From positions 2,657,501 through 2,721,500 of the forward strand of contig NC_010337.2 of NCBI RefSeq assembly GCF_000019165.1: 64,000 bases of DNA, read 5' to 3'. The DNA is from Heliomicrobium modesticaldum Ice1 (GTDB lineage: Bacteria > Bacillota > Desulfitobacteriia > Heliobacteriales > Heliobacteriaceae). The position numbers and the translations under genes are program-made. The notes under the pieces were generated by a model that made no database searches, was not told where the DNA came from, and saw only the letters and a program-made list of their open reading frames with translations. Positions 1 through 64,000 of the stretch are shown here, piece by piece; positions within the stretch are counted from its first letter, which is position 1; every line of letters starts with the position of its first letter.

Positions 1-506
1 TTTTGAAAAAAGGCGTTCGCCATGGCCGCTATCAAAAGTGGTTCGATAAAGGGTTGATCGCCCGGCAAGAAGAGATATCCAGAAAGTTCGGTCGCTTGGC
101 TATCTGGCGCCGGCAATGGACTTATCATTGGCGATGAGCTTACCACCGGCATTTGGCTTTCTGCCGTCGCCTGACTTACTGCCGGAGATGAGCATAACGT
201 GGAGACTGCCAACCGGACCGACGACGCCTGCCCTTCCTCTCGACTTTCGTTGTAAACGACTCGGTAACCCCGGCTCAAAGACAGGTCAGCGAGGGCGTGC
301 CTCGGCTCACCGATGACGACGAGTCGACGGCCCCAAGGCAAGTCGTTCATCCGGTCCAAGGCGTGGGCCAAGAGCGGTTTTTCTCCCAGGGGCAGTAGGA
401 GTTTAGGCTGTCCCATGCGTCGCGAAAATCCTGCTGCCAAAATGGCGATGCCTAGAGAAGAGAATCGTTTTGGGGTCAGCAGGGCTGTCTGCGAGACTGA
501 TGACAC
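1..506 (-). CDS. mocA: MocA/MobA-like nucleotidyltransferase (partial, C-terminus off the window)
   Basis: Seen: the minus-strand frame stays open to the left edge and begins its conserved part with GIAILAAGFSRRMGQPKLLL, the nucleotide-binding signature of MobA-like NTP transferases. Further on it has YLFLPGDQPFI, the metal-binding Asp loop. Family knowledge: these enzymes transfer CMP or GMP onto the molybdenum cofactor; the Leu-Leu-Leu-Pro-Leu variant after the Lys fits the MocA (cytidylyl) branch. The following gene is yqeC, the usual partner in selenium-dependent molybdenum hydroxylase clusters. No in-frame ATG precedes the signature. A GTG at 506 with a weak AGGA upstream is the best start I can find, so the first ~20 residues are uncertain. 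A low-complexity Ser/Pro/Ala stretch in the middle is atypical. C-terminus not seen. Confidence 0.8.
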   Translation of the reverse strand, partial: MSSVSQTALLTPKRFSSLGIAILAAGFSRRMGQPKLLLPLGEKPLLAHALDRMNDLPWGRRLVVIGEPRHALADLSLSRGYRVVYNESREEGQASSVRLAVSTLCSSPAVSQATAESQMPVVSSSPMISPLPAPDSQATELSGYLFLPGDQPFIEPLLIAAMANAFFQ

Positions 507-600
507 CGTTGATTGTCCTGGCGGTGCCGCCTTCGCAAGAGCACCGTCTTGCGGAGCAGAGGAAGCGATGCATAAAAAGGAAGAGGACTCTCCCTCTTCC

Positions 601-1410
601 CTATCGTGGCTGATAGACCCGCAGCGCCCGCAGTTCTCGGCCATATCCTTTCGTCCAAATGACGCGCTCAGTGCGGCCGTCCCCTTCCTTCCAGATTTGA
701 TGAACGATCGCTTCCACCCAGCGCCGGTGCAGATCCGCCTTGTCGCCGCCGGCGTCGCCGCTGTTCAGCACAAGCGTCCGTTTTCCCGCGGCGCCACGGA
801 ATATCCCCTTCGGATGGAGGGCCAACCGGGCCAGGTCCTCCGGTTCGATGGGTTCCCCATTCTCCTTTCCGATGATGGGTCGAACAAGTCCTGGACGATG
901 GACGACAGTCGTGTCAATGGGACTCCCGATGGCGCCGAGGTGAAGTACACCGACCGTCAGATCGCTCCGGGAGGGAACAGCCGGTTCATGGGCGGCCGGC
1001 GCTTTGAGCAGACGGCCGCCGGCACCGTCTGCCTCGATCAAAAGATGCCAGGAACATCGATAATCACAAAGGCGGTCCACCCATTCCGGCGGAAGACCTT
1101 TCACTTTTTCCTCGGAAAAACCCAGGAACCAGCCGGCCCGGCCGAAGCGCCTCAGGTCGGAAAGCACCTGCAAAAGCCCAGGCTGAAATTCCTCCTGAAA
1201 GACGGGCGCCAGATGCTCCACCTGCGCATAAGCCATTCGGGTGGTCGTCGTCAGCACATAAGGGATCCGCTCTGTATCCCACTGGTCGCTGAGAGACATC
1301 AGGAGCGAACTCTTTCCACCTGCCCCGACGACCGACACTACCGTCGGGCTCATGATGCCGAACGCCTCTGATAACCGCACGATATCAACCTCCGGAATAA
1401 ACGCTTCCAT
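601..1410 (-). CDS. yqeC: Selenium-dependent hydroxylase accessory protein YqeC
   Basis: A 269-residue protein with a P-loop-like segment VVSVVGAGGKSSLLMSL at about residues 24-40 and a downstream TTTTRMAY, both typical of YqeC. Family knowledge: YqeC proteins co-occur with SelD and molybdenum hydroxylases that carry a labile selenium (xanthine dehydrogenase and purine hydroxylase types). They are thought to help insert selenium or mature the cofactor; the chemistry is not settled. It lies directly upstream of the MocA-like gene on the same strand, the common arrangement. ATG at 1410 is taken as start. The hydroxylase itself is not in the window and may lie to the left. Confidence 0.85.
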   Translation of the reverse strand: MEAFIPEVDIVRLSEAFGIMSPTVVSVVGAGGKSSLLMSLSDQWDTERIPYVLTTTTRMAYAQVEHLAPVFQEEFQPGLLQVLSDLRRFGRAGWFLGFSEEKVKGLPPEWVDRLCDYRCSWHLLIEADGAGGRLLKAPAAHEPAVPSRSDLTVGVLHLGAIGSPIDTTVVHRPGLVRPIIGKENGEPIEPEDLARLALHPKGIFRGAAGKRTLVLNSGDAGGDKADLHRRWVEAIVHQIWKEGDGRTERVIWTKGYGRELRALRVYQPR

Positions 1411-1518
1411 ACAGCGTTACACCTGCCGGTCGCCCGATTCTACTCACTGGTTCAACTTCAGAGACAGGGCTTCACGAGGCGGCTGTCACCGACCATTGCA
1501 TTCATCGAATTGCTGCAG

Positions 1519-2904
1519 TCACCGGACGATCCCGGCCCTGCGGACAACGCGGACGATGGCTTCACTCGCGTCGCGGAGCAAGTCTTTTTCATCGATCGTG
1601 GTCAGTTTCCCTTCCTCATAGACGATGCGACCGTCGACCATCGTCAACACCACGTCGCTCCCCCGCGCCTGGTAGACCAGTTGGGTGTACACATCGGCGC
1701 CCTCGATGGGGGCGCAGTGGAGATGATTGAGATCAAGCATGGCCAAATCAGCCCGCTTACCCACTTCGAGAGAACCGATGCGGTCCGCCATGCCCATCAC
1801 CTGAGCTCCGCCTAAGGTGGCCAGTTCAAAGACCTGCCAGGCCGGCATGGCTGTCGGGCCGTGAAGCGCTTTCTGGATCAGTGCTGCGGTGCGCATCTCC
1901 GTGAAGGGATCGAGGTTATTGTTGCAAGGAGCGCCGTCGGCCCCGATGGAGACAGCGACATTCCGGCGGATCAGCTCCGGGATAGGCGCGACGCCGGAGC
2001 CGAGTTTCAAGTTGCAGGAGGGACAGTGGGATACCTTGATGCGGCGCTGTTCGATCAGATCCAGTTCCGCCTCATCGAGCCAGATACAGTGGGCCAGGAT
2101 CAGGTTGTCACCGGCCATGCCCAGGTGGTCGAAGTAGAGAACATTGCGCATCTTGCGCTCTTCCTGGACGATGGCGATCTCGCCCCGGCTTTCCGATGCG
2201 TGGGTGTGGATCATGACGCCGTAGCGCCGAGCCAGATCGCCCACCTCAAGGAGCAGTTCCTCGCTGCAGGATATGGCGAAGCGGGGCGCAAAGGCATAGT
2301 GAAGCCGCCCGTCGCCCTTCCCATGCCATTTCTCGAGAAGATCGACGCTCTCTCTGAGCGATTCCTCCCGCTGTTCCATCAGGGTGACCGGAACATCCTG
2401 CCCCCGATCCATCATGCACTTGCCGCTCAGGGCGCGGATACCCGAGTCGACGATCGCCTGGAAAACCGATTCGGTGTGGTGGACGGTGGCCATGTCGACG
2501 ATGGCCGTAGTGCCGCAACGAAACATCTCGCCGATCCCCAGGCAGGCCGACGTATAGAGGGATTCCGCATCATGGGCGCCTTCCAAAGGCCAGATGCGCA
2601 GTTTCAGCCAATCGAGCAGCTCCAGGTCATCGGCTTGACCGCGAAAGAGGGTCTGACAGAGGTGGATATGGCCTTGGATGATCCCGGGGATGACCATGCG
2701 TCCCTGCGCATCGATGATCCGGTCTGCGAAGAAGGCGGTTTGGCGATCGCTTGCAGGGCTGGATTCACCTACTGAGTCGAGGTCGCCTCCGGGGCGAATG
2801 GACGAAATTACCCCATCGCAGATAGCGAGGTCTCCCCGGATGACCTGGCGTTGCTGATTCATGGTCACGATCAATGCGTCTTTGATGATGATGCGGCGGG
2901 ACAA
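1519..2904 (-). CDS. Amidohydrolase of the SsnA/guanine deaminase/5'-deoxyadenosine deaminase group
   Basis: A 461-residue metal-dependent hydrolase. The metal site is visible: GHIHLCQTLFRG after the N-terminal beta-sandwich, HTHASES in the middle, LAHCIWLDEAE, and SIGADGAPCNNN near residue 330, where the Asp is the catalytic metal ligand. Family knowledge: this subgroup includes guanine deaminase-like, chlorohydrolase-like and 5'-deoxyadenosine/S-adenosylhomocysteine deaminases, plus SsnA of selenium-hydroxylase clusters. Context (YqeC and MocA on one side, a nucleoside importer on the other) favours a purine substrate, but sequence alone does not decide it. The start is set at TTG 2904 because GAGGTGA lies 5 nt upstream; a GTG at 2913 is the alternative but has no good SD. 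Confidence 0.8.
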   Translation of the reverse strand: MSRRIIIKDALIVTMNQQRQVIRGDLAICDGVISSIRPGGDLDSVGESSPASDRQTAFFADRIIDAQGRMVIPGIIQGHIHLCQTLFRGQADDLELLDWLKLRIWPLEGAHDAESLYTSACLGIGEMFRCGTTAIVDMATVHHTESVFQAIVDSGIRALSGKCMMDRGQDVPVTLMEQREESLRESVDLLEKWHGKGDGRLHYAFAPRFAISCSEELLLEVGDLARRYGVMIHTHASESRGEIAIVQEERKMRNVLYFDHLGMAGDNLILAHCIWLDEAELDLIEQRRIKVSHCPSCNLKLGSGVAPIPELIRRNVAVSIGADGAPCNNNLDPFTEMRTAALIQKALHGPTAMPAWQVFELATLGGAQVMGMADRIGSLEVGKRADLAMLDLNHLHCAPIEGADVYTQLVYQARGSDVVLTMVDGRIVYEEGKLTTIDEKDLLRDASEAIVRVVRRAGIVR

Positions 2905-2975
2905 TCGATTCACCTCGATCTTCGGAAGGGTAAGGCGGTTCCTTCAGGCTGGGCCTTGGATTTCGCTGCCGACTT

Positions 2976-3908
2976 TTACCGCTCCTCCCGGTTATACGAT
3001 AATCCTAATGCCTCCGGCGAAGCGATGCGGCGGGTCTTCGTCTCACGGGTGACGACGATGAGGACGACGATCGTGAGGACATAGGGGAGCATCTTCAGGA
3101 AGAAAGAGGGGATCTGGATGCCCAGTGTCTGCATGGTAAAGCCGAGCACATCGATGGTGCCGAAGAAGAAGCTGCCGAAGAAGGCTCGGATAGGGTTCCA
3201 CATGCCGAAGATGACGAGAGCGACAGCGATCCAGCCCCTTCCGGCCGTCATGTTCTCCAACCAGGAAGGCGCATAGGCCAGCGACAGATAGGCGCCGGCG
3301 ATACCGGCGAGCATGCCGCCGGCGATGACACAGGCGTAGCGGGTGGCAAAGACGTTGATGGCCGCCGCATCAGCAGCGGCTGGGTTTTCTCCGACAGCGC
3401 GCAGTTCCAGGCCGGCCTTGGTCCGGAAGAGGAAGAACCAGATGATGGCGATCAGCACATAGCTGATGTAGACGAGCACATCATGTTTGAAGAGGATCTC
3501 GCCGATAAAGGGGATATCGCTGAGAACGGGGATGGGGACGGGTTTGAAGGTGTTGGCCAGGGGGACGCCGATCAGGCTTTTGCCGAGGTAACCGCTGAGT
3601 CCGGAACCGAAGATGGTCAAGGCGAGACCGCTGACGACCTGATTGGCCCGCAAGGTGATGCACAAAAAGGCGTGAATGCAAGCCATCAGGCCGCCGGCGA
3701 CAGTGGCCATGGCCAGGCCGCTCCATTCGTTCTGGGCGCTGTGCGTGACGAGAAAACCGGTGACAGCACCGACAAGCATCATGCCCTCGACGCCCAGGTT
3801 GAGGATGCCGGCTCGCTCTGACAGGATCTCGCCGAGGGCGGCGAAAAGGAGCGGGGTGCCGGCGATGACGCCAGTGGCCAGGAGGGATACCCATATCGAT
3901 GTTTCCAT
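2976..3908 (-). CDS. nupQ: Nucleoside ABC transporter permease (NupQ/YufQ-like)
   Basis: A 310-residue integral membrane protein with roughly eight to nine hydrophobic segments. The cytoplasmic loop signature GENPAAADAAAINV, about residues 177-190, is the ATPase-contacting loop of BPD_transp_2 permeases. The N-terminal part contains LSERAGILNLGVEGMMLVGA, characteristic of the permease paired with BMP-type binding proteins. It would form the membrane channel with the neighbouring NupP-like permease. The ATG at 3908 is preceded by AAGGAGGGG, a strong ribosome site, and the stop of nupP lies 2 nt upstream. This is the last gene of the transporter operon; the deaminase-like gene follows 70 bp downstream on the same strand. 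Confidence 0.9.
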   Translation of the reverse strand: METSIWVSLLATGVIAGTPLLFAALGEILSERAGILNLGVEGMMLVGAVTGFLVTHSAQNEWSGLAMATVAGGLMACIHAFLCITLRANQVVSGLALTIFGSGLSGYLGKSLIGVPLANTFKPVPIPVLSDIPFIGEILFKHDVLVYISYVLIAIIWFFLFRTKAGLELRAVGENPAAADAAAINVFATRYACVIAGGMLAGIAGAYLSLAYAPSWLENMTAGRGWIAVALVIFGMWNPIRAFFGSFFFGTIDVLGFTMQTLGIQIPSFFLKMLPYVLTIVVLIVVTRETKTRRIASPEALGLSYNREER

Positions 3909-3909
3909 A

Positions 3910-5025
3910 TTATTGCCCCTCCTTCCCGCTGGTTTTCAGCCGATAGTTGACAAAAATTTCGCCGCCGACAACGAAGAACAGGATGGCCCCCTGCAGCATA
4001 GAGACGGTCGCTGCCGGGAAACCGCTCGTCTGGATGCTGTAACCGCCGACGAGGAGGCCGCCGAAGAGGAAGGAAACGAAGACGATCGCCCAGGGGTGCA
4101 GGCGGGCCAGCCAGGCGATGATGATGGCTGAATAACCGTAGCCTGGCGAGATGCCGTGCTGAAGCCGCTGGGTGATGCCGGAAACCTCGGTCATGCCGGC
4201 GAGGCCGGCCAGGGCGCCGCTGACGAACATGACCAGGAGGATATTTTTGACGTGGTTCATGCCGGCGTAACGGGCAGCTGAGGGGCTCTCGCCGCTGACG
4301 CGGATCTCAAAGCCCCAGCGGGTGTGGCGGAGGACGAAATAGAGAATGGCCGCCGTGATCAGCGCCAAGAAGAGGCCTATGTGGATGCGGCTCGTCCCGA
4401 AGGCCGGCAAGATGGCGCTCGGGGAAAAGGGCGCCGTAATGGGGAAATTGAAGCCATTAGGGTCCTTCCAGGGACCGTAAACAAGGTAATCGACCCAGAG
4501 GATGGCGATGTAGTTCATCAACAAGGTGGTGATCGTCTCATTTACCTTCAGATAAGCCCGGGGGATAGCCGGCAGGAGGCCCCAAAGGCCGCCCATGCCC
4601 ATGCCCATGATCGCCATAGCAGGAAGCAGCACATAAGCCGGCCAGTCCGGGCAGTTGAGAGCGACCCAACTGGCGCCGAAGGCGCCCATGTACAACTGAC
4701 CTTCAGCGCCGATGTTCCACAACTGCATGCGAAAAGCGATCGATACGGCAAGGCTACAGAGCATGAGCGGGATGGCCTTGACGACCGTTTCCGATATCCC
4801 GTAAGAGGAGCCGAAGGCGCCTTCCAGCATCAGCGAGTAAACCCTCAAGGGTTCCTTGCCGGTGGCGGCGATAAAGAAACCAGCGAAGATCAATCCGATG
4901 ACGATGGATAGCACCGGAACGAGGACGATCGCCATCGCGGGGGTGTTGCTCCGCTTTTCGAAACGCCAATCGGCAAGGCGCAGGCGTCCGGCGAATCCTT
5001 GTCTTTCTGCCCGTTCAGGATGCAT
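3910..5025 (-). CDS. nupP: Nucleoside ABC transporter permease (NupP/YufP-like)
   Basis: A 371-residue multi-spanning membrane protein. Seen: FRMQLWNIGAEGQLYMGA (the permease signature of this family), the EAA-like loop SGESPSAARYAGMN at about residues 243-256, and a polar N-terminal extension of about 28 residues before the first membrane helix. It would pair with the NupQ-like permease as the heterodimeric channel of a purine nucleoside importer. It overlaps the upstream ATPase gene by 11 bp, which indicates translational coupling. The start at 5025 has AGGAGGGTG upstream at a somewhat long spacing. Confidence 0.9.
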   Translation of the reverse strand: MHPERAERQGFAGRLRLADWRFEKRSNTPAMAIVLVPVLSIVIGLIFAGFFIAATGKEPLRVYSLMLEGAFGSSYGISETVVKAIPLMLCSLAVSIAFRMQLWNIGAEGQLYMGAFGASWVALNCPDWPAYVLLPAMAIMGMGMGGLWGLLPAIPRAYLKVNETITTLLMNYIAILWVDYLVYGPWKDPNGFNFPITAPFSPSAILPAFGTSRIHIGLFLALITAAILYFVLRHTRWGFEIRVSGESPSAARYAGMNHVKNILLVMFVSGALAGLAGMTEVSGITQRLQHGISPGYGYSAIIIAWLARLHPWAIVFVSFLFGGLLVGGYSIQTSGFPAATVSMLQGAILFFVVGGEIFVNYRLKTSGKEGQ

Positions 5026-6544
5026 CCCTCTTCACCCTCCTCGCTGCGGCATCCATCCGCTCACCTGCCATCATCATGCCCACCGCTTCGATGGTTGCCG
5101 CCCGCGGGTCGACGACGCCCATGATCTCACCGCCATGAAGCACAGCGATGCGATCAGACAGGTCAAACAGCTCTTCCAATTCTTCCGAGATGAGCAAGAT
5201 GGCGACGCCGGCGTCGCGCTGGGCCACCAGGAGGTTGCGGATCGTTTCCATGGCTCCTACGTCAAGGCCACGCATGGGGTACATGGCCACAATCAGCCGA
5301 GGGTTATTGGAGATCTCTCGCCCAAGGAGCAGCTTTTGCAAGTTGCCGCCGGAGAGCATCTTGACCGGCTCCTTGGCGTTGGCGATTTTTACGTCAAAAC
5401 GTTGAATGATCTCGTCTGTATCCCGGGCCGCTTTTTTCCAATTGATGATGCCCCGGGCCTCGCCGCCGCCCTTCAACAGGTAGTTCTCGACAGCGTTCAT
5501 GTTCGGCGCCAAACCGGTGCCAAGGCGATCCTCGGGAATGTAGCTGACGCCGGCCCGGATCATCGCTTTCGGCGTCGCCTGGGTCATCTCCACGCCGTTG
5601 ATCTTTTTCACGCCCGTCTCAATGGCCCGCAGTCCGGCTACCACCTCGGCCAATTCCCGCTGGCCGTTGCCGGCTACGCCAGCGATGCCCAGGATTTCAC
5701 CACCGTAGATGTCGAGCGAAAGCGACTTCAAAGCCGGAAGCCCCCGGTCGTTGAGGGCGGATACATCGGTCAATTCGAGGATCTTGTCGCCTCGTTTCGC
5801 CGGGGCCTTGTCGGTGCGCAAGATGACCGTCCGGCCAACCATCATCTGCGTCAGTTGCATCTCGTCGGTTTCCGCTGTGTAGACGGTGCCGACGGAGCGA
5901 CCGCCCCGCAACACCGTGATGCGGTCTGTGTTGCCGAGCACCTCGCTCAACTTGTGGGAGATGACGATGATCGCCTTGCCCTCATCGGCCATACGCCGCA
6001 AGGTCGCATACAGGCTGACGGCCTCCTGAGGCGTCAAGACGGCTGTAGGTTCGTCGAGGATGATGATGTCTGCGCCGCGGAAGAGGATCTTCAGAATCTC
6101 CACCCGCTGTTGTTCCCCGACAGACAACTGCCACACCGGGGCAGCGGGATCGACCAGGAGGCTGTATTTCTCACTGGCCGCCCGTACCTGGGCGTTGATG
6201 GCGCGAATGTCATAAACCTGCCGGATCCCTTTGAGGCCGAGCAGGATGTTTTCCGATACAGTAAAGGGCTTAACCAACTTGAAGTGCTGATGCACCATGC
6301 CGATACCATGTGCGACGGCGTCCCGCGGAGACAGCAGTTCCACCGGTCGCCCGTTGATGCGGATCTCGCCGCCATCGGGGCGGTAGAGTCCGGTGAGCAC
6401 GTTCATCAGGGTGCTCTTCCCTGCGCCGTTCTCTCCGAGCAGGGCATGAATCTCCCCTTTGCGAACGGCGAAGCTGACCCGATCATTGGCCACGACACCG
6501 GGGAATCGTTTGGTTATGTCGATCATCTCGACCATATCGTCCAT
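5015..6544 (-). CDS. nupO: Nucleoside ABC transporter ATP-binding protein, two ABC domains (NupO/YufO-like)
   Basis: A 509-residue tandem ATPase. First ABC domain: Walker A GENGAGKST near residue 37, signature LSVGEQQRVEI near 140, Walker B IIILDEPTAVL. The second domain is degenerate in the usual way for this family: its Walker A position reads GVAGNGQRE and its signature LSGGNLQKLLLGRE. Family knowledge: RbsA/NupO-type proteins carry one canonical and one weak ATP site and energise BPD_transp_2 permease pairs. ATG at 6544 has AGGGTG 6 nt upstream; a GTG three codons earlier is possible. It overlaps nupP at its 3' end. A perfect hairpin (6600-6627) separates it from the binding-protein gene. 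Confidence 0.93.
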   Translation of the reverse strand: MDDMVEMIDITKRFPGVVANDRVSFAVRKGEIHALLGENGAGKSTLMNVLTGLYRPDGGEIRINGRPVELLSPRDAVAHGIGMVHQHFKLVKPFTVSENILLGLKGIRQVYDIRAINAQVRAASEKYSLLVDPAAPVWQLSVGEQQRVEILKILFRGADIIILDEPTAVLTPQEAVSLYATLRRMADEGKAIIVISHKLSEVLGNTDRITVLRGGRSVGTVYTAETDEMQLTQMMVGRTVILRTDKAPAKRGDKILELTDVSALNDRGLPALKSLSLDIYGGEILGIAGVAGNGQRELAEVVAGLRAIETGVKKINGVEMTQATPKAMIRAGVSYIPEDRLGTGLAPNMNAVENYLLKGGGEARGIINWKKAARDTDEIIQRFDVKIANAKEPVKMLSGGNLQKLLLGREISNNPRLIVAMYPMRGLDVGAMETIRNLLVAQRDAGVAILLISEELEELFDLSDRIAVLHGGEIMGVVDPRAATIEAVGMMMAGERMDAAARRVKRDAS

Positions 6545-6599
6545 CACATGCACCCTACCCTATGTTGTCGTTTGCAAAAATCAGCCCGACAAATGGCTT

Positions 6600-6627
6600 G
6601 CCGTCCGCCAGAAAACTGGCGGACGGC
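6600..6627 (-). other. Perfect 12-bp intercistronic hairpin between nupN and nupO
   Basis: GCCGTCCGCCAG, a four-base loop, then CTGGCGGACGGC. No U-tract follows on the minus strand, so it is not a classical terminator. It lies in the 240-bp gap after the binding-protein gene. Family knowledge: such hairpins often protect the 3' end of the binding-protein transcript or partly terminate, so that binding protein is made in excess over the channel. Its role here is inferred. Confidence 0.6.
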
Positions 6628-6785
6628 GACCATCCTGATATTGCTTGAACCCTGCATCCTGGAAAACCTCTGAATTTTACGAAAAAACGTTGTTTCGTGG
6701 AGAAGGGGCTGTTTGCATAAAGAGCGCCTTTCCCATCAACCTCTTCACTGATAAAAAGCTGTCCACGCCGAATATGTGAAAAAGT

Positions 6786-7907
6786 TTACTTGGGGATGGT
6801 TCCGTCGACACCCTGGACGAACCAGTTGAATTCGAGCATTTCCTTGTCGGTCATCTTGGTGCCTTCTTGCACCTTCACCTGACCGGACTGGTCTTTGATC
6901 GGGCCGGTGAAGACATCCCATTCACCTTTGACGATGGACTCTTTCTTTTTGGCGATCAGGGCTTTCGTGTCATCGCTCACCATGGGGCCATAGGGAGCGA
7001 GGTCGACGATGTTGTCGGACATGGGACCCCAATACTGCTCAGGCTTCCAGGACTTGTCCATGACCGCCTTGACGGTCTTTACATAGTAGGGCCCCCAGTT
7101 CCAGACAGGACCGGTCAACACAGCTTTGGGCGCGAAGGAACTCATGTCGGTGTTGTAACCGACGCCGAATTTGCCTTTTTCCTCAGCAGCCTGCATCGGA
7201 GCAGGGGTGTCCTGGTGCTGGGCGATCACGTCGGCGCCAGCATCGAGGAGGCTCTTGGCGGCATCTTTTTCTTTGGCAGGGTCATACCAGGTGTTGGTCC
7301 AGACAACTTTGACGATGGCGCTGGGGTTGACTTCCCTCACGCCCAAGGTAAAAGCGTTGATGCCGCGGATAACTTCGGGAATGGGCATGGCCGCCACATA
7401 GCCGATGACGTTGCTCTGTGTCTGTTTGCCGGCGGCGAGACCGGAGAGGTAGCGGGCCTGGTAGATGCGTCCGAAGTATGTACCCACATTGGGCGCCGTC
7501 TTATAACCGGAGCAGTGAAGGAAAGTCACATCGGGGAATTTCTGGGCCACTTTGATCACATAGTCCATATAGCCGAAGCTGGTGGCGAAGATGATCTTAT
7601 TGCCTTTAGTGGCCAACTCTGTGAGCACCCGCTCAGCGTCAGCGCCCTCGGGTACAGACTCCACGACAGACGTTTCCACATTGGGCATTTCTTTTTCCAG
7701 GTACTTGCGAGCCTGGTCATGGGCGTAGGACCAACCGGCGTCGCCGACAGGTCCGACATAGACGAAGGCCACCTTGACTTTGTCGCCAGTCGCTTTGTCT
7801 GCCGGTTGTTGAGAAGCGGTAGGTTGTCCGCCGCAACCGGTCAGCACGAGACCGAGGGCGAGGGTCAGGCTCAGGAGAATCGCCAGCCTTTTGGATTTGA
7901 ATTTCAC
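6786..7907 (-). CDS. nupN: BMP-family nucleoside-binding lipoprotein (NupN/YufN-like)
   Basis: A 373-residue extracytoplasmic substrate-binding protein. The N-terminus is a clear lipoprotein signal: basic MKFKSKR, a hydrophobic core, then lipobox LTGCGGQ with the lipidated Cys at about residue 25. The mature part has the BMP fold signature KVKVAFVYVGPVGDAGWSYA. Family knowledge: BMP proteins of this type deliver purine nucleosides (guanosine, inosine, adenosine) to NupO/P/Q-like importers. The start is GTG with AGGGAGG upstream. It is the first and, given the hairpin behind it, probably the most abundantly translated gene of the transport operon. Confidence 0.92.
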   Translation of the reverse strand: MKFKSKRLAILLSLTLALGLVLTGCGGQPTASQQPADKATGDKVKVAFVYVGPVGDAGWSYAHDQARKYLEKEMPNVETSVVESVPEGADAERVLTELATKGNKIIFATSFGYMDYVIKVAQKFPDVTFLHCSGYKTAPNVGTYFGRIYQARYLSGLAAGKQTQSNVIGYVAAMPIPEVIRGINAFTLGVREVNPSAIVKVVWTNTWYDPAKEKDAAKSLLDAGADVIAQHQDTPAPMQAAEEKGKFGVGYNTDMSSFAPKAVLTGPVWNWGPYYVKTVKAVMDKSWKPEQYWGPMSDNIVDLAPYGPMVSDDTKALIAKKKESIVKGEWDVFTGPIKDQSGQVKVQEGTKMTDKEMLEFNWFVQGVDGTIPK

Positions 7908-7938
7908 GAATACATCCTCCCTGTTTTGTTTTTGTTGT

Positions 7939-7968
7939 ATTACAGACTGTTATAGCGAGGGTTGTCGA
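7939..7968 (-). promoter_or_regulatory. Candidate sigma-A promoter of the nucleoside importer operon
   Basis: On the minus strand TCGACA (-35) and TGTAAT (-10) are 18 bp apart, each one base from consensus. The start codon of nupN is about 25 nt beyond the predicted start. A 7-bp hairpin (GCGAGGG/CCCTCGC) overlaps the -35 region and could be an operator. I looked for a purine riboswitch core here and did not find one. Confidence 0.4.
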
Positions 7969-8020
7969 ATTTTCCCTCGCAGACGTCTCCATCCCTCCTC
8001 ACGCTAGTTCTATCAGCCAC

Positions 8021-8070
8021 AAATAAAAGGCCCTTCACCACGCGGCCTCTTCCCTTCGCGGTGAAGGGCG
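8021..8070 (-). terminator. Rho-independent terminator downstream of the 454-aa PLP enzyme gene
   Basis: On the minus strand GCCCTTCACC pairs with GGTGAAGGGC, with an inner CGCG pair, and the hairpin is followed by CTTTTATTT. It closes the transcript coming from 9680 and separates it from the importer operon. Confidence 0.8.
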
Positions 8071-8315
8071 CCATTGCCCTTCTGTCAGTCCATTCGCTGA
8101 TCCGATCCATTTCCCTGATACTTGTAATTTTATTCCCAGAACCTTTGAAAAGCAAGACCTGAAAGCGTCTATTCTTGACCTTCGGCTTCATTTTTCGCCG
8201 TTTACGTTCAAAGCCACCGTGGCTTTTTGACCATCCTTGGTGTCTTTTCCCTCTTTTGTAAAGTCTTCATTTGGGTAGTACTTGTACGGCAAGTCTGGGG
8301 TGTAAGGCCGGTGGA
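8071..8315. other. Intergenic stretch, mostly without recognisable content
   Basis: Only a small hairpin (AAAGCCA/TGGCTTT, 8210-8226) stands out. It is followed by a U-rich run only on the plus strand, where no gene reads into it. A minus-strand reading frame across 7940-8191 runs through the terminator and was not accepted as a gene. Confidence 0.5.
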
Positions 8316-9680
<1,365 letters not shown>

Positions 9681-9806
9681 ATCGATTCCTCCCCAGGGGG
9701 AAACCCATGTCGGGCAACCCCGTTACCATGTTCTTCTTCGCCGTGACTGTGCGAACTTCCTCTCGGCCGCTTTGCTTCTCGCCAGAAGTCCCCCACTTGT
9801 CGCCTG

Positions 9807-11048
9807 TCAGGGGCTCGCTACGCGCCGGACAGCATCCAACGCTGGATCGACCGGCACGGGCAGCCCGGCCGCCCGGATGGCGCTGGCGATGTCCTTCAAG
9901 CCATTTCCCGTGACGATGACAGCCACCACATCGTCAGGGCCGATGATCCCTTGACGGCGAGCCTCCTGGACGCCGGCCACACCGGTGGCGCCGGCCGGTT
10001 CGCCAAAGACGGCGGCCTTGCGGGCCAGGGTGGTCATGGCTTCGAGGATGGCCTGGTCGGGTACGGCGACATAAGCCCCGCCCGATTCTGTCACGGCTCG
10101 CAGCCCTTTGACAAAATTGCGGGGGTGACCGACGGCGATGGAATCAGCCAAGGTATCGGCCTCACAAGGGGTGAGCCTTTTCCCCTCCCGCCAGGCGGTG
10201 ACGAAGGGCTGGCAACCGGCGGCCTGCACACCCAGGATCTTCGGCGTCTTTTCGATCCAGCCGATGCGCTGCATCTCCTTGAAGCCTTTCCAGACGCCGC
10301 CGATAGTGCAGCCGTCGCCGACAGAGACGACGACCCAGTCGGGGAAGGCGCCCCGCTCCCGGAACTGCTCAACGAGTTCCAGGGCGACCGTTTTCTTCCC
10401 TTCAATTAGGTAAGCGTTGATGGCGCAGTTGCGGTTGTACCAGCCGAAGTGGCTGCTGGCCGCCATGCACAGTTCCCAGGCTTGATCATAGGTTCCTTGA
10501 ACGGAAAACACCTGGGCGCCGAAGACGAGCAACTGGGCCACCTTGGCTTCCGGCGCCCGCTTAGGAACGAAGATGGAGGCCGGCAGACCGGCGGCGGCGG
10601 CAAAGCCCGCTAAGGAGGAGGCCGCGTTGCCCGTGGAGGCACAGGTGATCCGGGAGGCGCCTCTCTCCATGGCCTTGAGAACCCCTACGGCGCTGGCCCG
10701 GTCCTTGAAAGAGGCCGTCGGGTTGCGGCCTTCATCTTTCACCCAGCAGTCGGCCACATCGAGCGTTTCTGCCAGCCTCGAGGCTCGATAGAGAGGCGTC
10801 CAGCCGACCTGCAGATGGCTGATCCGCTCCGGTTCGGCGACCGGCAGGAGCGGCAGGTACCGCCACATGGAGCGCGGTCCGCCCGCGCTGAAGGTGACAG
10901 GGTCCATCTCCGCCTTGACCGCCTCATAGTCATAGAGCACGTCGAGGATGCCCTCATGGTAGCCGCAGAGGGGACAGTAATAGTCCACATCGCCGGGATC
11001 ATGCTGTTTCCCGCAATGGATACACTGCAGTGCTAGCACATGTCTCAT
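9807..11048 (-). CDS. thrC: Threonine synthase
   Basis: A 413-residue PLP enzyme converting O-phospho-L-homoserine to threonine. Seen: an N-terminal four-cysteine pair (CIHCGKQHD and YYCPLCGY), as in many bacterial ThrC and ThrC-like proteins, then KDEGRNPTASFKDRAS at about residues 104-119 with the PLP lysine, STGNAASSLAGFAAAAG as the substrate/phosphate loop, and SVGDGCTIGG. ATG at 11048 is chosen over the upstream GTG-containing extension because AGGGGTGAG precedes it and the Cys motif begins right after. The PLP enzyme downstream may be co-transcribed. No hom or thrB gene is adjacent. Confidence 0.87.
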   Translation of the reverse strand: MRHVLALQCIHCGKQHDPGDVDYYCPLCGYHEGILDVLYDYEAVKAEMDPVTFSAGGPRSMWRYLPLLPVAEPERISHLQVGWTPLYRASRLAETLDVADCWVKDEGRNPTASFKDRASAVGVLKAMERGASRITCASTGNAASSLAGFAAAAGLPASIFVPKRAPEAKVAQLLVFGAQVFSVQGTYDQAWELCMAASSHFGWYNRNCAINAYLIEGKKTVALELVEQFRERGAFPDWVVVSVGDGCTIGGVWKGFKEMQRIGWIEKTPKILGVQAAGCQPFVTAWREGKRLTPCEADTLADSIAVGHPRNFVKGLRAVTESGGAYVAVPDQAILEAMTTLARKAAVFGEPAGATGVAGVQEARRQGIIGPDDVVAVIVTGNGLKDIASAIRAAGLPVPVDPALDAVRRVASP

Positions 11049-11214
11049 CGTCTCACCCCTGCCTGATCGTAGACGCGAAAAGCAGGCCAACGGTTGTCCG
11101 TTTCATAACACTTATGTATTTCGGTAAGACAATCACTTTCGTATCACCTCGCTGCCCTGATGAGGGCGCCCATCTGCTCCCGCGGGATGAGAAGGCGCCC
11201 TGACAGCGACGATG

Positions 11215-11583
11215 CTACTGCATGAACTCCCCGAAGTTCGGCTCCACCGCCCTGGGCGCATCGCCCCAGAGGCGTTCCAAGGCATAATGGTCTCGCGTCT
11301 CGGGGCGGAAGATGTGAACAACCACATCGCCGTAGTCCATCAGCACCCAGCGCCCGTCTCGGTAGCCTTCTACGCGCAGGGTGTGGCGGCCGTAATCCTT
11401 CAGTTTTTCTTCGATGTTCATGCAGATGGCTTGCACCTGGGGCGTCGAATTGCCGTTGCAGAGGACAAAATAGTCAGTCACATTCGACTTGCCGCGCAGA
11501 TCGAGAAGGGTGATGTCATAGGCTTTTTTATCGGCGGCCGCTTCGGCGATGGCGATGGCCGTTGCTTTGCTGTCTTGTCCCAA
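11215..11583 (-). CDS. rsfS: Ribosomal silencing factor RsfS
   Basis: A 122-residue RsfS/Iojap protein. Seen: DLRGKSNVTDYFVLCNGNS at about residues 28-46, GYRDGRWVLMDYGDVVVHIF in the C-terminal half and ALERLWGDAP, all family hallmarks. Family knowledge: it binds ribosomal protein L14 (uL14) and blocks subunit joining in slow growth. It follows yqeK on the same strand with a 60-bp gap, the common nadD-yqeK-rsfS order of Firmicutes. The start appears to be TTG with AGGAAAGGG upstream. Confidence 0.93.
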   Translation of the reverse strand: MGQDSKATAIAIAEAAADKKAYDITLLDLRGKSNVTDYFVLCNGNSTPQVQAICMNIEEKLKDYGRHTLRVEGYRDGRWVLMDYGDVVVHIFRPETRDHYALERLWGDAPRAVEPNFGEFMQ

Positions 11584-11643
11584 GTTACCCTTTCCTCCCT
11601 GTTTATTGTTTCTACGTGATGGCTTTGTGTGATGATAGTCCTT

Positions 11644-12309
11644 TTAACGATTGGGCTTTTCCGTTGTTTTTTCGATATGTTGTTGACTGTCCATGCCTTC
11701 CCGTTTTCGCTCCAGGATTAACCGATTGCGCGTCTCGACCGTGAGGGGGTGCAGCAGCCCGCCTTTGCGGAGGACATGCTCGATCGCCTGATCGAGGCAG
11801 GCGAGGACGGCGCTGTCCAGCGACTGTCCAGCCAGTTTGCGGAGCCTGTCGACACCCTTGTAGGCCCGATTAGGTTCGATCTTGTCGGCCAGATAGACGA
11901 TCTTCTCCAGAAGGGCCATGCCGGGGTGGCCTATCGTGTGATGACGCACCGCCTTGAGCACCTCGTCATCATCGAGTCTGTACACCTTCGCCGCCCACCA
12001 GGCGCCGGCGTAGCCGTGGAGAAGTTCCACCTGATTTCGCTCCCACGGTTCGAGGGGAACGCCGGCCTCCTCACAGGCTTGCAGCAGCCGGTCGGAGGGC
12101 CATTCGCGGGCAATGTCATGGGCAAGGGCTGCAAGGCGGGCTCGCTCCGGATCAGCGCCCCATTGAACAGCCAATCGGTAAGCCGTTTCACCAGTCCCTA
12201 CCGTATGGATAAAACGACGCGGGCTCATCTCACGGGCCAGATCTTCTTGCAGGCGCCGGCTGATGGCTTGCCAATCTCCCAACAGGATCATCCTTTCCGT
12301 CATACACAA
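11644..12309 (-). CDS. yqeK: HD-domain bis(5'-nucleosyl)-tetraphosphatase YqeK
   Basis: A protein of about 221 residues with the HD-phosphohydrolase pattern: RFIHTVGTGE (first His), AALAHDIAREW (the HD pair), ELLHGYAGAWWA, VRHHTIGH and YLADKIEPNR. Family knowledge: YqeK proteins split Ap4A symmetrically to ADP. The gene sits between nadD and rsfS as usual, though here an RRM gene intervenes. The start is set at TTG 12309, 7 nt after AGGAGG; ATG 12303 is nearly equivalent. The AGGAGG lies in one arm of a hairpin (12316-12344), so translation may depend on opening it. The C-terminal tail after about residue 200 is highly charged. Confidence 0.88.
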   Translation of the reverse strand: MCMTERMILLGDWQAISRRLQEDLAREMSPRRFIHTVGTGETAYRLAVQWGADPERARLAALAHDIAREWPSDRLLQACEEAGVPLEPWERNQVELLHGYAGAWWAAKVYRLDDDEVLKAVRHHTIGHPGMALLEKIVYLADKIEPNRAYKGVDRLRKLAGQSLDSAVLACLDQAIEHVLRKGGLLHPLTVETRNRLILERKREGMDSQQHIEKTTEKPNR

Positions 12310-12315
12310 TAATAA

Positions 12316-12344
12316 ACCTCCTATCCCGCTACGGTCTAGGAGGT
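12316..12344 (-). promoter_or_regulatory. Hairpin sequestering the yqeK Shine-Dalgarno sequence
   Basis: On the minus strand ACCTCCTA pairs perfectly with TAGGAGGT across a 13-nt loop, and the second arm contains the AGGAGG of yqeK. TTTATTATT follows, so it could also act as a weak terminator of the RRM gene. Either reading couples yqeK expression to RNA folding. Confidence 0.55.
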
Positions 12345-12358
12345 GCATATAAATTCTT

Positions 12359-12613
12359 TTATTGATCCTGCCTGGGCTTGGCCTCGTTGACGGTCAGCAT
12401 CCTGCCTTCGTACTCGGCGCCATTCATGGCTTCCACCATGCGCTCGGCGTCTTCATCTCTGACCTCGACGAAACCGAAACCTCTTGAACGGCCGGTCTCT
12501 CTGTCTGTGATGATCCGGCTGCTCAAAACCTCCCCATAAGGGGAAAAAAGTTCTGTCAGGTTCTCGGGCTTGGTCGCCCAAGGCAAATTACCCACATAGA
12601 GGGTCCGCGTCAA
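12359..12613 (-). CDS. Small RNA-binding protein with a single RRM domain
   Basis: An 84-residue protein that is essentially one RNA recognition motif. RNP2 is LYVGNL at about residues 4-9 and RNP1 is RGFGFVEV near residue 44, with the aromatic residues that stack on RNA present. A short acidic/basic tail follows. Family knowledge: stand-alone RRM proteins of this kind occur in cyanobacteria and scattered other bacteria and bind single-stranded RNA; their cellular role is not well defined. The start is placed at TTG 12613 because GAGGTGA lies 6 nt upstream; ATG 12619 touches the SD directly. It separates nadD from yqeK, two genes that are usually adjacent. Confidence 0.9.
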   Translation of the reverse strand: MTRTLYVGNLPWATKPENLTELFSPYGEVLSSRIITDRETGRSRGFGFVEVRDEDAERMVEAMNGAEYEGRMLTVNEAKPRQDQ

Positions 12614-12707
12614 TCCCATTCACCTCACCATAAACCCTGATTCTGGCTTCAAGCGATATTCCTCTTCGCCCTGCGCTCGCGACTTAGTATGACCGGAAAC
12701 GGCGGGG

Positions 12708-13532
12708 TTATTCGCGAGGCTGCCGATGGCGCGACGCAAGATGGTAGACGCCGGTTTCCATAATGCGATGGAGCACCGGCTCAGGCAGCAGGTATTTGAC
12801 GGAGCGACCTTCATAGAGGCGCCGTCGGATATCGGTGGAGGAGATGGCCAAGGCCGGCACCTCGACTAGGTGGATCCGACCGGAAAAAGCCTCCATGCGC
12901 GCTACCGCTTTCCGGAGGTGGTCCCGGCCATAGCCGGGGCGGTAGGCGGCGATGAAGCGGCATTCGGCCATCAGCTGGTCGATCTGGCGCCAAGTCATGA
13001 TCTCCAGGATGGCGTCAGCGCCGGTGATGAAGAAAAACTCGGCCTGCTCTCCGTACTCACGCCGGAAGGCGCGAACCGTATCGATGGTGTAGGAATAGCC
13101 GGGGCGGATGACCTCTACGTCGGACATGCGAAAACGGGGGTTGGAACAGGTGGCCAATTCGGTCAGCCGGTAGCGTTCCCAGGGATCTGTGACGTCCTGG
13201 TGCTGCTTGTGCGGTGGTCGGCCTGAAGGCACGAAGACGACGACAGAGAGGTCGAACAGATCGGCCGCTGCCTCCGCCGTCACCAGGTGGCCGTAGTGGA
13301 CAGGGTCGAAGGTGCCGCCCATAATCCCCACGCGGACCATTGCTTCCCCTGTTTGCGCTGCCTCCTTTTGGGGCACTTTGATCTTGGGCACCTTGATCCC
13401 GTAACTGGTATCCACCCACTCATAGTGGGCCAAGTCTTCGGGGATGGAGATGACGACGCCGTGGGGACCGATGATAAAGCCCTTGCGCTCAACAGGGGAA
13501 TTAACGGATCTGTCCATCGCCGTAGCAGACAT
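12708..13532 (-). CDS. nadD: Nicotinate-nucleotide adenylyltransferase with an N-terminal extension
   Basis: The catalytic part begins with RVGIMGGTFDPVHYGH at about residue 66, the nucleotidyl-transferase HxGH motif. It ends with ISSTDIRRRLYEGRS, the second ATP-binding signature. It makes NaAD from NaMN and ATP in NAD synthesis. Seen: about 64 residues precede the normal NadD start, in frame with it. Their codons are mostly G/C-ending, like real coding sequence here, and contain GFIIGPHGVVISIPEDLAHY. An internal ATG at about 13340 has AGGGGAAG just upstream and would give a standard-length NadD. The long form starts inside the end of proA (32-bp overlap) without an obvious SD. Both forms may be made; I cannot tell which. 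Confidence 0.8.
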   Translation of the reverse strand: MSATAMDRSVNSPVERKGFIIGPHGVVISIPEDLAHYEWVDTSYGIKVPKIKVPQKEAAQTGEAMVRVGIMGGTFDPVHYGHLVTAEAAADLFDLSVVVFVPSGRPPHKQHQDVTDPWERYRLTELATCSNPRFRMSDVEVIRPGYSYTIDTVRAFRREYGEQAEFFFITGADAILEIMTWRQIDQLMAECRFIAAYRPGYGRDHLRKAVARMEAFSGRIHLVEVPALAISSTDIRRRLYEGRSVKYLLPEPVLHRIMETGVYHLASRHRQPRE

Positions 13533-14754
13533 ACTTGATCGTCGTCAACTCATTCAATCCCATAGGGCCGCGGGCATGCAGTTTCTGGGTGGAGATGCCG
13601 ATCTCGGCGCCCATGCCGAATTGGAAGCCGTCGGTGAAACGGGTGGAGGCGTTCACATAGACGGCAGCAGCGTCGACACGGCGGGTGAACTCACGGGCGC
13701 GGCTGTAGTCACGGGTGACGATGGCCTCCGAGTGGCCTGTCGAGTATTTGCGGATATGTTCCAGTGCCTCGTCAAAGCTGTCGACGATTTTCACGGCCAG
13801 GATCAGGTCGAGAAACTCAGTGGCATAATCTTCATCGGTGGCCTCCTTGATCCCGGAAAAGAGGCTCAACGTGCGGGGGCAGCCGCGCAGTTCCACGTTC
13901 ATCTCCGTCAACACCTTGCCGATATGAGGAATGAACTTGCGGGCCACATCCTGGTGGACGAGGAGCGACTCGGCAGCGTTGCAGACGCCAGGGCGCTGGC
14001 ACTTGGCATTGATGATAATCTTTTCTGCCATCTCCAGGTCGGCGTCGGCGTCGACGTAGATGTGGCAGTTGCCAACGCCCGTCTCAATGACCGGCACGGT
14101 GGCGTTTTTAACGACAGCCTGAATCAATCCGGCGCCGCCGCGAGGGATGAGCACGTCCAGGTATTCGTTCATGGTCATCATCTGTTGAGCCACTTCGCGG
14201 CTACTATCCTCCACCAGTTGAATCGCCCCTTCGGGGATACCTGCCTCTTCGGATGCTTTGGAAATGGCCTTGACGATGGCCATGTTGGAGCGGATCGCCT
14301 CAGAGCCGCCGCGCAGGATGACAGCGTTTCCTGTCTTCAGGCAGAGACCGGCGGCGTCCACGGTGACGTTGGGCCGGGCTTCGTAGATGATCCCAACGAC
14401 ACCAAGAGGAACGCGCACCTGGCCGATTTCCAGGCCGTTGGGGCGACGCCACTGGCGCTTTACCTCGCCGATCGGATCAGGCAGGCTGACAAGGGCGTAC
14501 AGGCCTTCCGCCATTTCTTCGATGCGCTTTTTGTTCAGCATCAACCGGTCCAAAAGCGCCTTGGACATGCCTTTTTGCCGTCCCGCTTCCATGTCGAGGG
14601 CGTTAGCGGCCAGGATCTCTTCTTCCTGGGCTACTAGGGCATAAGCCATCGCTTCAAGGGCCTTGTTTTTGACCTGCGAGGACAAAGACCCCAATTTGTA
14701 GGCAGCGTCCTTCGCTTTTTTACCCTTTAATGACAGTTCGGAATATACGATCAT
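13501..14754 (-). CDS. proA: Glutamate-5-semialdehyde dehydrogenase (gamma-glutamyl phosphate reductase)
   Basis: A 417-residue ALDH-fold enzyme, the second step of proline synthesis from glutamate. Seen: PLGVVGIIYEARPNVTVDAA at about residues 116-135, LRGGSEAIRSN, the catalytic cysteine segment KCQRPGVCNAAESLL near 252-266, and the C-terminal GPMGLNELTTIKYV. ATG at 14754 has AGGGGGAAA upstream. The gene follows proB by 53 bp, so the pair forms a proBA operon. Its last 32 bp overlap the long form of nadD. Confidence 0.95.
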   Translation of the reverse strand: MIVYSELSLKGKKAKDAAYKLGSLSSQVKNKALEAMAYALVAQEEEILAANALDMEAGRQKGMSKALLDRLMLNKKRIEEMAEGLYALVSLPDPIGEVKRQWRRPNGLEIGQVRVPLGVVGIIYEARPNVTVDAAGLCLKTGNAVILRGGSEAIRSNMAIVKAISKASEEAGIPEGAIQLVEDSSREVAQQMMTMNEYLDVLIPRGGAGLIQAVVKNATVPVIETGVGNCHIYVDADADLEMAEKIIINAKCQRPGVCNAAESLLVHQDVARKFIPHIGKVLTEMNVELRGCPRTLSLFSGIKEATDEDYATEFLDLILAVKIVDSFDEALEHIRKYSTGHSEAIVTRDYSRAREFTRRVDAAAVYVNASTRFTDGFQFGMGAEIGISTQKLHARGPMGLNELTTIKYVCYGDGQIR

Positions 14755-14807
14755 GTCTTTTTCCCCCTGTTTCGCCTGTGGTTCTTTTACGCCTGCGCTA
14801 TCGTGGG

Positions 14808-15956
14808 CTAGCCGATATGCCGAGAGACCATGACGGTCAGATTGTCCCGGTGAACGACCTCGTCAACACCTTTCACGCCCAGAACGGCTTCGATGTCCTG
14901 GCATTGTTTCCCCATGATGCGCCGGACCTGATCGGCCGAGTACTGGGTGACGCCGCGGGCTACTTCCAGGCCATCCGGCGAGATGATGCTCACCATGTCT
15001 CCGCTCTGAAACTCGCCTTCGGCGCCGGTAATGCCGCAGGGAAGCAGACTTTTACCGCCTGAGACGATGGCCTCGGCGGCGCCGGCGTCGATATGGATGC
15101 GGCCGCTGGAGGCGGAGCCGAAAGCCAGCCAGCGCTTATAACCGGGCAGTGGCGTTTCGTTGGGGACGAACAATGTCCCCACCTCCGCCCCGTTCATGAT
15201 CTCCCGGAGCGCGTTGGGGCGGCTGCCCCGGGCGATGACCATGGCTACACCCGATTCGACGGCGATTTTGGCCGCTTGCAGCTTCGTCGCCATGCCGCCG
15301 GTGCCCAGGTTTGTGCCTGCGCCGGCCGCCATCGCCTCGATCTCCGGTGTGATCTCGGCCACTTCGGGGATGAAGACGGCAGTCGGATCCACCCGCGGGT
15401 TGGCCGAGTAGAGTCCGTCGATATCGGTCAGCAGGATCAACAGGTCGCCTCGGACCAGGCCCGCCACCAGCGCCGACAAGGTGTCATTGTCGCCGAAGCG
15501 GAGGCGGATCTCATCAATGGCGACTGTATCGTTTTCATTAATGATGGGGATGACGTTCATCCGCAGGAGCGCCTCGAGGGTGTTGCCGGCGTTGATGTAG
15601 CGTTCCCGGAAGGCGAAGTCATCCCGCGTCAACAGCACCTGGGCGACGACGAGGCCATACTCAGCGAAGAGTTTTTCATACATGTGCATCAGGATGCCCT
15701 GGCCGACAGCGGCGCAAGCCTGTTTTTCCGGCACTGATTTGGGCCGCTTCTCTAGGCCTAGTCTCCCCATCCCGGCACCGACGGCGCCGGAAGTGACCAG
15801 TATGACCTGATGACCCCGATTAGAAAGATCCGCCAGTTGCCGGACGAGCTTTTCCATCTGCTCCAGATTGAGCTTGCCCGTGCCATGGGTCAAGATGCTG
15901 GTGCCCACCTTGACGATGACGCGGCGGGCTTTGGGCAGGTCTTGGCGTCCGAACAC
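14808..15956 (-). CDS. proB: Glutamate 5-kinase with C-terminal PUA domain
   Basis: A 382-residue enzyme phosphorylating glutamate at the start of proline synthesis. The kinase domain shows VIVKVGTSILTHGTGKL at the N-terminus, VTSGAVGAGMGRL, NENDTVAIDE and FGDNDTLSALVA. The GTGGMATKLQAAK segment near residue 210 closes the nucleotide site. The last ~100 residues (RIHIDAGAAEAIVSGGKSLL onward) form the PUA domain. GTG at 15956 is chosen as start because GGAGG lies 8 nt upstream; a TTG at 15971 is the longer alternative. Obg lies about 110 bp upstream on the same strand. Confidence 0.94.
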   Translation of the reverse strand: MFGRQDLPKARRVIVKVGTSILTHGTGKLNLEQMEKLVRQLADLSNRGHQVILVTSGAVGAGMGRLGLEKRPKSVPEKQACAAVGQGILMHMYEKLFAEYGLVVAQVLLTRDDFAFRERYINAGNTLEALLRMNVIPIINENDTVAIDEIRLRFGDNDTLSALVAGLVRGDLLILLTDIDGLYSANPRVDPTAVFIPEVAEITPEIEAMAAGAGTNLGTGGMATKLQAAKIAVESGVAMVIARGSRPNALREIMNGAEVGTLFVPNETPLPGYKRWLAFGSASSGRIHIDAGAAEAIVSGGKSLLPCGITGAEGEFQSGDMVSIISPDGLEVARGVTQYSADQVRRIMGKQCQDIEAVLGVKGVDEVVHRDNLTVMVSRHIG

Positions 15957-16083
15957 TGGGCGCACCTCCAAGTGGATTCGTTTCGTGCATTATTCTCGAT
16001 GCATTGAAAGTTTCCTGCCTTGACCCTTTTTACACATTTTTTCAGAATCGAGCAAATTGGGCAAATCGTTTATTTTTTCGTCA

Positions 16084-17412
16084 TCACCCATTTTCACCGT
16101 CATCGTCGCGTTCGGCATATTGAGCCGCATACTCGATGAAGTCAAAGTCCAGATCGCCGATGCGGACCGGATCGCCGTGCTGGCAACCGGCGTCTCTTAA
16201 TGCCTGATCGACGCCCATGACATCGAAGATGCGCTGCAGGCGAGCTACCGATTCTTCATTTTCCATGTCCGTCATGGCCACATGGCGCTCTACTTCCTTG
16301 CCGGTGACAACGAAAACGCCCTGTTCATCGCGGTGGATCTTGAAGCGTTCCTCTGTCTTGCCGGTAAAGCGGACATCCATATGGGCGTCAGCGGTGACCC
16401 TTTCAAAGACGACAGGCCCCAGTTCTTCCAGCCCTTTGTGAACATGATAGATGAGCGGTTCCAGCCCCTGCCGGGTGGCGGCGGAGATAGGGAAAATGAC
16501 AGCACCTTCGCCGAGCTTTTCCCGCAAGCGCGCCAGGTTTTCCTCAGCACCGGGCAGATCCATTTTATTGGCGGCGATAACCATCGGCTTATCGGCCAGT
16601 TCCGGTTTGTAGAGGGCCAGTTCCCGGTTGATGGCGTCGTAGTCTTCCAAGGGGTCGCGCCCTTCGCTGCCGGAGATATCCAGAACATGGATCAGGTAGC
16701 GAGTGCGCTCGGTATGGCGCAAGAAGTCATGACCTAAGCCGGCACCGGTGTGGGCGCCTTCGATCAGCCCCGGGATGTCGGCCATGACGAAACTCTGTCC
16801 CTCGGCGATGCGGACGACGCCCAGGTTGGGTTCCAGTGTCGTAAAATGATAGTTGGCGATCTTCGGACGGGCCGCCGATACGCTGGCGATGAGGGTTGAT
16901 TTGCCCACATTGGGGAAACCGACGAGCCCTACGTCAGCCAGCAGCTTCAATTCCAATTCCAGCCAATGCTCTTCGCCAGGTTCACCCTTTTCGGCGATCA
17001 GGGGCACCCGGTTGGTGGAACTGACAAACTTGGCGTTGCCCCGTCCGCCTCTTCCACCCCTGGCGGCGATGTACTGCTGGCCATCACAGGTGATATCCAC
17101 CAGGATCTTGCCTGTCTCGGCATCTTTGACAACGGTACCGATGGGCACCCGGACGGTCATGTCCTGGCCGTTGCGCCCGTGCATGTTCTTACCCATGCCG
17201 TGCTCGCCCCGTTCAGCCTTGTAGTGACGCTGGTAGCGAAAATCGACGAGGGTGCGCAGCCCTTCGTCGCCGATGAAGATGACGTTGCCGCCGTCGCCAC
17301 CGTCGCCGCCGTTGGGGCCGCCTTCAGGGACGTATTTTTCCCGGCGGAAGGAGACGATGCCGTTTCCCCCGTCACCGCCTTTGACGAATATCCTCGCCTG
17401 ATCGTAAAACAA
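16084..17412 (-). CDS. obg: Obg GTPase
   Basis: A 442-residue protein with the three Obg parts. The glycine-rich Obg fold at the N-terminus carries FVKGGDGGNGIVSFRREKYV, GGPNGGDGGDGGNV and RGGRGGRGN. The G domain has G1 GFPNVGKSTL near residue 167, G3 DIPGLIEGAHTGAGLGHDF and G4 NKMD. An OCT domain follows, then an acidic tail. Family knowledge: Obg acts in 50S subunit assembly and in stress and sporulation control. The start is TTG 17412 (MFYDQARIF, as in the family) 8 nt after GGAGG. It follows spo0B by about 100 bp, the classic spo0B-obg pair of spore formers. Confidence 0.96.
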   Translation of the reverse strand: MFYDQARIFVKGGDGGNGIVSFRREKYVPEGGPNGGDGGDGGNVIFIGDEGLRTLVDFRYQRHYKAERGEHGMGKNMHGRNGQDMTVRVPIGTVVKDAETGKILVDITCDGQQYIAARGGRGGRGNAKFVSSTNRVPLIAEKGEPGEEHWLELELKLLADVGLVGFPNVGKSTLIASVSAARPKIANYHFTTLEPNLGVVRIAEGQSFVMADIPGLIEGAHTGAGLGHDFLRHTERTRYLIHVLDISGSEGRDPLEDYDAINRELALYKPELADKPMVIAANKMDLPGAEENLARLREKLGEGAVIFPISAATRQGLEPLIYHVHKGLEELGPVVFERVTADAHMDVRFTGKTEERFKIHRDEQGVFVVTGKEVERHVAMTDMENEESVARLQRIFDVMGVDQALRDAGCQHGDPVRIGDLDFDFIEYAAQYAERDDDGENG

Positions 17413-17518
17413 CGGCGTCACCTCCTATGGAATCGAACCCAATTGTCGGTTCAGTGATACTTCGATTGCGGTGCTGATTAGCCGACCCCGCTACAGGGTG
17501 AGGCAATGACGATGATGA

Positions 17519-18082
17519 CTATTCGCGCAAAATAGCAGACAGTGTTATCGTCGCCATCGTCTCATCACGGTCGAGCCAATATGCTTTCAGAATGGGCTCA
17601 GGACCACAAAAGCGCAGACAGAGCACCGGTTCCTCCTCCGACTGGTCCCGTGTCGGGAGTAACGACTCGATCGCGGCCGACGCGACCGACGCTAATCGAC
17701 GGGCCTTGTGCTCGACCTGCCATGGTCGCGGTTCCCATCCCCGGTCAACCTGGACGCGCAGGTGAATGGCCTGTTCCCGCAGTTCCTGACCCTTGAGCAG
17801 CAGATGGGCGATGACCGGCAAGATGCCTAAGGTCATGATGCTGCCAGCCTCCTGGAGCTGCTGGGCCACATGGCGGAGGTATTCGAGAGAGCGCTCCCCC
17901 CGCCCCACCTGGATGTATCCTAAGATCGTCTGCAGATGGTTGATAAAATCGTGACGGAGTTCCCGCCACAGTTTCACCCAGGCGGGCGCATCGGGGCTGA
18001 AGCCGGCCAAGTGTATCTCGGCAGAACAACTTTCTATCGAGGTACTCCGATCCGATGCTTCCAGAAAACCACTCTCCACCAT
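17519..18082 (-). CDS. spo0B: Sporulation initiation phosphotransferase Spo0B-like protein
   Basis: A protein of about 187 residues with the alpha-helical hairpin signature LWRELRHDFINHLQTILGYI. The His of RHDFINH (about residue 44 from the chosen start) is the expected phospho-acceptor. Family knowledge: Spo0B relays phosphate between Spo0F and Spo0A; many Clostridia have only this partial Spo0B_a domain, and a phosphorelay role there is unproven. The position directly before obg matches the spo0B-obg operon. ATG 18082 has GAGTGG upstream; the frame extends without an SD to GTG 18139. The C-terminal half has weak similarity to anything I recognise, as is usual for this family. Confidence 0.75.
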   Translation of the reverse strand: MVESGFLEASDRSTSIESCSAEIHLAGFSPDAPAWVKLWRELRHDFINHLQTILGYIQVGRGERSLEYLRHVAQQLQEAGSIMTLGILPVIAHLLLKGQELREQAIHLRVQVDRGWEPRPWQVEHKARRLASVASAAIESLLPTRDQSEEEPVLCLRFCGPEPILKAYWLDRDETMATITLSAILRE

Positions 18083-18153
18083 TGGAAACCACTCCCGGCG
18101 GCGCCGGATCGGCATTGCTGAAGCCGCAGTCCGACGCACAATATTAATATTGA

Positions 18154-18182
18154 CAAAAAGCCCCCGGATTTCTCCGGGGGCT
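18154..18182 (-). terminator. Terminator of the rplU-prp-rpmA transcript, displaced by the intron
   Basis: On the minus strand AGCCCCCGGA and TCCGGGGGCT form a 10-bp stem followed by TTTTTGTC. Without the intron it would lie about 15 nt after the rpmA stop codon; it is now about 1.9 kb away. Confidence 0.85.
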
Positions 18183-18595
18183 GCTTTGGTGCGCCCGGCA
18201 TGGGCGTTGTCTCTAGGGTGGAAGTCCCGAACGCCGAAGGTGGCAGTAGGCGTTAGCTTAAGGCAAGGGTGTCCGCCGCGAGGCGGAATCTGAAGGAAGC
18301 CAGCGGCAAACCTCCGGCCCGAGGACCACGAACCCCAGGTGAGGCTAGCGGCAGTTGGATGAGCTTGCCGAACAAAGCGAAGTCCTTGTCACCGAAGGCT
18401 GCCGAGAGTAAATGGGGCGGGTAGATGGAGGGAAAGGCAACGTTCTTACCCGGGGAGGCCTGCCGGGGGACCAAGTAACTTGGGAAACCACGCCGAAAGG
18501 CGTGGCTGAACCGGCAGGAGTCAGCAGAGGTCATAGTAGGCTGGCCCGACGTCCGGCCAGATGAAGGACCGAACATGATGGAAGGGGAAGCGACG

Positions 18596-20002
18596 ATGCG
18601 TTCGCGTGACGCGCAGAGACAGCCGAATATCCCGAAAGGGAACTGCCAACGGGAGGAAGCGGTGAATCCGCAGGGGACCGGTGGAGTGCCGAGCGCGTTA
18701 CCGGCACAAGAAGCGAAGCAACCCCGCGAAGAGACGTATGACCTGATGGAGAAAGTCGTCGAACGAGGGAACATGACGGAAGCGTATAAGCGAGTCATGG
18801 CCAACAAAGGCGCGGCCGGAATCGACGGTATGGGGCTAGAATCCCTGCGCCCGTACCTAAAAGAGGAATGGTCGCGCATTAAACAGGAATTGTTGGAGGG
18901 GACCTATCGACCGCAACCGGTCCGGCGGGTTGAAATTCCCAAACCCCAAGGCGGAACACGGAAGCTGGGCATTCCCACTGTCGTCGATCGACTGATCCAA
19001 CAGGCCCTGAACCAGATCCTGATGCCGATCTTCGACCCTGACTTTTCCACGAACAGCTACGGATTTCGTCCGGGAAAGAGTGCGCACCAAGCGGTGAAGA
19101 AAGCGAAGGAATACATCGCCGACGGCTACCGATGGGTGGTTGACATGGACCTGGCCCAGTTCTTTGATCGCGTCAATCACGACATTCTCATGGCGCGCGT
19201 AGCGCGCAAGGTGAAGGACAAACGAATCTTGAAGTTGATCCGAGAATACCTCAAGGCCGGGGTCATGCTCAACGGGATTCGTGTGAAGAGCGAGGAAGGA
19301 ACACCCCAGGGAGGTCCACTCAGCCCTTTGCTGGCGAACATCATCCTGGATGATTTGGATAAGGCACTGGAAAGCCGGGGACATCGCTTCTGCCGGTACG
19401 CCGACGACTGTAACGTCTACGTCCGCAGTCGACGGGCAGGGCAACGAGTGATGGAGGGTATGGCAAAGTTTCTGGAGGGGCGGTTAAAACTGCAGGTCAA
19501 CTGGGAGAAAAGCGCAGTCGACCGACCCTGGAACCGAAAGTTTCTGGGGTTTTCATTTACGTGGCATAAGGCAGCAAAGATTCGGCTCGCCCCCCAAACG
19601 GTGAAACGGGTGAAAGAGAAGATTCGCCAGTTCACTGGGCGGAACCGAAGCATTGCGATGGAGGACCGACTGGTCACCCTCAACCAATACCTGAAAGGCT
19701 GGATGGGCTACTTTCGACTCATTGACACGCCAAGCGTACTTAAAGAGTTGGATGAGTGGCTTCGCCGACGACTGCGGATGTGCCTGCTCAAGCAATGGAA
19801 GCGCCCGAAGACACGAAGACGAAACTTAGTGGCGTTGGGGATCCCGGAGGAATGGGCATGCAACATCAGCGGCTCACGAAAAGGATATTGGCGTCTGTCC
19901 TTGACCCCGCAAATGAATAAAGCCCTTGGCCTCGCCTACTGGCGGAAACAGGGCTTAGTCAGTTTAGTCGAAACATACCAATCTCATCGTCAACCAGCAT
20001 GA
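18596..20002 (+). CDS. ltrA: Group II intron reverse transcriptase/maturase
   Basis: A 468-residue protein. The reverse-transcriptase domain carries AAGIDGMGLESLRPYL, KPQGGTRKLGIPTVVDRLIQ, SYGFRPGKSAHQAV, MDLAQFFDRVNHDILM, GTPQGGPLSPLLANI and the catalytic FCRYADDCNVY. The maturase X domain follows (FLGFSFTW through YLKGWMGYFRL) and ends about 75 residues later. No CxxC/HNH endonuclease motif is present. It promotes splicing of its own intron and reverse splicing into DNA. ATG 18596 is taken as start because AAGGGGAAG lies just upstream; the frame has two further ATGs at 18575 and 18578. The ORF is intact and runs into domain V, so the element may be active. Confidence 0.93.
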   Translation: MRSRDAQRQPNIPKGNCQREEAVNPQGTGGVPSALPAQEAKQPREETYDLMEKVVERGNMTEAYKRVMANKGAAGIDGMGLESLRPYLKEEWSRIKQELLEGTYRPQPVRRVEIPKPQGGTRKLGIPTVVDRLIQQALNQILMPIFDPDFSTNSYGFRPGKSAHQAVKKAKEYIADGYRWVVDMDLAQFFDRVNHDILMARVARKVKDKRILKLIREYLKAGVMLNGIRVKSEEGTPQGGPLSPLLANIILDDLDKALESRGHRFCRYADDCNVYVRSRRAGQRVMEGMAKFLEGRLKLQVNWEKSAVDRPWNRKFLGFSFTWHKAAKIRLAPQTVKRVKEKIRQFTGRNRSIAMEDRLVTLNQYLKGWMGYFRLIDTPSVLKELDEWLRRRLRMCLLKQWKRPKTRRRNLVALGIPEEWACNISGSRKGYWRLSLTPQMNKALGLAYWRKQGLVSLVETYQSHRQPA

Positions 20003-20072
20003 ACCGCCGTATACCGAACGGTACGTACGGTGGTGTGAGAGGACGGGGGTTAATCACCCCCTCCTACTCGAT
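20001..20072 (+). ncRNA. Group II intron domains V and VI
   Basis: Domain V is the hairpin GAACCGCCGTATACCG paired with CGGTACGTACGGTGGTG. Domain VI is the GGGGGTTAATCACCCCC hairpin with a candidate branch-point A, followed by the 3' end CTACTCGAT. It overlaps the maturase stop codon by 2 nt. Confidence 0.8.
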
Positions 20073-20075
20073 TTC

Positions 20076-20354
20076 TTAGACAGCGTAGACGCTGACCTGT
20101 TTTTTGTCCCGACCTTTGCGTTCGAATTTAACGACGCCGTCGATCAGGGCAAACAGGGTGTCGTCACTGCCCAGACCCACGTTGTTGCCAGGGTGAATTT
20201 TGGTGCCGCGCTGGCGGACCAGGATGTTGCCGGACAAAACGGCTTGACCATCGCTGCGCTTGACGCCCAGGCGTTTGGCTTCGGAGTCGCGGCCGTTTCG
20301 GGAGCTGCCGACACCTTTTTTGTGGGCGAAGTACTGCAGATTCATGACTAGCAT
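20076..20354 (-). CDS. rpmA: 50S ribosomal protein L27 with Prp-cleavable N-terminus
   Basis: A 92-residue L27. Seen: [21 protein letters not shown] and the C-terminal [17 protein letters not shown]. The first nine residues, MLVMNLQYF, precede AHKKG. Family knowledge: Firmicute L27 is made with such an extension and must be cut after the Phe by Prp, whose gene is directly upstream here. The SD is GGAGGTG before ATG 20354. It overlaps prp by 7 bp. The group II intron begins only 3 bp past the stop codon, so the rpmA message now runs into the antisense of the intron. Confidence 0.97.
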
Positions 20355-20695
20355 GGGACACACCTCCTCTTCTCGACGTGAAGGAAAGGCGGATAAACTT
20401 CCGCGATTTGTTGCAGACCGAGGACCATTGTTTCCAGGATGATCTGGGCCGTCTGCGCCGCTTCCGGCGCCAGCGGGTCCCGCAAAAGACAGCTCAAGTT
20501 TCCCGGCTTGGGGGCGCTCACCTCGGTCGCCTCGGCGCCGAGAAAGTGCTCCAAACCGTTGACAGCCGAGAGGGTCAGCGCCGACACGCCGGCGCATACC
20601 ACATCCTGTCCGCGAGGTGCCGCCCCGGCATGACCTAGGGCTTGAAATCCCAGAATCCGTTGCCTTTCATCGACATAGACCGTCACCTTGACCAT
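20348..20695 (-). CDS. prp: Ribosomal-processing cysteine protease Prp (YsxB)
   Basis: A 115-residue protein with the Prp catalytic pair: His in [13 protein letters not shown] (about residue 22) and Cys in [19 protein letters not shown] (about residue 34). It removes the N-terminal extension of L27 encoded by the next gene, a step needed for ribosome function. It lies between rplU and rpmA as in other Firmicutes, 15 bp from rplU, and overlaps rpmA. Confidence 0.93.
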
Positions 20696-20710
20696 GCGCG
20701 CCGCCCAGCC

Positions 20711-21022
20711 TTAGGCTTGGATGGCTTCGACGCGAACCTGGGTGAAGGCCTGACGATGACCTTGTTTGCGGCGGTAGTTCTTCTTGGGCTTGTACTTGAA
20801 GATGATGATCTTCTTGCCTTTGCCGTGGTCTTCCACTTTCAGCAGGACTTTGGCGCCTTCGACAGTCGGGGCGCCGACCTTCAGTTCTCCATCCTTGCTG
20901 ACAGCGAAGACGCGGTCGATTTCGACCACATCGCCAGGATTGGCTTCAAGTTTCTCCACCTTGAGCACATCGCCTTGTTGAACCTTGTACTGCTTGCCAC
21001 CGGTTTCGATAATCGCGAACAT
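20711..21022 (-). CDS. rplU: 50S ribosomal protein L21
   Basis: A 103-residue L21. Seen: [18 protein letters not shown] at the N-terminus and [20 protein letters not shown] near the C-terminus, which contacts 23S rRNA. ATG 21022 has GGGAGGTG upstream and matches the family start; the frame continues upstream only through the leader RNA. It is the first gene of the rplU-prp-rpmA operon, with its own promoter inside the end of rng. Confidence 0.97.
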
Positions 21023-21129
21023 AAATGCTACACCTCCCATACTAGACTCGCCAGGTATCAAGGCGCGACCGAAGCCGACTTTCCCAAGCCCGTCCTGAGC
21101 GGTTGAGAACAGGGGATAGATACCTACAA
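21023..21129 (-). ncRNA. L21-type ribosomal protein leader (candidate)
   Basis: The 5' UTR between the promoter and rplU is about 107 nt. It is closed by AGGTATC (21119-21125) pairing with GATACCT (21053-21059), enclosing a further CCTG/CAGG hairpin. Family knowledge: many Firmicute rplU genes carry an autoregulatory leader in this position. I infer the same here; the match to the known L21 consensus was not computed. Confidence 0.55.
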
Positions 21130-21135
21130 ATCAGT

Positions 21136-21164
21136 ATTTTATCGAGTAGGGAGACCTTTGTCAA
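21136..21164 (-). promoter_or_regulatory. Sigma-A promoter of rplU-prp-rpmA
   Basis: On the minus strand a perfect TTGACA (-35) and TAAAAT (-10, one mismatch) are exactly 17 bp apart. The promoter overlaps the last codons of rng and places the start of the L21 leader near 21129. Confidence 0.85.
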
Positions 21165-22417
21165 GGGGTTATATCGCGAGGCGCCTCCCCCTTCACAACC
21201 CGCCCCCGCCCCTCACAACACTCACAAGGCACCGTCAGCAGCGCTCCTAGGCTCTGCCGCACCTTCTTGCGGGTCATCTCCACAAGCCCAAGCGCCGTCA
21301 AGCCGAGCACGCTTGTCCGCGCCTTGTCCCGCGCCAGGTGGGCTTCCAGCGTCTCCAGGACCTCTGCCCGGTGCCGATCGTCGCGCATGTCGATGAAGTC
21401 GATGACGATGATCCCGCCGATCTCACGCAGGCGGAGCTGGCGCGACACTTCCTGAGCCGCTTCGATGTTGGTCTGGCGGATTGTCTCCTCCAGATTGACC
21501 GTCCCGGTGAATCGACCCGTGTTCACATCGATGACGGTGAGCGCCTCCGTCTCTTCGATGACCAGGTAACCGCCTGACTTGAGCCAGACCTTAGGCCGCA
21601 AGGCTTTTTCGATCTCACTGTGCAGGTTCTGCTCAGCCCAGAAGTCGCGCCCCTCTTCCAGACGCAATCGGGGGCGCAGGGCCGGCAGGTTCTCCCCGGC
21701 CCACTCCCACATGCGACTGTACACATCCCTGTCATTTACACGGATCTGTTCGACGCCGTCATCGATGCGATCGCGCAGGAGGCGCTCGACCAGGTCACCG
21801 CTGCTCTCAATCAAGCAGGGCGCCGGTCGGCGGCTCGCCTTTTCCTGAATCCGCGCCCAACGCTGCCCCAGTCGAGCCACGTCAGCCGCCAGTTCCTCCT
21901 CGGAAGCGCCGGCGGCTGTCGTGCGGACGATGAGGCCCATCCCGGGCTGGCGCAATCGGTCGGCCAGTTTGCGCAACCGTTCCCGTTCGGCCGGGTCCTC
22001 GATCCGCCGGGAAACCCCACCCTGGTCGCCGTCAGGCAAGAGGACAACCCAGCGTCCGGGGAGGGTCAGGTGGCAGGTTACCCGGGGACCTTTGCCGCCG
22101 ATCCCCTCCTTGAGCACCTGCACCGTCACTTCCTGGCCCGGTTTGAGGATATCGCCGATAGATAAGCTGGCCCGCAGGTCCTTCAAATGAGCCGGCAAAG
22201 CGTCGGCAAGGACGAGGAAGGCGTTCCGTTCCCAACCGATATCGACAAAAGCCGCCTGCATCCCCGGCAAGACGTTCTCCACACGGCCCCTGTAGATGTT
22301 GCCCACCATGGCGCCCCGATCGTTCTGCTCCCAGTGGACCTCGACGAGGCGATCCTCCTCTAGGACGGCCACCTTCGTCCATTCCTTATCGACTTGTACA
22401 AGGACGGTCTTGTTCAT
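21161..22417 (-). CDS. rng: Ribonuclease G/E family endoribonuclease
   Basis: A 418-residue RNase G-like protein. Order: N-terminal S1 domain (GNIYRGRVENVLPGMQAAFVD, ERNAFL), the RNase H-like/5'-sensor region, and the DNase I-like catalytic part with TVIDVNTGRF (first catalytic Asp) and GGIIVIDFIDM (second). The Zn-link follows as PCECCEGRGRV at the end. It processes rRNA and degrades mRNA. There is no long C-terminal degradosome scaffold, so it is G-like rather than E-like. ATG 22417 overlaps the stop of the upstream gene as ATGA, indicating coupling. Confidence 0.93.
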   Translation of the reverse strand: MNKTVLVQVDKEWTKVAVLEEDRLVEVHWEQNDRGAMVGNIYRGRVENVLPGMQAAFVDIGWERNAFLVLADALPAHLKDLRASLSIGDILKPGQEVTVQVLKEGIGGKGPRVTCHLTLPGRWVVLLPDGDQGGVSRRIEDPAERERLRKLADRLRQPGMGLIVRTTAAGASEEELAADVARLGQRWARIQEKASRRPAPCLIESSGDLVERLLRDRIDDGVEQIRVNDRDVYSRMWEWAGENLPALRPRLRLEEGRDFWAEQNLHSEIEKALRPKVWLKSGGYLVIEETEALTVIDVNTGRFTGTVNLEETIRQTNIEAAQEVSRQLRLREIGGIIVIDFIDMRDDRHRAEVLETLEAHLARDKARTSVLGLTALGLVEMTRKKVRQSLGALLTVPCECCEGRGRVVKGEAPRDITP

Positions 22418-23112
22418 AGGACATCCATAGGCGTCAGCAACCGCTCTCCTTGGGCGACAAACAAACCGAGCCGCAGGATGCGCACCCGCTCCCGGTCGAC
22501 GGACAAATCGCCATAGCGACACACCGCTTCGAGGACCTCCTCAGGGCGCACATTGCCCTCGCTGCCTGTCTGGACAAGCATCTCCAGGATCAGCGCGTCG
22601 TCGGTGCGAGATCCGGTCAGTTGAAACAGTCCGGGGCGGATGTCCCTTGTCGATACCCCTTTCTTTCCTTCCCGCTCGACAAGCCAGGATGCTTCGGCAA
22701 GGCTGCGCGACAGGGCCGCTGCGATGACGGCCTCGTCGAGCGGCTCTTGCAGGGGGACGCGCAGGCGGTACTGGGCCCGGTTGACGACGGCCATGAGCGC
22801 CTGCGTTCCTGGCGGCACCGCCTTGACGCCATGGATGCCGAACCCCTCCGGCATCGCCTTTTGCAACCGTTCCCGCACCTCTGCCGGATCGACGGCGGCA
22901 GCCAGGTCAACATCTACATACTCACCGAAAGAGACGATCCCGACGGCCAGCGCCGACGCAAAGGCGATCTTGGGGTGGGGATTAAAGCCTTCCGAGAAGG
23001 CCAGGGGGATGGCAGCTCGGCGCATCGCCCGCTCAAAGGCTTTCTGGGTGTCCAGATGAGAAAGCCAGCGGACCGGATCCTGTTTGCTAAAGGCGATCCG
23101 GACTCGGAACAT
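22414..23112 (-). CDS. TIGR03936-family radical-SAM-linked protein (DUF2344)
   Basis: A 232-residue protein opening with MFRVRIAFSKQDPVRWLSHLDTQ, then ERAMRRAAIPLAFSEGFNPHP, both typical of this family. Family knowledge: it is found next to, or fused to, the large radical SAM protein that precedes it here. The function is unknown; a role in RNA or ribosome modification is often guessed from the RNase G neighbour but is not shown. ATG 23112 (GGGTGG upstream) overlaps the radical SAM gene by 26 bp; GTG 23121 is the alternative. It is coupled to rng by an ATGA overlap. Confidence 0.85.
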   Translation of the reverse strand: MFRVRIAFSKQDPVRWLSHLDTQKAFERAMRRAAIPLAFSEGFNPHPKIAFASALAVGIVSFGEYVDVDLAAAVDPAEVRERLQKAMPEGFGIHGVKAVPPGTQALMAVVNRAQYRLRVPLQEPLDEAVIAAALSRSLAEASWLVEREGKKGVSTRDIRPGLFQLTGSRTDDALILEMLVQTGSEGNVRPEEVLEAVCRYGDLSVDRERVRILRLGLFVAQGERLLTPMDVL

Positions 23113-25054
23113 GGTCTCCACCCCGCAAATCGATACTTACCCCTAAAGTCGGACAAACGCCGCATCCTGCGCACTGATCAGCCCGGCAGTCCCGGGTCAG
23201 CGCTGCGGCCAAGGCCTTTTTATGTTCCCGAATGAGATACCGGCGATCGACGCCGAAGTCGAGGTGGTCCCAGGGCAAGGGGTCGTCATAACCGATCGCC
23301 CGGTAGGCGTAATCAGCCGGGTCGACGCCGCATTCCTGGAAGGCCTCCAGCCAGGTTTCATAGCGGAAGAATTCGGACCATCCGTCAAAGACACAGCCCT
23401 TTTGCCAGGCCCGATGCAACACCTGGGCGAGCCGACGGTCGCCCTTGGCGAAGACGGCTTCGAGAAAGCTGATCCGAGCGTCATGCCAGCTGTAGCTGAT
23501 CCGGCGATCGCGGAGCCGCTTTTTCAAAAAGGCCTGCTTCTCTTCCAGGTCGGCCATGGGCGCCTGGGGCTCCCATTGAAAAGGCGTCTGGGCTTTGGGC
23601 ACAAAGGAAGAAGTGCTGACGGTGACACGGACGCTCTTATTCATCCCCTTCTCCCGCAGGATCGCCGTGCCCTTGTAGACGACCTGTTCGGCCAATCGGG
23701 CGATCCCTTCCAGGTCCTCCTCGGTTTCCGTAGGCAGTCCGATCATGAAATAGAGCTTGAGACTGGTCCAACCGTTAGAAAAGGCGCTTTCGACAGTCTC
23801 CATCAGGTCGGATTCGGTCACGCCTTTGTTGATCACGTCGCGCAGGCGCTGGGTCCCAGCCTCCGGCGCAAAGGTGAGACCGGTCTTGCGCACCTTCTGG
23901 ACCTCTTTAGCCAGATCGACCGAGAAAGCGTCCACCCGCAGCGACGGCAGGGACAGGCCGACCTTCTGCTCCGCATGGGTGGCGATCAGTTCCTTGATCA
24001 GCGGCTCCACACAGGTGTAATCGGCCGTGCTCAAGGAGGTGAGGGCGATCTCATCGTACCCCGTCGCCTTGACCAACGCCTCCGCCTGCCGCTTCAACGT
24101 CTCCGGCGACCGTTCCCGCACGGGCCGGTAGATGCTCCCGGCCTGGCAAAAGCGGCAGGCCCGGGAACAGCCGCGCAAAACTTCGAGCATGACCCGGTCA
24201 TGGACCACATCCATGAAAGGCACCAGCGATGTAGTGGGAAAATAAGCTTTGTCCAGATCGGCCACGATCTGTTTCTTCACTTTTGCCGGAACACCCTCCC
24301 GGATAGGCGTCGTGCCGAGAAAACACCCATCGGCAGCATACTCAGACCGGTAGAGGGCAGGCACATAGACACCAGGGATAGTCGCCAAATGAAGCAACAG
24401 CGCCTCCCTGCGGGAGCGATCCCTCCTTTCCGCCAGGTCGTCTCCTGCCGCTGCTGCGCCCCCGGCTATCGCCCCAAGGCCTGCATCTCTTTTGAAGTCA
24501 GCGATAGCCTGCAAGACGCGCGGCAACAATTCTTCTCCCTCACCGAGAAGGATGAGATCCATAAAAGGCGCCAGGGGCTCCGGGTTGACGGCGCAGGGGC
24601 CGCCGGCCATGATCAGGGGGTCGCCGTACAGCCGCTCCTCGGCGAAAAGGGAAATGCCAGCCAGGTCGAGCATGTTGAGGATGTTGCTGTAGGACATCTC
24701 ATACTGTAGGGTAAAGCCGACCACATCAAAGTCGGTCAGCGGGCGCCGGCTCTCCAGGGAAAAAAGGGGCACCCCGCGCGAGCGCATGGCCTTCTCCATA
24801 TCCGGCCAGGGGGCGAAAACACGTTCCATAACCATGCGCGGCTGTTCGTTGATCAGGTGGTAGAGGATGCGCAGACCCAGGTGGGACATGCCGACCTCGT
24901 AGACGTCGGGAAAGGCGAAGGCCATGGCCACATCGACGCCAGACCAGTCCTTTTTCACCTGGTTATGCTCGCCACCCGTGTACCGGGTCGGTTTCGTCAC
25001 CTTGCGCAGCAGTTCATCTTCTAAGATTTGGCTGATATCACATATAGGACTCAA
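23087..25054 (-). CDS. TIGR03960-family B12-binding-like/radical SAM protein
   Basis: A 655-residue protein. The N-terminal ~200 residues resemble a cobalamin-binding-type Rossmann fold (VDVAMAFPDVYEVGMSHLGL region). A radical SAM core begins near residue 295 with LRGCSRACRFCQAGSIYRP, the CxxxCxxC ligand set for the 4Fe-4S cluster. The C-terminus has a further Cys set (CRADQCAGCGVCPT), perhaps a second cluster. No DxHxxG motif is seen, so true B12 binding is doubtful. The start is TTG 25054 after GGCGGGGA. The first gene of the radSAM-DUF2344-rng run; substrate unknown. Confidence 0.87.
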   Translation of the reverse strand: MSPICDISQILEDELLRKVTKPTRYTGGEHNQVKKDWSGVDVAMAFAFPDVYEVGMSHLGLRILYHLINEQPRMVMERVFAPWPDMEKAMRSRGVPLFSLESRRPLTDFDVVGFTLQYEMSYSNILNMLDLAGISLFAEERLYGDPLIMAGGPCAVNPEPLAPFMDLILLGEGEELLPRVLQAIADFKRDAGLGAIAGGAAAAGDDLAERRDRSRREALLLHLATIPGVYVPALYRSEYAADGCFLGTTPIREGVPAKVKKQIVADLDKAYFPTTSLVPFMDVVHDRVMLEVLRGCSRACRFCQAGSIYRPVRERSPETLKRQAEALVKATGYDEIALTSLSTADYTCVEPLIKELIATHAEQKVGLSLPSLRVDAFSVDLAKEVQKVRKTGLTFAPEAGTQRLRDVINKGVTESDLMETVESAFSNGWTSLKLYFMIGLPTETEEDLEGIARLAEQVVYKGTAILREKGMNKSVRVTVSTSSFVPKAQTPFQWEPQAPMADLEEKQAFLKKRLRDRRISYSWHDARISFLEAVFAKGDRRLAQVLHRAWQKGCVFDGWSEFFRYETWLEAFQECGVDPADYAYRAIGYDDPLPWDHLDFGVDRRYLIREHKKALAAALTRDCRADQCAGCGVCPTLGVSIDLRGGDHVPSPDRL

Positions 25055-25229
25055 ACTGGTATCCCCGCCTCACGCGCTGATTCATTCAATGATAACCGAT
25101 GTACAAGGGAACTCACGATAAGATTATCCCCTTTATCCCAGAAAGACAACCCCAGCAGACGCTTTTTTGCCTTGCTGCGACACTGTTCTATTAAGCTGAA
25201 AGCTCCAAAACAGCGAAAAGCGCCTGGCT

Positions 25230-26111
25230 TCATCCGCCCCTGCGAATCAGTTCCCCTACAGCAGGGTCTTCTTTTCCCTGCAGCATCTGTTGGAGCAGCT
25301 CATTCTCACTGATCTGTCCGATGATTGCGCCATTTTCGTCAACGACGGTGACGAGCAGACAGCGATCCGGCACAATGCGAGGGAGCAGGCTGGAGATGCG
25401 CACATCACGCCGGGCCACGACCACCTCGCCGTTCCAAGCCACCCGGACCGCCAGCTTACGCCGCTTCATCCGGAACAGGTTCCAAAAAAACATGGGGCCG
25501 TTGCTCCTTTCCTTATGGGCACCGAGAAAGAGAAAGCCGGCGATCAGCGGCAGGTCGAGTCCGTTACGCCCGCCGTAGAGTCCAACGATGGCCAGCAGTC
25601 CGAAGATCAGCGCCAGTGCCTCCCCCCAACTGGCGGTGCGCAAGGAGGCGCCCATGACACCCCACCGCCCGGCCAGCCAGGCGCGACAGAGGCGTCCGCC
25701 GTCGAGGGGGAGGATCGGCAGCAGGTTGAACAGACCGATAGAGAAATTGACATTTCGCAAAAAGTCGAGATAGTCTCCCCAGTCGACACCCAGCCGCATC
25801 CCCCCTTCGAGGAGCAGCAAGAGAAGAAAGGAGAATATGGGGCCGGCCAGGACGACGGGGATCTCATCGCCGGGACTCTGCTCCAGACCCGGTTCAAGTC
25901 GTGCGACACCGCCGAAAGGAAAAAACTCGACTTCCTGCACATCGAAACCTTTGCGCCGGGCGACGAGCACGTGGCCCAACTCATGCCAGGCCACGCAGGC
26001 AAAAGCCAGTGCCACCTCCACGGCCACACCGGCCCAGACGTAAAGCGCCGCCAGCACAATAAGCCATTCGTTGATCCGCACGTCCACCCCGGCCAGGCGG
26101 ACGATCCTCAC
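25230..26111 (-). CDS. spoIVFB: SpoIVFB-like site-2 metalloprotease (M50)
   Basis: A 293-residue polytopic membrane protease. The zinc motif CVAWHELGHVLVARRKG (HExxH) lies at about residues 42-46 of this start. The distal ligand is in NLLPILPLDGGR near residue 148. The C-terminal ~80 residues look like a CBS domain (SLLPRIVPDRCLLVTVVDEN). Family knowledge: SpoIVFB cuts pro-sigma-K inside the membrane of the engulfed forespore, and its CBS domain senses the substrate or ATP. The GTG start overlaps the stop of the upstream spoIVFA-like gene as GTGA, so the two are coupled, which supports the functional pairing. Confidence 0.88.
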   Translation of the reverse strand: MRIVRLAGVDVRINEWLIVLAALYVWAGVAVEVALAFACVAWHELGHVLVARRKGFDVQEVEFFPFGGVARLEPGLEQSPGDEIPVVLAGPIFSFLLLLLLEGGMRLGVDWGDYLDFLRNVNFSIGLFNLLPILPLDGGRLCRAWLAGRWGVMGASLRTASWGEALALIFGLLAIVGLYGGRNGLDLPLIAGFLFLGAHKERSNGPMFFWNLFRMKRRKLAVRVAWNGEVVVARRDVRISSLLPRIVPDRCLLVTVVDENGAIIGQISENELLQQMLQGKEDPAVGELIRRGG

Positions 26112-27001
26112 TGGGGCTGTCCCCCCTTCGCACTCACCATGGGATCGACGCTGCAACCCTCCCGACGGACCTCGAGATAGAGCTGCGCCTGACCGTCCGC
26201 TTCGCTGCGGGCCAGGCGACCCAACACCGTATTGGACTCTACCGGCTGGCCGGCTTTCACCTCCAGCTTCTCCAGCGGGCCTATGATACGGACGGTTCCA
26301 TCATCGGCTGCAATTCGAACAAAGTAGCCACCGTTTTCTAGCCATTCCAGGGCTACCTTGCCGGTCACGCCGGCGATCACCGGCGATCCCACCGGCGCGG
26401 CGATGCGAACGCCAGGATAAAACTGGCCGCCGCGCTGCCCGTAAGGCTGGACAAGGATGCCTTTCACAGGCGTTTCAACGGGCAGGCCCACCCGGGCCGT
26501 TCCGCCGGCAGGGGCGAAGACGGGGGTCACGGCAGCCGCGTCCGTCCAAAGGCCGAGACGCAAGACAGCCTCGTGAAGCGCTTCGTACTCCGCGTTCTCC
26601 GTGGCAAAGCGCCGGATCTCCCCTTGCAGCCAGCGGGCCCAGGGCTGGTCGAGTTGAAAGACTTGCCAGATCGCCGCAAAGAGGGCCAATGAGATAGCCG
26701 TTTGCCAGAGCCAGCGGCGAAGCGAAGACCCCTCTCTCCTCCCCGGCGGCGGTTCTCCCCAGCGAGCTGTGAGATCACTGGGAAACCAGCGCCGCGATGA
26801 CTGCCTACCAAAACGGCCGAGCCAGCGGTTTCCCCCGCCGAGGCGACCGCCTCCGTCAGCCGCGCCGACCCTTCCGACCATAGGCGATTCAGAGCCGACC
26901 TCTTTTTCCGCCTCACCGACAACCTCCCCTGCCGCTGCCGGACGTCGACGCCGGCGGTTCATGATCCATTCACCGCCGTCGGGAATCATTGACTTTTTCA
27001 C
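26108..27001 (-). CDS. spoIVFA: SpoIVFA-like membrane protein with degenerate LytM/M23 domain
   Basis: A 297-residue protein: a basic, Gly/Arg-rich cytoplasmic part of about 110 residues, one membrane helix (WQTAISLALFAAIWQVF), then a C-terminal M23-like domain. The zinc ligands of active M23 enzymes are missing: the usual HxGxD reads YPGVRI, and HLHFEV reads QLYLEV. SpoIVFA of Bacillus is likewise an inactive LytM protein that holds and regulates SpoIVFB. The adjacent, overlapping protease gene and the rplU-side location match that pair. GTG 27001 (GGGGGGA upstream) is used; ATG 26962 is possible. Confidence 0.82.
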   Translation of the reverse strand: MKKSMIPDGGEWIMNRRRRRPAAAGEVVGEAEKEVGSESPMVGRVGAADGGGRLGGGNRWLGRFGRQSSRRWFPSDLTARWGEPPPGRREGSSLRRWLWQTAISLALFAAIWQVFQLDQPWARWLQGEIRRFATENAEYEALHEAVLRLGLWTDAAAVTPVFAPAGGTARVGLPVETPVKGILVQPYGQRGGQFYPGVRIAAPVGSPVIAGVTGKVALEWLENGGYFVRIAADDGTVRIIGPLEKLEVKAGQPVESNTVLGRLARSEADGQAQLYLEVRREGCSVDPMVSAKGGQPQ

Positions 27002-27137
27002 ACTTGTCCCCCCTATCCCCACACCTGATACACTCTATGCGTCAATCTGGAAAAAATAGGACAACCTTTCTTTTTTCAGTCATTCACGCATCGCCTAGCG
27101 AGGCGGCGGGCATACTCCTTGACAGGAGGTGGTGTGT

Positions 27138-27314
27138 ATGGCCCGGATCATCCCCTTGCCTAGACCGAACCTCACCGGCAAGTGCTCCGAATGTCCCATG
27201 GCCCCCTGGTGCTACACCCAACCGGCGGACCGCATTTCTATCAACCCCGTACATACACGAGCAATGAAGCGTGCTTTTGAACAGTGCATCCACCGGCGCA
27301 GCAATGAAAAATAA
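27138..27314 (+). CDS. Small cysteine-motif protein of unknown function, 58 aa
   Basis: On the plus strand, divergent from spoIVFA. A perfect AGGAGG lies 8 nt before ATG 27138, and a terminator follows 15 nt after the stop, so this looks like a complete one-gene unit. The protein is basic with a compact CSECPMAPWC near residues 16-25 (CxxCxxxxxC) and a later Cys (FEQCIHRR). Four cysteines in 58 residues suggest zinc or an iron-sulfur cluster. I do not recognise the family. Confidence 0.7.
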   Translation: MARIIPLPRPNLTGKCSECPMAPWCYTQPADRISINPVHTRAMKRAFEQCIHRRSNEK

Positions 27315-27328
27315 ACCGTCCAACGTCC

Positions 27329-27364
27329 AGGCGATTGCGGGAACGTGCTGATCGCCTTTTTTCT
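27329..27364 (+). terminator. Terminator of the 58-aa protein gene
   Basis: AGGCGAT pairs with ATCGCCT over a 15-nt loop and runs into TTTTTT. Confidence 0.75.
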
Positions 27365-27385
27365 TTGTCCGCCCGCGAAGGACAC

Positions 27386-27414
27386 TTGTGCGAAATAGAA
27401 CGATTGTTTATAAT
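27386..27414 (+). promoter_or_regulatory. Promoter of the APC permease gene
   Basis: TTGTGC (-35, weak) and a perfect TATAAT (-10) are 17 bp apart. The resulting leader is about 110 nt; I saw no known riboswitch in it. Confidence 0.65.
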
Positions 27415-27531
27415 ATGTGCTTGTCTACACTTCCCCAGTGATAGCGAATATCAAGGTAGGGAAAACTTGTCTCGAGCCTTCGGAAAAAACTTCTCTTTCT
27501 GAACCTCATGCGATGAAAGGAGCCTCTCTTC

Positions 27532-28944
27532 ATGAACCTCTGGCGGAAAAAATCCCTGGACCAGTTGATCGAGTTCGGTCAAACGAAGTCAGACCTGAAA
27601 AAAACATTGGGTGCCTTTGATCTGACCCTGCTCGGCATCGGCGCCATCATCGGAACAGGCATCTTCGTGCTGACGGGCATCGCCGCTGCCGAACATGCCG
27701 GTCCGGCGCTGGTCCTCTCCTTCGTCCTCGCCGGACTGGCCTGCGGCTTCGCCGCCCTGGCTTATGCGGAGTTTGCCGCCCTATGCCCTGTGTCGGGCAG
27801 CGCCTACACCTATTCCTACGCTACCTTGGGCGAATTCATGGCCTGGCTGATCGGTTGGGCGCTTATCCTCGAATATGGCCTGGCCTCTTCTGCCGTCTCC
27901 ATCGGATGGTCTGCCTATTTCGTCAAACTTGTCGAAGGCCTAGGCTTTCACCTGCCGGCGACGCTGGTCAATCCGCCGGCTGGCGGCGGGATTGTCAACC
28001 TTCCCGCCGTCATCATCGTCCTGATCGTCACCGCGCTGCTATCGATCGGCATACGGGAAAGCGCTCGGGTGAACAACTTCATGGTCTTTGTCAAAATGAC
28101 TGTCGTTCTCCTCTTCATCGGTGTCGGCATCTGGTACGTCAAACCGGCCAATTGGATTCCCTTCATGCCCTACGGTGTCTCCGGCATCTGGTCAGGTGCA
28201 GCCATCGTCTTTTTCGCCTACATCGGCTTTGACGCCGTCTCCACCGCTGCCGAAGAGGTGAAGAACCCGCAGCGGGATCTGCCCATCGGCATTATCTCTT
28301 CACTGGCCATCTGTACCATCCTTTACATCGTCGTATCCGCTATCCTGACCGGCATAGTTCCCTATTCCCAGTTCAGAGGTGTTTCTGCGCCAGTGGCTTT
28401 GGCCATGCAAGTGGCGGGTCAAAACTGGGTGGCCGGTTTTGTCTCCGTCGGCGCCATCGCTGGCATCACGACAGTGCTCCTGGTGATGATATACGGTCAA
28501 ACACGCGTCTTTTTCGCCATGAGCCGCGACGGCCTCCTGCCTTCCCTCTTCTCGAAGGTACATCCCCGCTTCGCGACGCCCTTTATCTCCACATGGATGA
28601 CAGGGTTGATCATCGCTTTCGTGGCTGGTTTCGTTCCCATCGGGATCGTGGCGGAGATGGTCAACCTGGGTACCTTGTCCGCCTTCGTCTTTGTCTCCAT
28701 CGGGGTCATCCTGCTGCGCTACCAGCGTCCCGAACTGAAACGCCCCTTTCGTTGTCCCGGTGTACCTTTTACACCCTTGTTTGCCGTGCTGTTTTGCGCC
28801 TTTTTAATGGGCTCCCTCCCCTGGATCACCTGGAAGCTGTTTTTGATCTGGATGGGTGTAGGCGTCGTTGTGTATTTCCTCTATGGCTTCTCCCATAGCA
28901 AGATCGCTGCCCCAGTTGAAAGAACAAACACGTCGGAGGAATAA
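27532..28944 (+). CDS. APC-superfamily amino acid permease (cationic amino acid transporter type)
   Basis: A 470-residue membrane protein with about 12 helices. The first helix carries LLGIGAIIGTGIFVLTG, the APC substrate-backbone site, and helix 6 has FFAYIGFDAVSTAAEEVKNP, the second hallmark of the CAT branch. RDLPIGI follows. It imports amino acids by proton symport; the particular substrate cannot be read from sequence. It is the only large host gene on the plus strand in the window, with its own promoter and a strong bidirectional terminator. The ATG follows GAAAGGAG. Confidence 0.92.
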   Translation: MNLWRKKSLDQLIEFGQTKSDLKKTLGAFDLTLLGIGAIIGTGIFVLTGIAAAEHAGPALVLSFVLAGLACGFAALAYAEFAALCPVSGSAYTYSYATLGEFMAWLIGWALILEYGLASSAVSIGWSAYFVKLVEGLGFHLPATLVNPPAGGGIVNLPAVIIVLIVTALLSIGIRESARVNNFMVFVKMTVVLLFIGVGIWYVKPANWIPFMPYGVSGIWSGAAIVFFAYIGFDAVSTAAEEVKNPQRDLPIGIISSLAICTILYIVVSAILTGIVPYSQFRGVSAPVALAMQVAGQNWVAGFVSVGAIAGITTVLLVMIYGQTRVFFAMSRDGLLPSLFSKVHPRFATPFISTWMTGLIIAFVAGFVPIGIVAEMVNLGTLSAFVFVSIGVILLRYQRPELKRPFRCPGVPFTPLFAVLFCAFLMGSLPWITWKLFLIWMGVGVVVYFLYGFSHSKIAAPVERTNTSEE

Positions 28945-28966
28945 GTTAAAGCAAACGATAAAGGTC

Positions 28967-29014
28967 AAAAAACCCGCTCTCTTCCTTGAAAAAGGAAAAG
29001 AGCGGGTTTTTCTT
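28967..29014. terminator. Bidirectional terminator between convergent genes
   Basis: AAAAAACCCGCTCT pairs with AGAGCGGGTTTTT, with an inner TTCCTT/AAGGAA pair. A U-tract is present on both strands, ending the permease transcript (+) and that of the small membrane protein (-). Confidence 0.9.
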
Positions 29015-29040
29015 TTCAATGGCCCATCAAAAGCAACCTG

Positions 29041-29229
29041 CTATTCAGCCGGATAGCGTGTCCCGTACTCCTGCAACGGTGGGAATCGCTCCCTCGATTG
29101 GCCCTGTCCAATCAACCGACGGACCGCCTGTGGGTCTAGCCGCTGTGTTTTCCGGTAGGTCTTCTTTTGACCCAGCTCCAGCCAAATGACAACCCCGATG
29201 AACAACGCCAGCAGGACAAGTATGGACAT
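29041..29229 (-). CDS. Small single-pass membrane protein, unknown function
   Basis: A 62-residue protein: an N-terminal membrane helix (SILVLLALFIGVVIWLEL) and a basic cytoplasmic tail rich in Arg and Gln. AGGGGGAA lies upstream of ATG 29229 (and of TTG 29232). The bidirectional terminator follows closely. Nothing else identifies it. Confidence 0.5.
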   Translation of the reverse strand: MSILVLLALFIGVVIWLELGQKKTYRKTQRLDPQAVRRLIGQGQSRERFPPLQEYGTRYPAE

Positions 29230-29524
29230 CAACCGCGTTCCCCCTTTCCTCGCTTTCCAACGGAATCATCCATTACTTCTCAAACCGTCAGATCCGATTG
29301 CGTCTATCCCTTTAGAAGTCAGTCCCTTTAGAACGATAAACAAATACGCGAAGATAATTTGAAAATCCTTCCAACTGCCTTGATTTTCGTTCGTCCTATT
29401 TCGACTCGAAATGCGGAAAGGGTAGCGGTAGGTTTTGATCGGACGGCGTGGAAACATCCAAGCAAGGTCGAACAGCGTCGAGGGAAGGTCGCGGCAGCGC
29501 GGGGCAGCGTCGAAGAGATCTGGA
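29230..29524. other. Gene-free stretch between the small membrane protein and the amidase
   Basis: I see no convincing coding frame, promoter or structured RNA. An AT-richer part (29320-29400) could hold the promoter of the small membrane protein gene, but no good -35/-10 pair was found. Confidence 0.4.
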
Positions 29525-29583
29525 ACGATAGGTTTATGAGCGCATCGGCTTTTGACGATGGGTTTATGAGCGCATCGGCTTTT
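29525..29583. repeat. Two tandem 29-bp direct repeats at the 3' end of the amidase gene
   Basis: ACGAT-R-GGTTTATGAGCGCATCGGCTTTT occurs at 29525-29553 and 29555-29583, with one base difference and a 30-bp period. The upstream copy (in amidase direction) contains the stop codon and last residues; the second is a non-coding duplicate. Confidence 0.9.
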
Positions 29584-31102
29584 TGAGGTATTCCATCAAG
29601 GCAGCGACAACCGCCCGGGCAACGCGATCTTGAAAATCCGCACTGAACAACAATTTTTCCTCTTCGGCATTGGAGATGAAGGCAGTCTCCAGCAATGCAG
29701 CGGGAACCTCGGATGTTCGCAGGACATAAAAGTTCGCCTGCTTGACCCCCCGATCTTCTCTCCCCGTCGCCGGTTGCACTTTGCGCTGAATCGCCTCAGC
29801 AAGAGAACGTCCATTTTCAGCGCATATCCATGTCTCCGTTCCACCCGCCTCCGATCGGGCGGCTGCGTTAGCATGGATGCTAAAAAACAGGTCAGGACGG
29901 ATTCGGTTGTTGATCGTTCCCCGGTCGGCCAGCGACACATCCATGTCGACGGAGCGGGTCAGCAACACATCCACACCCTCTTTGACCAGGAGATCACGGA
30001 CCTTCAGGGCCATGGGCAAGGTGAAATCCTTCTCCTGTTTGCCTGTCGGGCCCAAGGCACCGGGATCGCTGCCGCCGTGGCCGGGGTCTAGCAGGATCAA
30101 CGGTATTCCGGTGCGCCGCAGCACCGTTGTTCCTGGGATGCGGATGCGCAGGCCGCCAGGTTCGCTCTGAATCTGCGGCTTCGCCGGTCCATTCAGGTCG
30201 ATGACGACCCGGGCCGTATCCTCCCGGAACTGACCAAGCCGCACCTGTTTTACCGGCCCCAAGTTGATCACCCTGTTCTTTGGCAGGCCTTCTGCCAGTT
30301 TAGCGCCCGGCAAATCAACAACCAGCCTGTCCGGTTCACCCAGGACCGACAGTTGAAACTGGGTTCTGTCGGTCTTGGCCAGGATGATGACGTCCCTGTT
30401 GTTCTCGATCTGCCAGTCGATGTCCGTCAGTTGGCCGGAAAGGGAGGGCACCGTTCCCGAGGACCCCACCGTTTCAGAAGGCTTCGCCGCGCCAGAGGGC
30501 GTCGTCGTTCCCAGTGGGCTTGGCGGAGTCAATAGGTTTGATGGATCGGGTGTCGCCGGCATTCCCGGCGCCTGCCCTACCGGATCCGCCGGAGATGACG
30601 GCGACGACGTCTTTGATGCAGTTGTCACATAGGCCGTGCGGCTGGCGCTGTCCCAATCGATTTTCCCGCCCATGGAAGCACCGACGAAACGAAAAGGGAC
30701 GAAGAGCCGGTCCTTTCGGAGTTGGGCAGGAGCATCCAAGGAAACGGCCTTGCCGTTCACATTGGCCTCCCGTTGACCGGGACGGAGGAGAATCGTCAGC
30801 CCTTCCCCAACCAACGTAGCTTCATATTTTTGGCTGTTCCAAGCTACCTTCAGTCCCATTTGTTCTGACACGACGCGAAGGGGAACAAGCACCCGGTCCT
30901 TCACGATCAACGGTGGTGGATCGGAGATGACAGACTTGCCATTGATGACTAAGTTGACCCTTTCCAAAGACGGAGAAGCCGCATGGGCCGGCAAGGGTTG
31001 TCCGAGGAAAAAAAGGGCAGTCAACCAGCCCCCCAGCAGGGAGACAGCCGCAAGTGACGGGCAAGCAAACAGAAAAGGCCACTGACGAGATGTAAAGAAC
31101 AA
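29564..31102 (-). CDS. N-acetylmuramoyl-L-alanine amidase with copper-amine-oxidase-like, AMIN and Amidase_3 domains
   Basis: A secreted cell-wall hydrolase of about 512 residues. Signal peptide: hydrophobic core LAAVSLLGGWLTALFFL ending in PAHA-A. Next come a Cu_amine_oxid_N1-type stalk (VKDRVLVPLRVVSEQMGLKV and RKDRLFVPFRFVGASMGGKI), a Pro/Ser/Thr linker, an AMIN domain (DIDWQIENNRDVIILAK onward), then Amidase_3 from about residue 340: LLDPGHGGSDPGALG (Zn His), FFSIHANAA, and LLETAFISNAEE with the catalytic Glu. TTG 31102 after GGGAGGG is preferred to GTG 31147, which lies inside the upstream kinase gene. Confidence 0.9.
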   Translation of the reverse strand: MFFTSRQWPFLFACPSLAAVSLLGGWLTALFFLGQPLPAHAASPSLERVNLVINGKSVISDPPPLIVKDRVLVPLRVVSEQMGLKVAWNSQKYEATLVGEGLTILLRPGQREANVNGKAVSLDAPAQLRKDRLFVPFRFVGASMGGKIDWDSASRTAYVTTASKTSSPSSPADPVGQAPGMPATPDPSNLLTPPSPLGTTTPSGAAKPSETVGSSGTVPSLSGQLTDIDWQIENNRDVIILAKTDRTQFQLSVLGEPDRLVVDLPGAKLAEGLPKNRVINLGPVKQVRLGQFREDTARVVIDLNGPAKPQIQSEPGGLRIRIPGTTVLRRTGIPLILLDPGHGGSDPGALGPTGKQEKDFTLPMALKVRDLLVKEGVDVLLTRSVDMDVSLADRGTINNRIRPDLFFSIHANAAARSEAGGTETWICAENGRSLAEAIQRKVQPATGREDRGVKQANFYVLRTSEVPAALLETAFISNAEEEKLLFSADFQDRVARAVVAALMEYLKKPMRS

Positions 31103-31115
31103 AATCAGCCCTCCC

Positions 31116-32798
31116 TTAGAAAAAACAACTGCCGCCGATGAATTCACGCAGGATAGAGTTAGGAGGAACCTCCAGGTCCTCCATGGGGCGAAAATAGTCG
31201 AGCAGCGTCAAGAGGCGTTGCGCTTCGCCATAGACCTTCGAGTCGCTGGGGATGGCCTCCAGGAGAGGGACAGCGTAGCGGGCCAATACCGCCAGTTCAT
31301 AGACGAGGGCGGAGTTGAACATGACGTCCGCCTCCTCTTGAAAGGGAAAGATCCACCGTTCCTCGCCGCGGCGGACAGAGGGCCACATGGTCAATGTCCG
31401 CGGCGCATCATGGGAACGAAACCGATGATCCCGGACGATGCGGCGGATGCAGCGGGCATCGGTCGTCTTGATATAGTTCATAGGATTCAGGTTGAGCTCC
31501 ATGAGGGCGCTCACATAGATTTTAAACTTGTGATCGCGGGCCACCGCCGCCGTCAATTTTTCATTGAGCCCATGGATCCCTTCCACGATGATGGGCCGAT
31601 CGATGCCGGCCTGTACGATGTCCTGATGGTACTCGCGATCGCCTGTGTGAAAGTTATAACGAGGAAGTTCTACAGCCTCGCCGGCGATCAACTTCATCAA
31701 GTGGTCGTTAAATAGTGCACAATCGACAGCATCGATGGACTCAAAGTCGTAGTTGCCTGAGGCATCGCGGGGCGTCTGTTCCCGCGGCAGGAAATAATCG
31801 TCCATGGAAAGGTTCACCGGATCGAGGCCGTTGACACGCAGCTGGATCTTCAGGCGCTGGGCAAAAGTGGTCTTACCCGAGGAAGAAGGGCCGGCGATCA
31901 GGATCAGCCGCGCCTTTTCCGGTTCCTCTGCAATCCGGTCGGCGATCTGGGCGATCTTCTTCTCATGGAGCGCCTCGGCGATCCGGATCAGCTCGCCCGT
32001 CCTCCCTGCCTCGTTGTGGAGATTGAGGTCGCGCACATCGCCCACCTTGACGATCTTCGTCCACTTGTCTGACTCGCGGAAGATGTAAGCCAGCTGTTTC
32101 TGTTCCACATTGGGCGGTATTCGGAAGGGATCGGACTGGTCAGGGTGACGCAGGAGAAAACCGGTAAAATAGTGCACCAGTTGATAGGTGGTGATCATCC
32201 CCGTATGTGGAACGAGGATCTCGTCACTGTAGGCCAAATAATCGCCACAGGTATAGATATTCACCGGTTCACGGCTGCGAAAGCGGAGGACGTCGGCCTG
32301 ATCTTGGCGGCCGGAGGCCTCCAAGATGTGCAACGCCTCAAAACGGCTGACCACCTTGCGCTTGATCGGCTCAGCGGCCCGGACAACTTCCCACATCCGT
32401 TCCCGCAGGCGATCGACCATCTCCGGCGTCAAGGGCTCGTCGCCCAAGAGTTCACCATAAAAACCTTTGTTCAAAGAAAACTGAATCTCCAGCTGCTTAC
32501 CGGGAAACAGTTCCCGGGCCACCCGCATCAAGACAAAGGCCAGGCTCTGCCCATAGACGCGCAGGCCGGTCTCCGTCGACATGTCGACCATTTCCACCAG
32601 GCAGTCTCTTTCCGGGACGTATTCTAAGTCCTCCAGCACATTGTCGACTCGAACGGCCACAATGGGCGCAGGATACTCGGGCTGCAGTTCCCAGGCGAGC
32701 GCCTGCAGCGGGAGGCGGCGGTTCCACCACCGGCAGAAAAAGCCTGTCTTCGGAGAGGACACGGTTAGGCCCAGATAGTTCGATCTATATTCGTTCAT
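31116..32798 (-). CDS. Uridine kinase-like nucleoside kinase with N-terminal ThrRS-like domain
   Basis: A 560-residue protein. The first ~270 residues resemble the threonyl-tRNA synthetase second additional domain; the Asn-Lys-Gly segment SLNKGFYGELLGDEPL and IYTCGDYLAYSDEILVPHTG lie there. The kinase domain starts near residue 280 with IAGPSSSGKTTFAQRL (Walker A), then NLSMDDYFLPREQTP and IIVEGIHGLN. Family knowledge: this fusion is common in Firmicutes and annotated as uridine kinase/phosphoribulokinase family nucleoside kinase. ATG 32798 has AGGAGG 10 nt upstream. Confidence 0.88.
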   Translation of the reverse strand: MNEYRSNYLGLTVSSPKTGFFCRWWNRRLPLQALAWELQPEYPAPIVAVRVDNVLEDLEYVPERDCLVEMVDMSTETGLRVYGQSLAFVLMRVARELFPGKQLEIQFSLNKGFYGELLGDEPLTPEMVDRLRERMWEVVRAAEPIKRKVVSRFEALHILEASGRQDQADVLRFRSREPVNIYTCGDYLAYSDEILVPHTGMITTYQLVHYFTGFLLRHPDQSDPFRIPPNVEQKQLAYIFRESDKWTKIVKVGDVRDLNLHNEAGRTGELIRIAEALHEKKIAQIADRIAEEPEKARLILIAGPSSSGKTTFAQRLKIQLRVNGLDPVNLSMDDYFLPREQTPRDASGNYDFESIDAVDCALFNDHLMKLIAGEAVELPRYNFHTGDREYHQDIVQAGIDRPIIVEGIHGLNEKLTAAVARDHKFKIYVSALMELNLNPMNYIKTTDARCIRRIVRDHRFRSHDAPRTLTMWPSVRRGEERWIFPFQEEADVMFNSALVYELAVLARYAVPLLEAIPSDSKVYGEAQRLLTLLDYFRPMEDLEVPPNSILREFIGGSCFF

Positions 32799-32895
32799 CG
32801 TCCCCGTTCCTCCTCTGTTCACCCCGGAACGTGTGTTCCGAGTCACTCTTACATTATACTTCGTAACGCCAGATATCGACAGGGCTTTTCGTTCC

Positions 32896-32929
32896 CAAAA
32901 AGAAACCCCGCCGCTGGGGACCGGCAGGG
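32896..32929 (-). terminator. Terminator of the PilZ gene
   Basis: CCCTGCCG pairs with CGGCGGGG (one G-U) and is followed by TTTCTTTTT on the minus strand, immediately past the stop codon. Confidence 0.75.
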
Positions 32930-33589
32930 CTATTGAATACCTTGGCTACGCAACTCGCGCTGTCTGGCGAAGATAAACTGGATCACCCGTTCCTGCTCTC
33001 CCCGGGAGATGTTCAAAAACTCGACTCCGAGGACATAGGCGACATCCTTTCCCGTCCCTTCGACGTGGGAACGTTTCACCTGCCCGCCGACGCGGAGTTG
33101 GTCCTTACCGAGCGGCAGGTCCACCATGATCTTGTCGCCCACGTGCAGCTGTTCCTTGACAGTCAGACAGACGCCGCCACCGGAGAAGTTGCGGATGACC
33201 CCCTTGTACCAGGTCCAATCCTTGGGATCCACATCTTTCTCTTGTTTGCAGTACTGAGTGGCGACGGTGATAGGGAAACGGTAAAAATTCCGGCGCTGCA
33301 CCTTGTCGGCGCGGATCGGTTTTTTTACGATAATCACGGGAAGCGGGGTAGATCGGCGCGATTGGATGACCGTCTGGTAGACCCAAACCCCGTTCTCGCT
33401 GACCTTGTAAAAGATCAGCTGTTCGCCGACGTGCAACGGGATCAATTGTCCCTCTTTAAACGGCAATGCCAGCGCCAGGGTGTCTTCTCCCATATCCTCG
33501 ATCCGGCTCTTGTAATGACCAGAATAGATGCTGCCAGCCGGGATAAGGATTTGGATTAGGTCATTGACGTTTAGCCGCTCCTGACTCAT
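32930..33589 (-). CDS. PilZ-domain c-di-GMP-binding protein, YcgR/YpfA-like
   Basis: A 219-residue two-domain protein. The N-terminal ~95 residues form a YcgR-type N domain (MGEDTLALALPFKEGQLIPL). The PilZ domain begins with QRRNFYRFPI (the RxxxR c-di-GMP motif, about residues 98-102) and continues with VIRNFSGGGVCLTV, the (D/N)xSxxG motif. Family knowledge: such proteins brake flagellar rotation or control surface structures on c-di-GMP binding. It lies just upstream of the nucleoside kinase and ends in its own terminator; rodA is 13 bp upstream, so it is probably expressed from the rodA promoter. Confidence 0.88.
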   Translation of the reverse strand: MSQERLNVNDLIQILIPAGSIYSGHYKSRIEDMGEDTLALALPFKEGQLIPLHVGEQLIFYKVSENGVWVYQTVIQSRRSTPLPVIIVKKPIRADKVQRRNFYRFPITVATQYCKQEKDVDPKDWTWYKGVIRNFSGGGVCLTVKEQLHVGDKIMVDLPLGKDQLRVGGQVKRSHVEGTGKDVAYVLGVEFLNISRGEQERVIQFIFARQRELRSQGIQ

Positions 33590-33602
33590 GACATGTCCAC
33601 TC

Positions 33603-34733
33603 CTAAAACATTATCGACTGTCTACGCCAGTGTACGTTGAGCAACAAGCCTAGACAAACCAGATTTGTCAGCATCGCCGAACCGCCATAACTGACAAAGG
33701 GCAAAGGGATGCCCGTAACCGGCATGATGCCCGTCGTCATTCCTACGTTGACCAGGACATGAAAGAGCCACATGGACACGATACCTGTTACGATGAGCGA
33801 ACCGAAGGTGTCTCGGGCGTCGAGGGCAATGCGAAGACCCCGAAGGATGATCACAAAGAAGAGCGCCAACAAAGCGACGGCGCCGATAAAGCCGAGTTCT
33901 TCCCCGACTACGGAGAAGACGAAATCCGTATGGTGTTCGGGAAGAAAATTCAACTGGGCCTGGGTACCCTGAAAAAGCCCCTTACCAAAGAGCCCGCCGG
34001 AACCGATGGCGACCAGCGACTGGCGGATATGGTAGCCGTCCCCAAGCGGATCCAAGTCGGGATCCAAAAAGATGATCAACCGTTTGATCTGGTACTCCTT
34101 CAAGGGCAAGGGCCAACCCCAGGTCAGGTGACCGTAAATGGCAACGATCACCACCACAAGACCGGAGAAGACGAGAAGGCCCAAAACCTTCTTGTTCGCT
34201 CCTGCGGCTGCGAGCATCCCCAGCATGATGGCGATAAAAACGAGAGATGTGCCCAGGTCGGGTTGCTTCAAGATCGGCAACATGGGCACAGCCACAAAAG
34301 CGAAGCAAGGCAACAGGTCCTTCAGTGTCTCCAAGCGCCCCTGCCGTTTGGACAGGAAGTCGGCGAAGGTGATGATCATAAGAAGCTTGGCAAATTCAGA
34401 AGGTTGAAACTGGAAGCCGCCGACGTTGATCCAGCGGACGGCCCCGTTCACATTGACGCCGAGACCTGGAATCAGCACGGCGATCAGGATCAGCAGGTTC
34501 AACCCATAGAGATACCAGGAGTATCGCGATAAGGTCTGATAGTGAAAAAACATGGAGATGATCACAAAGGTGATACCGACAAAGACCCAGATGGTCTGCT
34601 TGCGGGCGAAGGCCAAAGGATCGGCGCCCACGTTGGATGAGGCGCTGCGCATGATGACAATGCTGAAGGTCAGCAGGAGAAGCACAACAGCAACCAGTGT
34701 CAGATCCAGGTTCCGCGCAAGTTTCCAGCGCAA
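33603..34733 (-). CDS. rodA: RodA peptidoglycan glycosyltransferase (SEDS family)
   Basis: A 376-residue polytopic membrane protein, about 10 helices. Seen: NGAVRWINVGGFQFQPSEFAK (SEDS extracellular signature), KQPDLGTSLVFIAIMLGML with the conserved Asp of SEDS polymerases, FLPEHHTDFVFSVVGEELGF and GIPLPFVSYGGSAML. It polymerises glycan strands for the elongasome with its PBP2 partner, encoded nearby as mrdA. TTG 34733 has AGGGGG 6 nt upstream. A promoter (-10 at 34771-34776) precedes it. Assignment to RodA rather than FtsW rests on the min/mre context. Confidence 0.9.
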   Translation of the reverse strand: MRWKLARNLDLTLVAVVLLLLTFSIVIMRSASSNVGADPLAFARKQTIWVFVGITFVIISMFFHYQTLSRYSWYLYGLNLLILIAVLIPGLGVNVNGAVRWINVGGFQFQPSEFAKLLMIITFADFLSKRQGRLETLKDLLPCFAFVAVPMLPILKQPDLGTSLVFIAIMLGMLAAAGANKKVLGLLVFSGLVVVIVAIYGHLTWGWPLPLKEYQIKRLIIFLDPDLDPLGDGYHIRQSLVAIGSGGLFGKGLFQGTQAQLNFLPEHHTDFVFSVVGEELGFIGAVALLALFFVIILRGLRIALDARDTFGSLIVTGIVSMWLFHVLVNVGMTTGIMPVTGIPLPFVSYGGSAMLTNLVCLGLLLNVHWRRQSIMF

Positions 34734-34770
34734 AGGTGTTCCCCCTGACTTAGAGTCTGAAGACAATCCT

Positions 34771-34800
34771 ATTATAGGGTATCGTTCAGACAATGAAAAG
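34771..34800 (-). promoter_or_regulatory. Candidate promoter of rodA
   Basis: A perfect TATAAT at 34771-34776 has a weak TTTTCA -35, 17 bp upstream. It lies directly behind the minE terminator and gives a leader of about 30 nt. Confidence 0.55.
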
Positions 34801-34828
34801 CCCCTCCCATTTTGGAAAAAGAGGGGCT
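34793..34828 (-). terminator. Terminator of the minCDE operon
   Basis: AGCCCCTC pairs with GAGGGGCT on the minus strand and leads into TTTTCATT, about 30 nt after the minE stop. Confidence 0.8.
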
Positions 34829-34858
34829 GGACGCTTTTTGCTTTGCCCGATGCGGGGA

Positions 34859-35134
34859 TCACACGTTGCGGCGTTTCAACCCCAGCACAGGAATGTTGGC
34901 TACCAGGGCGACAGATGCTTCGTCATTGTTCAGATTGACCTCCAGCGACCGTTCATCAATTTCCATATAACTGGAAATCACCTTGATCAGGTCCTCTTTG
35001 AGGGCCTCCACGATTTCAGGCGAGACGCTGCTGCGGTCGTGAACCAGCACGAGACGCAGGCGCTCCTTTGCGATGTTTTTGCTGTTGCCGCCGTCGCGGC
35101 TGAACATGCGATTTAAAAAATCCAGCACCGCCAT
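34859..35134 (-). CDS. minE: Cell division topological specificity factor MinE
   Basis: A 91-residue MinE. The N-terminal membrane-binding/MinD-contact helix is MAVLDFLNRMFSR. NIAKERLRLVLVHDRSSVSP follows, and the topological-specificity part runs from EALKEDLIKVISSYMEID on. It drives MinCD off the pole-distal membrane, producing oscillation. It follows minD by 26 bp and ends the operon. Together with MinC and MinD it shows a Min oscillator, not the DivIVA-MinJ type alone. Confidence 0.95.
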   Translation of the reverse strand: MAVLDFLNRMFSRDGGNSKNIAKERLRLVLVHDRSSVSPEIVEALKEDLIKVISSYMEIDERSLEVNLNNDEASVALVANIPVLGLKRRNV

Positions 35135-35160
35135 GGGCTTCCCTGCCCCCTTTCCTGCTG

Positions 35161-35964
35161 TCAGCGGTTCATACCGAAGATCTTGCGAATCTTGTCAAAA
35201 AAGCCTTCCGAAACCTCCAGGTTCATCAAGGGCACTTCGGCGCCGGTCAAGCGGCGGGTGATGTTGCGATAGGCCTGGCCTGCCCGGGAATTATCGTCGA
35301 GGACAGCCGGTTCGCCTTTGTTCGTCGAGATGACGATGGAGTCGTCTTCCGGCACGACGCCGAGGACATCGATCGCCAGGATGTCCACCATGTCTTCGAT
35401 GGACATCATATCTCCCTGTTTGACCATCGCCGGCCGCAGGCGGTTGATGATCAGGCGAGGGTTGTGCAGGCCGGCCGCCTCAAGAAGGCCGATGATGCGG
35501 TCGGCGTCGCGGATGGCCGAAACCTCCGGGGTGGTGACGACGACGGCCTTCTCTGCGCCGGCGATGGCGTTCTTGAACCCCTGCTCGATGCCGGCAGGGC
35601 AGTCAATGAGCACGAAGTCAAACTCCTGCTTGAGGTCTTCACAGAGTTTTTTCATCTGGGCCTGGTTGACGGCAGTCTTGTCCTTCGTCTGGGCTGCCGG
35701 CAGCAGGTTGAGACGGCCGTCAGGGAAACGCTTGTCTTTGATCAGCGCCTTGGCGTAGGTCACCTGACCGCTGGTCACATCGACGATATCATAGACGATC
35801 CGGTTTTCGAGACCCATAACGACATCCAGGTTGCGCAAACCGATATCAGTATCGACAAGAACGACTTTAAAACCGAGCGCAGCCAGCCCGGTGCCGATGT
35901 TGGCCGTTGTTGTCGTCTTGCCGACGCCGCCTTTGCCTGAGGTGATGACAATCACTTCACCCAT
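35161..35964 (-). CDS. minD: Septum site-determining ATPase MinD
   Basis: A 267-residue ParA-family ATPase. The deviant Walker A is SGKGGVGKTTTTANIG at about residues 9-24, switch I DTDIGLRNLDVVMG at 37-50, and Walker B VLIDCPAGIEQGF near 117-129. The C-terminal amphipathic helix (GFFDKIRKIFGMN) is the membrane-targeting sequence. The start is ATG 35964 after GGGAGGA. It recruits MinC to the membrane and is displaced by MinE. Confidence 0.96.
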   Translation of the reverse strand: MGEVIVITSGKGGVGKTTTTANIGTGLAALGFKVVLVDTDIGLRNLDVVMGLENRIVYDIVDVTSGQVTYAKALIKDKRFPDGRLNLLPAAQTKDKTAVNQAQMKKLCEDLKQEFDFVLIDCPAGIEQGFKNAIAGAEKAVVVTTPEVSAIRDADRIIGLLEAAGLHNPRLIINRLRPAMVKQGDMMSIEDMVDILAIDVLGVVPEDDSIVISTNKGEPAVLDDNSRAGQAYRNITRRLTGAEVPLMNLEVSEGFFDKIRKIFGMNR

Positions 35965-35977
35965 GTGTGTTCCTCCC

Positions 35978-36892
35978 TTACACGTCTTTGCCGTAAGATT
36001 TGGTTCCATAGTGGTAGCGCTCAATCGTCACCATACCATCTCGGATACGAGCGATTTCCGGGTGTTCGGGACCTTCCTCCTCTTCATCAGGCGGACGGGT
36101 GATGTGATTGGCAATGCGCAGTTGTGTCGGCCGGAGCCGGTAGGCCGTCACCACCGCCTCATCACTGCCCATAGCGCCGGCGTGGGCCACACCGCGGAAC
36201 ACCCCCATGACGATGATATTGCCCCCGGCCACGACCTCCGCGCCAGGGTTGACATCGCCCAAGATGACCACATGTCCGGGATAGCGCACGGTCTGACCTG
36301 AACGGAGCGTCCGCTGAATGAGCAGCGTCCGTTCGTCGCCTCCCTGGGTGAGGATGGCCGTTTGCATATCGGAAGGGCTGCCTCCGAAGCAGTCGGCAGG
36401 TTCTGTCGTCGCCTCGGCGTAATCTGGCGCGGTACCGACCGGGGAAAAGCTCGAAGCAGATTCGTCTCGGTAATCGTAGTTCCTCGCCGCGCCATCAGCC
36501 CGTTCAGTCGATTCATAGAGGTGGTTAGCGATTTGATAGATGCGTTCGCGGTTTCCTTTTAACACGACCCTTTCCTCCTCGTCATGTTGACCGACCGGAT
36601 CAGCCCAGGAATTGATTCCCCGCAAGATGAGCCCGTAAGACGGGAAGAGGGTCTGGAGACGTTCGATCTGGTCCGGGTGGAGCTGCCGTGTCCCTACATC
36701 GACAGTGACATGGGCACCCACAAGAAAAAAATCGGCTGAGGCCAGTTTCGTTTCAATCGCAGCGGCCAGTTCGGAAAAATCGCACTGGGAGTCTAGAAAG
36801 AAGGTAAGCCCGTCTTTGGAACCCTTGATCACAATGTCTGCTTTTCCCATTGCCGTCCATTCGCCCCCAGCCGATTTCCATAACTTTACCAT
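35978..36892 (-). CDS. minC: Septum site-determining protein MinC, long-linker form
   Basis: A 304-residue MinC. The N-terminal domain (ADIVIKGSKDGLTFFLD) inhibits FtsZ polymerisation. The C-terminal beta-helix (TLLIQRTLRSGQTVRYPGHV, GDVNPGAEVVAGGNIIVMG) dimerises and binds MinD. Typical MinC has about 220-260 residues. Here the joining segment, about residues 105-190, is long, acidic and low in hydrophobics (ESTERADGAARNYDYRDESA), and the C-terminus has an extra PPDEEEEGPEHPE stretch. ATG 36892 is supported by AAGGGTGG and by the promoter just upstream. Confidence 0.93.
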   Translation of the reverse strand: MVKLWKSAGGEWTAMGKADIVIKGSKDGLTFFLDSQCDFSELAAAIETKLASADFFLVGAHVTVDVGTRQLHPDQIERLQTLFPSYGLILRGINSWADPVGQHDEEERVVLKGNRERIYQIANHLYESTERADGAARNYDYRDESASSFSPVGTAPDYAEATTEPADCFGGSPSDMQTAILTQGGDERTLLIQRTLRSGQTVRYPGHVVILGDVNPGAEVVAGGNIIVMGVFRGVAHAGAMGSDEAVVTAYRLRPTQLRIANHITRPPDEEEEGPEHPEIARIRDGMVTIERYHYGTKSYGKDV

Positions 36893-36909
36893 TTTCGTCC
36901 ACCCTTGAA

Positions 36910-36938
36910 ATTCTACGTCCCGGGGGGAATTCCTTCAA
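36910..36938 (-). promoter_or_regulatory. Promoter of minCDE
   Basis: TTGAAG (-35) and TAGAAT (-10) are exactly 17 bp apart. The predicted start lies only about 11 nt before the minC ATG, so the leader is hardly longer than the ribosome-binding site. Confidence 0.7.
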
Positions 36939-36943
36939 GCAAA

Positions 36944-36971
36944 ACAAAAAAAGGAGGAGCCCAGCTCTTCC
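36944..36971 (-). terminator. Terminator after mrdA
   Basis: GGAAGAGC pairs with GCTCCTCC (one mismatch) and is followed by seven Ts. It insulates the mre/mrdA transcript from minCDE. Confidence 0.75.
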
Positions 36972-36977
36972 TTTCCC

Positions 36978-39086
36978 TTATTCTTCGACACGCCCAAAGG
37001 GAACCAGGGCTTCCGGATTGGTAGCGTCAAGGCCGAAATAGGCTTCAAAGGCGGCTCGCGCCACAATGCCGGCGGAGGAACCGCCATGGTAGCCGTATTC
37101 GACGACGCCGGCGTAAGCCACTTCCGGGTTGTCGTAAGGTGCAAAGGCGACGAAGACGCCATGGTAATCCTTTTCTTTGTTGTCGCCGGCCCGGCCCGTC
37201 TCAGCCGTGCCCGTCTTGGCGCCGACCTTGACGGGGAAATTGTTGAACAGGTAGGACGCGGTCCCACCTTGCTCAGTGACGGCCAGCATGGCTCGCCGGA
37301 CCAGGGCCAGGTTCTCCGGCGACAGAGACACCTGGTTCAGGATGGTCGGCCCGAACTGTTGGACCACCTGCCTTTCCGGTGTCTCGATCCGGTCAACCAC
37401 ATAGGGCTGGAAGCGGGTGCCTCCATTGGCCAGGGTAGCGATGTAGTTGGCCAGCTGCAACACCGTGTACTGGCTTCGCCCCTGGCCGATGGAGGTGTTG
37501 TAGGTCTCGAAAGGCTGCCAGTAAGGCCAGTAGTTCAGATCATTGCGGTATTCCCGTTCGATCAGCTTGCGCATGGACATGTCTTTTTTCTGGATCTTGG
37601 CTTTTTCCTCTTCCGTCTGCGCGTTGGCCAGTTCCTCTTGGGTCTTTTTGTCCTGTTCGCGCATGCGTGCCTGGTAGCGATTGTTGGCATAGGAGCTTCC
37701 CCAAGCGCGCTTCCAGTCCCGACCGGGCAGGAGGCCCTCCTCCTCGCCGGGCAAGAGAATGCCCGTCTCCTGGCCGAGGCCAAACTCGCGGGCGATGCGG
37801 TTGATGTTGTCGATGCCGGCCCGCCGCCCCATCTCCTGAAAATAGACGTTGCAGGAACCGGCGACAGCCTCATTCAAGTCAACAGGTCCGTGAACGGTCC
37901 AACAGCGGATGTTTGGCTTCTCCCAGTAGGCGCCGGTGCAGTTGATCTGTTCGCGAGGGTCAAGTTTTCCCGCATCCAGCGCAGCCATGGCGGTGATCGG
38001 TTTGAAGGTCGAACCTGGCGGATAGGAAGCCTGGATCACCCGGTTGATTCCCGCCGGCGGATCGGAACGGAAGTAGTAATCGGCCGTTGCCTGGTCCATC
38101 GTTCCGATAAAATCGTTAGGGTTGAGGGCCGGCCGGGAAACCATCCCCAAGATGGCGCCGGTGCGGACGTTGATCAAGACAGCGGCGCCAGCTTTTGCCT
38201 TCGGATGCTCGCGCTGCAATTGAGTCAACGTCCGGTCCATCGCTTCTTCCATCTTCTTCTGCACCTTGGCGTCCAAGGTCAGGACCAATCGGTCGCCTGG
38301 CGTGGGGGGGTGGGTGAAGAGATTGCGGATAGGCCGGTTGGATTGATTGATCTCTACCTGCTGGTAGCCATCCTGGCCGCGCAGGTACTTTTCATAGGCC
38401 TTTTCCAAGCCTGTTTTCCCGATCATGTCATTGGGGCGGTATTTTTCATCGCCATACTGTTTCAACTCGTCGGCGCTGATCTGCCGGACGTAGCCAAGCA
38501 GGTGGCCGGCGATCTGGCTTCCCTCGACAGGAGGGTAGTAGCGGACGGGACCTTTTTCGACGACGACGCCCGGCAGTTCAGCCCGACGTTCCTCCAGCAT
38601 GGCCACTTCTGTCTCGCTCAGGTTCGATTTGATCAGGATAGGCTCGTAAAGCCGCGACTGCCGTTTCTTAAACAGTTCGGTGATATACTCCGCTGTGATC
38701 GCCGGGTCGTTGGCGCCCAGGATCTGAGCCAGCTTCTGCACGACCGCCTCCCGATCGCCATTCTGGATGCCCAGGTAGGTGATGTATGCGTTGAAAACAG
38801 GCACCGATGTGGCCAGGGTCACGCCGTTGCGGTCGACGATGTCTCCTCGCATGGCCGGGATAGGCAACATTTTGATGCGGTTTTCCTCGGACGTGGTCGT
38901 GTACGCTGTGGCATCTACGAACTGAAGATAAAAGAGGCGGCTCACGAGGATGCAAAAGACGAGAATCGTCGCCACCGCAAAGAGCCGCAGCGTCTTTTCC
39001 AGGTCTTTTCGACGCTTAGCGGCAGGCGGGTCGATGGTCATCTCGTTGGCCATCTCATTGACAAGGTCGTTTAAGTCGAGGCTCAT
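36978..39086 (-). CDS. mrdA: Penicillin-binding protein 2 (elongasome transpeptidase)
   Basis: A 702-residue class B PBP. A cytoplasmic N-terminus of ~40 residues and one membrane helix (FAVATILVFCILVSRLFYL) come first. The pedestal follows (AMRGDIVDRNGVTLATSVPV). The transpeptidase domain has SxxK in PPGSTFKPITAM near residue 358, SxN in VAGSCNVYF near 405, and KTGT in GAKTGTAET near 640. It carries an insertion of about 50 Lys/Glu-rich residues (RMREQDKKTQEELANAQTEE) between SxN and KTG, likely a flexible coil. It crosslinks glycan made by RodA. ATG 39086 overlaps mreD as ATGA. Confidence 0.94.
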   Translation of the reverse strand: MSLDLNDLVNEMANEMTIDPPAAKRRKDLEKTLRLFAVATILVFCILVSRLFYLQFVDATAYTTTSEENRIKMLPIPAMRGDIVDRNGVTLATSVPVFNAYITYLGIQNGDREAVVQKLAQILGANDPAITAEYITELFKKRQSRLYEPILIKSNLSETEVAMLEERRAELPGVVVEKGPVRYYPPVEGSQIAGHLLGYVRQISADELKQYGDEKYRPNDMIGKTGLEKAYEKYLRGQDGYQQVEINQSNRPIRNLFTHPPTPGDRLVLTLDAKVQKKMEEAMDRTLTQLQREHPKAKAGAAVLINVRTGAILGMVSRPALNPNDFIGTMDQATADYYFRSDPPAGINRVIQASYPPGSTFKPITAMAALDAGKLDPREQINCTGAYWEKPNIRCWTVHGPVDLNEAVAGSCNVYFQEMGRRAGIDNINRIAREFGLGQETGILLPGEEEGLLPGRDWKRAWGSSYANNRYQARMREQDKKTQEELANAQTEEEKAKIQKKDMSMRKLIEREYRNDLNYWPYWQPFETYNTSIGQGRSQYTVLQLANYIATLANGGTRFQPYVVDRIETPERQVVQQFGPTILNQVSLSPENLALVRRAMLAVTEQGGTASYLFNNFPVKVGAKTGTAETGRAGDNKEKDYHGVFVAFAPYDNPEVAYAGVVEYGYHGGSSAGIVARAAFEAYFGLDATNPEALVPFGRVEE

Positions 39087-39586
39087 GAACCCACCTCTTC
39101 CTTCGGCAACCACCCTTTGCAGGCGGCCCGGTAAAAGGGTCCGTACAGCAAGGACGCCGCCACTGTGTTATAAAGAGCCTGGGTCAAGAGGGTCATAAAA
39201 AAGCCACCGACGGCAAAGGGCAGTCCGGCGAAACTTCCCAACAGGAAGGCGAAAGTGTGGTACGCTACTGTGCCGGCTAAGACGCAACCGATGGGCACAA
39301 GCAGGTTGTCCTTGTACAGGCGCCCTTCGATGAAGCCGCAGAGGCCGGCCGTGGCGGCCAAGGCAAGGGCGTTTAACCCGATATAGCGTCCCGTCAGCAT
39401 GTCCAGAAAGAGGCCGGCGCCGGCGCCGAAGAAGCTGCCGAAACGACCGCCCTTCAGTATGGCTGTAAAGACGACAAGAATCAATACCAAATGTGGTGTC
39501 ACGCCGCCAAGCGCCAGTTTGTCCATCAGGGTCGTCTGCAAGGTCGTGCTCGCCAGCAACAATAAGACCAGGTTCAGATGGCGCAA
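39083..39586 (-). CDS. mreD: Rod shape-determining protein MreD
   Basis: A 167-residue hydrophobic protein with five to six membrane helices (LALGGVTPHLVLILVVFTAI; SFFGAGAGLFLDMLTGRYIG), the MreD pattern. It starts with TTG directly behind the mreC stop and ends overlapping mrdA. It belongs to the MreBCD-RodA-PBP2 elongasome. Confidence 0.9.
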   Translation of the reverse strand: MRHLNLVLLLLASTTLQTTLMDKLALGGVTPHLVLILVVFTAILKGGRFGSFFGAGAGLFLDMLTGRYIGLNALALAATAGLCGFIEGRLYKDNLLVPIGCVLAGTVAYHTFAFLLGSFAGLPFAVGGFFMTLLTQALYNTVAASLLYGPFYRAACKGWLPKEEVGS

Positions 39587-40429
39587 CTACTCTCCCTCCT
39601 GGCGCAGGACCTTTTGGACGATGAAGACCTCCTCGAGACGCTGGAAGTCGACAGCGGGACGCACCGTGGCTCGTTTTGTCAAGCCGTTCGGTTCCGGTTC
39701 CACACCGGTCACATAGCCGACGCGCAAACCTTTCGGATAGAGCGACCCCAAGCCGGAAGTGACGACCAGTTGTTCAACCGGAACGGGCGCGTCGCGGCGC
39801 AGGTGAACCATCTGTAACAGGCCGGAACCGTCGCCCCTGGCCTCGACAATGCCAGGCTCCCGGGTCATCAGCAGCATGGCCGGCACTGGCGCTTCTCGGT
39901 CGATGATCAGCAGAACCTGACAGGAATGAGGCGACACAGAAGTCACATGACCGATCAATCCGTCATTGTTGATGACGACCATGTCTTTCGCCACCCCGTC
40001 GGCAGCCCCCCGGTCGAGGGTCAATGAACGAAACCACGTCGATGTCTCACGACCGATGACTCTGGCCGCGATCATCTGGTAGTTTCCCCCTTTTTCTTCT
40101 TTGAACGCCAGCATCTCTTTCATGCGGAGATTTTCTAACTGATATTGGCGAAGCAATCCGTTTTCACGGCGCAATTCACCGTTCTCCCGACGCAACGCCT
40201 CGTTCTCCTCTTTGACCTGACGGTAGTTGATCACCGCCTGGCCTATAGCCTCCCCCTGTCCGATTACATAGGTAAGACCCGCCTGGAACGGTGCCAACAA
40301 GGCATGGCTGGCACTCTCCAGAAGGGACGTGTCCCATCGATCGTTGCTCGTCATCCGGAGAAGCCCCAAGCCGATGACCGTTCCAAGACCGGCGACAAGA
40401 AGCGTCTTTCTCATTCTTGTTCGGGCCAA
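39587..40429 (-). CDS. mreC: Rod shape-determining protein MreC
   Basis: A 280-residue bitopic protein: one N-terminal membrane helix (TLLVAGLGTVIGLGLLRM), a coiled coil (VKEENEALRRENGELRRENG), then the beta-barrel domain (ARVIGRETSTWFRSLTLDRG, VINNDGLIGHVTSVSPHSC). It organises PBP2 and RodA outside the membrane. TTG 40429 is chosen because AGGGGG lies 8 nt upstream; ATG 40414 lacks an SD. The frame stays open far upstream, but that part lies in the inverted-repeat element and is not MreC-like. The gap to mreB (about 460 bp) is unusual for this operon. Confidence 0.92.
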   Translation of the reverse strand: MARTRMRKTLLVAGLGTVIGLGLLRMTSNDRWDTSLLESASHALLAPFQAGLTYVIGQGEAIGQAVINYRQVKEENEALRRENGELRRENGLLRQYQLENLRMKEMLAFKEEKGGNYQMIAARVIGRETSTWFRSLTLDRGAADGVAKDMVVINNDGLIGHVTSVSPHSCQVLLIIDREAPVPAMLLMTREPGIVEARGDGSGLLQMVHLRRDAPVPVEQLVVTSGLGSLYPKGLRVGYVTGVEPEPNGLTKRATVRPAVDFQRLEEVFIVQKVLRQEGE

Positions 40430-40518
40430 AAAGGCTTCCCCCTTAATGGAATCGGCCGCATCCGTCCACTCTTTCGCTATACCCTGATCGCCTGTGAACC
40501 TCGTTCTGAAAATAGCGA

Positions 40519-40685
40519 GGGCGCATGGGTAAAGCTCGCTAAGCGCTCCGCGGCTGCTCGCTTGACGCCAGCGGGCGCGCCTAATAGTTGGGCTTTTTTG
40601 CATGTCTGATGGCGCGCCTTGACGCTGCGACCTCTGCGCTCGCTGACGCCGCTCCGCTCAAACCGCTCGCTTCACCCATGCGCCC
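40519..40685 (-). repeat. Copy 1 of a ~170-bp inverted-repeat element (between mreB and mreC)
   Basis: The ends are the perfect 12-bp inverted repeat GGGCGCATGGGT / ACCCATGCGCCC. The centre holds GGCGCGCC on both sides of a loop that contains ACATGCAAAAAAGCCCA on the minus strand. The second copy at 43917-44087, in the opposite orientation, shares the ends, the arms and the loop. No transposase is encoded. It could be a miniature inverted-repeat element or a structured RNA; see findings. Confidence 0.8.
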
Positions 40686-40888
40686 GTGCTACGGAATCGT
40701 CTCAGACTGCCACCCAACCATTGTCGATCAAGGGGGCAAAATGATCAACGGTTTTTTGCTTTTTTCAGCAATTCCCTATTAAATCTGTTTAAATCCGTGT
40801 TTGCCTATGCCTGATGACAGTGAAATAAGTCCGTCTGCTCACGCTTGATGACGCTGCGCAGCGCCATTCGCGAATCAGACGAATCGGA

Positions 40889-40890
<2 letters not shown>
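40686..40890 (-). other. mreB 3' region with a nested hairpin
   Basis: Just past the mreB stop, AGTC...CGTCTG (near 40876-40890) pairs with CAGACGGACT (40828-40837), with an inner GCGCTGCGCAGCG stem, followed by TTATTTC. It may be a weak terminator or processing site. Nothing else was recognised up to the repeat element. Confidence 0.45.
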
Positions 40891-41920
<1,030 letters not shown>

Positions 41921-41958
41921 ATTCCTATCTCCTTACCGGATCAGACGTATCCATGTCC

Positions 41959-42648
41959 TTAGACATATCCCAGTTCTTTGAGGCTGCTGTAGCGGTTGTC
42001 TCCGATGATGACATGGTCGAGGATCTCGATCCCCAATATCCTTCCTGCTTCAACGATTCGCCGCGTAATCTCACGATCCTCCCGCGACGGTGTCGGATCT
42101 CCGCTGGGATGGTTATGTATGAGCACAACCGCAGCGGCGCTCTTGCGGATCAGCACTTTAAACAGCTCCCGCGGATGGACGATCGATGATGACAGGCTGC
42201 CCACAGAGATATCCTCAATGCTGAGAACCTGATTCTTCGTGTTCAGGGCGATGGCGCGAAAGACCTCTCGATCTAAAAACCGCATGTCTTCCATCACCAA
42301 GCGACTGGCGTCCTCAGGCGAACGGATGACGGGACGCGATTCCGGCGCCGTGGAAGCGATGCGACGCCCCAGTTCCACCGCCGCCTTCACCTGGGCCGCC
42401 TTGGCGGCGCCTAAACCTCTGAGGGCGCTCAATTCGTCGGCTGTAGCCTCAGCGAGAAAACGCAAGCCTCCCTGTCGGAGGATGCGGTGGGCCATATCGA
42501 TGGCCGTCTCTCGGGTTGTTCCGGTCCGCAGCAGAATGGCCAACAATTCGGCGTTGGTCAATGCCTGTGGGCCTGCCGACAGGAGGCGCTCACGGGGGCG
42601 CAGGTCTTCCGGCAGGTCTTTGATGGTCAAATGATCGTTGTCACTCAC
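41959..42648 (-). CDS. radC: RadC/JAB-domain DNA repair-associated protein
   Basis: About 229 residues. The N-terminal HhH-like part has LSALRGLGAAKAAQVKAAVELG. The C-terminal MPN/JAB domain carries VLIHNHPSGDPTPSREDREIT (HxHx7Sx2D metal site). Family knowledge: RadC is widely conserved, and its DNA-repair role is disputed. GTG 42648 is preferred: AGAGGGGG lies 8 nt upstream, and the product then begins VSDNDHLTIKDLPEDLRPRE as in the family. The frame extends to 42738 inside maf without SD support. Confidence 0.92.
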   Translation of the reverse strand: MSDNDHLTIKDLPEDLRPRERLLSAGPQALTNAELLAILLRTGTTRETAIDMAHRILRQGGLRFLAEATADELSALRGLGAAKAAQVKAAVELGRRIASTAPESRPVIRSPEDASRLVMEDMRFLDREVFRAIALNTKNQVLSIEDISVGSLSSSIVHPRELFKVLIRKSAAAVVLIHNHPSGDPTPSREDREITRRIVEAGRILGIEILDHVIIGDNRYSSLKELGYV

Positions 42649-42697
42649 GGCCAATGCCCCCTCTGTGACGGGGAACCGTTCTATCATTGTGCGGCGG

Positions 42698-43321
42698 CTA
42701 GGCAGGAGAAGCGGTGCTGCTGTTCCCTTCCGTTCCAAGTTGCATCAGGGAAATCCCCCATTGGCGAAGCAGCTTGTCCAACCGGACGAGCGGCAAACCG
42801 ACGACATTGAAGTAGTCCCCCTCCAGACGTTCCACCAGCAAAGCGGCCAACCCCTGGATGCCGTAAGCGCCGGCTTTGTCAAGACAGTCGCCGGTAGAAA
42901 CATAGCGGTCAATGTCCTCCTCCGTGAGGTCGCGGAAGTGGACCCGCGTCTCCTCATAGCCGCCCGTTTCATGAACGATGCGGCCCTTTTCGACATGAAA
43001 CAAGGCCAGTCCCGTGATCACCCGATGGGAACGACCGGAGAGGCGGCGGAGCATCTCCCGGGCATGATCCGGTGATTTCGGTTTGCCGAGCACATCCTCG
43101 CCGAGGACGACGATGGTGTCGGCGCCCAAGACGATCCCGTCAGACAGGCGTTCACAGACGGAAAGGGCCTTGCCGCGGGATAGCGCCAGCGCTTGCGACT
43201 CCGGCGCCAGGCCCTCGACCCCTTCTTCAGAAAAATCGCTGGGCAGGACCGAAAAAGAGATGCCCAGGTCGGACAGCAACTGGCGCCGACGAGGCGACGC
43301 TGATGCCAGCACAAGGTTCAA
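42698..43321 (-). CDS. maf: Maf-family nucleoside triphosphate pyrophosphatase
   Basis: A 207-residue Maf protein. Seen: LVLASASPRRRQLLSDLGI at the N-terminus, LSRGKALSV, GIVLGADTIVVLGEDVLGKP with the catalytic Asp, and DKAGAYGIQGLAALLVERLE near residue 150. It hydrolyses noncanonical or pyrimidine nucleotides and affects septation. Apparently TTG start after GGAGGGA. It lies 15 bp behind the DUF4321 gene. Confidence 0.95.
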   Translation of the reverse strand: MNLVLASASPRRRQLLSDLGISFSVLPSDFSEEGVEGLAPESQALALSRGKALSVCERLSDGIVLGADTIVVLGEDVLGKPKSPDHAREMLRRLSGRSHRVITGLALFHVEKGRIVHETGGYEETRVHFRDLTEEDIDRYVSTGDCLDKAGAYGIQGLAALLVERLEGDYFNVVGLPLVRLDKLLRQWGISLMQLGTEGNSSTASPA

Positions 43322-43336
43322 GAAAATCCCTCCAGG

Positions 43337-43594
43337 CTAGAATCGCCGGTAAAGGAATATGCCGGCGAGCATCCCCACAGCCCCAGCCAGGTTGAGCTTG
43401 ATGCTAAGGCCAAGGGTGAAGGTGAACGACACCAGGTTGATGTGAGCCGGTCCGAGTTCCACGTCCTTGCTCAACTTCATGACAGGGACGACAGGGATCA
43501 AGGCCTCCCCGATCAAGCTGCCGACGATGGCGCCGACGATCATAAACAGGACCAGCATACCGATTTGACCGGCGCCAACACGAATCCCCTTCAC
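43337..43594 (-). CDS. DUF4321 small membrane protein
   Basis: An 85-residue protein with two membrane segments (IGMLVLFMIVGAIVGSLIG and FTLGLSIKLNLAGAVGMLAG) and a short basic end. I recognise it as the small DUF4321-type protein found next to maf in Clostridia; the function is unknown. GTG start with AAGGGGGA upstream. A terminator-like hairpin lies only about 20 nt upstream of the start codon. Confidence 0.8.
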   Translation of the reverse strand: MKGIRVGAGQIGMLVLFMIVGAIVGSLIGEALIPVVPVMKLSKDVELGPAHINLVSFTFTLGLSIKLNLAGAVGMLAGIFLYRRF

Positions 43595-43612
43595 AGCCCG
43601 TCCCCCTTGCGC

Positions 43613-43650
43613 AATAAAAAAGGAAAGCCGGGAACACCCCCGGTATTCCC
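43613..43650 (-). terminator. Terminator or attenuator directly upstream of the DUF4321-maf-radC-mre operon
   Basis: On the minus strand GGGAATACC pairs with GGTGTTCCC (9 bp, loop GGG), followed by CTTTCCTTTTTT. It ends about 20 nt before the start codon of the DUF4321 gene. It may simply end the B12 operon transcript, but there is no room for a promoter after it, so the downstream operon either reads through or is attenuated here. Confidence 0.7.
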
Positions 43651-43916
43651 AGGTAACTCGGAAATTATTCGTCAGATACCATGAAAATCCTGCTCCCCAT
43701 ACTTTTTTCAGCTTTTTCTCATGGGCGGAAGGCGGCGGTTGTCAGTGTTCGGCTTTCGTAGCTGGTGTAAGCGACTTGAAACGAGCGTTTTTGTTTGATT
43801 ACGCGGGACTTCGCTTGTTTTGCGAGGCGTCGACATTTGATTGCATAGGCTTTTCTGGGAACCAGAAGAGGCAAATAGGGTCAATAAACGGGTTGTGGTT
43901 GGGGCTGAAAAGCGCA
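43651..43916. other. Intergenic stretch before repeat copy 2
   Basis: No gene recognised. A hairpin (CTTTTCTGG/CCAGAAGAG around 43853-43873) is visible. Any promoter for the DUF4321-maf operon should lie here, but I found no convincing -35/-10 pair. Confidence 0.4.
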
Positions 43917-44087
43917 GGGGGCGGCGGATGGCTGAGCGATTTGGGCGGAGCGGCGAAAAGCGAGCGAAGACGGCAGAGCGTAAAGGGCGCCATGGTTCAC
44001 ATGCAGAAAAGCCCAGAGGTTTGGCGCCCTGGCGGCGCCGCCGAGCGAGCCGCCGCGGAGCCCTGAGCGAAGCCATCCGCCCCCCTC
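43917..44087 (+). repeat. Copy 2 of the ~170-bp inverted-repeat element
   Basis: Ends GGCGGATGGCT / AGCCATCCGCC form an 11-bp inverted repeat. GGGCGCC and GGCGCCC flank a loop with ACATGCAGAAAAGCCCA on the plus strand. Alignment by eye with copy 1 (minus strand) holds along nearly the whole length, including GGAGCGGCG and GCCGCGGAGC blocks. Confidence 0.8.
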
Positions 44088-44113
44088 CGCCAATGCTGCA
44101 TCTAAGGAATAAA

Positions 44114-45205
44114 TCAAAAACCCAGAGCCTTCCGCCACAACGCCAGCGCCCCCTTCCGCTTCACATCCAGCACAGGAACCTTCAATCTCCGCCCCAGTCG
44201 CCCCTCCAGCACCCCGCCGGGCAGGTAACGGGGCTGGTAGGTCTGGCTTTCAGCATCGTATGCCGGGTAGAAAGGGTTCACTGTAACAGCCAGAAGAGGG
44301 ATAGACCGCCGCAGAAGCGGCATCAACCCCGATTCACGCAATTGCCGCAGCATCAGGTCGGTTTCACCGGGGTTGCCGCTGAGCAACAAGGTAACGGGAT
44401 CGCAAAAAAAGATACGCCACCCCTTCAATCGGGGGCCTGCCGTCGAGAGCAAGGAACGCATGGCGGTGGTGGTCACCAAGCGCGGCAGGGCGAGCAGACC
44501 TTCGTCTGTCTCATCGACTGTTCCACTAGCGAGAAACGCAAGGATCTGCCGCCCGAGATCGCGACCATCGTCGACCGTCAGCATTTGAGCATCAGCCAAG
44601 GGCATCTTGCGCCACTGCCCCTTATACCGGCAAGCGACGCCGCCGCCATCGGCGAAGACGGCTGTGCTGCCTTGGGGCAGCCGGAAGATCTGAGCGATGC
44701 TCTCCGTTTCGTCCGTCAGCCGACCGGGGTCCGCATGACGGGCGGCGCCTGTAGCCAGAATTACACCGTCTGTTTCGACCATAGGCGCGATCCGGTTGAG
44801 GGCACCGTCAACCATGAGCAGGTCTGGGCGATAGCAGGCGAGACGGCCTTTCACCTGCCCCACCTCGGCGGCCTTGTTCGGTCCGGCGACGACGACAAGT
44901 CCAGGAGATAGGACCTCGCCGATGATGATAGCGCCGAGAGCGCTGGGGATGTTCGTGTCTTCCAAGATGCGGATATGGGCAGTCGACGGCGGCAGACATT
45001 TGCGGGCCGTGGCGACAAGGGTTCCCGGTTCCAGGGCCAATCTCGGCTTCGGCAGGCCGGTGATGTTATCCAATTCCTCGCCGTCATAGCCGATGGAGGT
45101 GACGGCGACGCGCCGCCGCCGCCGGTAAGCCTCCCTGAGCAGCGCCGAGGCAGTCGTCGTCTTGCCGGTGTTCTTTGCCGTTCCGGCGATGCCGACCGTC
45201 TTCAT
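44114..45205 (-). CDS. P-loop NTPase of the cobalamin-mutase-like operon, function unknown
   Basis: A 363-residue protein beginning MKTVGIAGTAKNTGKTTTAS, a Walker A motif (GTAKNTGKTT). A Walker B-like LLMVDGALNRIAP lies near residue 130, and a GPNKAAEVGQVKGRL segment between. The fold resembles dethiobiotin-synthetase/CobQ-type P-loop proteins, but I cannot assign a family. Its ATG overlaps the stop of the B12-domain protein (ATGA), so the two are translated together. Inference: it could be a reactivating or cofactor-loading ATPase for that protein, as dedicated ATPases serve other adenosylcobalamin aminomutases. It is the last gene of the operon. Confidence 0.7.
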   Translation of the reverse strand: MKTVGIAGTAKNTGKTTTASALLREAYRRRRRVAVTSIGYDGEELDNITGLPKPRLALEPGTLVATARKCLPPSTAHIRILEDTNIPSALGAIIIGEVLSPGLVVVAGPNKAAEVGQVKGRLACYRPDLLMVDGALNRIAPMVETDGVILATGAARHADPGRLTDETESIAQIFRLPQGSTAVFADGGGVACRYKGQWRKMPLADAQMLTVDDGRDLGRQILAFLASGTVDETDEGLLALPRLVTTTAMRSLLSTAGPRLKGWRIFFCDPVTLLLSGNPGETDLMLRQLRESGLMPLLRRSIPLLAVTVNPFYPAYDAESQTYQPRYLPGGVLEGRLGRRLKVPVLDVKRKGALALWRKALGF

Positions 45206-47043
45206 TCTTCGGTGACGGTTCCCCGGCCAGCCCGACCCGGATAAGCCCCTTCTTCTTTGCTGCCCAGCAGACCTGCGTACAAAGCCTCCGGGAATGAGGG
45301 CGCTGCAGCCACTGCTCTTAACACCGCCTCGATCTTATCGACGATCTCCGTCGCCCACTGACTAGCTTTTTTCGTCGGCTCGACGCGGCCCTCGCCGAAG
45401 AAGCGGAACCCCTCGGCGACGGCTCGCAAGGTGTCGACGCGGGAAGCGGCGACGATGGGACCGCCGGAATAGGCCTCGTCGGAGGAGGCTATGGACACGG
45501 CGTCCACGCGTAACGAGGCTGCCAGGGCGGCGTGCAGGGAGGTGGTCATCGAGGACTGCACACGGTCCTCCGTCTGGGTCAAAAAGCCGATAGGCGCCCC
45601 CGGCCAGATGGGGGCGTCGATGATCGCCCGCAAAGCCTCGATCTTGGCGGCGTTGAAATCGATGTAGTTGTCGCGCATCTGGCCGCTGATCATCACCTCA
45701 GGGCTGAAGGCGAAGAGCGGCTGCAACAGGGGCCGGCCGCCCAAACGGCGGGCCAAGGCAGCCACAATCAGCATGCCGGCGAAAGCCTTGTGAGCGGGAA
45801 CACCAGCCAATTCCTCATTGGTGACAACATCGAAAGGCAGGTTGTACTTGACGGCCATGCGAATGGCCTCCACCCCATCGACCGTCAGGCGGGCTGGATC
45901 GGTGCCGGCGGCCAGGGCGCCGTAAGCGATGTTGATCTTGGTCAGGTCGGCGCCGAGCTTGCCGGCTAAGACGACTGTCTCTGGCGTGTTCAGCCCCCGG
46001 TGGGCGCGCACCTGCCAGAGGGTCGACGTCTCCAAAGCCGCCTTGATCCGGGAAAGGTTTTCGGGGGTGATAACGGAGCCGTCTTCCTGGTGGGTCAAAA
46101 AGTCGCCGATGAACCCCTCCGTGCGGGCGCCCCAGGAAGGGTCAAAGTGGACGACGCCGTCAGCCCCCCAGGCTTCGCAGACCTTGATATGGGCGATATC
46201 CATAAAAGGACAGCCAGTGCCGTACTGAATGAAGACTTTGGGCTGGCCCTCCCGGTGCTGCAAAAGGCGGACGGTCATGCTTTTTTCGACTGATGTCAGG
46301 TAGTCTTCCAGGCGGGCGATCTCTTCCTTGCTCTGGCGGCGCGTTTTCGGATGCACCTCGCCTTTGCGGTAAAAAGCTTCAGCTACAGGATCGCAGAGCG
46401 CACCATAGGCGTCATTGAAATTGCTGTCGCTCTTGCCCTGCCGCCAGGCCTCCACATCCCAGGCCTCATCGCGCAGCCGCGCCCGTTTGATCCCCGGGGA
46501 GGTTTTTCCCTCAGCCCAGGCCAAAATACCGTCAACGATCCCTTCCAGCAGTCTGGCGATGGCCGGGTGTCGGTATTCGTAGCTGTAGCGGGCGGCGAGA
46601 TCTACTTTTTCTTTGCGGCTTATCTCTGCATCCGGCTTGTAGGTGCGGCCCTCAATGAAAGCCACCACCTCGTCGACCGATGTGCCGGGGCCGAAACCGG
46701 CGTCAAAGCCGAGTTCTGCCGCCAGTTCCGGTCGAATGGCCATACCGCCGACGACCAAGGTCGTCTTGTCGCGCAATCCCGCTGCGTCAGTCAAATCGAC
46801 GAAGCGAGCCAAAAGTTCGGCTACGCCATAGCCGAGGGTACGACTGACGAGCACCTGATCGGGGCTCTCCCGGCTGATGATGCTGACGATCTCCTCGGGC
46901 GGCAGATCAGGCGGCAAGAGCATCGTCTGATGGCCGGCCTCATCGAGACCGCGGCGGATCATTTTCAGGCCAATGTCATGAACGGGGTCAAGGGGAACGA
47001 GAAGCACTTTTTTCCGCTCCAGGCAGTTCGCCATCTCCTTCAC
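45202..47043 (-). CDS. Cobalamin-binding-domain protein fused to a mutase-like barrel (aminomutase-like)
   Basis: A 613-residue protein. The N-terminal ~130 residues are a B12-binding Rossmann domain: LLVPLDPVHDIGLKMIRRGL contains DxHxxG (His is the lower cobalt ligand), and TTLVVGGMAIRP corresponds to the GG segment. The rest looks like a TIM barrel: IQYGTGCPFMDIAHIKVCEA, RAHRGLNTPETVVLAGKLGA, PLFAFSPEVMISGQMRDNY, EAYSGGPIVAASRVD. Family knowledge: base-off B12 domains of this kind serve glutamate mutase, methylmalonyl-CoA mutase and lysine/ornithine aminomutases. The domain order (B12 first) and barrel sequence match none of these clearly. GTG start overlaps the upstream small gene as GTGA. 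Confidence 0.75.
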   Translation of the reverse strand: MKEMANCLERKKVLLVPLDPVHDIGLKMIRRGLDEAGHQTMLLPPDLPPEEIVSIISRESPDQVLVSRTLGYGVAELLARFVDLTDAAGLRDKTTLVVGGMAIRPELAAELGFDAGFGPGTSVDEVVAFIEGRTYKPDAEISRKEKVDLAARYSYEYRHPAIARLLEGIVDGILAWAEGKTSPGIKRARLRDEAWDVEAWRQGKSDSNFNDAYGALCDPVAEAFYRKGEVHPKTRRQSKEEIARLEDYLTSVEKSMTVRLLQHREGQPKVFIQYGTGCPFMDIAHIKVCEAWGADGVVHFDPSWGARTEGFIGDFLTHQEDGSVITPENLSRIKAALETSTLWQVRAHRGLNTPETVVLAGKLGADLTKINIAYGALAAGTDPARLTVDGVEAIRMAVKYNLPFDVVTNEELAGVPAHKAFAGMLIVAALARRLGGRPLLQPLFAFSPEVMISGQMRDNYIDFNAAKIEALRAIIDAPIWPGAPIGFLTQTEDRVQSSMTTSLHAALAASLRVDAVSIASSDEAYSGGPIVAASRVDTLRAVAEGFRFFGEGRVEPTKKASQWATEIVDKIEAVLRAVAAAPSFPEALYAGLLGSKEEGAYPGRAGRGTVTEE

Positions 47044-47288
47044 CCTTTCCCTTCCCGGTCGGTATTGCGGACCCAGGCGTAATCCTGGCCTGGACGGTAG
47101 ATGTAGGCCCGCGCTCGGACGCGCGCCCCCGGCCCGGCGAACTGAATGAACACCAGATCGACATCTTGAAAACCAAGTGCCTTCATCAAGCGGATAGTCA
47201 TCTCCTTCCCCTCGTCCTCACTTGAACAGATGAGGAAGGTCTCCAGGTCGAGGGCATCAAGCACCTGGGAGAGAACCCCTTGCGCCAA
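47040..47288 (-). CDS. Small acidic/basic protein, first gene of the B12 operon, unknown
   Basis: An 82-residue protein (LETFLICSSEDEGKEMTIRL; DVDLVFIQFAGPGARVRARA) with alternating beta-like segments. I do not recognise a family. TTG start 7 nt after AGGAGG. Its stop overlaps the start of the B12-domain gene, so it is probably a partner subunit. Confidence 0.65.
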   Translation of the reverse strand: MAQGVLSQVLDALDLETFLICSSEDEGKEMTIRLMKALGFQDVDLVFIQFAGPGARVRARAYIYRPGQDYAWVRNTDREGKG

Positions 47289-47469
47289 TTTTTTTCCTCC
47301 TTATAAAGGCCCCTGTGGTGAACCTTCTCACGCCATTTGGGATTATTTTCTCCCTTATGGGGATTTTTATTTTGCGGCCACTGCAAGAAGAGGCCGTCTA
47401 GAAAATAAGCAAATTCCCTAGCCAGCCCTTGCAAAAGCATGATTTTTTAATACAAACAGCAAAAAACTA

Positions 47470-49303
47470 GAGTCTTTTTATCGGTCTCACCGGCCCTTTT
47501 TGAGGATTTTCCTCAAAAAGGGCAGATCTCCCCCTTGCACCTTATGCGGCTTTTTTGAAAGCAACACCGCGTAAGGCACTCACCTCCAACACCATGGTTG
47601 CATTCTTATCATTTCGTAGACGGTTGAGTTTTTGAAAGTTCGCCGCTAACGCGCTGAGCCGGGCGGCATAAGCCAGATTTCGTTTTCCGATACGGCGAAC
47701 CCGGCGCAGTCCGTAACGGTTGACCAGTTCATTTTGCTTGGCTTCGATGCGGCTGCGAAGACGCATCTGTTCCTTATAGATTTTCGTTTGGGAGTGCTTT
47801 GCCGCCTCGAGCATGACACCATAGGCGTTGTGAATAAAAATCGTGCGCCGATGTTTCTTTTCTTTAAAACAGGTCGTGTAACGAGGGCAGTGCTTGCAAT
47901 CATGGTCCTTGGCGCGAAGCACGAAGTTCTTCCCATCTGCCACTTCCGAATAGGTGGTGATGACTTTTCCTCTCGGGCAGATCAGTTGTGTTTGGTCTTC
48001 GGAAACTTGAAATCCCTCGCCCGCGAGGATATCACATTTTGTCTTTGGTGAAAGTGGCGCCACTACGTCAATGCCTTTTTCCTTGAGGGTGACACGGTCA
48101 TCGCCCGCACCATAGTGGGTATCTCCAATGATCGTCGGGTTTTCTACACAATCGGTGGGAAGCTGATCCGCTAACGGCACCAGACTGGAGCCGTCATAGT
48201 CGTTGGCTTTCATGGCCTCGGCGGCGGCGATAAATCCGGAATTTCCGACTTCGACGATGGCCATCTTATACCCGCGCCATTTCGTCTTGCCCTTACAACC
48301 GAAACGGGCTTCGCTGTCTACAGCCGAAACTATCATATCTTTGACAGAACCGCCGGGGGCTATCTCAAGAGTTCCATCATCTTTCCGAATGATTCGTTCA
48401 CGGAGGATACGGCAAAGCAAAAGGGCGTAATGAATGACATCGGGCTTCTTCTTCCACGAAGCCTCCGATGACTCCACGTAGGCCAGCAGTTCGTCAGCCT
48501 CGCTGACCACTTCAACAAGCCGTTCCATTTTGGCCTTATCGTCCAGGTTATGCTCTTTCACTTCCGTCACTGTTTCCAGGTAACGTACCGCCCGAGGGGC
48601 ATGGGGGATTGCATGCCATGGAACACTGTATTGCTTCGCCAAAAGACGCACCAACAGGCGCATGGCTTGGCGGATCAGTTCGATGGTCGTGGGGGCACTG
48701 ATGGGAGCTATGACATGGGTCGTGTCCGTTATCCAAGGTTCTTTCCCTGTCAAAACGCCCAGGTAGTACATCAACCGGATAAAGCGATCGAGATAGACCT
48801 TATCAAGTTCCTTTTGGATGAGCCGTTGCCGGTGGACGCCAAAATTGGCGTGATCAATGCCCGGTTCATCGAGGGCCATTCCTAACGCAAACTTGACCTC
48901 GATGTTCACACGTGTCTGTGCTTCCATCCCCCGGTCTGTTTCGCCCAGCATTTCCTGTAACATGCAGGCCATCGTCATCTGCCGGGCCGCATGACTGGGA
49001 CGTCCGTTGTCAAGGCAATAGAGACCTGTAAAATCCTCCGGTTGTATTAATAGGGGCGCCAATTCACGAAACAGGCGAAAGACGGAATCGGCAGGCACAA
49101 GTTGGTCCCAGAGGGCTGCAAAGTCGTAAAAGCTAACTTGGGGGTCCACATCGAATCGAAACAAGGTACATCGCCTCGCTATAAACAGTCTTTGTACCTA
49201 TATCCTTCGACGCGAAGAGTCGAATTCCCTTTAAATTCCACCAATTTCCATATAAAAACGTCTTGCTTTTTGCCCTCTCTTGAGGGGGTTTTTAGACAGA
49301 CTC
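47470..49303 (-). mobile_element. IS1182-family insertion sequence
   Basis: The intact transposase gene is flanked by short, imperfect inverted ends beginning GAGTCT (left GAGTCTTTTTA, right GAGTCTGTCTA). No clear target duplication was found, so the limits are approximate. A perfect 13-bp palindrome at 47493-47523 (GCCCTTTTTGAGG...) lies inside the left end and may terminate the transposase transcript. Confidence 0.65.
47542..49164 (-). CDS. IS1182-family DDE transposase
   Basis: A 540-residue transposase. The N-terminal DUF772 part carries RPSHAARQMTMACMLQ. The central catalytic region has IVSAVDSEARFGCKGKTKWRG (first Asp), then TIIGDTHYGAGDDRV (second Asp), and the zinc-type KDHDCKHCPRYTTCF. 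The C-terminal RIEAKQNELVNRYGLRRVRR contains the Glu. The gene is full length with no frameshift, so the element may still be mobile. It sits between the B12 operon promoter region and the terminator of the PLP/FAD operon and does not visibly break a gene. Confidence 0.92.
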   Translation of the reverse strand: MFRFDVDPQVSFYDFAALWDQLVPADSVFRLFRELAPLLIQPEDFTGLYCLDNGRPSHAARQMTMACMLQEMLGETDRGMEAQTRVNIEVKFALGMALDEPGIDHANFGVHRQRLIQKELDKVYLDRFIRLMYYLGVLTGKEPWITDTTHVIAPISAPTTIELIRQAMRLLVRLLAKQYSVPWHAIPHAPRAVRYLETVTEVKEHNLDDKAKMERLVEVVSEADELLAYVESSEASWKKKPDVIHYALLLCRILRERIIRKDDGTLEIAPGGSVKDMIVSAVDSEARFGCKGKTKWRGYKMAIVEVGNSGFIAAAEAMKANDYDGSSLVPLADQLPTDCVENPTIIGDTHYGAGDDRVTLKEKGIDVVAPLSPKTKCDILAGEGFQVSEDQTQLICPRGKVITTYSEVADGKNFVLRAKDHDCKHCPRYTTCFKEKKHRRTIFIHNAYGVMLEAAKHSQTKIYKEQMRLRSRIEAKQNELVNRYGLRRVRRIGKRNLAYAARLSALAANFQKLNRLRNDKNATMVLEVSALRGVAFKKAA

Positions 49304-49309
49304 AAGAAA

Positions 49310-49352
49310 TGAAAATAAAGAGCGGTTGACGAGGTTTACCCTCTCAACCGCT
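49310..49352 (-). terminator. Terminator of the PLP/FAD/RidA operon
   Basis: AGCGGTTGA pairs with TCAACCGCT, with an inner GAGGG/CCTC pair, followed by CTTTATTTTC on the minus strand, about 60 nt after the permease stop. Confidence 0.75.
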
Positions 49353-49413
49353 TGACTCTGTTTTCATGAAACAAAGGGATAGGGCGCCGGCGAATCGCCT
49401 CTCTTGGTGGCTT

Positions 49414-50790
49414 TTACATCAACAGAATGGCGACAATCGTCGTCACGGCCAGGCCCGAGATGACAGGGATGAAGTTGCGGCGTGCCAGTTCGATCGGGTT
49501 GACGCCAGCGATAGCCGCCACGGGGATCAGCCCCCAGGGGATGATGGTGCCGCCGCCGGTCCACACGCCGGCGATCTGGCCCAAGGCAGCCAACGTGGCC
49601 ACTTTCAAGTCAGGAAGGGCAGTGCCAAAGGTGGCTGCGATGGAACCGACCAAAGGCAATGGCGAGAATCCGGAACCGTCAAGGCCGACGATCATGCCTG
49701 CCGCCAGTTCAATCACGGCCACAGCCGCTTTGTTCAGCGGAACAGTGTTGGACAGGGCCAATCCCACATCCTCCAGGAAGCCGGGCGCTCCCTTGCCTAG
49801 AATCTGCTGGGACAGTTCGCCTTTGCCGAGGAAGAAGAAGCCGCCGATGATGATCACGGGGGCGAAGATCTTGATCCCGAACATGAACCCATCCCGGACA
49901 AAATCGGTGATCTTTTCCAATGATTCTACGCCGTACTTGAGCACTGATCCGAAAGCCAGCAGCAGCGCTGCCGTCCCGCCGACGAGAGCTGTGGCATCGC
50001 CGCCTTTGAGGTCATAGGTGAGCATAGCCCAGACATCGGCGGCAAAGCCGAGAGGAACAAGGAAAGCAAAGACATAGGATAGGGTTGTGATCTCCAACTT
50101 CTGGTTTTTATTCTCGTACTGTTGCCGCTCTTTATCATGGGCTGCCCGGTTGGTCGCAATGTCCCGCCGGACGAGGATAAAGGCGATGATGGACGTGACC
50201 AGGCCCATCACCACCACCAGCGGTATGGAAGCGGAGACCACGTCTCCCGATGTGAGCCCTGCCGCCTTCGCCGTGATCGTCGGGGCACCCTGAATCACAT
50301 AGTCGCTGGACAGCGCGATCCCATGACCGAAGATATTCATGGCCATGGCCGCCCCCATGGCCGGCAGCCCCGCTCGGACAGCGATGGGCAGCATGATGCC
50401 GCCGATCAGGGCTACTGCAGGGGAAGGCCAGACGAACCAGGATACGATCAGCATAGCAAAACCGAGAATCCAGAAGGCCACGTCGGCGTTGACCATCAGC
50501 TTGGCCGCCGGCCGCATGATCAGGTAGTCGGCGCCCAATTCGGTGAGCACCTTGGACATAGCCACGATCAGCGAGATGACCACGATGATCCCGAGAAACT
50601 CGATGCCGGCGACGACGAGAGCGTTAAAAACCGCTTGGATGGCGCCACCCAATCCGCCGGTGTACATCCAGCCAATGTGCAGGATGCCGAGGATGCAGGG
50701 GATCAGCGGGTCTCGGCGCAAACCCATGACCACGATGACCACCAGCACGTAGAAAAGAAAGATCCAATGGAGCGTTGTGAGCGTAACCAT
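49414..50790 (-). CDS. Polytopic permease of the uncharacterised PLP/FAD operon
   Basis: A 458-residue membrane protein with about 12 hydrophobic segments, in two halves separated by a charged loop near residue 220 (HDKERQQYENKNQKLE). The pattern (GIIVVISLIVAMSKVLTELG; GLDGSGFSPLPLVGSIAATF; WTGGGTIIPWGLIPVAAIAG) resembles the ion-transporter group that holds GntP, CitMHS and DcuC carriers. I cannot name the substrate. ATG 50790 follows AGGAGG. It is the last gene of the operon; context suggests uptake of the amino acid or amine the operon degrades. Confidence 0.75.
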   Translation of the reverse strand: MVTLTTLHWIFLFYVLVVIVVMGLRRDPLIPCILGILHIGWMYTGGLGGAIQAVFNALVVAGIEFLGIIVVISLIVAMSKVLTELGADYLIMRPAAKLMVNADVAFWILGFAMLIVSWFVWPSPAVALIGGIMLPIAVRAGLPAMGAAMAMNIFGHGIALSSDYVIQGAPTITAKAAGLTSGDVVSASIPLVVVMGLVTSIIAFILVRRDIATNRAAHDKERQQYENKNQKLEITTLSYVFAFLVPLGFAADVWAMLTYDLKGGDATALVGGTAALLLAFGSVLKYGVESLEKITDFVRDGFMFGIKIFAPVIIIGGFFFLGKGELSQQILGKGAPGFLEDVGLALSNTVPLNKAAVAVIELAAGMIVGLDGSGFSPLPLVGSIAATFGTALPDLKVATLAALGQIAGVWTGGGTIIPWGLIPVAAIAGVNPIELARRNFIPVISGLAVTTIVAILLM

Positions 50791-50803
50791 CGGCGACCAC
50801 CTC

Positions 50804-52090
50804 CTATGAGACCGGTCGTTCCATGACACCGGTCAAGCCGGCCGCTTCCACCCGCTGCCGGATGGCGTTGACATCCGTTGAATAGAGACCTTGCTCCTTC
50901 ATCCGCTGGAAATAAACGGAGCCGGAAAAGGTGTACTTTTTGGTCAGACCTTCCTCTGTCTGCATCTGCTCGTTCACATGGGCGATGGCGTCACCGACAG
51001 CAAGGGAACGGGGCAGTTCGAGGAGCGGTTTTTGCAGCGCGAAACGGACAGCGTTATGGCCGGCCAGCGCGCCCGTGACGATGGCCTCCGTGTGACCCAC
51101 GAGGAGGCCCGCCTTTTCACCGGCGCAAAAGAGATTCTCCACATCGCCTTTGACTTTGAGGGTGTTGTCACGGGGGCACATGCCCACGTAGCGAATGGAG
51201 TTGCCGATCCCGCCGGAGTAAGGGTCTTCAAAGCGGGCGTTCTCGAATCCAGGGATGTGGCGGAGCTTGTCCAAGGGATAGTAGGGCGACATGAGCTTAG
51301 CGTGGCCCGTGTCGAGGAGGATGATGTTTTCGGCGAACTCTTTGAGGGCGTACTGCTGACAGGCTTTCTGGGAAAGGGCGTCCTCCTTGCGCAAATCCTC
51401 GGGAATGGCCACGACGGCGACGCCCCTTTTGTTGAGGGTATCGACAATGTCATCACGAATGGAATCTTTGTGCAGCTTACAGGAACCGGACATGGCGCCG
51501 AAACTGCCGTCGGCCTTTTTCCCGACGACCTCCTTCACGCCCGCTTTGCCGGCAATGGAGACACGCCCGCCAAAGGTGGGGCAACGGTAGATGCACATGA
51601 CACAGCCATTGCCATATTTGCCGCAATTGCCTTGAGGGCCGGCCGTACCGCTGGCGTCGATGAAGACATCGCCGGTGATCTCGTCGGTTTCATCGATCAC
51701 GACGCCGGTGATGCGAGAGCCCTGCATGGTGATGTCGCGCACCCGGGCCAGGGTGCGAAAGTGGATGTTGGGGTATTTGCTCAGGCGCTGGCGGACGGCC
51801 GGCTCCACCTTGGCCACGTCATAGAGGCTGGCGTGCTCGTGGCCGGGGAACGCAACGTTTTTGTGTCGCGAGACCTCATCGGTGACTTGGAAGAGATCAC
51901 CGCCGCCCATAGCCAGCATTTCCTCAGTGGCGGTGAAGCGGCCGTTGTTGCGCATGATCCCGCCGACGAGGCCGGTACCCAGGAACATATCGGTCCGTTC
52001 GAGCAGGACCACTTCAGCGCCGGCCTTCGCCGCCGCAATCGCCGCAGCGCAGCCGGCCCAGCCACCTCCGACGACGACTACCTTGGCCAT
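50804..52090 (-). CDS. FAD-dependent oxidoreductase of unknown substrate
   Basis: A 428-residue flavoprotein. The N-terminus is a Rossmann FAD motif, VVVGGGWAGCAAAIAAAKAG, with Glu of LLERTD binding ribose. The C-terminal FAD segment LFCAGEKAGLLVGHTEAIVT resembles GidA/TrmFO. A Cys-rich part, GNCGKYGNGCVMCIYRCPTF near residue 155-175, could hold an Fe-S cluster or redox cysteines; I do not know it from other FAD enzymes. ATG 52090 has GGAGGTGA upstream. It lies between the PLP enzyme gene and the permease. It is a plausible amino acid or imino acid oxidoreductase; the substrate is unknown. Confidence 0.8.
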   Translation of the reverse strand: MAKVVVVGGGWAGCAAAIAAAKAGAEVVLLERTDMFLGTGLVGGIMRNNGRFTATEEMLAMGGGDLFQVTDEVSRHKNVAFPGHEHASLYDVAKVEPAVRQRLSKYPNIHFRTLARVRDITMQGSRITGVVIDETDEITGDVFIDASGTAGPQGNCGKYGNGCVMCIYRCPTFGGRVSIAGKAGVKEVVGKKADGSFGAMSGSCKLHKDSIRDDIVDTLNKRGVAVVAIPEDLRKEDALSQKACQQYALKEFAENIILLDTGHAKLMSPYYPLDKLRHIPGFENARFEDPYSGGIGNSIRYVGMCPRDNTLKVKGDVENLFCAGEKAGLLVGHTEAIVTGALAGHNAVRFALQKPLLELPRSLAVGDAIAHVNEQMQTEEGLTKKYTFSGSVYFQRMKEQGLYSTDVNAIRQRVEAAGLTGVMERPVS

Positions 52091-52165
52091 GCTGGCGTCA
52101 CCTCCCTTTTCTCACCGGTGTTTCGTTTTCCGTTTTTTTCATATCGATTGTTTCTTTGCCGGTGT

Positions 52166-53635
52166 TCATCCGATCATACCGGCGTAGCGGGCGGTGATCT
52201 CCATGAGGCGAACGAGGGCGCGGACGGCGAAGCGCATGTTCTCTTCGATGATCTGACCGTCTTCGTCTGTCGTGCCCAGGCCCGGCGAGATGTAGACGTT
52301 GGCGTCATAGGCTATGGTCGGGATGACGCCCATCTGAGCCAGGCCGCTCTGCAGGATGTTGCTGCCGGCATACATGTCTTCGATAGCGAAGATGGGCAGG
52401 CCGAGGCCGCCTTCTTTCCAAGTGCCTTCGTAGTTGACCTCGACAGCCTGGGAGTTGTAAGACTTGCTGATCTTGAGACCTTTTTTGATGTTCGGGTGGA
52501 TCTTGTCGAACTCGTCGTTGACGATCCGCTCCAGGTCGTCGACAGGCTTGGTGAGGATCTCCGGCTTGTCCCGCAGCACCCGCAAGGTTTGCACTTGGCT
52601 GAGCAGGGCCTCTTTGCCGGGGTCGAAGGTGACATAGGCCGCTTTGCCGTAGGAGGCTGTCGTTCCCCAACGGTCGCCGTGCATGCCCATGGCCCGGCGG
52701 ATAGGGGTCATCACATCCTCTCGACCGATGACCAAGCCCGAGGTGGCGGCGCCGGAGGCTTTGTCCATGGCGTAGGTGATCAGATCGGCATTCACCTTGC
52801 GGGGATCGGTGCCGATGAAGGGGATGCCCCAGGCGTTGTCGATCAGGTACGGTACGTTATACTCGCGGGCCAGTTCGCCGATGCGCTTCATCAGCAAGGG
52901 CGCGCCGTCTTCGTCCTTGACGCCGTAGCCGTAACCAGGGGTGTCATAGCCGAGAGAGGCAAAGCCGGTCAAGAAGGGGGCATGCACCTCAGCGGCGAGG
53001 GCCATCTGTTCGATGGACGCCTCAGGGTCAACCTCGGTGAGCAGCGGAACGGGATGAGCTTTGATGCCATGGACCGGATACTGGGCGCCGACGAGAGGCA
53101 CGATGACCGTGTCGAGGTTGTTCTGCCGTTTGCCGTAGAAGCCAAGCTCGCCGGCGGTGGTGCCGCGGTCAGCGTAGATGTCCTTATACTTGGGCGGGAA
53201 AGGTCGCCCGTAAGCGGCCTGGTGGTGCATGTGCTTTTCATAGGGGCAGATGTAGCGGGCGCGGTAGTTATCGCCGCGACCCAGGTTGGGCGGCGTCATC
53301 AGGGTGTCAAAGCACAGCCAGAGGGCCGCTTCGCAGGTGCTCGTCGGCACCGGTTCCCACTCGTCGCCGTAGACATCCTTGACGATCTCTCGCAGTTCGT
53401 CGACGAGCTTGGCCAGCGGAATAACCTCTTTGCCGCCCTTTTCAGTCGCCTCGGCGATATCGCGGCGCAGGGGTGCCGGGCAACCTGAGATGGCGCCGGT
53501 GAGGCCAAACTTGCCGCGTAAGTTGGGCGGAATGCCGATCTCATCGGCCGCTTTCTTGGCTTCAGCGTAGATCTGGGGGATGCTGGCCTGGAGATGGCGG
53601 TACAGTTGGTACTTATATTTCAGGGTTGTCGTCAA
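52166..53635 (-). CDS. SelA-like fold-type I PLP enzyme of unknown function
   Basis: A 489-residue PLP enzyme. Seen: VPYLIDNAWGIPFIG (Asp binding the PLP nitrogen), then ADLITYAMDKASGAATSGLV with the probable Schiff-base Lys, and GDRWGTTASYGKAAYVT. The domain plan resembles SelA/SepSecS and cystathionine lyases. It is not a SelA: no tRNA-binding N-terminal region is evident and no selB or selC is near. TTG 53635 is preferred, 8 nt after AAGGAGG; ATG 53659 lies before the SD. The gene is followed by the FAD enzyme gene and preceded by RidA, suggesting that its product is an enamine/imine. Confidence 0.78.
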   Translation of the reverse strand: MTTTLKYKYQLYRHLQASIPQIYAEAKKAADEIGIPPNLRGKFGLTGAISGCPAPLRRDIAEATEKGGKEVIPLAKLVDELREIVKDVYGDEWEPVPTSTCEAALWLCFDTLMTPPNLGRGDNYRARYICPYEKHMHHQAAYGRPFPPKYKDIYADRGTTAGELGFYGKRQNNLDTVIVPLVGAQYPVHGIKAHPVPLLTEVDPEASIEQMALAAEVHAPFLTGFASLGYDTPGYGYGVKDEDGAPLLMKRIGELAREYNVPYLIDNAWGIPFIGTDPRKVNADLITYAMDKASGAATSGLVIGREDVMTPIRRAMGMHGDRWGTTASYGKAAYVTFDPGKEALLSQVQTLRVLRDKPEILTKPVDDLERIVNDEFDKIHPNIKKGLKISKSYNSQAVEVNYEGTWKEGGLGLPIFAIEDMYAGSNILQSGLAQMGVIPTIAYDANVYISPGLGTTDEDGQIIEENMRFAVRALVRLMEITARYAGMIG

Positions 53636-53751
53636 TTCCGGATCCTCCTTGTCTCTCATGGGCTTTGGCCGGAACTCAAAGGTGTAGATGGCTCACTTCG
53701 GATCCTTTCGCTGTAAGCGGTTGGGTACATGACTCATGTAGCCTACAAGCC

Positions 53752-54207
53752 TTAAACCTGGACGATCATCTCCACTTCCACAGCGGCGTCAAGGGGCAGT
53801 TCGTTCACCCCAACAGCCGAGCGGGCGTGCTGTCCTTTGTCGCCGAAGACTTGGCCCAGCAGTTCCGAGGCGCCGTTGATGACGCCGGGCTGGCCCTGAA
53901 AACCGGGTGCGCTGTTGACGAAGCCGGTCACCTTGACGATCTTTTTGACCTGATTGAGATCGCCCACCTGCCCTTTGATCACGCCAAGGCAGTTGAGGCA
54001 ACAGACCTTGGCTGCTTCATAAGCCTTTTCCGGCGTCAGGTCCTTGCCCACCTTGCCTTTGTATTTCAACTCACCGTTGACAAAGGGGATCTGCCCTGAC
54101 GTGTAGACGAAATCACCGGCCTTGACGGACGGCACGTAGGCGGCTACCGGCTTGGGCGCTTCCGGCAGCGTGAGCCCCAGCTCCTGCAGTTTCGCTTCTA
54201 CGGACAT
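53752..54207 (-). CDS. RidA-family enamine/imine deaminase
   Basis: A 151-residue YjgF/RidA protein, somewhat longer than the usual 125-130 because of an N-terminal helix (VEAKLQELGLTLPEAPKPVA). Seen: GDFVYTSGQIPFVNGEL and the C-terminal FGDKGQHARSAVGVNELPLD with the substrate-binding Arg, then VEVEMIVQV. It releases ammonia from reactive 2-aminoacrylate-type products of PLP enzymes, which fits the adjacent PLP gene. ATG 54207 follows AGGAGGTGA. Confidence 0.92.
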   Translation of the reverse strand: MSVEAKLQELGLTLPEAPKPVAAYVPSVKAGDFVYTSGQIPFVNGELKYKGKVGKDLTPEKAYEAAKVCCLNCLGVIKGQVGDLNQVKKIVKVTGFVNSAPGFQGQPGVINGASELLGQVFGDKGQHARSAVGVNELPLDAAVEVEMIVQV

Positions 54208-54448
54208 CCCTTCACCTCCTGAATGTGCGAATGGCTTGAACCTCATCATTAGTTTCACCGAGGCAGGGAAAATCATGTGCTTTTTCAGCATTTGATCAGG
54301 CGGTGAGGTGTTTGATAGGGCGGCTGAGCTTATGGTTACTTGATCTTCTAGAGGGACTTGAGTAGTCTGGTTCATTTTTCCATGTAAAGGTCATTAGAGG
54401 GCGCTAGAGATCGTGTTTTAGAGGTTCTTTTCGGAAAAGGATTTTTTC

Positions 54449-54883
54449 TTAATCGGGGCTTTTGATCAGCAGTTGCTGGCCGATCTCAGCGCCTATGGAC
54501 ACGCCCGACTGGCGCTCCTCTGATTTGATGACGATGTTGATGTGGTTGGGCATGTGGGTCTCGTCGAAACCGGCGATATGGCCGAGAAGCTTGCCTTTTA
54601 AAAAAACCGGATCGCCGGCGACGATGACGCCACCCCCCTTGACCTCGAAAAAAGCGAGATAGGCGATGCGATTGACCTGTTTCCCCGGACCGGCATCGGT
54701 CTCGTCGGTGACGATGATCTCGTGGATCTCGTCCTCAGCTAGGGCTCGTGAGATGGGTTTGATCAGTTGCAAACCCCGATTCTCAAGCTTCCCTTCCAGG
54801 ATCGCTACCAGTTCGCCGACGACATCTTTTTTCTTGGCGTAGGGGTGAACGCGGAGCATCCCTTTGGCATATGGGTCGGACAC
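54449..54883 (-). CDS. Conserved protein of unknown function, first gene of the PLP/FAD operon
   Basis: A 144-residue protein, probably of the DUF6917 type found beside RidA and PLP genes in Clostridia (recognised with moderate confidence). It has no signal or membrane segment. Features: GMLRVHPYAKKKDVVGELVA, YLAFFEVKGGGVIVAGDPVF, HMPNHINIVI. GTG 54883 has AGGGGG upstream. About 240 bp separate it from ridA, so that part of the operon may have an extra control site, though I see none. Confidence 0.6.
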   Translation of the reverse strand: MSDPYAKGMLRVHPYAKKKDVVGELVAILEGKLENRGLQLIKPISRALAEDEIHEIIVTDETDAGPGKQVNRIAYLAFFEVKGGGVIVAGDPVFLKGKLLGHIAGFDETHMPNHINIVIKSEERQSGVSIGAEIGQQLLIKSPD

Positions 54884-54906
54884 GTAGCAGGCCCCCTTTA
54901 GACGAT

Positions 54907-54921
54907 CTATCCAATGGATAG
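54907..54921. promoter_or_regulatory. Palindrome upstream of the PLP/FAD operon, candidate operator
   Basis: CTATCC-AAT-GGATAG, a perfect 6+3+6 palindrome, lies 24 nt before the GTG of the 144-aa protein gene, where the promoter should be. It does not match the Rex consensus. Regulator unknown. Confidence 0.4.
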
Positions 54922-54946
54922 TGTGGCATCTGCCGAACTATTTCAT

Positions 54947-54994
54947 GAAAAAAACCCTCGCTCATTCCACCAGTCAAGGGAATAAACGAGGGTT
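54947..54994 (-). terminator. Terminator of rex
   Basis: AACCCTCG pairs with CGAGGGTT, with an inner TATTCC/GGAAT pair, and is followed by seven Ts on the minus strand. Confidence 0.85.
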
Positions 54995-55081
54995 GCTTCT
55001 TCTCTTATAAACAGCTGATGAAAATAACCTTAGCAATAAGGATTCAAAAAGATAAGCTATGCAAAACAACAGGTTATCCGC

Positions 55082-55717
55082 TTACTGCTTCCTCCGCGAC
55101 CCAAGATGGAAGGTCAAAACCTCCAGGTTCACCGACAGGTCCACATTGCGCAGCTCAACCCTAGGCGGGAGGTTCAAGACACAAGGGGCGAAGTTCAAGA
55201 GCGCGTCCACGCCGGAGTTGACGAGGATGTCGGCCACCTCCTGGGCCACCGTGGCCGGCACGGTGATAATGCCGATGCCTACCTGCTTTTCCTTGACCGT
55301 CTGGGCCAGTTCCTCGATGGGCTGCACGGCGATGTCGTCATACTTTTTGCCGATCTTGGCCGGGTCACTGTCAAAGATCCCAACCAAGTGGAAACCGCGC
55401 TCCCCAAAGCCCCTGTACATGGCGAGGGCAGAGCCGAGATGACCGGCGCCGACGATGACCACGCGCCATTCCCGGTTCAGACGGAGGATATTCAAAATGT
55501 GGTGTTGCAGTTCGTCAACATTGTAGCCGACGCCGCGTGTGCCGAATTCCCCGAAATAGGCCAGATCCTTGCGGACATGGGCGGGACTGACTCCCACCCC
55601 CTCGGCGATCTCTCCCGAAGAAATCATTTGCACGCCCCGCTCTTCCACTTGGCTCAGATAGCGGGAATACATGGACAAGCGGATGATTGTGGCTTCGGGG
55701 ATTTTCAGGGTTTTCAC
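55082..55717 (-). CDS. rex: Redox-sensing transcriptional repressor Rex
   Basis: A 211-residue Rex. N-terminal winged helix: RLSMYSRYLSQVEERGVQMI, SSGEIAEGVGVSPAHVRKDLAYFGEFG (recognition helix). NADH-binding Rossmann domain: VVIVGAGHLGSALAMYRGF near residue 87. The C-terminal helix is domain-swapped in the dimer. It senses the NADH/NAD+ ratio and represses fermentative and respiratory genes. The pit gene ends 17 bp upstream of it, so it may be co-transcribed with pit. Confidence 0.96.
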   Translation of the reverse strand: MKTLKIPEATIIRLSMYSRYLSQVEERGVQMISSGEIAEGVGVSPAHVRKDLAYFGEFGTRGVGYNVDELQHHILNILRLNREWRVVIVGAGHLGSALAMYRGFGERGFHLVGIFDSDPAKIGKKYDDIAVQPIEELAQTVKEKQVGIGIITVPATVAQEVADILVNSGVDALLNFAPCVLNLPPRVELRNVDLSVNLEVLTFHLGSRRKQ

Positions 55718-55733
55718 GCCAAATCCCTTCCTT

Positions 55734-56732
55734 CTAGATACCGATTAACCGATGGATCGCTACGTAAAACAAGGCCGCTACGGCGGCCGACGCCGGTATC
55801 GTAAAAATCCAGGCGGTTACGATACGCTTGGCTACGACCCAACGGACGGCAGAAATGCGTTTGGCCGAGCCTACCCCCATTATACACGAAGATACAACAT
55901 GTGTGGTACTGACCGGCATGCCAAAAAGCGAAGCGCCGTAAATCACCATAGCAGAGCTGAGGTCGGCGGCAAAGCCGTTGATAGGCTCCAGTTTAACGAT
56001 GCGTCCGCCCATGGTGCGGATGATTTTCCAGCCACCGACAGCCGTGCCAAGGGCCATGGCCAGGGCGCAGGCGAAGATGGTCCACTTGGGTACTTCAAAA
56101 GTGGCGATCATGCCGGTACTGAAAAGAGCCATGGTGATGATGCCCATAGACTTCTGGGCATCGTTAGATCCATGGGAAAAGGCGGCCGCCGTCGCGGCCA
56201 GGATTTGCAGGCGCAGGTAGCGCTGATTGACCCGACCTGGCGTCTGTTTGCGCGACAACCACCAGAGGGCATTCATCATGAAAAAGCCGACGACAAGGCC
56301 GATGATCGGCGAGGCGATGAGGATGAAGACGATCTTCTTGACGCCGGCCCACTTCAAAGCGGCGAGCCCTTGTCCGGCCACAACGGCGCCGATGACGCCG
56401 CCGATCAATGCATGGGAGCTGGATGAAGGAATACCGTAATACCAGGTGAGGAGGTTCCAGAAGATAGCCCCGACCAGGGCGGCCAGAATGACCGACAGGG
56501 TGACGGCGGCCGGATTGGCAATATCGGAGCCGATGGTCTTCGCCACAGCAGTACCCGAGAGAGCGCCGACGAAGTTCATCACCGCCGCCAGCATAACGGC
56601 GTGATTCGGGGCGATGGCCCGTGTGGAGACCGATGTAGCGACGGCGTTGGCCGTATCGTGAAAGCCGTTGATATAGTCAAAAGCAAGGGCCAAAAAGACG
56701 ACGGCAAAGACGACAGCTTCAATATTAGGCAT
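55734..56732 (-). CDS. pit: PiT-family inorganic phosphate transporter
   Basis: A 332-residue membrane protein with the duplicated PiT signature: FDYINGFHDTANAVATSVST in the first half and AAFSHGSNDAQKSMGIITMA in the second. GIPSSSSHALIGG and MPVSTTHVVSSCIMG follow them. It imports metal-phosphate with protons. Start ATG 56732 overlaps the upstream DUF47 gene by 8 bp, the standard pairing. Confidence 0.95.
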   Translation of the reverse strand: MPNIEAVVFAVVFLALAFDYINGFHDTANAVATSVSTRAIAPNHAVMLAAVMNFVGALSGTAVAKTIGSDIANPAAVTLSVILAALVGAIFWNLLTWYYGIPSSSSHALIGGVIGAVVAGQGLAALKWAGVKKIVFILIASPIIGLVVGFFMMNALWWLSRKQTPGRVNQRYLRLQILAATAAAFSHGSNDAQKSMGIITMALFSTGMIATFEVPKWTIFACALAMALGTAVGGWKIIRTMGGRIVKLEPINGFAADLSSAMVIYGASLFGMPVSTTHVVSSCIMGVGSAKRISAVRWVVAKRIVTAWIFTIPASAAVAALFYVAIHRLIGI

Positions 56733-57354
56733 TCTTGAGGGCGACTCCTTTGACGATCTTGGCGACGTGCTCGCAGTTGTCAATGGCGTCTTCGACCCGT
56801 TCCCAGATCTCTTTCCACTTGATCAATTCGATGGGTTCATTGATCTCATCGAAAAGCTTCGCCATGCCGCGCCGGTAGATGCGGTCGCCGTCGCTCTCAC
56901 ACTGCTTGATACGAGCACAGGTTTCAATGATCTTCTCCTTTTCCTTGCGGATGTGGCGCATCAATTCAAAGGCGGTGACGAGCAGGCAGGTCGACTCGGC
57001 CAGCACGTTGACAAGCACGACCAGATCTTCGGAGGGTTCGCCTGTCTGATAGAGATGCATGCGTTCAATGGTTCCGTGAATGTTATCGAGGATGTCATCC
57101 AGCCGGTTGCTCAAGGTGTAGATGTCTTCTCGATCGATAGGCGTGATGAAGGTGGCGTTCAACTGGTCGGAGATGTTGGCGGTGATGTCATCACCCTCAT
57201 GTTCGACCTCGGTGATCTCGGCCATCTTGACCGAAAGGAGTTGATAATCCTTCATCAGCGATTGGAAGACGGTCGACCCGCGATGAACGATGCGGGCACT
57301 TTGTTCCAGGAGCGTGAAGAACTTGTCTTCCCGGGGCTTCAATGACAGCAGCAT
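56725..57354 (-). CDS. DUF47/PhoU-like regulator of the PiT transporter
   Basis: A 209-residue all-helical protein. Seen: MAEITEVEHEGDDITANISDQ, TFITPIDREDIYTLSNRLDD and KQCESDGDRIYRRGMAKLFD, the two metal-binding E/DxxxD-type repeats of the PhoU fold. DUF47 proteins act with PiT carriers, probably restraining uptake. It overlaps pit. Confidence 0.93.
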   Translation of the reverse strand: MLLSLKPREDKFFTLLEQSARIVHRGSTVFQSLMKDYQLLSVKMAEITEVEHEGDDITANISDQLNATFITPIDREDIYTLSNRLDDILDNIHGTIERMHLYQTGEPSEDLVVLVNVLAESTCLLVTAFELMRHIRKEKEKIIETCARIKQCESDGDRIYRRGMAKLFDEINEPIELIKWKEIWERVEDAIDNCEHVAKIVKGVALKNA

Positions 57355-57442
57355 GTTTTTAAAACCCTTCTTCCTGTTTTTTACGAAATGCTAACATCCA
57401 TAACCTATTCTTTACGCGCACACCCTAACCATTATATCAGCA

Positions 57443-57476
57443 GAAAATGAGATGGTGAAGCCACCATCTCATTTTT
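57443..57476 (-). terminator. Terminator at the 3' end of folC
   Basis: AAAATGAGATGGTG pairs perfectly with CACCATCTCATTTT (loop AAGC). The structure overlaps the last codons of folC and carries T-runs on both strands. Confidence 0.8.
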
Positions 57477-58848
57477 CGTCTAATATTCGATCATTTTCGC
57501 AGGAAAGGATGATTCCTCGCGCCTCTGCCACCATGTATAGGGAACCGGTGACGACGATCGGAGCATGTCCTTCCCCATCCGCCTTTTCAGGATCCTGTGC
57601 TGACAGCCGGGCCATCTCCAACGCTTCGCCGATGTCAGACACGACAGTGACGCTGTCACAACGGCGAGCCGCCAGGGACGCCAATGCCTGCCACTCGCCG
57701 GCGCGAGGGCTGTTGGGCCTTGTGACGATGATGGCCTTAGCCAGGGGGGCCAGGATGTCGACGACCCGTTCCCGCTCTTTGTCAGCCAGCATGCCCAGGA
57801 CGAAGACATACTTCCCCGCTCCTTCCTCCCGAAGCGCAGCGGCCAAGGAAAGGGCGCCGGCCACATTGTGAGCGCCGTCGAGCAGGAAGGGGCCGATCCT
57901 CTCTAGACGACCGGGCCAGCTAACCTGGCCTAACCCCGCTTCCAGGTGGTCAGCGCGCCAATCAAACCCCTTTTCCTTTGCTGCTTCCAAGACAGCCACG
58001 GCAGTCGCCAGATTCGCCTGTTGGTGCCTGCCAGACAAGGGCGGTGTGAGGGGACCGTAGATGCCGAAGCGGCCCTCGACAAGGATCCCTGCCCTCCTCG
58101 CAGTTACAGGATACCATCTGACGGGAGTGGCACTCGGCAGTCTCGGCCCCTGGCGAAGGACCTGGATGATCGGCGCGCCAAGGCGCTGCGCTTTTTCCCG
58201 AAGCACCGCCAAGACAGCAGCATCGTCGCTGGCCGTCACCAGCGGGACACCTGCTTTGACGATCCCTGCTTTGACGGCAGCGATCTCCGGCAGCGTCGTC
58301 CCCAGGTAGTCCATGTGATCGAAGGAAACATTGGTGATGCAGGCGACGATGGGTGTCACTACGTTCGTCGAATCGATAGATCCACCGAGACCCACCTCCA
58401 AGACGACCACATCGACGGCTTCACGGGCGAAATAGAGCAACGATAGAGCCGTCCAGACCTCAAACTCGGTGGGGTGCTCAAACCCTCCGGCGACCATCGC
58501 CTCCAGGTGGGGCCGCAGTTCAGCGATCAACGCCGCCATCGTCTCCTTCGGGATGGGTTTGCCGTTGATGCGAGTCCGCTCGGTGTAACAGTGCAGGTGG
58601 GGCGACGTGAACAAACCCACGCGATGGCCAGCGGCCTGCAGCACGGCGGCGGTCATCACGGAGGTGGATCCCTTGCCGTTGGTGCCTCCGATATGAATGA
58701 AGGCGGGGCGCTTTTTGCGGTGCGGCTCGCCGAGGCGACGCAGCAGCTCGGTGATGCGGCCAAGGCCGAAGTTGAAGCCGAACTTGGTCAGGTCTTTCAA
58801 ATAGGCCAGCGCGTCATCATAAGAAACATCCTTCGCCTTCCGATTCAT
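57469..58848 (-). CDS. folC: Bifunctional folylpolyglutamate synthase/dihydrofolate synthase
   Basis: A 459-residue Mur-ligase-fold enzyme. ATP loop IHIGGTNGKGSTSVM near residue 52. Folate signature GLFTSPHLHCYTERTRING. Mg site LEVGLGGSIDSTNVV. C-terminal LLDGAHNVAGALSLA near residue 320. It adds glutamates to folates. It starts 1 bp after valS stops, so the two are co-transcribed from the T-box-controlled valS promoter. Confidence 0.95.
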   Translation of the reverse strand: MNRKAKDVSYDDALAYLKDLTKFGFNFGLGRITELLRRLGEPHRKKRPAFIHIGGTNGKGSTSVMTAAVLQAAGHRVGLFTSPHLHCYTERTRINGKPIPKETMAALIAELRPHLEAMVAGGFEHPTEFEVWTALSLLYFAREAVDVVVLEVGLGGSIDSTNVVTPIVACITNVSFDHMDYLGTTLPEIAAVKAGIVKAGVPLVTASDDAAVLAVLREKAQRLGAPIIQVLRQGPRLPSATPVRWYPVTARRAGILVEGRFGIYGPLTPPLSGRHQQANLATAVAVLEAAKEKGFDWRADHLEAGLGQVSWPGRLERIGPFLLDGAHNVAGALSLAAALREEGAGKYVFVLGMLADKERERVVDILAPLAKAIIVTRPNSPRAGEWQALASLAARRCDSVTVVSDIGEALEMARLSAQDPEKADGEGHAPIVVTGSLYMVAEARGIILSCENDRILDEK

Positions 58849-61533
58849 TTAATTCCCCAGCGATGTGAGGGTGCGCAGGCGCTCCTCCAGGGCAGCCTTT
58901 TTGCGGAGAGCCTCCCCTTCCTTCTCGCGCTCCTTGGCGACCACCTCAGCTGGCGCTTTGGCCACAAAGCCGGCGTTGTTCAATTTGCTGCCGAGGCGGC
59001 GGACCTCGTCCTCAACGGCTCGCAGTTCCTTGGTCAAGCGGTCGATCTCCTTGGTCAGGTCGATGAGCCCTTTCAACGGCAGGTAGATGGCCGTATCGCC
59101 GACGATGGCCGTCGCCGCCCCCTCGGACTGGCCGTAGCCGATCCCTTCAATCGCCACCTGAGAGGCGCCGGCCAGGTTGACGATGTAGGCGGCGCCCTGG
59201 GTGAGGACCCGGCGCTGCTTTTCGTTGCCGCAAACCAGGATCACCTCGGCACGCTTGCCCGGCGCCACGTTCATCTCCGCCCGGATGTTGCGGATAGCGC
59301 GGATGACATCCATGACCAGAGCCATCTCTTCCTCAATGGAGGAGTTGATGCGCTCCGGCTCCGCTTCCGGCCAGGGCGCCACCATGATCGATTCGCCGTG
59401 GTGGGGCAGTTGCTGCCAGATCTCTTCCGTCAAGAAGGGCATGAAGGGATGGAGCAGTTGCAGGGTGCCGCGCAACACGTAGGTGAGCACCTGCTGGGCC
59501 GTCTGACGGGAAGCAGCTGCGTCAGCGACGCCCACCTCCTTGCCGTACAGGCGCGGTTTGGCCAGTTCGATGTACCAGTCGCAGTACTCATTCCAGAGGA
59601 ATTCATAGAGCAGACGGGCCGCCTCGCCCAGGTCGTACCGTTCCAGCGCCGCCGTCGTCTCGCCGATCAAGCGGTTGTAGCGCGAGAGGATCCAGCGGTC
59701 GGCCAGGGTCAGCTCACCCCAAGGCTGATGGATCGCAAAGCCCTCCAGGTTCATCAGGACGAAGCGGGAGGCGTTCCAGATCTTGTTGGCAAAGTTGCGG
59801 ATCCCTTCCAGACGTTCAAAATGGAAACGGATATCATTGCCGGGCGTGTTGCCGGTGACGAGCATGAAGCGCAGCGTATCGGCGCCGTACTGGTCGATGA
59901 TCTCGATGGGGTCGACACCGTTGCCGAGGGACTTAGACATCTTGCGGCCCTGGGCATCCAGGATCAGGCCGTGGATGAAAACCTCCCGGAAGGGTACGTC
60001 GCCCATGAACTCGAGGCCCATGAAGACCATGCGGGCCACCCAGAAGAAGATGATATCCCGGCCGGTGACGAGGACCGATGTAGGGTAATACTTGACCAAC
60101 TCCGGCGTCTTTTCCGGCCAGCCGAGCGTCGAGAAGGGCCAGAGACCGGAGGAGAACCAGGTATCAAGCACATCGGGATCCTGCTCGAAGTGGCTGGCGC
60201 CGCATTTGGGGCAGACCTCGGGCAGTTCCTCGGCGCGGCCGCAATAGATATAGTCACAGTCGTCACAGTACCAGACAGGGATGCGATGGCCCCACCAGAG
60301 TTGCCGCGAGATGCACCAGTCGCGGATGTTTTCCAGCCAGCCCAGGTAGATCTTGGTGAACCGCTCCGGCACGAACTTGAGCCGACCGTTCTTGACGACC
60401 TCCATGGCCGGTTCTGCCAGGGGCTTCATGCGGACGAACCACTGAGGCGACACCATTGGTTCGACGACGGTGTCACAGCGGTAGCACTGGCCGACGGCGT
60501 GGACATGGTCGTTCACCTTGACGAGAAAGCCCTTGGCCTCCAGATCCTTGACGATACGCTTGCGGCATTCGTAGCGGTCCTGTCCGACATAGGGGCCGGC
60601 TTCCTCGTTCATGACCGCTTCCTTCGTCATTACAGTGATCTGGGGCAGGTTGTGACGTAAGGCCACCTCGAAGTCGTTCGGGTCATGAGCCGGGGTGATC
60701 TTGACGACGCCGGTGCCAAAGGCGGGGTCTACATAGGCGTCGGCGATGACGGGAATAGCCCGGTTGAGGATGGGCAGGATGACCATCTTGCCGATCAGGT
60801 GCTTGTAGCGGTCATCGTCAGGGTGGACGGCCACTGCCGTGTCGCCGAGCATCGTCTCCGGACGGGTCGTTGCCACGACCACCTCCCCATCGCCATCCTG
60901 AACGGGATAGCGGATGTGCCAGAGATGGCCGCCGCGCTCCTCATGCTCCACCTCGATATCGGAGATGGTCGTCTGGCACTTGGGACACCAGTTGATGATC
61001 CGGTTGCCCCGATAGATCAAACCTTTTTCATAGAGACGGATGAAGACCTCCTGGACCGCCTCGGAACAACCCTCGTCCATGGTGAAACGCTCGCGGGTCC
61101 AGTCACAGGAGGTTCCCAAGGTGCGCAGTTGCGTCGTGATGCGTGTGCCGTACTGGTGCTTCCAGTCCCAGACCCTCTCCAGAAAGGCCTCCCGTCCCAG
61201 GTCATACTTGGAGAGACCTTCTTTTGCCAGGGCCTCTTCCACCTTGGCCTGGGTGGCGATGCCGGCATGGTCCGTGCCGGGAACCCAGAGCACGTGATAA
61301 CCCTGCATCCGCTTGAAACGGGAGAGGATGTCCTGGAGGGTGTTGTCCATGGCGTGGCCCAGGTGTAGGCTACCGGTCACGTTCGGCGGCGGCATGACAA
61401 CAGAAAAGGCTTTGCCGCCGCTTTGTACGTCAGCCGTAAAATAACCTTTCTCACTCCACCATGCATACCATTTCGACTCCACCTGTTTCGGATCGTAGGT
61501 TTTGGATAAACCGGAAGTTGTCGCTTCGCTCAC
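58849..61533 (-). CDS. valS: Valyl-tRNA synthetase
   Basis: An 894-residue class I synthetase. HIGH motif in PNVTGSLHLGHAMDN near residue 53. CP1 editing domain TRPETMLGDTAVAVHPDD near 220. KMSKS in RKMSKSLGNGVDP near residue 530. Anticodon-binding helices follow, and a C-terminal coiled coil (KGLIDLTKEIDRLTKELRAV). It charges tRNA-Val and edits Thr. The leader (61625-61850) carries a T-box, so uncharged tRNA-Val should induce it. Confidence 0.97.
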   Translation of the reverse strand: MSEATTSGLSKTYDPKQVESKWYAWWSEKGYFTADVQSGGKAFSVVMPPPNVTGSLHLGHAMDNTLQDILSRFKRMQGYHVLWVPGTDHAGIATQAKVEEALAKEGLSKYDLGREAFLERVWDWKHQYGTRITTQLRTLGTSCDWTRERFTMDEGCSEAVQEVFIRLYEKGLIYRGNRIINWCPKCQTTISDIEVEHEERGGHLWHIRYPVQDGDGEVVVATTRPETMLGDTAVAVHPDDDRYKHLIGKMVILPILNRAIPVIADAYVDPAFGTGVVKITPAHDPNDFEVALRHNLPQITVMTKEAVMNEEAGPYVGQDRYECRKRIVKDLEAKGFLVKVNDHVHAVGQCYRCDTVVEPMVSPQWFVRMKPLAEPAMEVVKNGRLKFVPERFTKIYLGWLENIRDWCISRQLWWGHRIPVWYCDDCDYIYCGRAEELPEVCPKCGASHFEQDPDVLDTWFSSGLWPFSTLGWPEKTPELVKYYPTSVLVTGRDIIFFWVARMVFMGLEFMGDVPFREVFIHGLILDAQGRKMSKSLGNGVDPIEIIDQYGADTLRFMLVTGNTPGNDIRFHFERLEGIRNFANKIWNASRFVLMNLEGFAIHQPWGELTLADRWILSRYNRLIGETTAALERYDLGEAARLLYEFLWNEYCDWYIELAKPRLYGKEVGVADAAASRQTAQQVLTYVLRGTLQLLHPFMPFLTEEIWQQLPHHGESIMVAPWPEAEPERINSSIEEEMALVMDVIRAIRNIRAEMNVAPGKRAEVILVCGNEKQRRVLTQGAAYIVNLAGASQVAIEGIGYGQSEGAATAIVGDTAIYLPLKGLIDLTKEIDRLTKELRAVEDEVRRLGSKLNNAGFVAKAPAEVVAKEREKEGEALRKKAALEERLRTLTSLGN

Positions 61534-61624
61534 TTGATTTCATTCCTCCCGTCCTATTCCCATCGGTCGGCAGCGAATGACTGCCCATTCCCCCCGGGAG
61601 AAGCTCCCCGGGATTCAAAAACAA

Positions 61625-61850
61625 AAAGCACCCCGTCCGGCAAAGGACGGAGTGCTCCGCGGTACCACCTTTGTTCTTCCGACCGCCGGTGAAGGCAGCC
61701 GAAAAAGCGCTCTTGGGGGACGATAACGGGTCCAACCGGCCGCTTGGCACTCCGGGGCGACTTCCACCGCGCCACCCAGCGACCTTCCAGCCAGGGGATA
61801 ACACCCGGGTCGCCTCTCTGCAGGGTTTATAACGGTGTACTCCTCCCCAT
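61625..61850 (-). ncRNA. T-box leader of valS-folC
   Basis: On the minus strand: stem I begins near GAGGAGTACACC, with AGAGAGGCGACC after it. The specifier region reads GGTGGAAGTCGCC, consistent with a GUC (Val) codon. The T-box GGTGGTACCGCGG lies at 61657-61669, whose UGGN part pairs with the tRNA end. The terminator is GCACTCCGTCC/GGACGGGGTGC followed by TTTTTG. The alternative antiterminator uses the T-box arm. The specifier assignment is by eye. Confidence 0.92.
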
Positions 61851-61897
61851 CGACGTTTTCACCCGATGGATCTGCCCTTTATGTTAGGGATTTTGTG

Positions 61898-62869
61898 TTA
61901 CTTTGTCAAGTTCGCCAGCACCTGTTCCGCCGCCGTGTGCGGGTCGAGGGTGCGCTGGATCACCTCGTCAAGGATGCGATCCCACTCGCCTGTTTTTTCC
62001 ACCTTATTCCGGATCAGGTCCTTGATGTGATGCTCGATCACTTCCCGCAGTTCCAGCTTGATGCGCTGTTTGCGTTCGTCGGCGAGCTTGCCTGTCGTCT
62101 CCAGATGATCGCGGTGCTTCTGAATCGCCGCCAGCAGTTGATCAATGCCACTGTCGCGCATGGCCACCGTCCGGACAACGGGAGGACGCCACTGCTGAGC
62201 AGCGCCGGGGCGGGTGCGGGCGCCCAGATCGAGCATGACCTCGATCTCGGTGACGACGCGGTCTGCCCCTTCCAGGTCGGCCTTGTTGACGGCGAAGACA
62301 TCGGCGATCTCCATGATGCCAGCCTTGATAGCCTGGATCGAGTCGCCGGCGCCGGGGGTGAGCACGACGACGGTCGTGTCGGCGGCCGTCATGATCTCCA
62401 ATTCGGACTGACCGACGCCGACTGTTTCGACGAGGATGTAGTCGCAGCCGAAGACATCGAGTACCTTGAGCACCTCCTTCGTCGCCCGGGCCAAGCCGCC
62501 CAGGCTACCCCGGGTGCCCATGGAGCGGATAAAGACTTCCTTGTCCATATAATGCTCATTCATGCGGATGCGATCACCGAGGATCGCGCCGCCGGTAAAG
62601 GGACTTGTCGGGTCGACGGCGACAACACCGACCTTCTTGCCCTGCTTGCGCAGGCCGGAGATCAGGCGATCTGTCAGGCTCGACTTGCCGGCGCCGGGCG
62701 AGCCGGTGATGCCGACGATGTAGGCCTTGCCTGTATAGGGATGGAGGGCTTTCAGCAGTTCCTGTTTCTCAGGTCCGCCGTTCTCCACGAGGGTGATCAT
62801 CTTGGCCGCCACCCGTCGCTCGCCGGCGAGCAGGGCAGGAATCTGGTCGATCATGGAATCATGCACCAC
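61898..62869 (-). CDS. meaB: MeaB/ArgK-type G protein chaperone of B12-dependent mutases
   Basis: A 323-residue GTPase. P-loop GITGSPGAGKSSLTDRLI near residue 53; base motif VVAVDPTSPFTGGAILGDR; Walker B-like ILVETVGVGQSELEI; G4 NKAD. A C-terminal dimerisation helix ends the protein. Family knowledge: MeaB protects and reloads adenosylcobalamin in methylmalonyl-CoA mutase and relatives. No mutase gene is adjacent; the nearest B12-domain protein is at 45-47 kb. GTG start after AGGTGG. Confidence 0.93.
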   Translation of the reverse strand: MVHDSMIDQIPALLAGERRVAAKMITLVENGGPEKQELLKALHPYTGKAYIVGITGSPGAGKSSLTDRLISGLRKQGKKVGVVAVDPTSPFTGGAILGDRIRMNEHYMDKEVFIRSMGTRGSLGGLARATKEVLKVLDVFGCDYILVETVGVGQSELEIMTAADTTVVVLTPGAGDSIQAIKAGIMEIADVFAVNKADLEGADRVVTEIEVMLDLGARTRPGAAQQWRPPVVRTVAMRDSGIDQLLAAIQKHRDHLETTGKLADERKQRIKLELREVIEHHIKDLIRNKVEKTGEWDRILDEVIQRTLDPHTAAEQVLANLTK

Positions 62870-63124
62870 CTGTACTCATTTTGTCAAAAGGGGATCAAAT
62901 CTGGCCGGCCTTTCACCCGGTGGGGCGTCCGATCATACACCTTATGCGCTACCTGTGCGGTAATGGTTATGCTTTGTCCCGGCGGTTAGATCTGTTCTGC
63001 TGATCTTCCGCGTCCGTCAACAATCACGTTCGGTGGGTATTCGTTCGATCCTGACAGAATTCCTGCATAGGTTTTTTTGTTCGATAATTCACAAACGTCC
63101 GAACTTCATCGAGACGCTGACATG
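62870..63124. other. Intergenic stretch upstream of meaB
   Basis: No gene found. It should hold the meaB promoter, but no convincing pair of hexamers was identified. Confidence 0.4.
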
Positions 63125-64000
63125 CTATTTCCACCACAGTGTGTATACGCCTACAGTCACCAAGGCGGCGGCCAGGAAGATCAGGAGGCCCATGCCAAAA
63201 GTCATCGCCGCCCCTTTCCAGGAAGGCTCCCTCCGGTACGAGCGAATTCGCGCCTCTGGCGGTGTATCTTTCAGCGGGTCCCGCGAACCGCGCAGCCGAT
63301 CATTAGAGAAGGTGGGCATGGCCGATCCGGCGGCCGTATCATTGATGATAAAGACAGGTTTTCCTTTTTCGGCGGCGCTATCCTGCTCTACATCGGGATC
63401 GGCGATCACGAGGCGGGCTGTATTCTCAATCGGGTCGTATCTAGATTGTGTGTAACCGGTCTCCACAACGCCCGGTGCGGATGGCGCATTGCTCGATGAG
63501 GCAGCGCTGGTCGGCGTTGCCTTTGATGGCGCGGGATAATCGGCGTGAGCGGGGCTGGAAGGAGAAGGATTTTTGCCAGCCGGCGACGAACGAGAGTACA
63601 GCGGCACCGGTTGGGAGCGGGCGGAACGGGTGACCTGGATCGCTTGCCAGTCCTCTGTGGAAACCATGGCGCCTTTGCGCCACCGGTAAAAGCCATGGGT
63701 GCCGGAATGGGGATCGACGACCCAGCCGATGTGCCAAGGGCGGGAGAAATGCTCCTGTTGAATGGTCAGATCTTGCCCGGAGAAGAAAAGGCCGCAGCCG
63801 AGATGACTGTGGACCCAACCCAGCACCTGCAGTTTGGGCGCCAGCTTGCGCAAGCGCTCCCACTCCTCCCAGTCGGCCTGAGTCAATTTCAGGCTCGTAT
63901 GCACCGGCTCGGCGTGCAGCGCCGGCAGGAAGGTTTCCACACGGACAAGCGCCCCCAGGATGCCTGAGCGCTCCTGGAAATAGACATTGCCCAGCAACAA
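63125..64000 (-). CDS. JAMM-motif (Mov34/MPN-like) protein with a C-terminal membrane anchor (partial)
   Basis: The visible 291 residues continue beyond the right edge. Near visible residue 64, WVHSHLGCGLFFSGQD fits the JAMM zinc motif HxH-x7-S-xx-D exactly. After the ~125-residue catalytic part comes a long Ser/Pro/Ala-rich linker, then a single membrane helix at the C-terminus (MGLLIFLAAALVTVGVYTLWW) and a final Lys. So the enzyme domain would be tethered to the membrane by its tail. Family knowledge: bacterial JAMM proteins can be isopeptidases or processing proteases of small modifiers or cofactor proteins. The substrate is unknown. The true N-terminus is not seen. Confidence 0.75.
   Translation of the reverse strand: MLLGNVYFQERSGILGALVRVETFLPALHAEPVHTSLKLTQADWEEWERLRKLAPKLQVLGWVHSHLGCGLFFSGQDLTIQQEHFSRPWHIGWVVDPHSGTHGFYRWRKGAMVSTEDWQAIQVTRSARSQPVPLYSRSSPAGKNPSPSSPAHADYPAPSKATPTSAASSSNAPSAPGVVETGYTQSRYDPIENTARLVIADPDVEQDSAAEKGKPVFIINDTAAGSAMPTFSNDRLRGSRDPLKDTPPEARIRSYRREPSWKGAAMTFGMGLLIFLAAALVTVGVYTLWWK

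Follow-up and report, generated by a model that had tools for sequence, protein, structure and literature searches.

The gene trio and its conservation

Three genes lie on the minus strand of the window, the 64,000-nt stretch of Heliomicrobium modesticaldum DNA analyzed here. The ORF list gives, in the order of transcription, a gene for an 82-aa small subunit (47040..47288, start TTG), which by prediction is an aminomutase dimerisation (OAM_dimer-like) domain standing on its own; a gene for a 613-aa putative mutase (45202..47043, start GTG) with an N-terminal cobalamin domain and a C-terminal barrel; and a gene for a 363-aa KamB-like reactivase ATPase (44114..45205, start ATG). The ribosome-binding site AAGGAGGAAAAAAATTG stands ahead of the 82-aa gene, the first of the trio, and the two following junctions, GGGTGAAGG and AGAATGAAG, each contain 4 bp common to both genes (GTGA, ATGA). 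The minus-strand ORFs and the junction letters agree, and the overlapping three-gene set proposed by the sequence-only reading is real.

The mutase family, whose members are 54-81% identical across their full length, was detected in 28 of 299 genomes sampled from the phylum of the source and in other phyla as well; its loci belong to Bacillota, Thermotogota, Atribacteria and one Treponema. Gene order was counted in 111 loci, to which some genomes contribute twice. In 108 of them, the small-subunit gene immediately precedes the mutase gene, and in 80 a reactivase gene comes immediately after it, which argues that this recurrent arrangement is not due to chance. The reactivase gene does not adjoin the mutase gene in the other 31 loci, and in all 12 cases of non-adjacency that were checked, the genome had a reactivase elsewhere, one of them being a KamB-clade copy. 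In H. mobile, the small-subunit gene was seen only by a six-frame profile scan. None of the 111 loci was found to fuse the 82-aa gene with the 613-aa gene, which would have been proof of a complex; a search for plasmid carriage gave no match, and searches of the open-licence literature found no published description of the system.

Domain structure of the 613-aa protein

The cobalamin-binding domain occupies residues 10-133 (46645..47016, minus strand; PF02310 E 3.4e-15; hhalign vs KamE 99.6%) and contains the cobalt-ligand motif DPVHDIG (46969..46989, minus strand), whose D19, P20, V21, H22, D23 and G25 do not vary among the 91 aligned family members. The DxHxxG motif with the predicted ligand His22 is genuine, and the B12 domain does precede the barrel, both as read from the sequence alone. 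The protein thereby has the lower-ligand motif of class I AdoCbl mutases within a PF02310 domain. The KamE model NF052385 matches this domain only and scores 54.5 bits, where its cut-off is 280.

The barrel (residues 158-613; 45205..46572, minus strand) is left unassigned by Pfam, NCBIfam and PDB profiles, which match only the N-terminal B12 domain; no KamD, OraE, GlmE or MCM profile matches it, and PF09043 has no match on the 613-aa protein. The profile search therefore places the protein in no known aminomutase family. In an AlphaFold model, the best PDB match of the barrel is 8t0v_A (KamD, the lysine 5,6-aminomutase alpha subunit) with a VIA Z of 32.2 and an rmsd of 3.0 over 385 aligned residues at 16% sequence identity, and the structural ranking places KamD (Z 32) ahead of GlmE (Z 26), OraE and MCM (Z 19). 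In sequence, the signal toward KamD is modest: the hhalign values are 69% for KamD, 38% for OraE, 0.3% for GlmE, 0.1% for MCM and 0.5% for a 2-methyleneglutarate mutase candidate. The earlier view that the barrel is unlike those of known mutases thus holds for sequence profiles but not for the predicted fold, which is of the KamD type. By profile, hhalign and motif, neither KamDE, OraE, GlmE, MCM nor 2-methyleneglutarate mutase fits the barrel sequence as its family.

The predicted small subunit and reactivase

The 82-aa protein, anonymous in the sequence-only reading, is predicted from its structural matches to be a dimerisation domain carried by a gene of its own. Its AlphaFold model (pLDDT 85.5) exhibits the strand-helix-strand-strand fold of KamE residues 33-84, and the dimerisation domain of KamE or OraE accounts for all six of its best PDB matches (for 1xrs_B, Z is 7.4, with 51 residues superimposed at an rmsd of 1.3). 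Since this Z is below 8, the fold alone is only suggestive; an hhalign value of 85% against KamE and the gene position add support. On this prediction, the domain that aminomutases use for dimerisation is here a subunit of its own.

The 363-aa protein carries a P-loop, GTAKNTGKT (45158..45184, minus strand), that is invariant in a 16-member alignment, and is homologous to KamB over its full length (hhalign 100%, E 1e-52, with a KamB set of two sequences). The NCBIfam model reactivase_KamB, NF052386, covers it at model positions 1-301 of 326 (E 3.7e-56). Placement in a known reactivase family, which would have counted against a new system, was half obtained: this family is matched, yet at 190.5 bits, below the curated cut-off of 210. 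Orthologues in three other genomes (G112, G274 and G080) score 220-250 bits with the same model. In a tree built with a larger KamB set, the 363-aa family forms a separate clade with 100/100 support. The kam reactivase pair has KamC as its second gene; near the mutase gene, no KamC was found save for one weak candidate (locus L145). The suggestion of a dedicated reactivase is therefore borne out in the form of a KamB-type ATPase with its own clade; judged from these sequence relationships, the protein is most likely a KamB-type reactivase with a putative role in ATP-dependent cobalamin exchange on the mutase.

These two proteins also bear on whether the trio could be a corrinoid methyltransferase fusion, in which a B12 domain is joined to a DHPS/MeTr-like barrel and the ATPase serves as activator. 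The MtgC and MtbC profiles do match the B12 domain, and DHPS barrels appear in the structural match list of the barrel at Z about 16. However, the B12 domain is nearer to KamE, the barrel reaches Z 32 with KamD, the ATPase is KamB rather than a RamA/AcsV-type activase, and the dimerisation domain is of the aminomutase type, so that we regard a methyltransferase as very improbable.

Loss of the PLP site

The PLP site of the aminomutases is absent from the 613-aa family. First, eleven residues beyond the motif His of their B12 domain (His+11), KamE and OraE have a lysine (Lys144 beta in KamE) that forms the Schiff base with PLP; this position is a leucine in 89 of 91 family members, Leu33 in the present protein. 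Second, the KamD alpha contacts to the PLP phosphate and ring, Arg184, Ser189, Ser238, Arg268 and Asn299 (PMC3958899), are not retained: the phosphate loop RTTGQSLLD with Arg184 and Ser189 is about 9 residues shorter, the pyridine-N serine Ser238 is replaced by Arg349 and Arg268 by Ala/Gly, and Asn299 is unmatched. The sole PLP contact retained is Tyr263 of KamD, which stacks on PLP and aligns with the invariant Tyr374. This tyrosine, together with KamD as the nearest fold, the KamE-type dimerisation domain and the KamB-type reactivase, would suit a genuine aminomutase that has kept its use of PLP but binds it through residues unlike those of KamDE/OraE, and the altered active site could bind PLP in another manner. 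With the Schiff-base lysine and the phosphate and ring contacts gone, we nevertheless consider a PLP-dependent aminomutase unlikely.

Two conserved motifs point instead to candidate catalytic residues. R346-A-H-R349 (45997..46008, minus strand), in which R346, H348 and R349 are invariant in 91 of 91 members, is a candidate substrate-carboxylate site; R349 is the residue in place of the PLP-contacting Ser238, and R346 resembles Arg149 of glutamate mutase. D522-E523 (45475..45480, minus strand; invariant in 91 of 91) corresponds by motif to Glu330 of GlmE and Glu370 of MCM, residues in contact with the adenosyl group (PMC4413051). The equivalences of E523 to Glu330 and of R346 to Arg149 are candidates drawn from motif comparison.

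The shared fold (Z 26 for GlmE, 19 for MCM) and the [HD]EA and QVR motifs raise the prospect of a poorly annotated known carbon-skeleton mutase, namely glutamate mutase, 2-methyleneglutarate mutase or an acyl-CoA mutase. This appears improbable: the barrel hhalign values for GlmE, MCM and the 2-methyleneglutarate mutase candidate are only 0.1-0.5%, and the operon instead encodes a reactivase of the KamB type together with a dimerisation domain of the aminomutases. 2-Methyleneglutarate mutase, which has about 614 aa, had come into question by its similar size and was rejected, as the candidate (locus L215) has a C-terminal B12 domain and an unrelated barrel. The gene adjoining this candidate resembles, by eye, 3-methylitaconate isomerase.

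The operon

In H. modesticaldum, a DDE transposase gene that is not part of the system (47542..49164, minus strand; PF13751, PF01609, PF05598) separates the trio from the remaining operon. It is missing at the same place in loci L125 and L127, and the operon is uninterrupted in Heliobacterium chlorum and H. mobile. Beyond it, on the same strand, lie genes for a transporter of about 460 aa without a Pfam family (49414..50829, true start probably internal), an FAD-dependent oxidoreductase (50804..52090; PF01134 and PF12831; in 50 of 75 loci), a PLP fold-type-I enzyme (52166..53659; weak Aminotran_5 and DgaE-like matches), a RidA-family imine/enamine hydrolase (53752..54375; PF14588 and PF01042; true start probably internal) and a DUF6917 protein (54449..54883; PF21891 E 1e-47; 47/75). 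These genes and the trio make up the usual operon, the PLP fold-type-I enzyme being the most frequent neighbor apart from the trio (62/75). In three Thermotogota/Atribacteria loci, diaminopimelate dehydrogenase and DapF genes adjoin the trio in place of the usual operon. Overall, the neighbors indicate amino acids but differ by lineage (DAPDH/DapF, a DHDPS-family gene, homoserine genes), and the substrate may differ between the two operon variants. Mo-hydroxylase neighbors, suspected from gene size in loci L200 and L191, were rejected as mreCD/PBP2/rodA-type genes.

Proposed system

We think it probable that the trio comprises an AdoCbl-dependent radical mutase and a dedicated maintenance factor, representing a new, PLP-free family beside the class III aminomutases; this proposal is built on the gene structure, the predicted folds, the loss of the PLP site, the reactivase family and the conservation of the set. 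The B12 domain would bind AdoCbl base-off with His22 as the lower ligand, and Co-C homolysis would generate the 5'-deoxyadenosyl radical within the barrel, where Glu523 would hold it. The substrate would not be bound as a PLP imine but held by the conserved charged residues R346, H348 and R349, and probably R307, K369, E410/E411 and Y374, making a glutamate-mutase-like carbon-skeleton migration likelier than a PLP-assisted 1,2-amino shift. As a KamD-like family lacking the PLP site, it probably rearranges a substrate other than that of lysine 5,6-aminomutase, perhaps an amino acid. The 82-aa protein would provide the dimerisation domain that KamE and OraE carry fused to the B12 domain, and the KamB-like ATPase would swap out damaged cobalamin.

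The neighboring genes suggest an amino-acid substrate whose product is later deaminated. In Bacillota, the product of the rearrangement (probably an amino acid) would lose its amino group through the operon PLP enzyme together with RidA, and in Thermotogota and some Atribacteria through a diaminopimelate-dehydrogenase-like enzyme. More tentatively, the reaction itself might be new, a PLP-free AdoCbl carbon-skeleton rearrangement of a diamino or aspartate-family amino acid (e.g., diaminopimelate or a derivative) within a new anaerobic catabolic pathway, its permuted aminomutase parts linking the carbon-skeleton mutases with the aminomutases. The idea of a new AdoCbl rearrangement system fits this description; for the candidate system, we infer the AdoCbl use, the mutase chemistry and reaction, the amino-acid substrate and the direction of the pathway.

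Only a small number of AdoCbl-dependent rearrangements are known. That a conserved family has a reactivase clade to itself and is covered by no Pfam or NCBIfam family model suggests that anaerobic metabolism contains a step still to be assigned. The family unites parts of aminomutases and a catalytic motif resembling that of glutamate mutase, and so bears on how PLP-dependent aminomutases and PLP-free mutases are related. As the full operon also encodes a transporter, a putative deaminating enzyme and RidA, it offers a small gene set for finding the substrate.

Comparison with known systems

Lysine 5,6-aminomutase KamDE (PDB 1xrs, 8t0v, 9q1a) resembles the trio in its barrel fold, B12 domain, dimerisation domain and KamB-family reactivase. 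The order differs, the trio having the dimerisation domain alone followed by a B12-barrel protein, whereas KamDE consists of the KamD barrel and a KamE dimerisation-B12 chain; moreover, the trio has neither the PLP lysine nor the PLP-phosphate loop, its barrel is about 16% identical, and its operon is without lysine-fermentation genes. The KamB family (NF052386) shares full-length homology and the P-loop with the 363-aa protein, which differs in its separate clade, its score below the curated cut-off and its lack of a conserved KamC partner. D-Ornithine 4,5-aminomutase OraE/OraS (PDB 3kow-3kp1) has the same three domain types, but OraE places barrel, dimerisation and B12 domains in that order on one chain, whereas the trio splits the dimerisation domain from the B12-barrel protein; OraE uses PLP on Lys629, where the 613-aa protein has Leu, and the barrels align at hhalign 38%.

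Glutamate mutase GlmES has the same barrel superfamily (Z 26), the PHEA/DEA glutamate and R100/R149-like motifs, and is likewise PLP-free. However, the barrels have no significant sequence relation, and GlmES has its B12 domain on a separate subunit and no aminomutase dimerisation domain. IcmF, the fused isobutyryl-CoA mutase, also has its B12 domain N-terminal to the barrel, but its barrel is an acyl-CoA barrel and it also has a G-protein chaperone domain, and its fold match is much weaker than that of KamD.

The three-gene locus and its distribution

The trio is a real, conserved and unnamed gene set, predicted to be an AdoCbl mutase system. The three overlapping ORFs claimed by the sequence-only reading are present on the minus strand, with 4 bases common to each neighboring pair: the 82-aa gene (47040–47288), the 613-aa mutase gene (45202–47043) and the 363-aa KamB-like gene (44114–45205). 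In Heliobacterium chlorum (L125), the gene order is rex, DUF6917, RidA, PLP enzyme, FAD enzyme, transporter, 82-aa gene, mutase, KamB-like and maf; the order in H. mobile (L127), where the 82-aa gene is visible only by six-frame scan, agrees with it. In the window, which belongs to a single-contig genome of 3.08 Mb, a DDE transposase gene (47542–49164) sits between the transporter and the 82-aa gene. This insertion splits the trio from the transporter side, and the expression of the trio may be different in this genome.

The 613-aa homologues of H. chlorum and H. mobile, both close relatives, are 82% identical to the window’s protein. Of 299 genomes sampled from the phylum, 28 carry full-length relatives (55–81% identity, excepting one copy in two pieces), and the window’s own taxonomic family has the mutase in 7 of 9 genomes. 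Named Bacillota genomes with relatives include Heliobacterium, Desulfosporosinus, Desulfotomaculum, Sporomusa, Tepidanaerobacter, Halobacteroidaceae and Symbiobacterium; others belong to Atribacteria, Thermotogota and one Treponema.

The mutase barrel and its active site

Pfam recognized only the B12-binding domain of the 613-aa protein (E 3.4e-15), which NCBIfam scored as KamE at 54.5 bits against a cut-off of 280, with no match to the barrel. Likewise, a profile of 25 homologues matched only B12 domains significantly in the PDB, KamE best. The AlphaFold model (pLDDT 85.5, pTM 0.82) gave lysine 5,6-aminomutase alpha (8t0v_A) as the best fold match of residues 158–613 (Z 32.2; rmsd 3.0 over 385 residues, 16% identity), followed by glutamate mutase (Z 26.2), OraE (25.5), MCM (19.4) and DHPS (about 16). 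By hhalign, the barrel was related to KamD (69%) and more weakly to OraE (38%), with no relation to GlmE (0.3%), MCM (0.1%) or a 2-methyleneglutarate mutase candidate (0.5%). The barrel is distantly related to that of the aminomutases and belongs to no named family.

On the PLP features examined, the reading of the new mutase as an aminomutase does not hold. In KamDE, PLP is contacted by Lys144 of beta and by Arg184, Ser189, Ser238, Tyr263, Arg268 and Asn299 of alpha (PMC3958899). First, the collected KamE and OraE sequences carry the PLP lysine at motif histidine +11, a position that is Leu in 89 of 91 members of the new family. Second, the loop that carries Arg184 and Ser189 in KamD is shortened by about nine residues in the new family, the counterpart of Ser238 is the invariant Arg349, and the Arg268 position is Ala/Gly; Tyr263, aligned with the invariant Tyr374, is the sole alpha PLP contact kept. 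KamD Glu341, an adenosyl contact, aligns with Cys/Ala445. The new family has an invariant D522-E523-A in a motif resembling glutamate mutase PHEA and MCM DEA, and R346 within QVRAHRG, resembling GlmE QVRHGTPD with Arg149. The PHEA Glu is position 330 in the glutamate mutase of L205, and the adenosyl group is reportedly held by Glu330 and Glu370 (PMC4413051). The proposed equivalences of D522-E523-A to the glutamate mutase and MCM residues, and of R346 to GlmE Arg149, are based on motifs rather than superposition.

The window’s genome encodes a normal MCM and an ORF of 1117 aa that has an MM_CoA_mutase domain and may be IcmF-like (G000:C1:1097404-1098957); no KamE proper was found in this genome. 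ORFs of about 490–570 aa at four loci (L211–L214) represent a further family without a name. Their B12-like domain is N-terminal and contains G[ND]CVHV[AG]G, and their barrel is akin to glutamate mutase E (hhalign 79%) and unrelated to the window’s. The 619-aa ORF of L215, which served as a comparison, is a probable 2-methyleneglutarate mutase with a C-terminal B12 domain, and the adjoining 347-aa ORF resembles 3-methylitaconate isomerase by eye.

The reactivase and the small protein

The 363-aa protein has no accepted Pfam family and matches NCBIfam reactivase_KamB (E 3.7e-56) at 190.5 bits against a cut-off of 210, which orthologues in other genomes exceed with up to 250 bits. A tree of 67 proteins splits the system’s KamB-like proteins and the KamB encoded in KamDE operons into two groups (100/100 support). 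Where the reactivase gene does not adjoin the mutase, a homologue lies elsewhere in the genome (12/12 cases); 11 of these score 371–424 bits, the same as the system’s own reactivase clade, and that of genome G310 is a KamB-clade copy. KamC-like genes do not regularly neighbor the mutase.

The 82-aa protein has no Pfam domain and 14 invariant residues. When its AlphaFold model (pLDDT 85.5) was searched against 350,542 chains and the matches were realigned, the six top rows were all lysine 5,6-aminomutase beta or OraE, and 1xrs_B matched over residues 33–84, the dimerisation domain (rmsd 1.3), at Z 7.4, where a Z below 8 is by itself weak evidence. This match is supported because hhalign relates the protein to KamE (85%; full-length OraE 35%; at most 5% for the other families and for the OraE barrel by itself) and because, at 108 of 111 loci, the gene comes before that of the mutase.

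Operon neighbors and possible substrate

Over 75 loci, the neighbors were a PLP enzyme (62), KamB-like (58), FAD enzyme (50), DUF6917 (47), GntR (46), RidA (34) and transporter (25); the 82-aa gene was counted in 57, an undercount from ORF calling. The PLP enzyme is of fold type I, weakly similar to DgaE-type ammonia lyases and gamma-lyases. In glutamate, ornithine and lysine fermentation, the amino acid is rearranged and then deaminated; by analogy, we infer that the mutase would act on an amino acid. Directly before the trio in L196 and L204 (Thermotogota) and L182 (Atribacteria) lie diaminopimelate dehydrogenase (TIGR01921, E 1e-85 to 1e-88 in L182 and L196) and DapF, with a transporter-like gene between them in L204; in L160, a DHDPS-family gene follows the trio. 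The substrate is possibly diaminopimelate-like.

In L196, L204 and L182, the Symbiobacterium-type diaminopimelate dehydrogenase and DapF take the position otherwise held by the PLP enzyme and RidA. Cell-wall genes of the mreBCD/minCD/rodA type recur next to the operon, as elsewhere does dacF-scpAB (L200, L163, L142, L191, L185 and window 35161–43600). For DUF6917 (PF21891; window 54449–54883), the regular mutase neighborhood is a first functional context.

Comparison with known systems

A B12-mutase-like working of the system, as predicted from sequences and models, is well supported. Since the 82-aa protein corresponds to a dimerisation domain, the system has all three domain types of KamDE and OraE, arranged differently: dimer / B12-barrel in the new system, in contrast to barrel / dimer-B12 in Kam and barrel-dimer-B12 within one chain in Ora.

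Follow-up and report, generated by a model that had tools for sequence, protein, structure and literature searches.

A predicted adenosylcobalamin radical mutase lies within a conserved gene set of Heliomicrobium modesticaldum Ice1 that probably encodes an unnamed amino-acid pathway

Introduction

D-ornithine fermentation proceeds in the order mutase (OraSE), amine dehydrogenase (Ord) and PLP cleavage enzyme (OrtAB), of which OrtB has a fold other than type I. Lysine 5,6-aminomutase (KamDE) pairs a barrel subunit, KamD, with a B12-binding subunit, KamE, and is accompanied by the ATPase KamB. Glutamate mutase is a PLP-free radical mutase.

We analysed a window of 64,000 nucleotides from H. modesticaldum Ice1 (NC_010337.2, positions 2,657,501 to 2,721,500), in which a preliminary description had proposed a five-gene operon for uptake and oxidative breakdown of an amino acid or amine. 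These genes make up half of a more extensive and widely shared set around a predicted B12 radical enzyme that is kin to the lysine and ornithine aminomutases. In the open-access literature searched, among the matches listed, titles and abstract beginnings give no description of the gene set, and no paper was found there on DUF6917 or on the combination of PLP enzyme, RidA and FAD enzyme in Heliobacter. The mutase, cobalamin and ornithine passages of PMC7143216 and PMC9147875 likewise do not mention it.

Results

Organization of the locus

The five ORFs are all present, co-directional on the minus strand, and constitute one transcription unit encoding a DUF6917 protein (144 aa, 54449..54883), a RidA-family imine/enamine hydrolase (151 aa, 53752..54207), a PLP enzyme (489 aa, 52166..53635), an FAD oxidoreductase (50804..52090) and a permease (458 aa, 49414..50790). 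The borders first suggested for this unit held up on folding against shuffled sequences: the rex terminator upstream (54948..54994, minus strand) lies 5.3 standard deviations below the shuffles (z -5.25), and the intrinsic terminator 3' of the permease, near 49310 (49312..49352, minus strand), lies 4.3 below (z -4.34). Shine-Dalgarno-like sequences, judged by eye, precede every gene, with AGGAGGTGAAGGG ahead of the RidA ATG at 54207; that of DUF6917 is the weakest. The likely starts fall slightly off the longest ORFs for the permease (ATG 50790), RidA (ATG 54207), DUF6917 (GTG 54883) and the PLP enzyme (TTG 53635, the longest ORF beginning at 53659).

What the five-gene view overlooked lies downstream of an insertion element, at 44114-47288 on the same strand. 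There we found the missing members of the set: an 82-aa protein that we call S83 (47040..47288), a 613-aa predicted adenosylcobalamin radical mutase that we call B12M (45202..47043), and a 363-aa KamB-like, P-loop mutase reactivase (44114..45205). The intervening element, with a DDE_Tnp_1-family transposase gene (47542..49164, minus strand), is repeated in the genome as at least 31 full copies that are nearly identical. Heliobacterium chlorum and H. mobile carry all eight genes together in the order seen here, without a transposase gene at the corresponding place between permease and S83.

B12M resembles lysine 5,6-aminomutase and lacks its known PLP site

The structural model of B12M (pLDDT 87.7) comprises a B12 domain at about residues 10-135 and a barrel at about 250-550. 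Over residues 159-613 it matches the lysine 5,6-aminomutase alpha subunit (KamD) with a Z of 31.8, compared with 25.9 for glutamate mutase and 25.2 for ornithine mutase E (OraE). Profile comparison with hhalign agrees, giving Prob 99.1 (E 4.7e-19) against the KamE B12 domain and Prob 68.7 (E 4.6e-5) against the KamD barrel, the latter a modest match on which the pairing of barrel residues depends. The TIM-barrel and B12 Rossmann folds of lysine 5,6- and ornithine 4,5-aminomutase are thus both present, and on the strength of the model B12M is predicted to be a lysine 5,6-aminomutase alpha-type barrel, including the N-terminal part of KamD, with a KamE-type B12 domain. The arrangement differs from KamDE in that the B12 domain sits N-terminally on the barrel protein and the dimer-domain-like piece is a separate 82-aa protein.

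Residue conservation was assessed across 56 sequences (55 of 64 homologues picked by hand plus the window's own) and compared with other mutase families. The cross-family alignment that places E523 and the arginines discussed below took ten sequences of each family, the first and nine at random. PLP-contact residues of the aminomutases were taken from section 4.1 of PMC3958899, and published residue numbers such as Arg184 and Ser238 were shifted by one when transferred manually to the numbering of locus L103; six residue names looked for in PMC12429584 turned up in no passage. The histidine of the cobalt-ligand motif DPVHD is present in 56/56 B12M sequences, as is E523, which aligns with the ribose glutamate Glu338 of ornithine aminomutase; the role of Glu338 is treated in passages of PMC4413051, where primers show the same ITPDEGRNV context. 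Eleven residues after the histidine, at the site of the PLP Schiff-base lysine, all 12 KamE and all 10 OraE sequences have lysine, whereas every B12M has leucine, methionine or valine. The PLP phosphate loop R[ST]xGQS, found in 9/10 KamD and 10/10 OraE, occurs in 0/56. B12M is therefore best read, from its aligned residues, as an adenosylcobalamin radical mutase that would lack the established mode of PLP attachment.

The absence of the known PLP site also fits a narrower version of this reading, in which B12M would be a carbon-skeleton mutase with an acidic amino acid as its substrate, working as glutamate mutase does inside an aminomutase-like shell. Its lysine five residues after the cobalt-ligand histidine is a pattern that we take, from general knowledge, to be that of ordinary mutases, and its ribose glutamate lines up with that of glutamate mutase, whose fold it approaches. 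The motif QVR occurs in 45/56 B12M and 14/14 glutamate mutases and in 0/10 KamD, yet also in 3/10 OraE. Arginines with roles in glutamate mutase lie within a few columns of the invariant Arg307 and Arg346, but the alignment there is loose and those roles are taken as general background, the glutamate mutase profile match is not significant (hhalign E 0.11), and the domain arrangement is another. We regard this special case as conceivable, though the odds are against it.

That B12M nevertheless remains a PLP-dependent aminomutase, binding the cofactor through a barrel lysine while the separate PLP enzyme performs an ordinary later step, appears unlikely. KamD is its nearest structure, and both K369 in the barrel and Y374, which aligns with the PLP-stacking Tyr263, are invariant in 56/56; against this stand the loss of Schiff-base lysine and phosphate loop from all 56 sequences and the presence of Arg349 in place of the serine that contacts the pyridine nitrogen.

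S83 and the reactivase accompany B12M

S83 matches the KamE dimer domain (hhalign Prob 83.7, E 8.1e-6) well above the glutamate mutase control (Prob 10.3, E 0.003). The match to OraE (Prob 11.2, E 0.0027) is no better than that control but falls on the corresponding domain, and a search of the PDB gave a best E of 0.052. We consider S83 probably related to lysine 5,6-aminomutase, less firmly than B12M. The adjoining KamB-like protein, a further likeness to the KamDE system, scores 190.5 bits against the NF052386 cut-off of 210 (E 3.7e-56), and a homologue in another locus (L008) reaches 206.5. A profile search of the genome returned no match to PF09043 (KamD/OraE barrel) or PF06368 (glutamate mutase epsilon), leaving the reactivase without another mutase of those kinds to serve.

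The partner enzymes match no characterised pathway in the libraries searched

Among the libraries searched, the catalytic members belong to no characterised pathway, as had been anticipated. The PLP enzyme (AlphaFold model pLDDT 88.9) has fold type I on the basis of its fold matches, with Schiff-base K300 and pyridine-nitrogen D274 present in 64/64 sequences (63 of 80 homologues picked by hand plus the window's own); both residues were assigned by alignment to solved relatives, and K300 is numbered on the longest ORF. Its initial label as SelA-like survives at the level of fold, the best Foldseek rows including SelA, SepCysS and Cap15. As a family assignment the label fails: the enzyme lies under the Pfam cut-offs (Aminotran_5 18.1 of 21.5, SelA 11.3 of 22.8), the curated score separates it from SelA/DgaE (selA_rel 18.7 of 385.3), and VIA-align ranks threonine aldolase, PhnW, SHMT and GABA transaminase as equally close, at Z 22-23.

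The FAD protein belongs to the MnmG/TrmFO clan, passing PF01134 with 133.9 bits (cut-off 22.1), but it falls far short of the equivalog cut-offs of these tRNA enzymes (49.4 of 524.85 and 35.7 of 428.65). It further differs from them in its CX6CX2CX3C insert, whose cysteines (C156, C163, C166, C170) are, together with C204, C244 and C322, invariant in 52/52 aligned homologues. The cysteine-rich insert noted earlier is hence real, and it is probably an Fe-S site.

RidA passes PF14588 (81 bits, cut-off 35; PF01042 65.5 bits) and DUF6917 passes PF21891 (161.5 bits, cut-off 27). Profile comparison gave no support for DUF6917 as a relative of OrtA (hhalign Prob 0.8). Against the PDB it matched one repeat protein (E 5.3e-6) with no stretch passing alone, the remaining matches being at chance level. 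For the permease, neither Pfam nor the PDB gave a match; Pfam over 20 of the permeases gave a best E of 0.0038, from single members, and none was credited.

The gene set recurs across several phyla

We examined neighbourhoods of the best 80 of 107 confirmed PLP loci, 48 of which have full flanks. The set recurs far beyond chance, and its carriers span several bacterial phyla. Among these 80 loci the core consists of the PLP enzyme (80), the constant partner DUF6917 (71), S83 (68), B12M (67) and KamB (57). The FAD enzyme (53), RidA (42) and permease (26) are accessory, and the permease never occurs without the FAD gene. S83 and B12M are both present in 45 of the 48 full-flank loci and both absent from 3 (L006, L023 and L078, which have no B12M nearby).

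RidA and the FAD enzyme occur together in 37 of the 80 loci, RidA alone in 5, FAD alone in 16 and neither in 22; for the 48 full-flank loci the counts are 26, 3, 10 and 9. Fisher values for such co-occurrence count related loci as though they were independent and serve for description only. RidA thus goes with the FAD enzyme, which makes the FAD step a likelier source of the imine than the PLP step to which it had been attributed. A diaminopimelate (DAP) dehydrogenase occurs in 7 of the best 80 of 107 loci, all of them lacking both the FAD enzyme and RidA.

Of 299 genomes surveyed from the phylum, the 28 that have B12M are exactly those that have DUF6917, and the PLP enzyme (identity of at least 50%) is found in these 28 and in one more; of 39 genomes with a PLP match, 10 with weak matches only (E 2e-6 to 1e-3, identity at most 34%) were not counted as carriers. 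One genome (G050) has the PLP gene without B12M or DUF6917, and divergent PLP relatives occur in other gene surroundings. Given this genome and the three loci without a nearby B12M, the PLP enzyme may have an independent life outside the set.

Some neighbourhoods raise the prospect that the set builds an amino acid, branching off aspartate-family biosynthesis, rather than breaking one down. In 14 of the best 80 of 107 loci, from several lineages, ask, hom, thrB, thrC, dap genes or a DAP dehydrogenase lie at most 5 kb from the PLP gene, as a raw count. It was reached from 23 loci by setting aside two with generic aminotransferases (L007 and L018, 30-31%) and seven with lysA 5-6.5 kb away, mostly from Tepidanaerobacteraceae. 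The permease, together with TAXI and tricarboxylate receptors near two loci, suggests uptake instead, and we judge biosynthesis improbable. No riboswitch naming a substrate was found in window positions 43000-57000, and Rfam over 25 of the 80 related loci gave nine matches, none judged to lead the gene set: T-boxes (L003, L034, L038), tRNAs (L023, L035, L037), lysine riboswitches that by position precede lysA (L042, L044) and a SAM riboswitch on the other strand (L072).

Finally, a terminator parts the two halves of the set in this genome and a hairpin lies there in H. mobile, as would suit an ordinary operon for oxidising an amino acid (FAD dehydrogenase, RidA, PLP lyase) with unrelated B12 neighbours, but the shared 28 genomes of B12M and DUF6917 and mixed gene orders such as S83-B12M-DUF6917-PLP-FAD-permease-regulator-KamB (L036) make this very improbable.

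Discussion

Collectively, these data indicate that the locus probably encodes an unnamed amino-acid pathway. We assign a probability of roughly 0.6 to one built around an adenosylcobalamin radical mutase (S83 with B12M), with a separate PLP enzyme and amine oxidation. As originally envisaged, the best kind of explanation is still a pathway for an amino acid or amine that passes through an imine, for a gene set larger than five.

From the genes, their conservation and the predicted kinship of B12M with lysine 5,6-aminomutase, all drawn from sequences and models, we infer the enzymatic steps as follows. The permease, where present, would take up the substrate, which S83-B12M would rearrange by abstracting a hydrogen, dispensing with the internal PLP found in lysine and ornithine aminomutase, while the KamB-like ATPase would swap out damaged cobalamin. 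The FAD/Fe-S enzyme would convert the amino group to an imine for RidA to hydrolyse; in Ignavibacteria a diaminopimelate-dehydrogenase-type enzyme may perform both oxidation and hydrolysis. The PLP enzyme and DUF6917, extra to the KamDE system, would cleave a bond in the amino acid or catalyse an elimination on it.

This logic would parallel ornithine fermentation, with a radical mutase, amine dehydrogenase and PLP cleavage enzyme, but different enzymes would fill the last two of these roles: the PLP enzyme is of fold type I, DUF6917 has no profile likeness to OrtA, and FAD/RidA or the DAP dehydrogenase replaces Ord, which the Ignavibacterial dehydrogenase matches weakly (34.3 bits, cut-off 400). 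More tentatively, and at slightly worse than even odds, the set may contain an adenosylcobalamin amino-acid mutase of a new class: a rearranged aminomutase that no longer has PLP of its own and acts together with DUF6917 and a separate PLP enzyme of fold type I, in a pathway for a substrate that is not known to be rearranged with B12.

A gene has reportedly been deleted in H. modesticaldum (PMC12016533), making a knockout realistic. The set also provides a context for DUF6917 and for an unnamed PLP family. If the reading is true, a further adenosylcobalamin mutase with its own pathway would matter because, to our knowledge, few such mutases are known, and B12M would offer a natural test of the contribution of PLP in B12 aminomutases, as the scaffold is kept and the known PLP site is gone.

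A probable cobalamin-dependent gene set split by an insertion sequence

The five genes DUF6917-RidA-PLP-FAD-permease, which the preliminary description treated as a complete operon, are present as described on the minus strand (49414-54921), flanked by two strong terminators, but make up only half of the system. That description missed three further genes at 44114-47288, encoding an 82-aa protein (S83), a 613-aa predicted adenosylcobalamin radical mutase (B12M) and a KamB-like reactivase ATPase (KamB), directly downstream of an insertion sequence. RidA, DUF6917 and the FAD protein passed Pfam cut-offs, and no Pfam family cut-off was passed by the PLP protein or the permease. The IS transposase gene (47542-49164), which separates the permease half from the S83-B12M-KamB half, is present in the genome (one contig, 3,075,407 bases) as no fewer than 31 near-identical full-length copies, counted from the 40 candidates scored out of 61 seen at first look; this copy number suggests recent expansion of the element. 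H. chlorum (L003) and H. mobile (L004) carry all eight genes with no intervening gene, arranged as DUF6917, RidA, PLP, FAD, permease, S83, B12M, KamB. The H. mobile permease gene is likewise followed by a hairpin, so the heliobacterial set likely forms two transcripts. An inverted-repeat-like element, GGGAGAAAATAATCCCA, lies upstream of S83 (47338-47354) and is conserved ahead of the H. mobile S83 gene too (L004 12234-12250).

Linkage across loci and genomes

We clustered the genes around 80 PLP loci, the best 80 of 107 confirmed, and observed that the commonest PLP neighbors were DUF6917 (71), the 83-aa protein S83 (68), the 607-aa B12 protein B12M (67) and the KamB-like ATPase (57), each outnumbering FAD (53), RidA (42) and the permease (26). 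Many of the contigs end early; among the 48 loci with full flanks, S83 and B12M were both present in 45 and both missing from three. Outside heliobacteria the gene orders are intermixed, as in L036 (S83-B12M-DUF6917-PLP-FAD-permease-regulator-KamB). Across 299 genomes of the phylum, including the window's own, B12M (E 1e-40 or better) and DUF6917 (PF21891) each occurred in 28, and a by-eye comparison of the two lists showed these to be identical genomes; at ≥50% identity, the PLP enzyme occurred in those 28 and in one more, G050. Among the organisms that carry the PLP gene are Sporomusa, Lucifera, Tepidanaerobacter, Desulfotomaculum, Treponema, Ignavibacteria, an Atribacterium, a Sumerlaeote and Candidatus Adiutrix.

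G050, of the same family as the window's organism, B12M is absent from the stretch examined, and the L063 pair sits just downstream of lysine biosynthesis genes.

Apparently rearranged aminomutase parts in S83 and B12M

The B12M profile matched the B12 domain of KamE, the lysine 5,6-aminomutase beta subunit (Prob 99.1, E 4.7e-19), and its C-terminal part matched the alpha subunit (KamD) profile (Prob 68.7, E 4.6e-5). Residues 159-613 of the predicted structure (pLDDT 87.7) superposed on the alpha subunit with Z 31.8 over 384 residues at 3.0 A, with lower scores for glutamate mutase (Z 25.9) and ornithine aminomutase E (OraE; Z 25.2). S83 matched the dimer domain at the N-terminus of KamE (Prob 83.7, E 8.1e-6); its match to the corresponding domain of OraE was weak (Prob 11.2), and a glutamate mutase control was equally weak (Prob 10.3). 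The parts of KamDE therefore appear to be present in S83-B12M in a different arrangement. KamB scored 190.5 bits against the KamB reactivase model, under the cut-off of 210.

All 56 aligned B12M proteins keep the cobalt His and the Glu aligned with ornithine aminomutase Glu338, a residue reported to help C-Co cleavage (PMC4413051). The PLP-carrying lysine of known aminomutases (Lys144 / Lys629; PMC3958899) is Leu, Met or Val in 56/56, the PLP phosphate loop was not found in any of the 56, and of the listed PLP contacts only the stacking Tyr is kept (profile alignment; numbering mapped by hand). We therefore predict that B12M is a radical mutase lacking the PLP-holding mode of the known enzymes, although another PLP arrangement may exist through the invariant Lys369. 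Arginines 307, 346 and 349 of this predicted mutase are also invariant, and a QVR motif occurs in 45/56 B12M, 14/14 glutamate mutases, 3/10 OraE and 0/10 KamD.

The PLP enzyme and a proposed amine-oxidation step

The PLP enzyme has fold type I (model pLDDT 88.9), and its Lys300 and Asp274 are kept in 64/64 aligned sequences. Foldseek ranked SepCysS, Cap15, PucG and SelA highest, and VIA-align left threonine aldolase, PhnW, SHMT and GABA transaminase tied at Z 22-23. Divergent paralogues (50-56% identity) in L142 and L141 lie among SDR-, creatinase-, MmgE/PrpD- and second PLP-like genes (labels by eye), surroundings that suggest a broader PLP family with catabolic roles.

The FAD protein, a member of the MnmG/TrmFO clan, bears an invariant CX6CX2CX3C insert, which we read as a putative Fe-S site. 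RidA tracks the FAD gene across the 80 loci (both in 37, RidA only in 5, FAD only in 16, neither in 22). Downstream of the set in L042, L043 and L052 lie a dihydroorotate-dehydrogenase electron-transfer-type protein (NF004470, 353.6 bits against a cut-off of 313 for L042, the one scored) and, after it, a second FAD paralogue with 58-61% identity to the window's protein. Seven loci (six Ignavibacteria, one Bacteroidetes) place a diaminopimelate (DAP) dehydrogenase gene directly before DUF6917 (TIGR01921, 313.8 bits against a cut-off of 180.6 for L068, the one scored), and FAD and RidA are both absent from all seven; we infer an amine-oxidation step that could be filled in two ways. In L075, an eighth case, two short ORFs resemble halves of DAP dehydrogenase (by eye).

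A proposed pathway

Set beside the observed gene content, linkage, modeled folds and motif changes, the proposed pathway would have S83-B12M carry out a rearrangement, the KamB-like protein reactivate the mutase, FAD/RidA or DAP dehydrogenase oxidize an amine, and the PLP enzyme with DUF6917 perform a cleavage or elimination. The sole hint of the substrate is an aspartate-family biosynthesis gene (ask, hom, thrB, thrC, dapA/B or DAP dehydrogenase) no more than 5 kb from the PLP gene in 14/80 loci, a raw count across related, non-independent loci. We found no description of the gene set in the open-access literature searched. The whole set most likely represents an uncharacterized B12-dependent amino-acid pathway.
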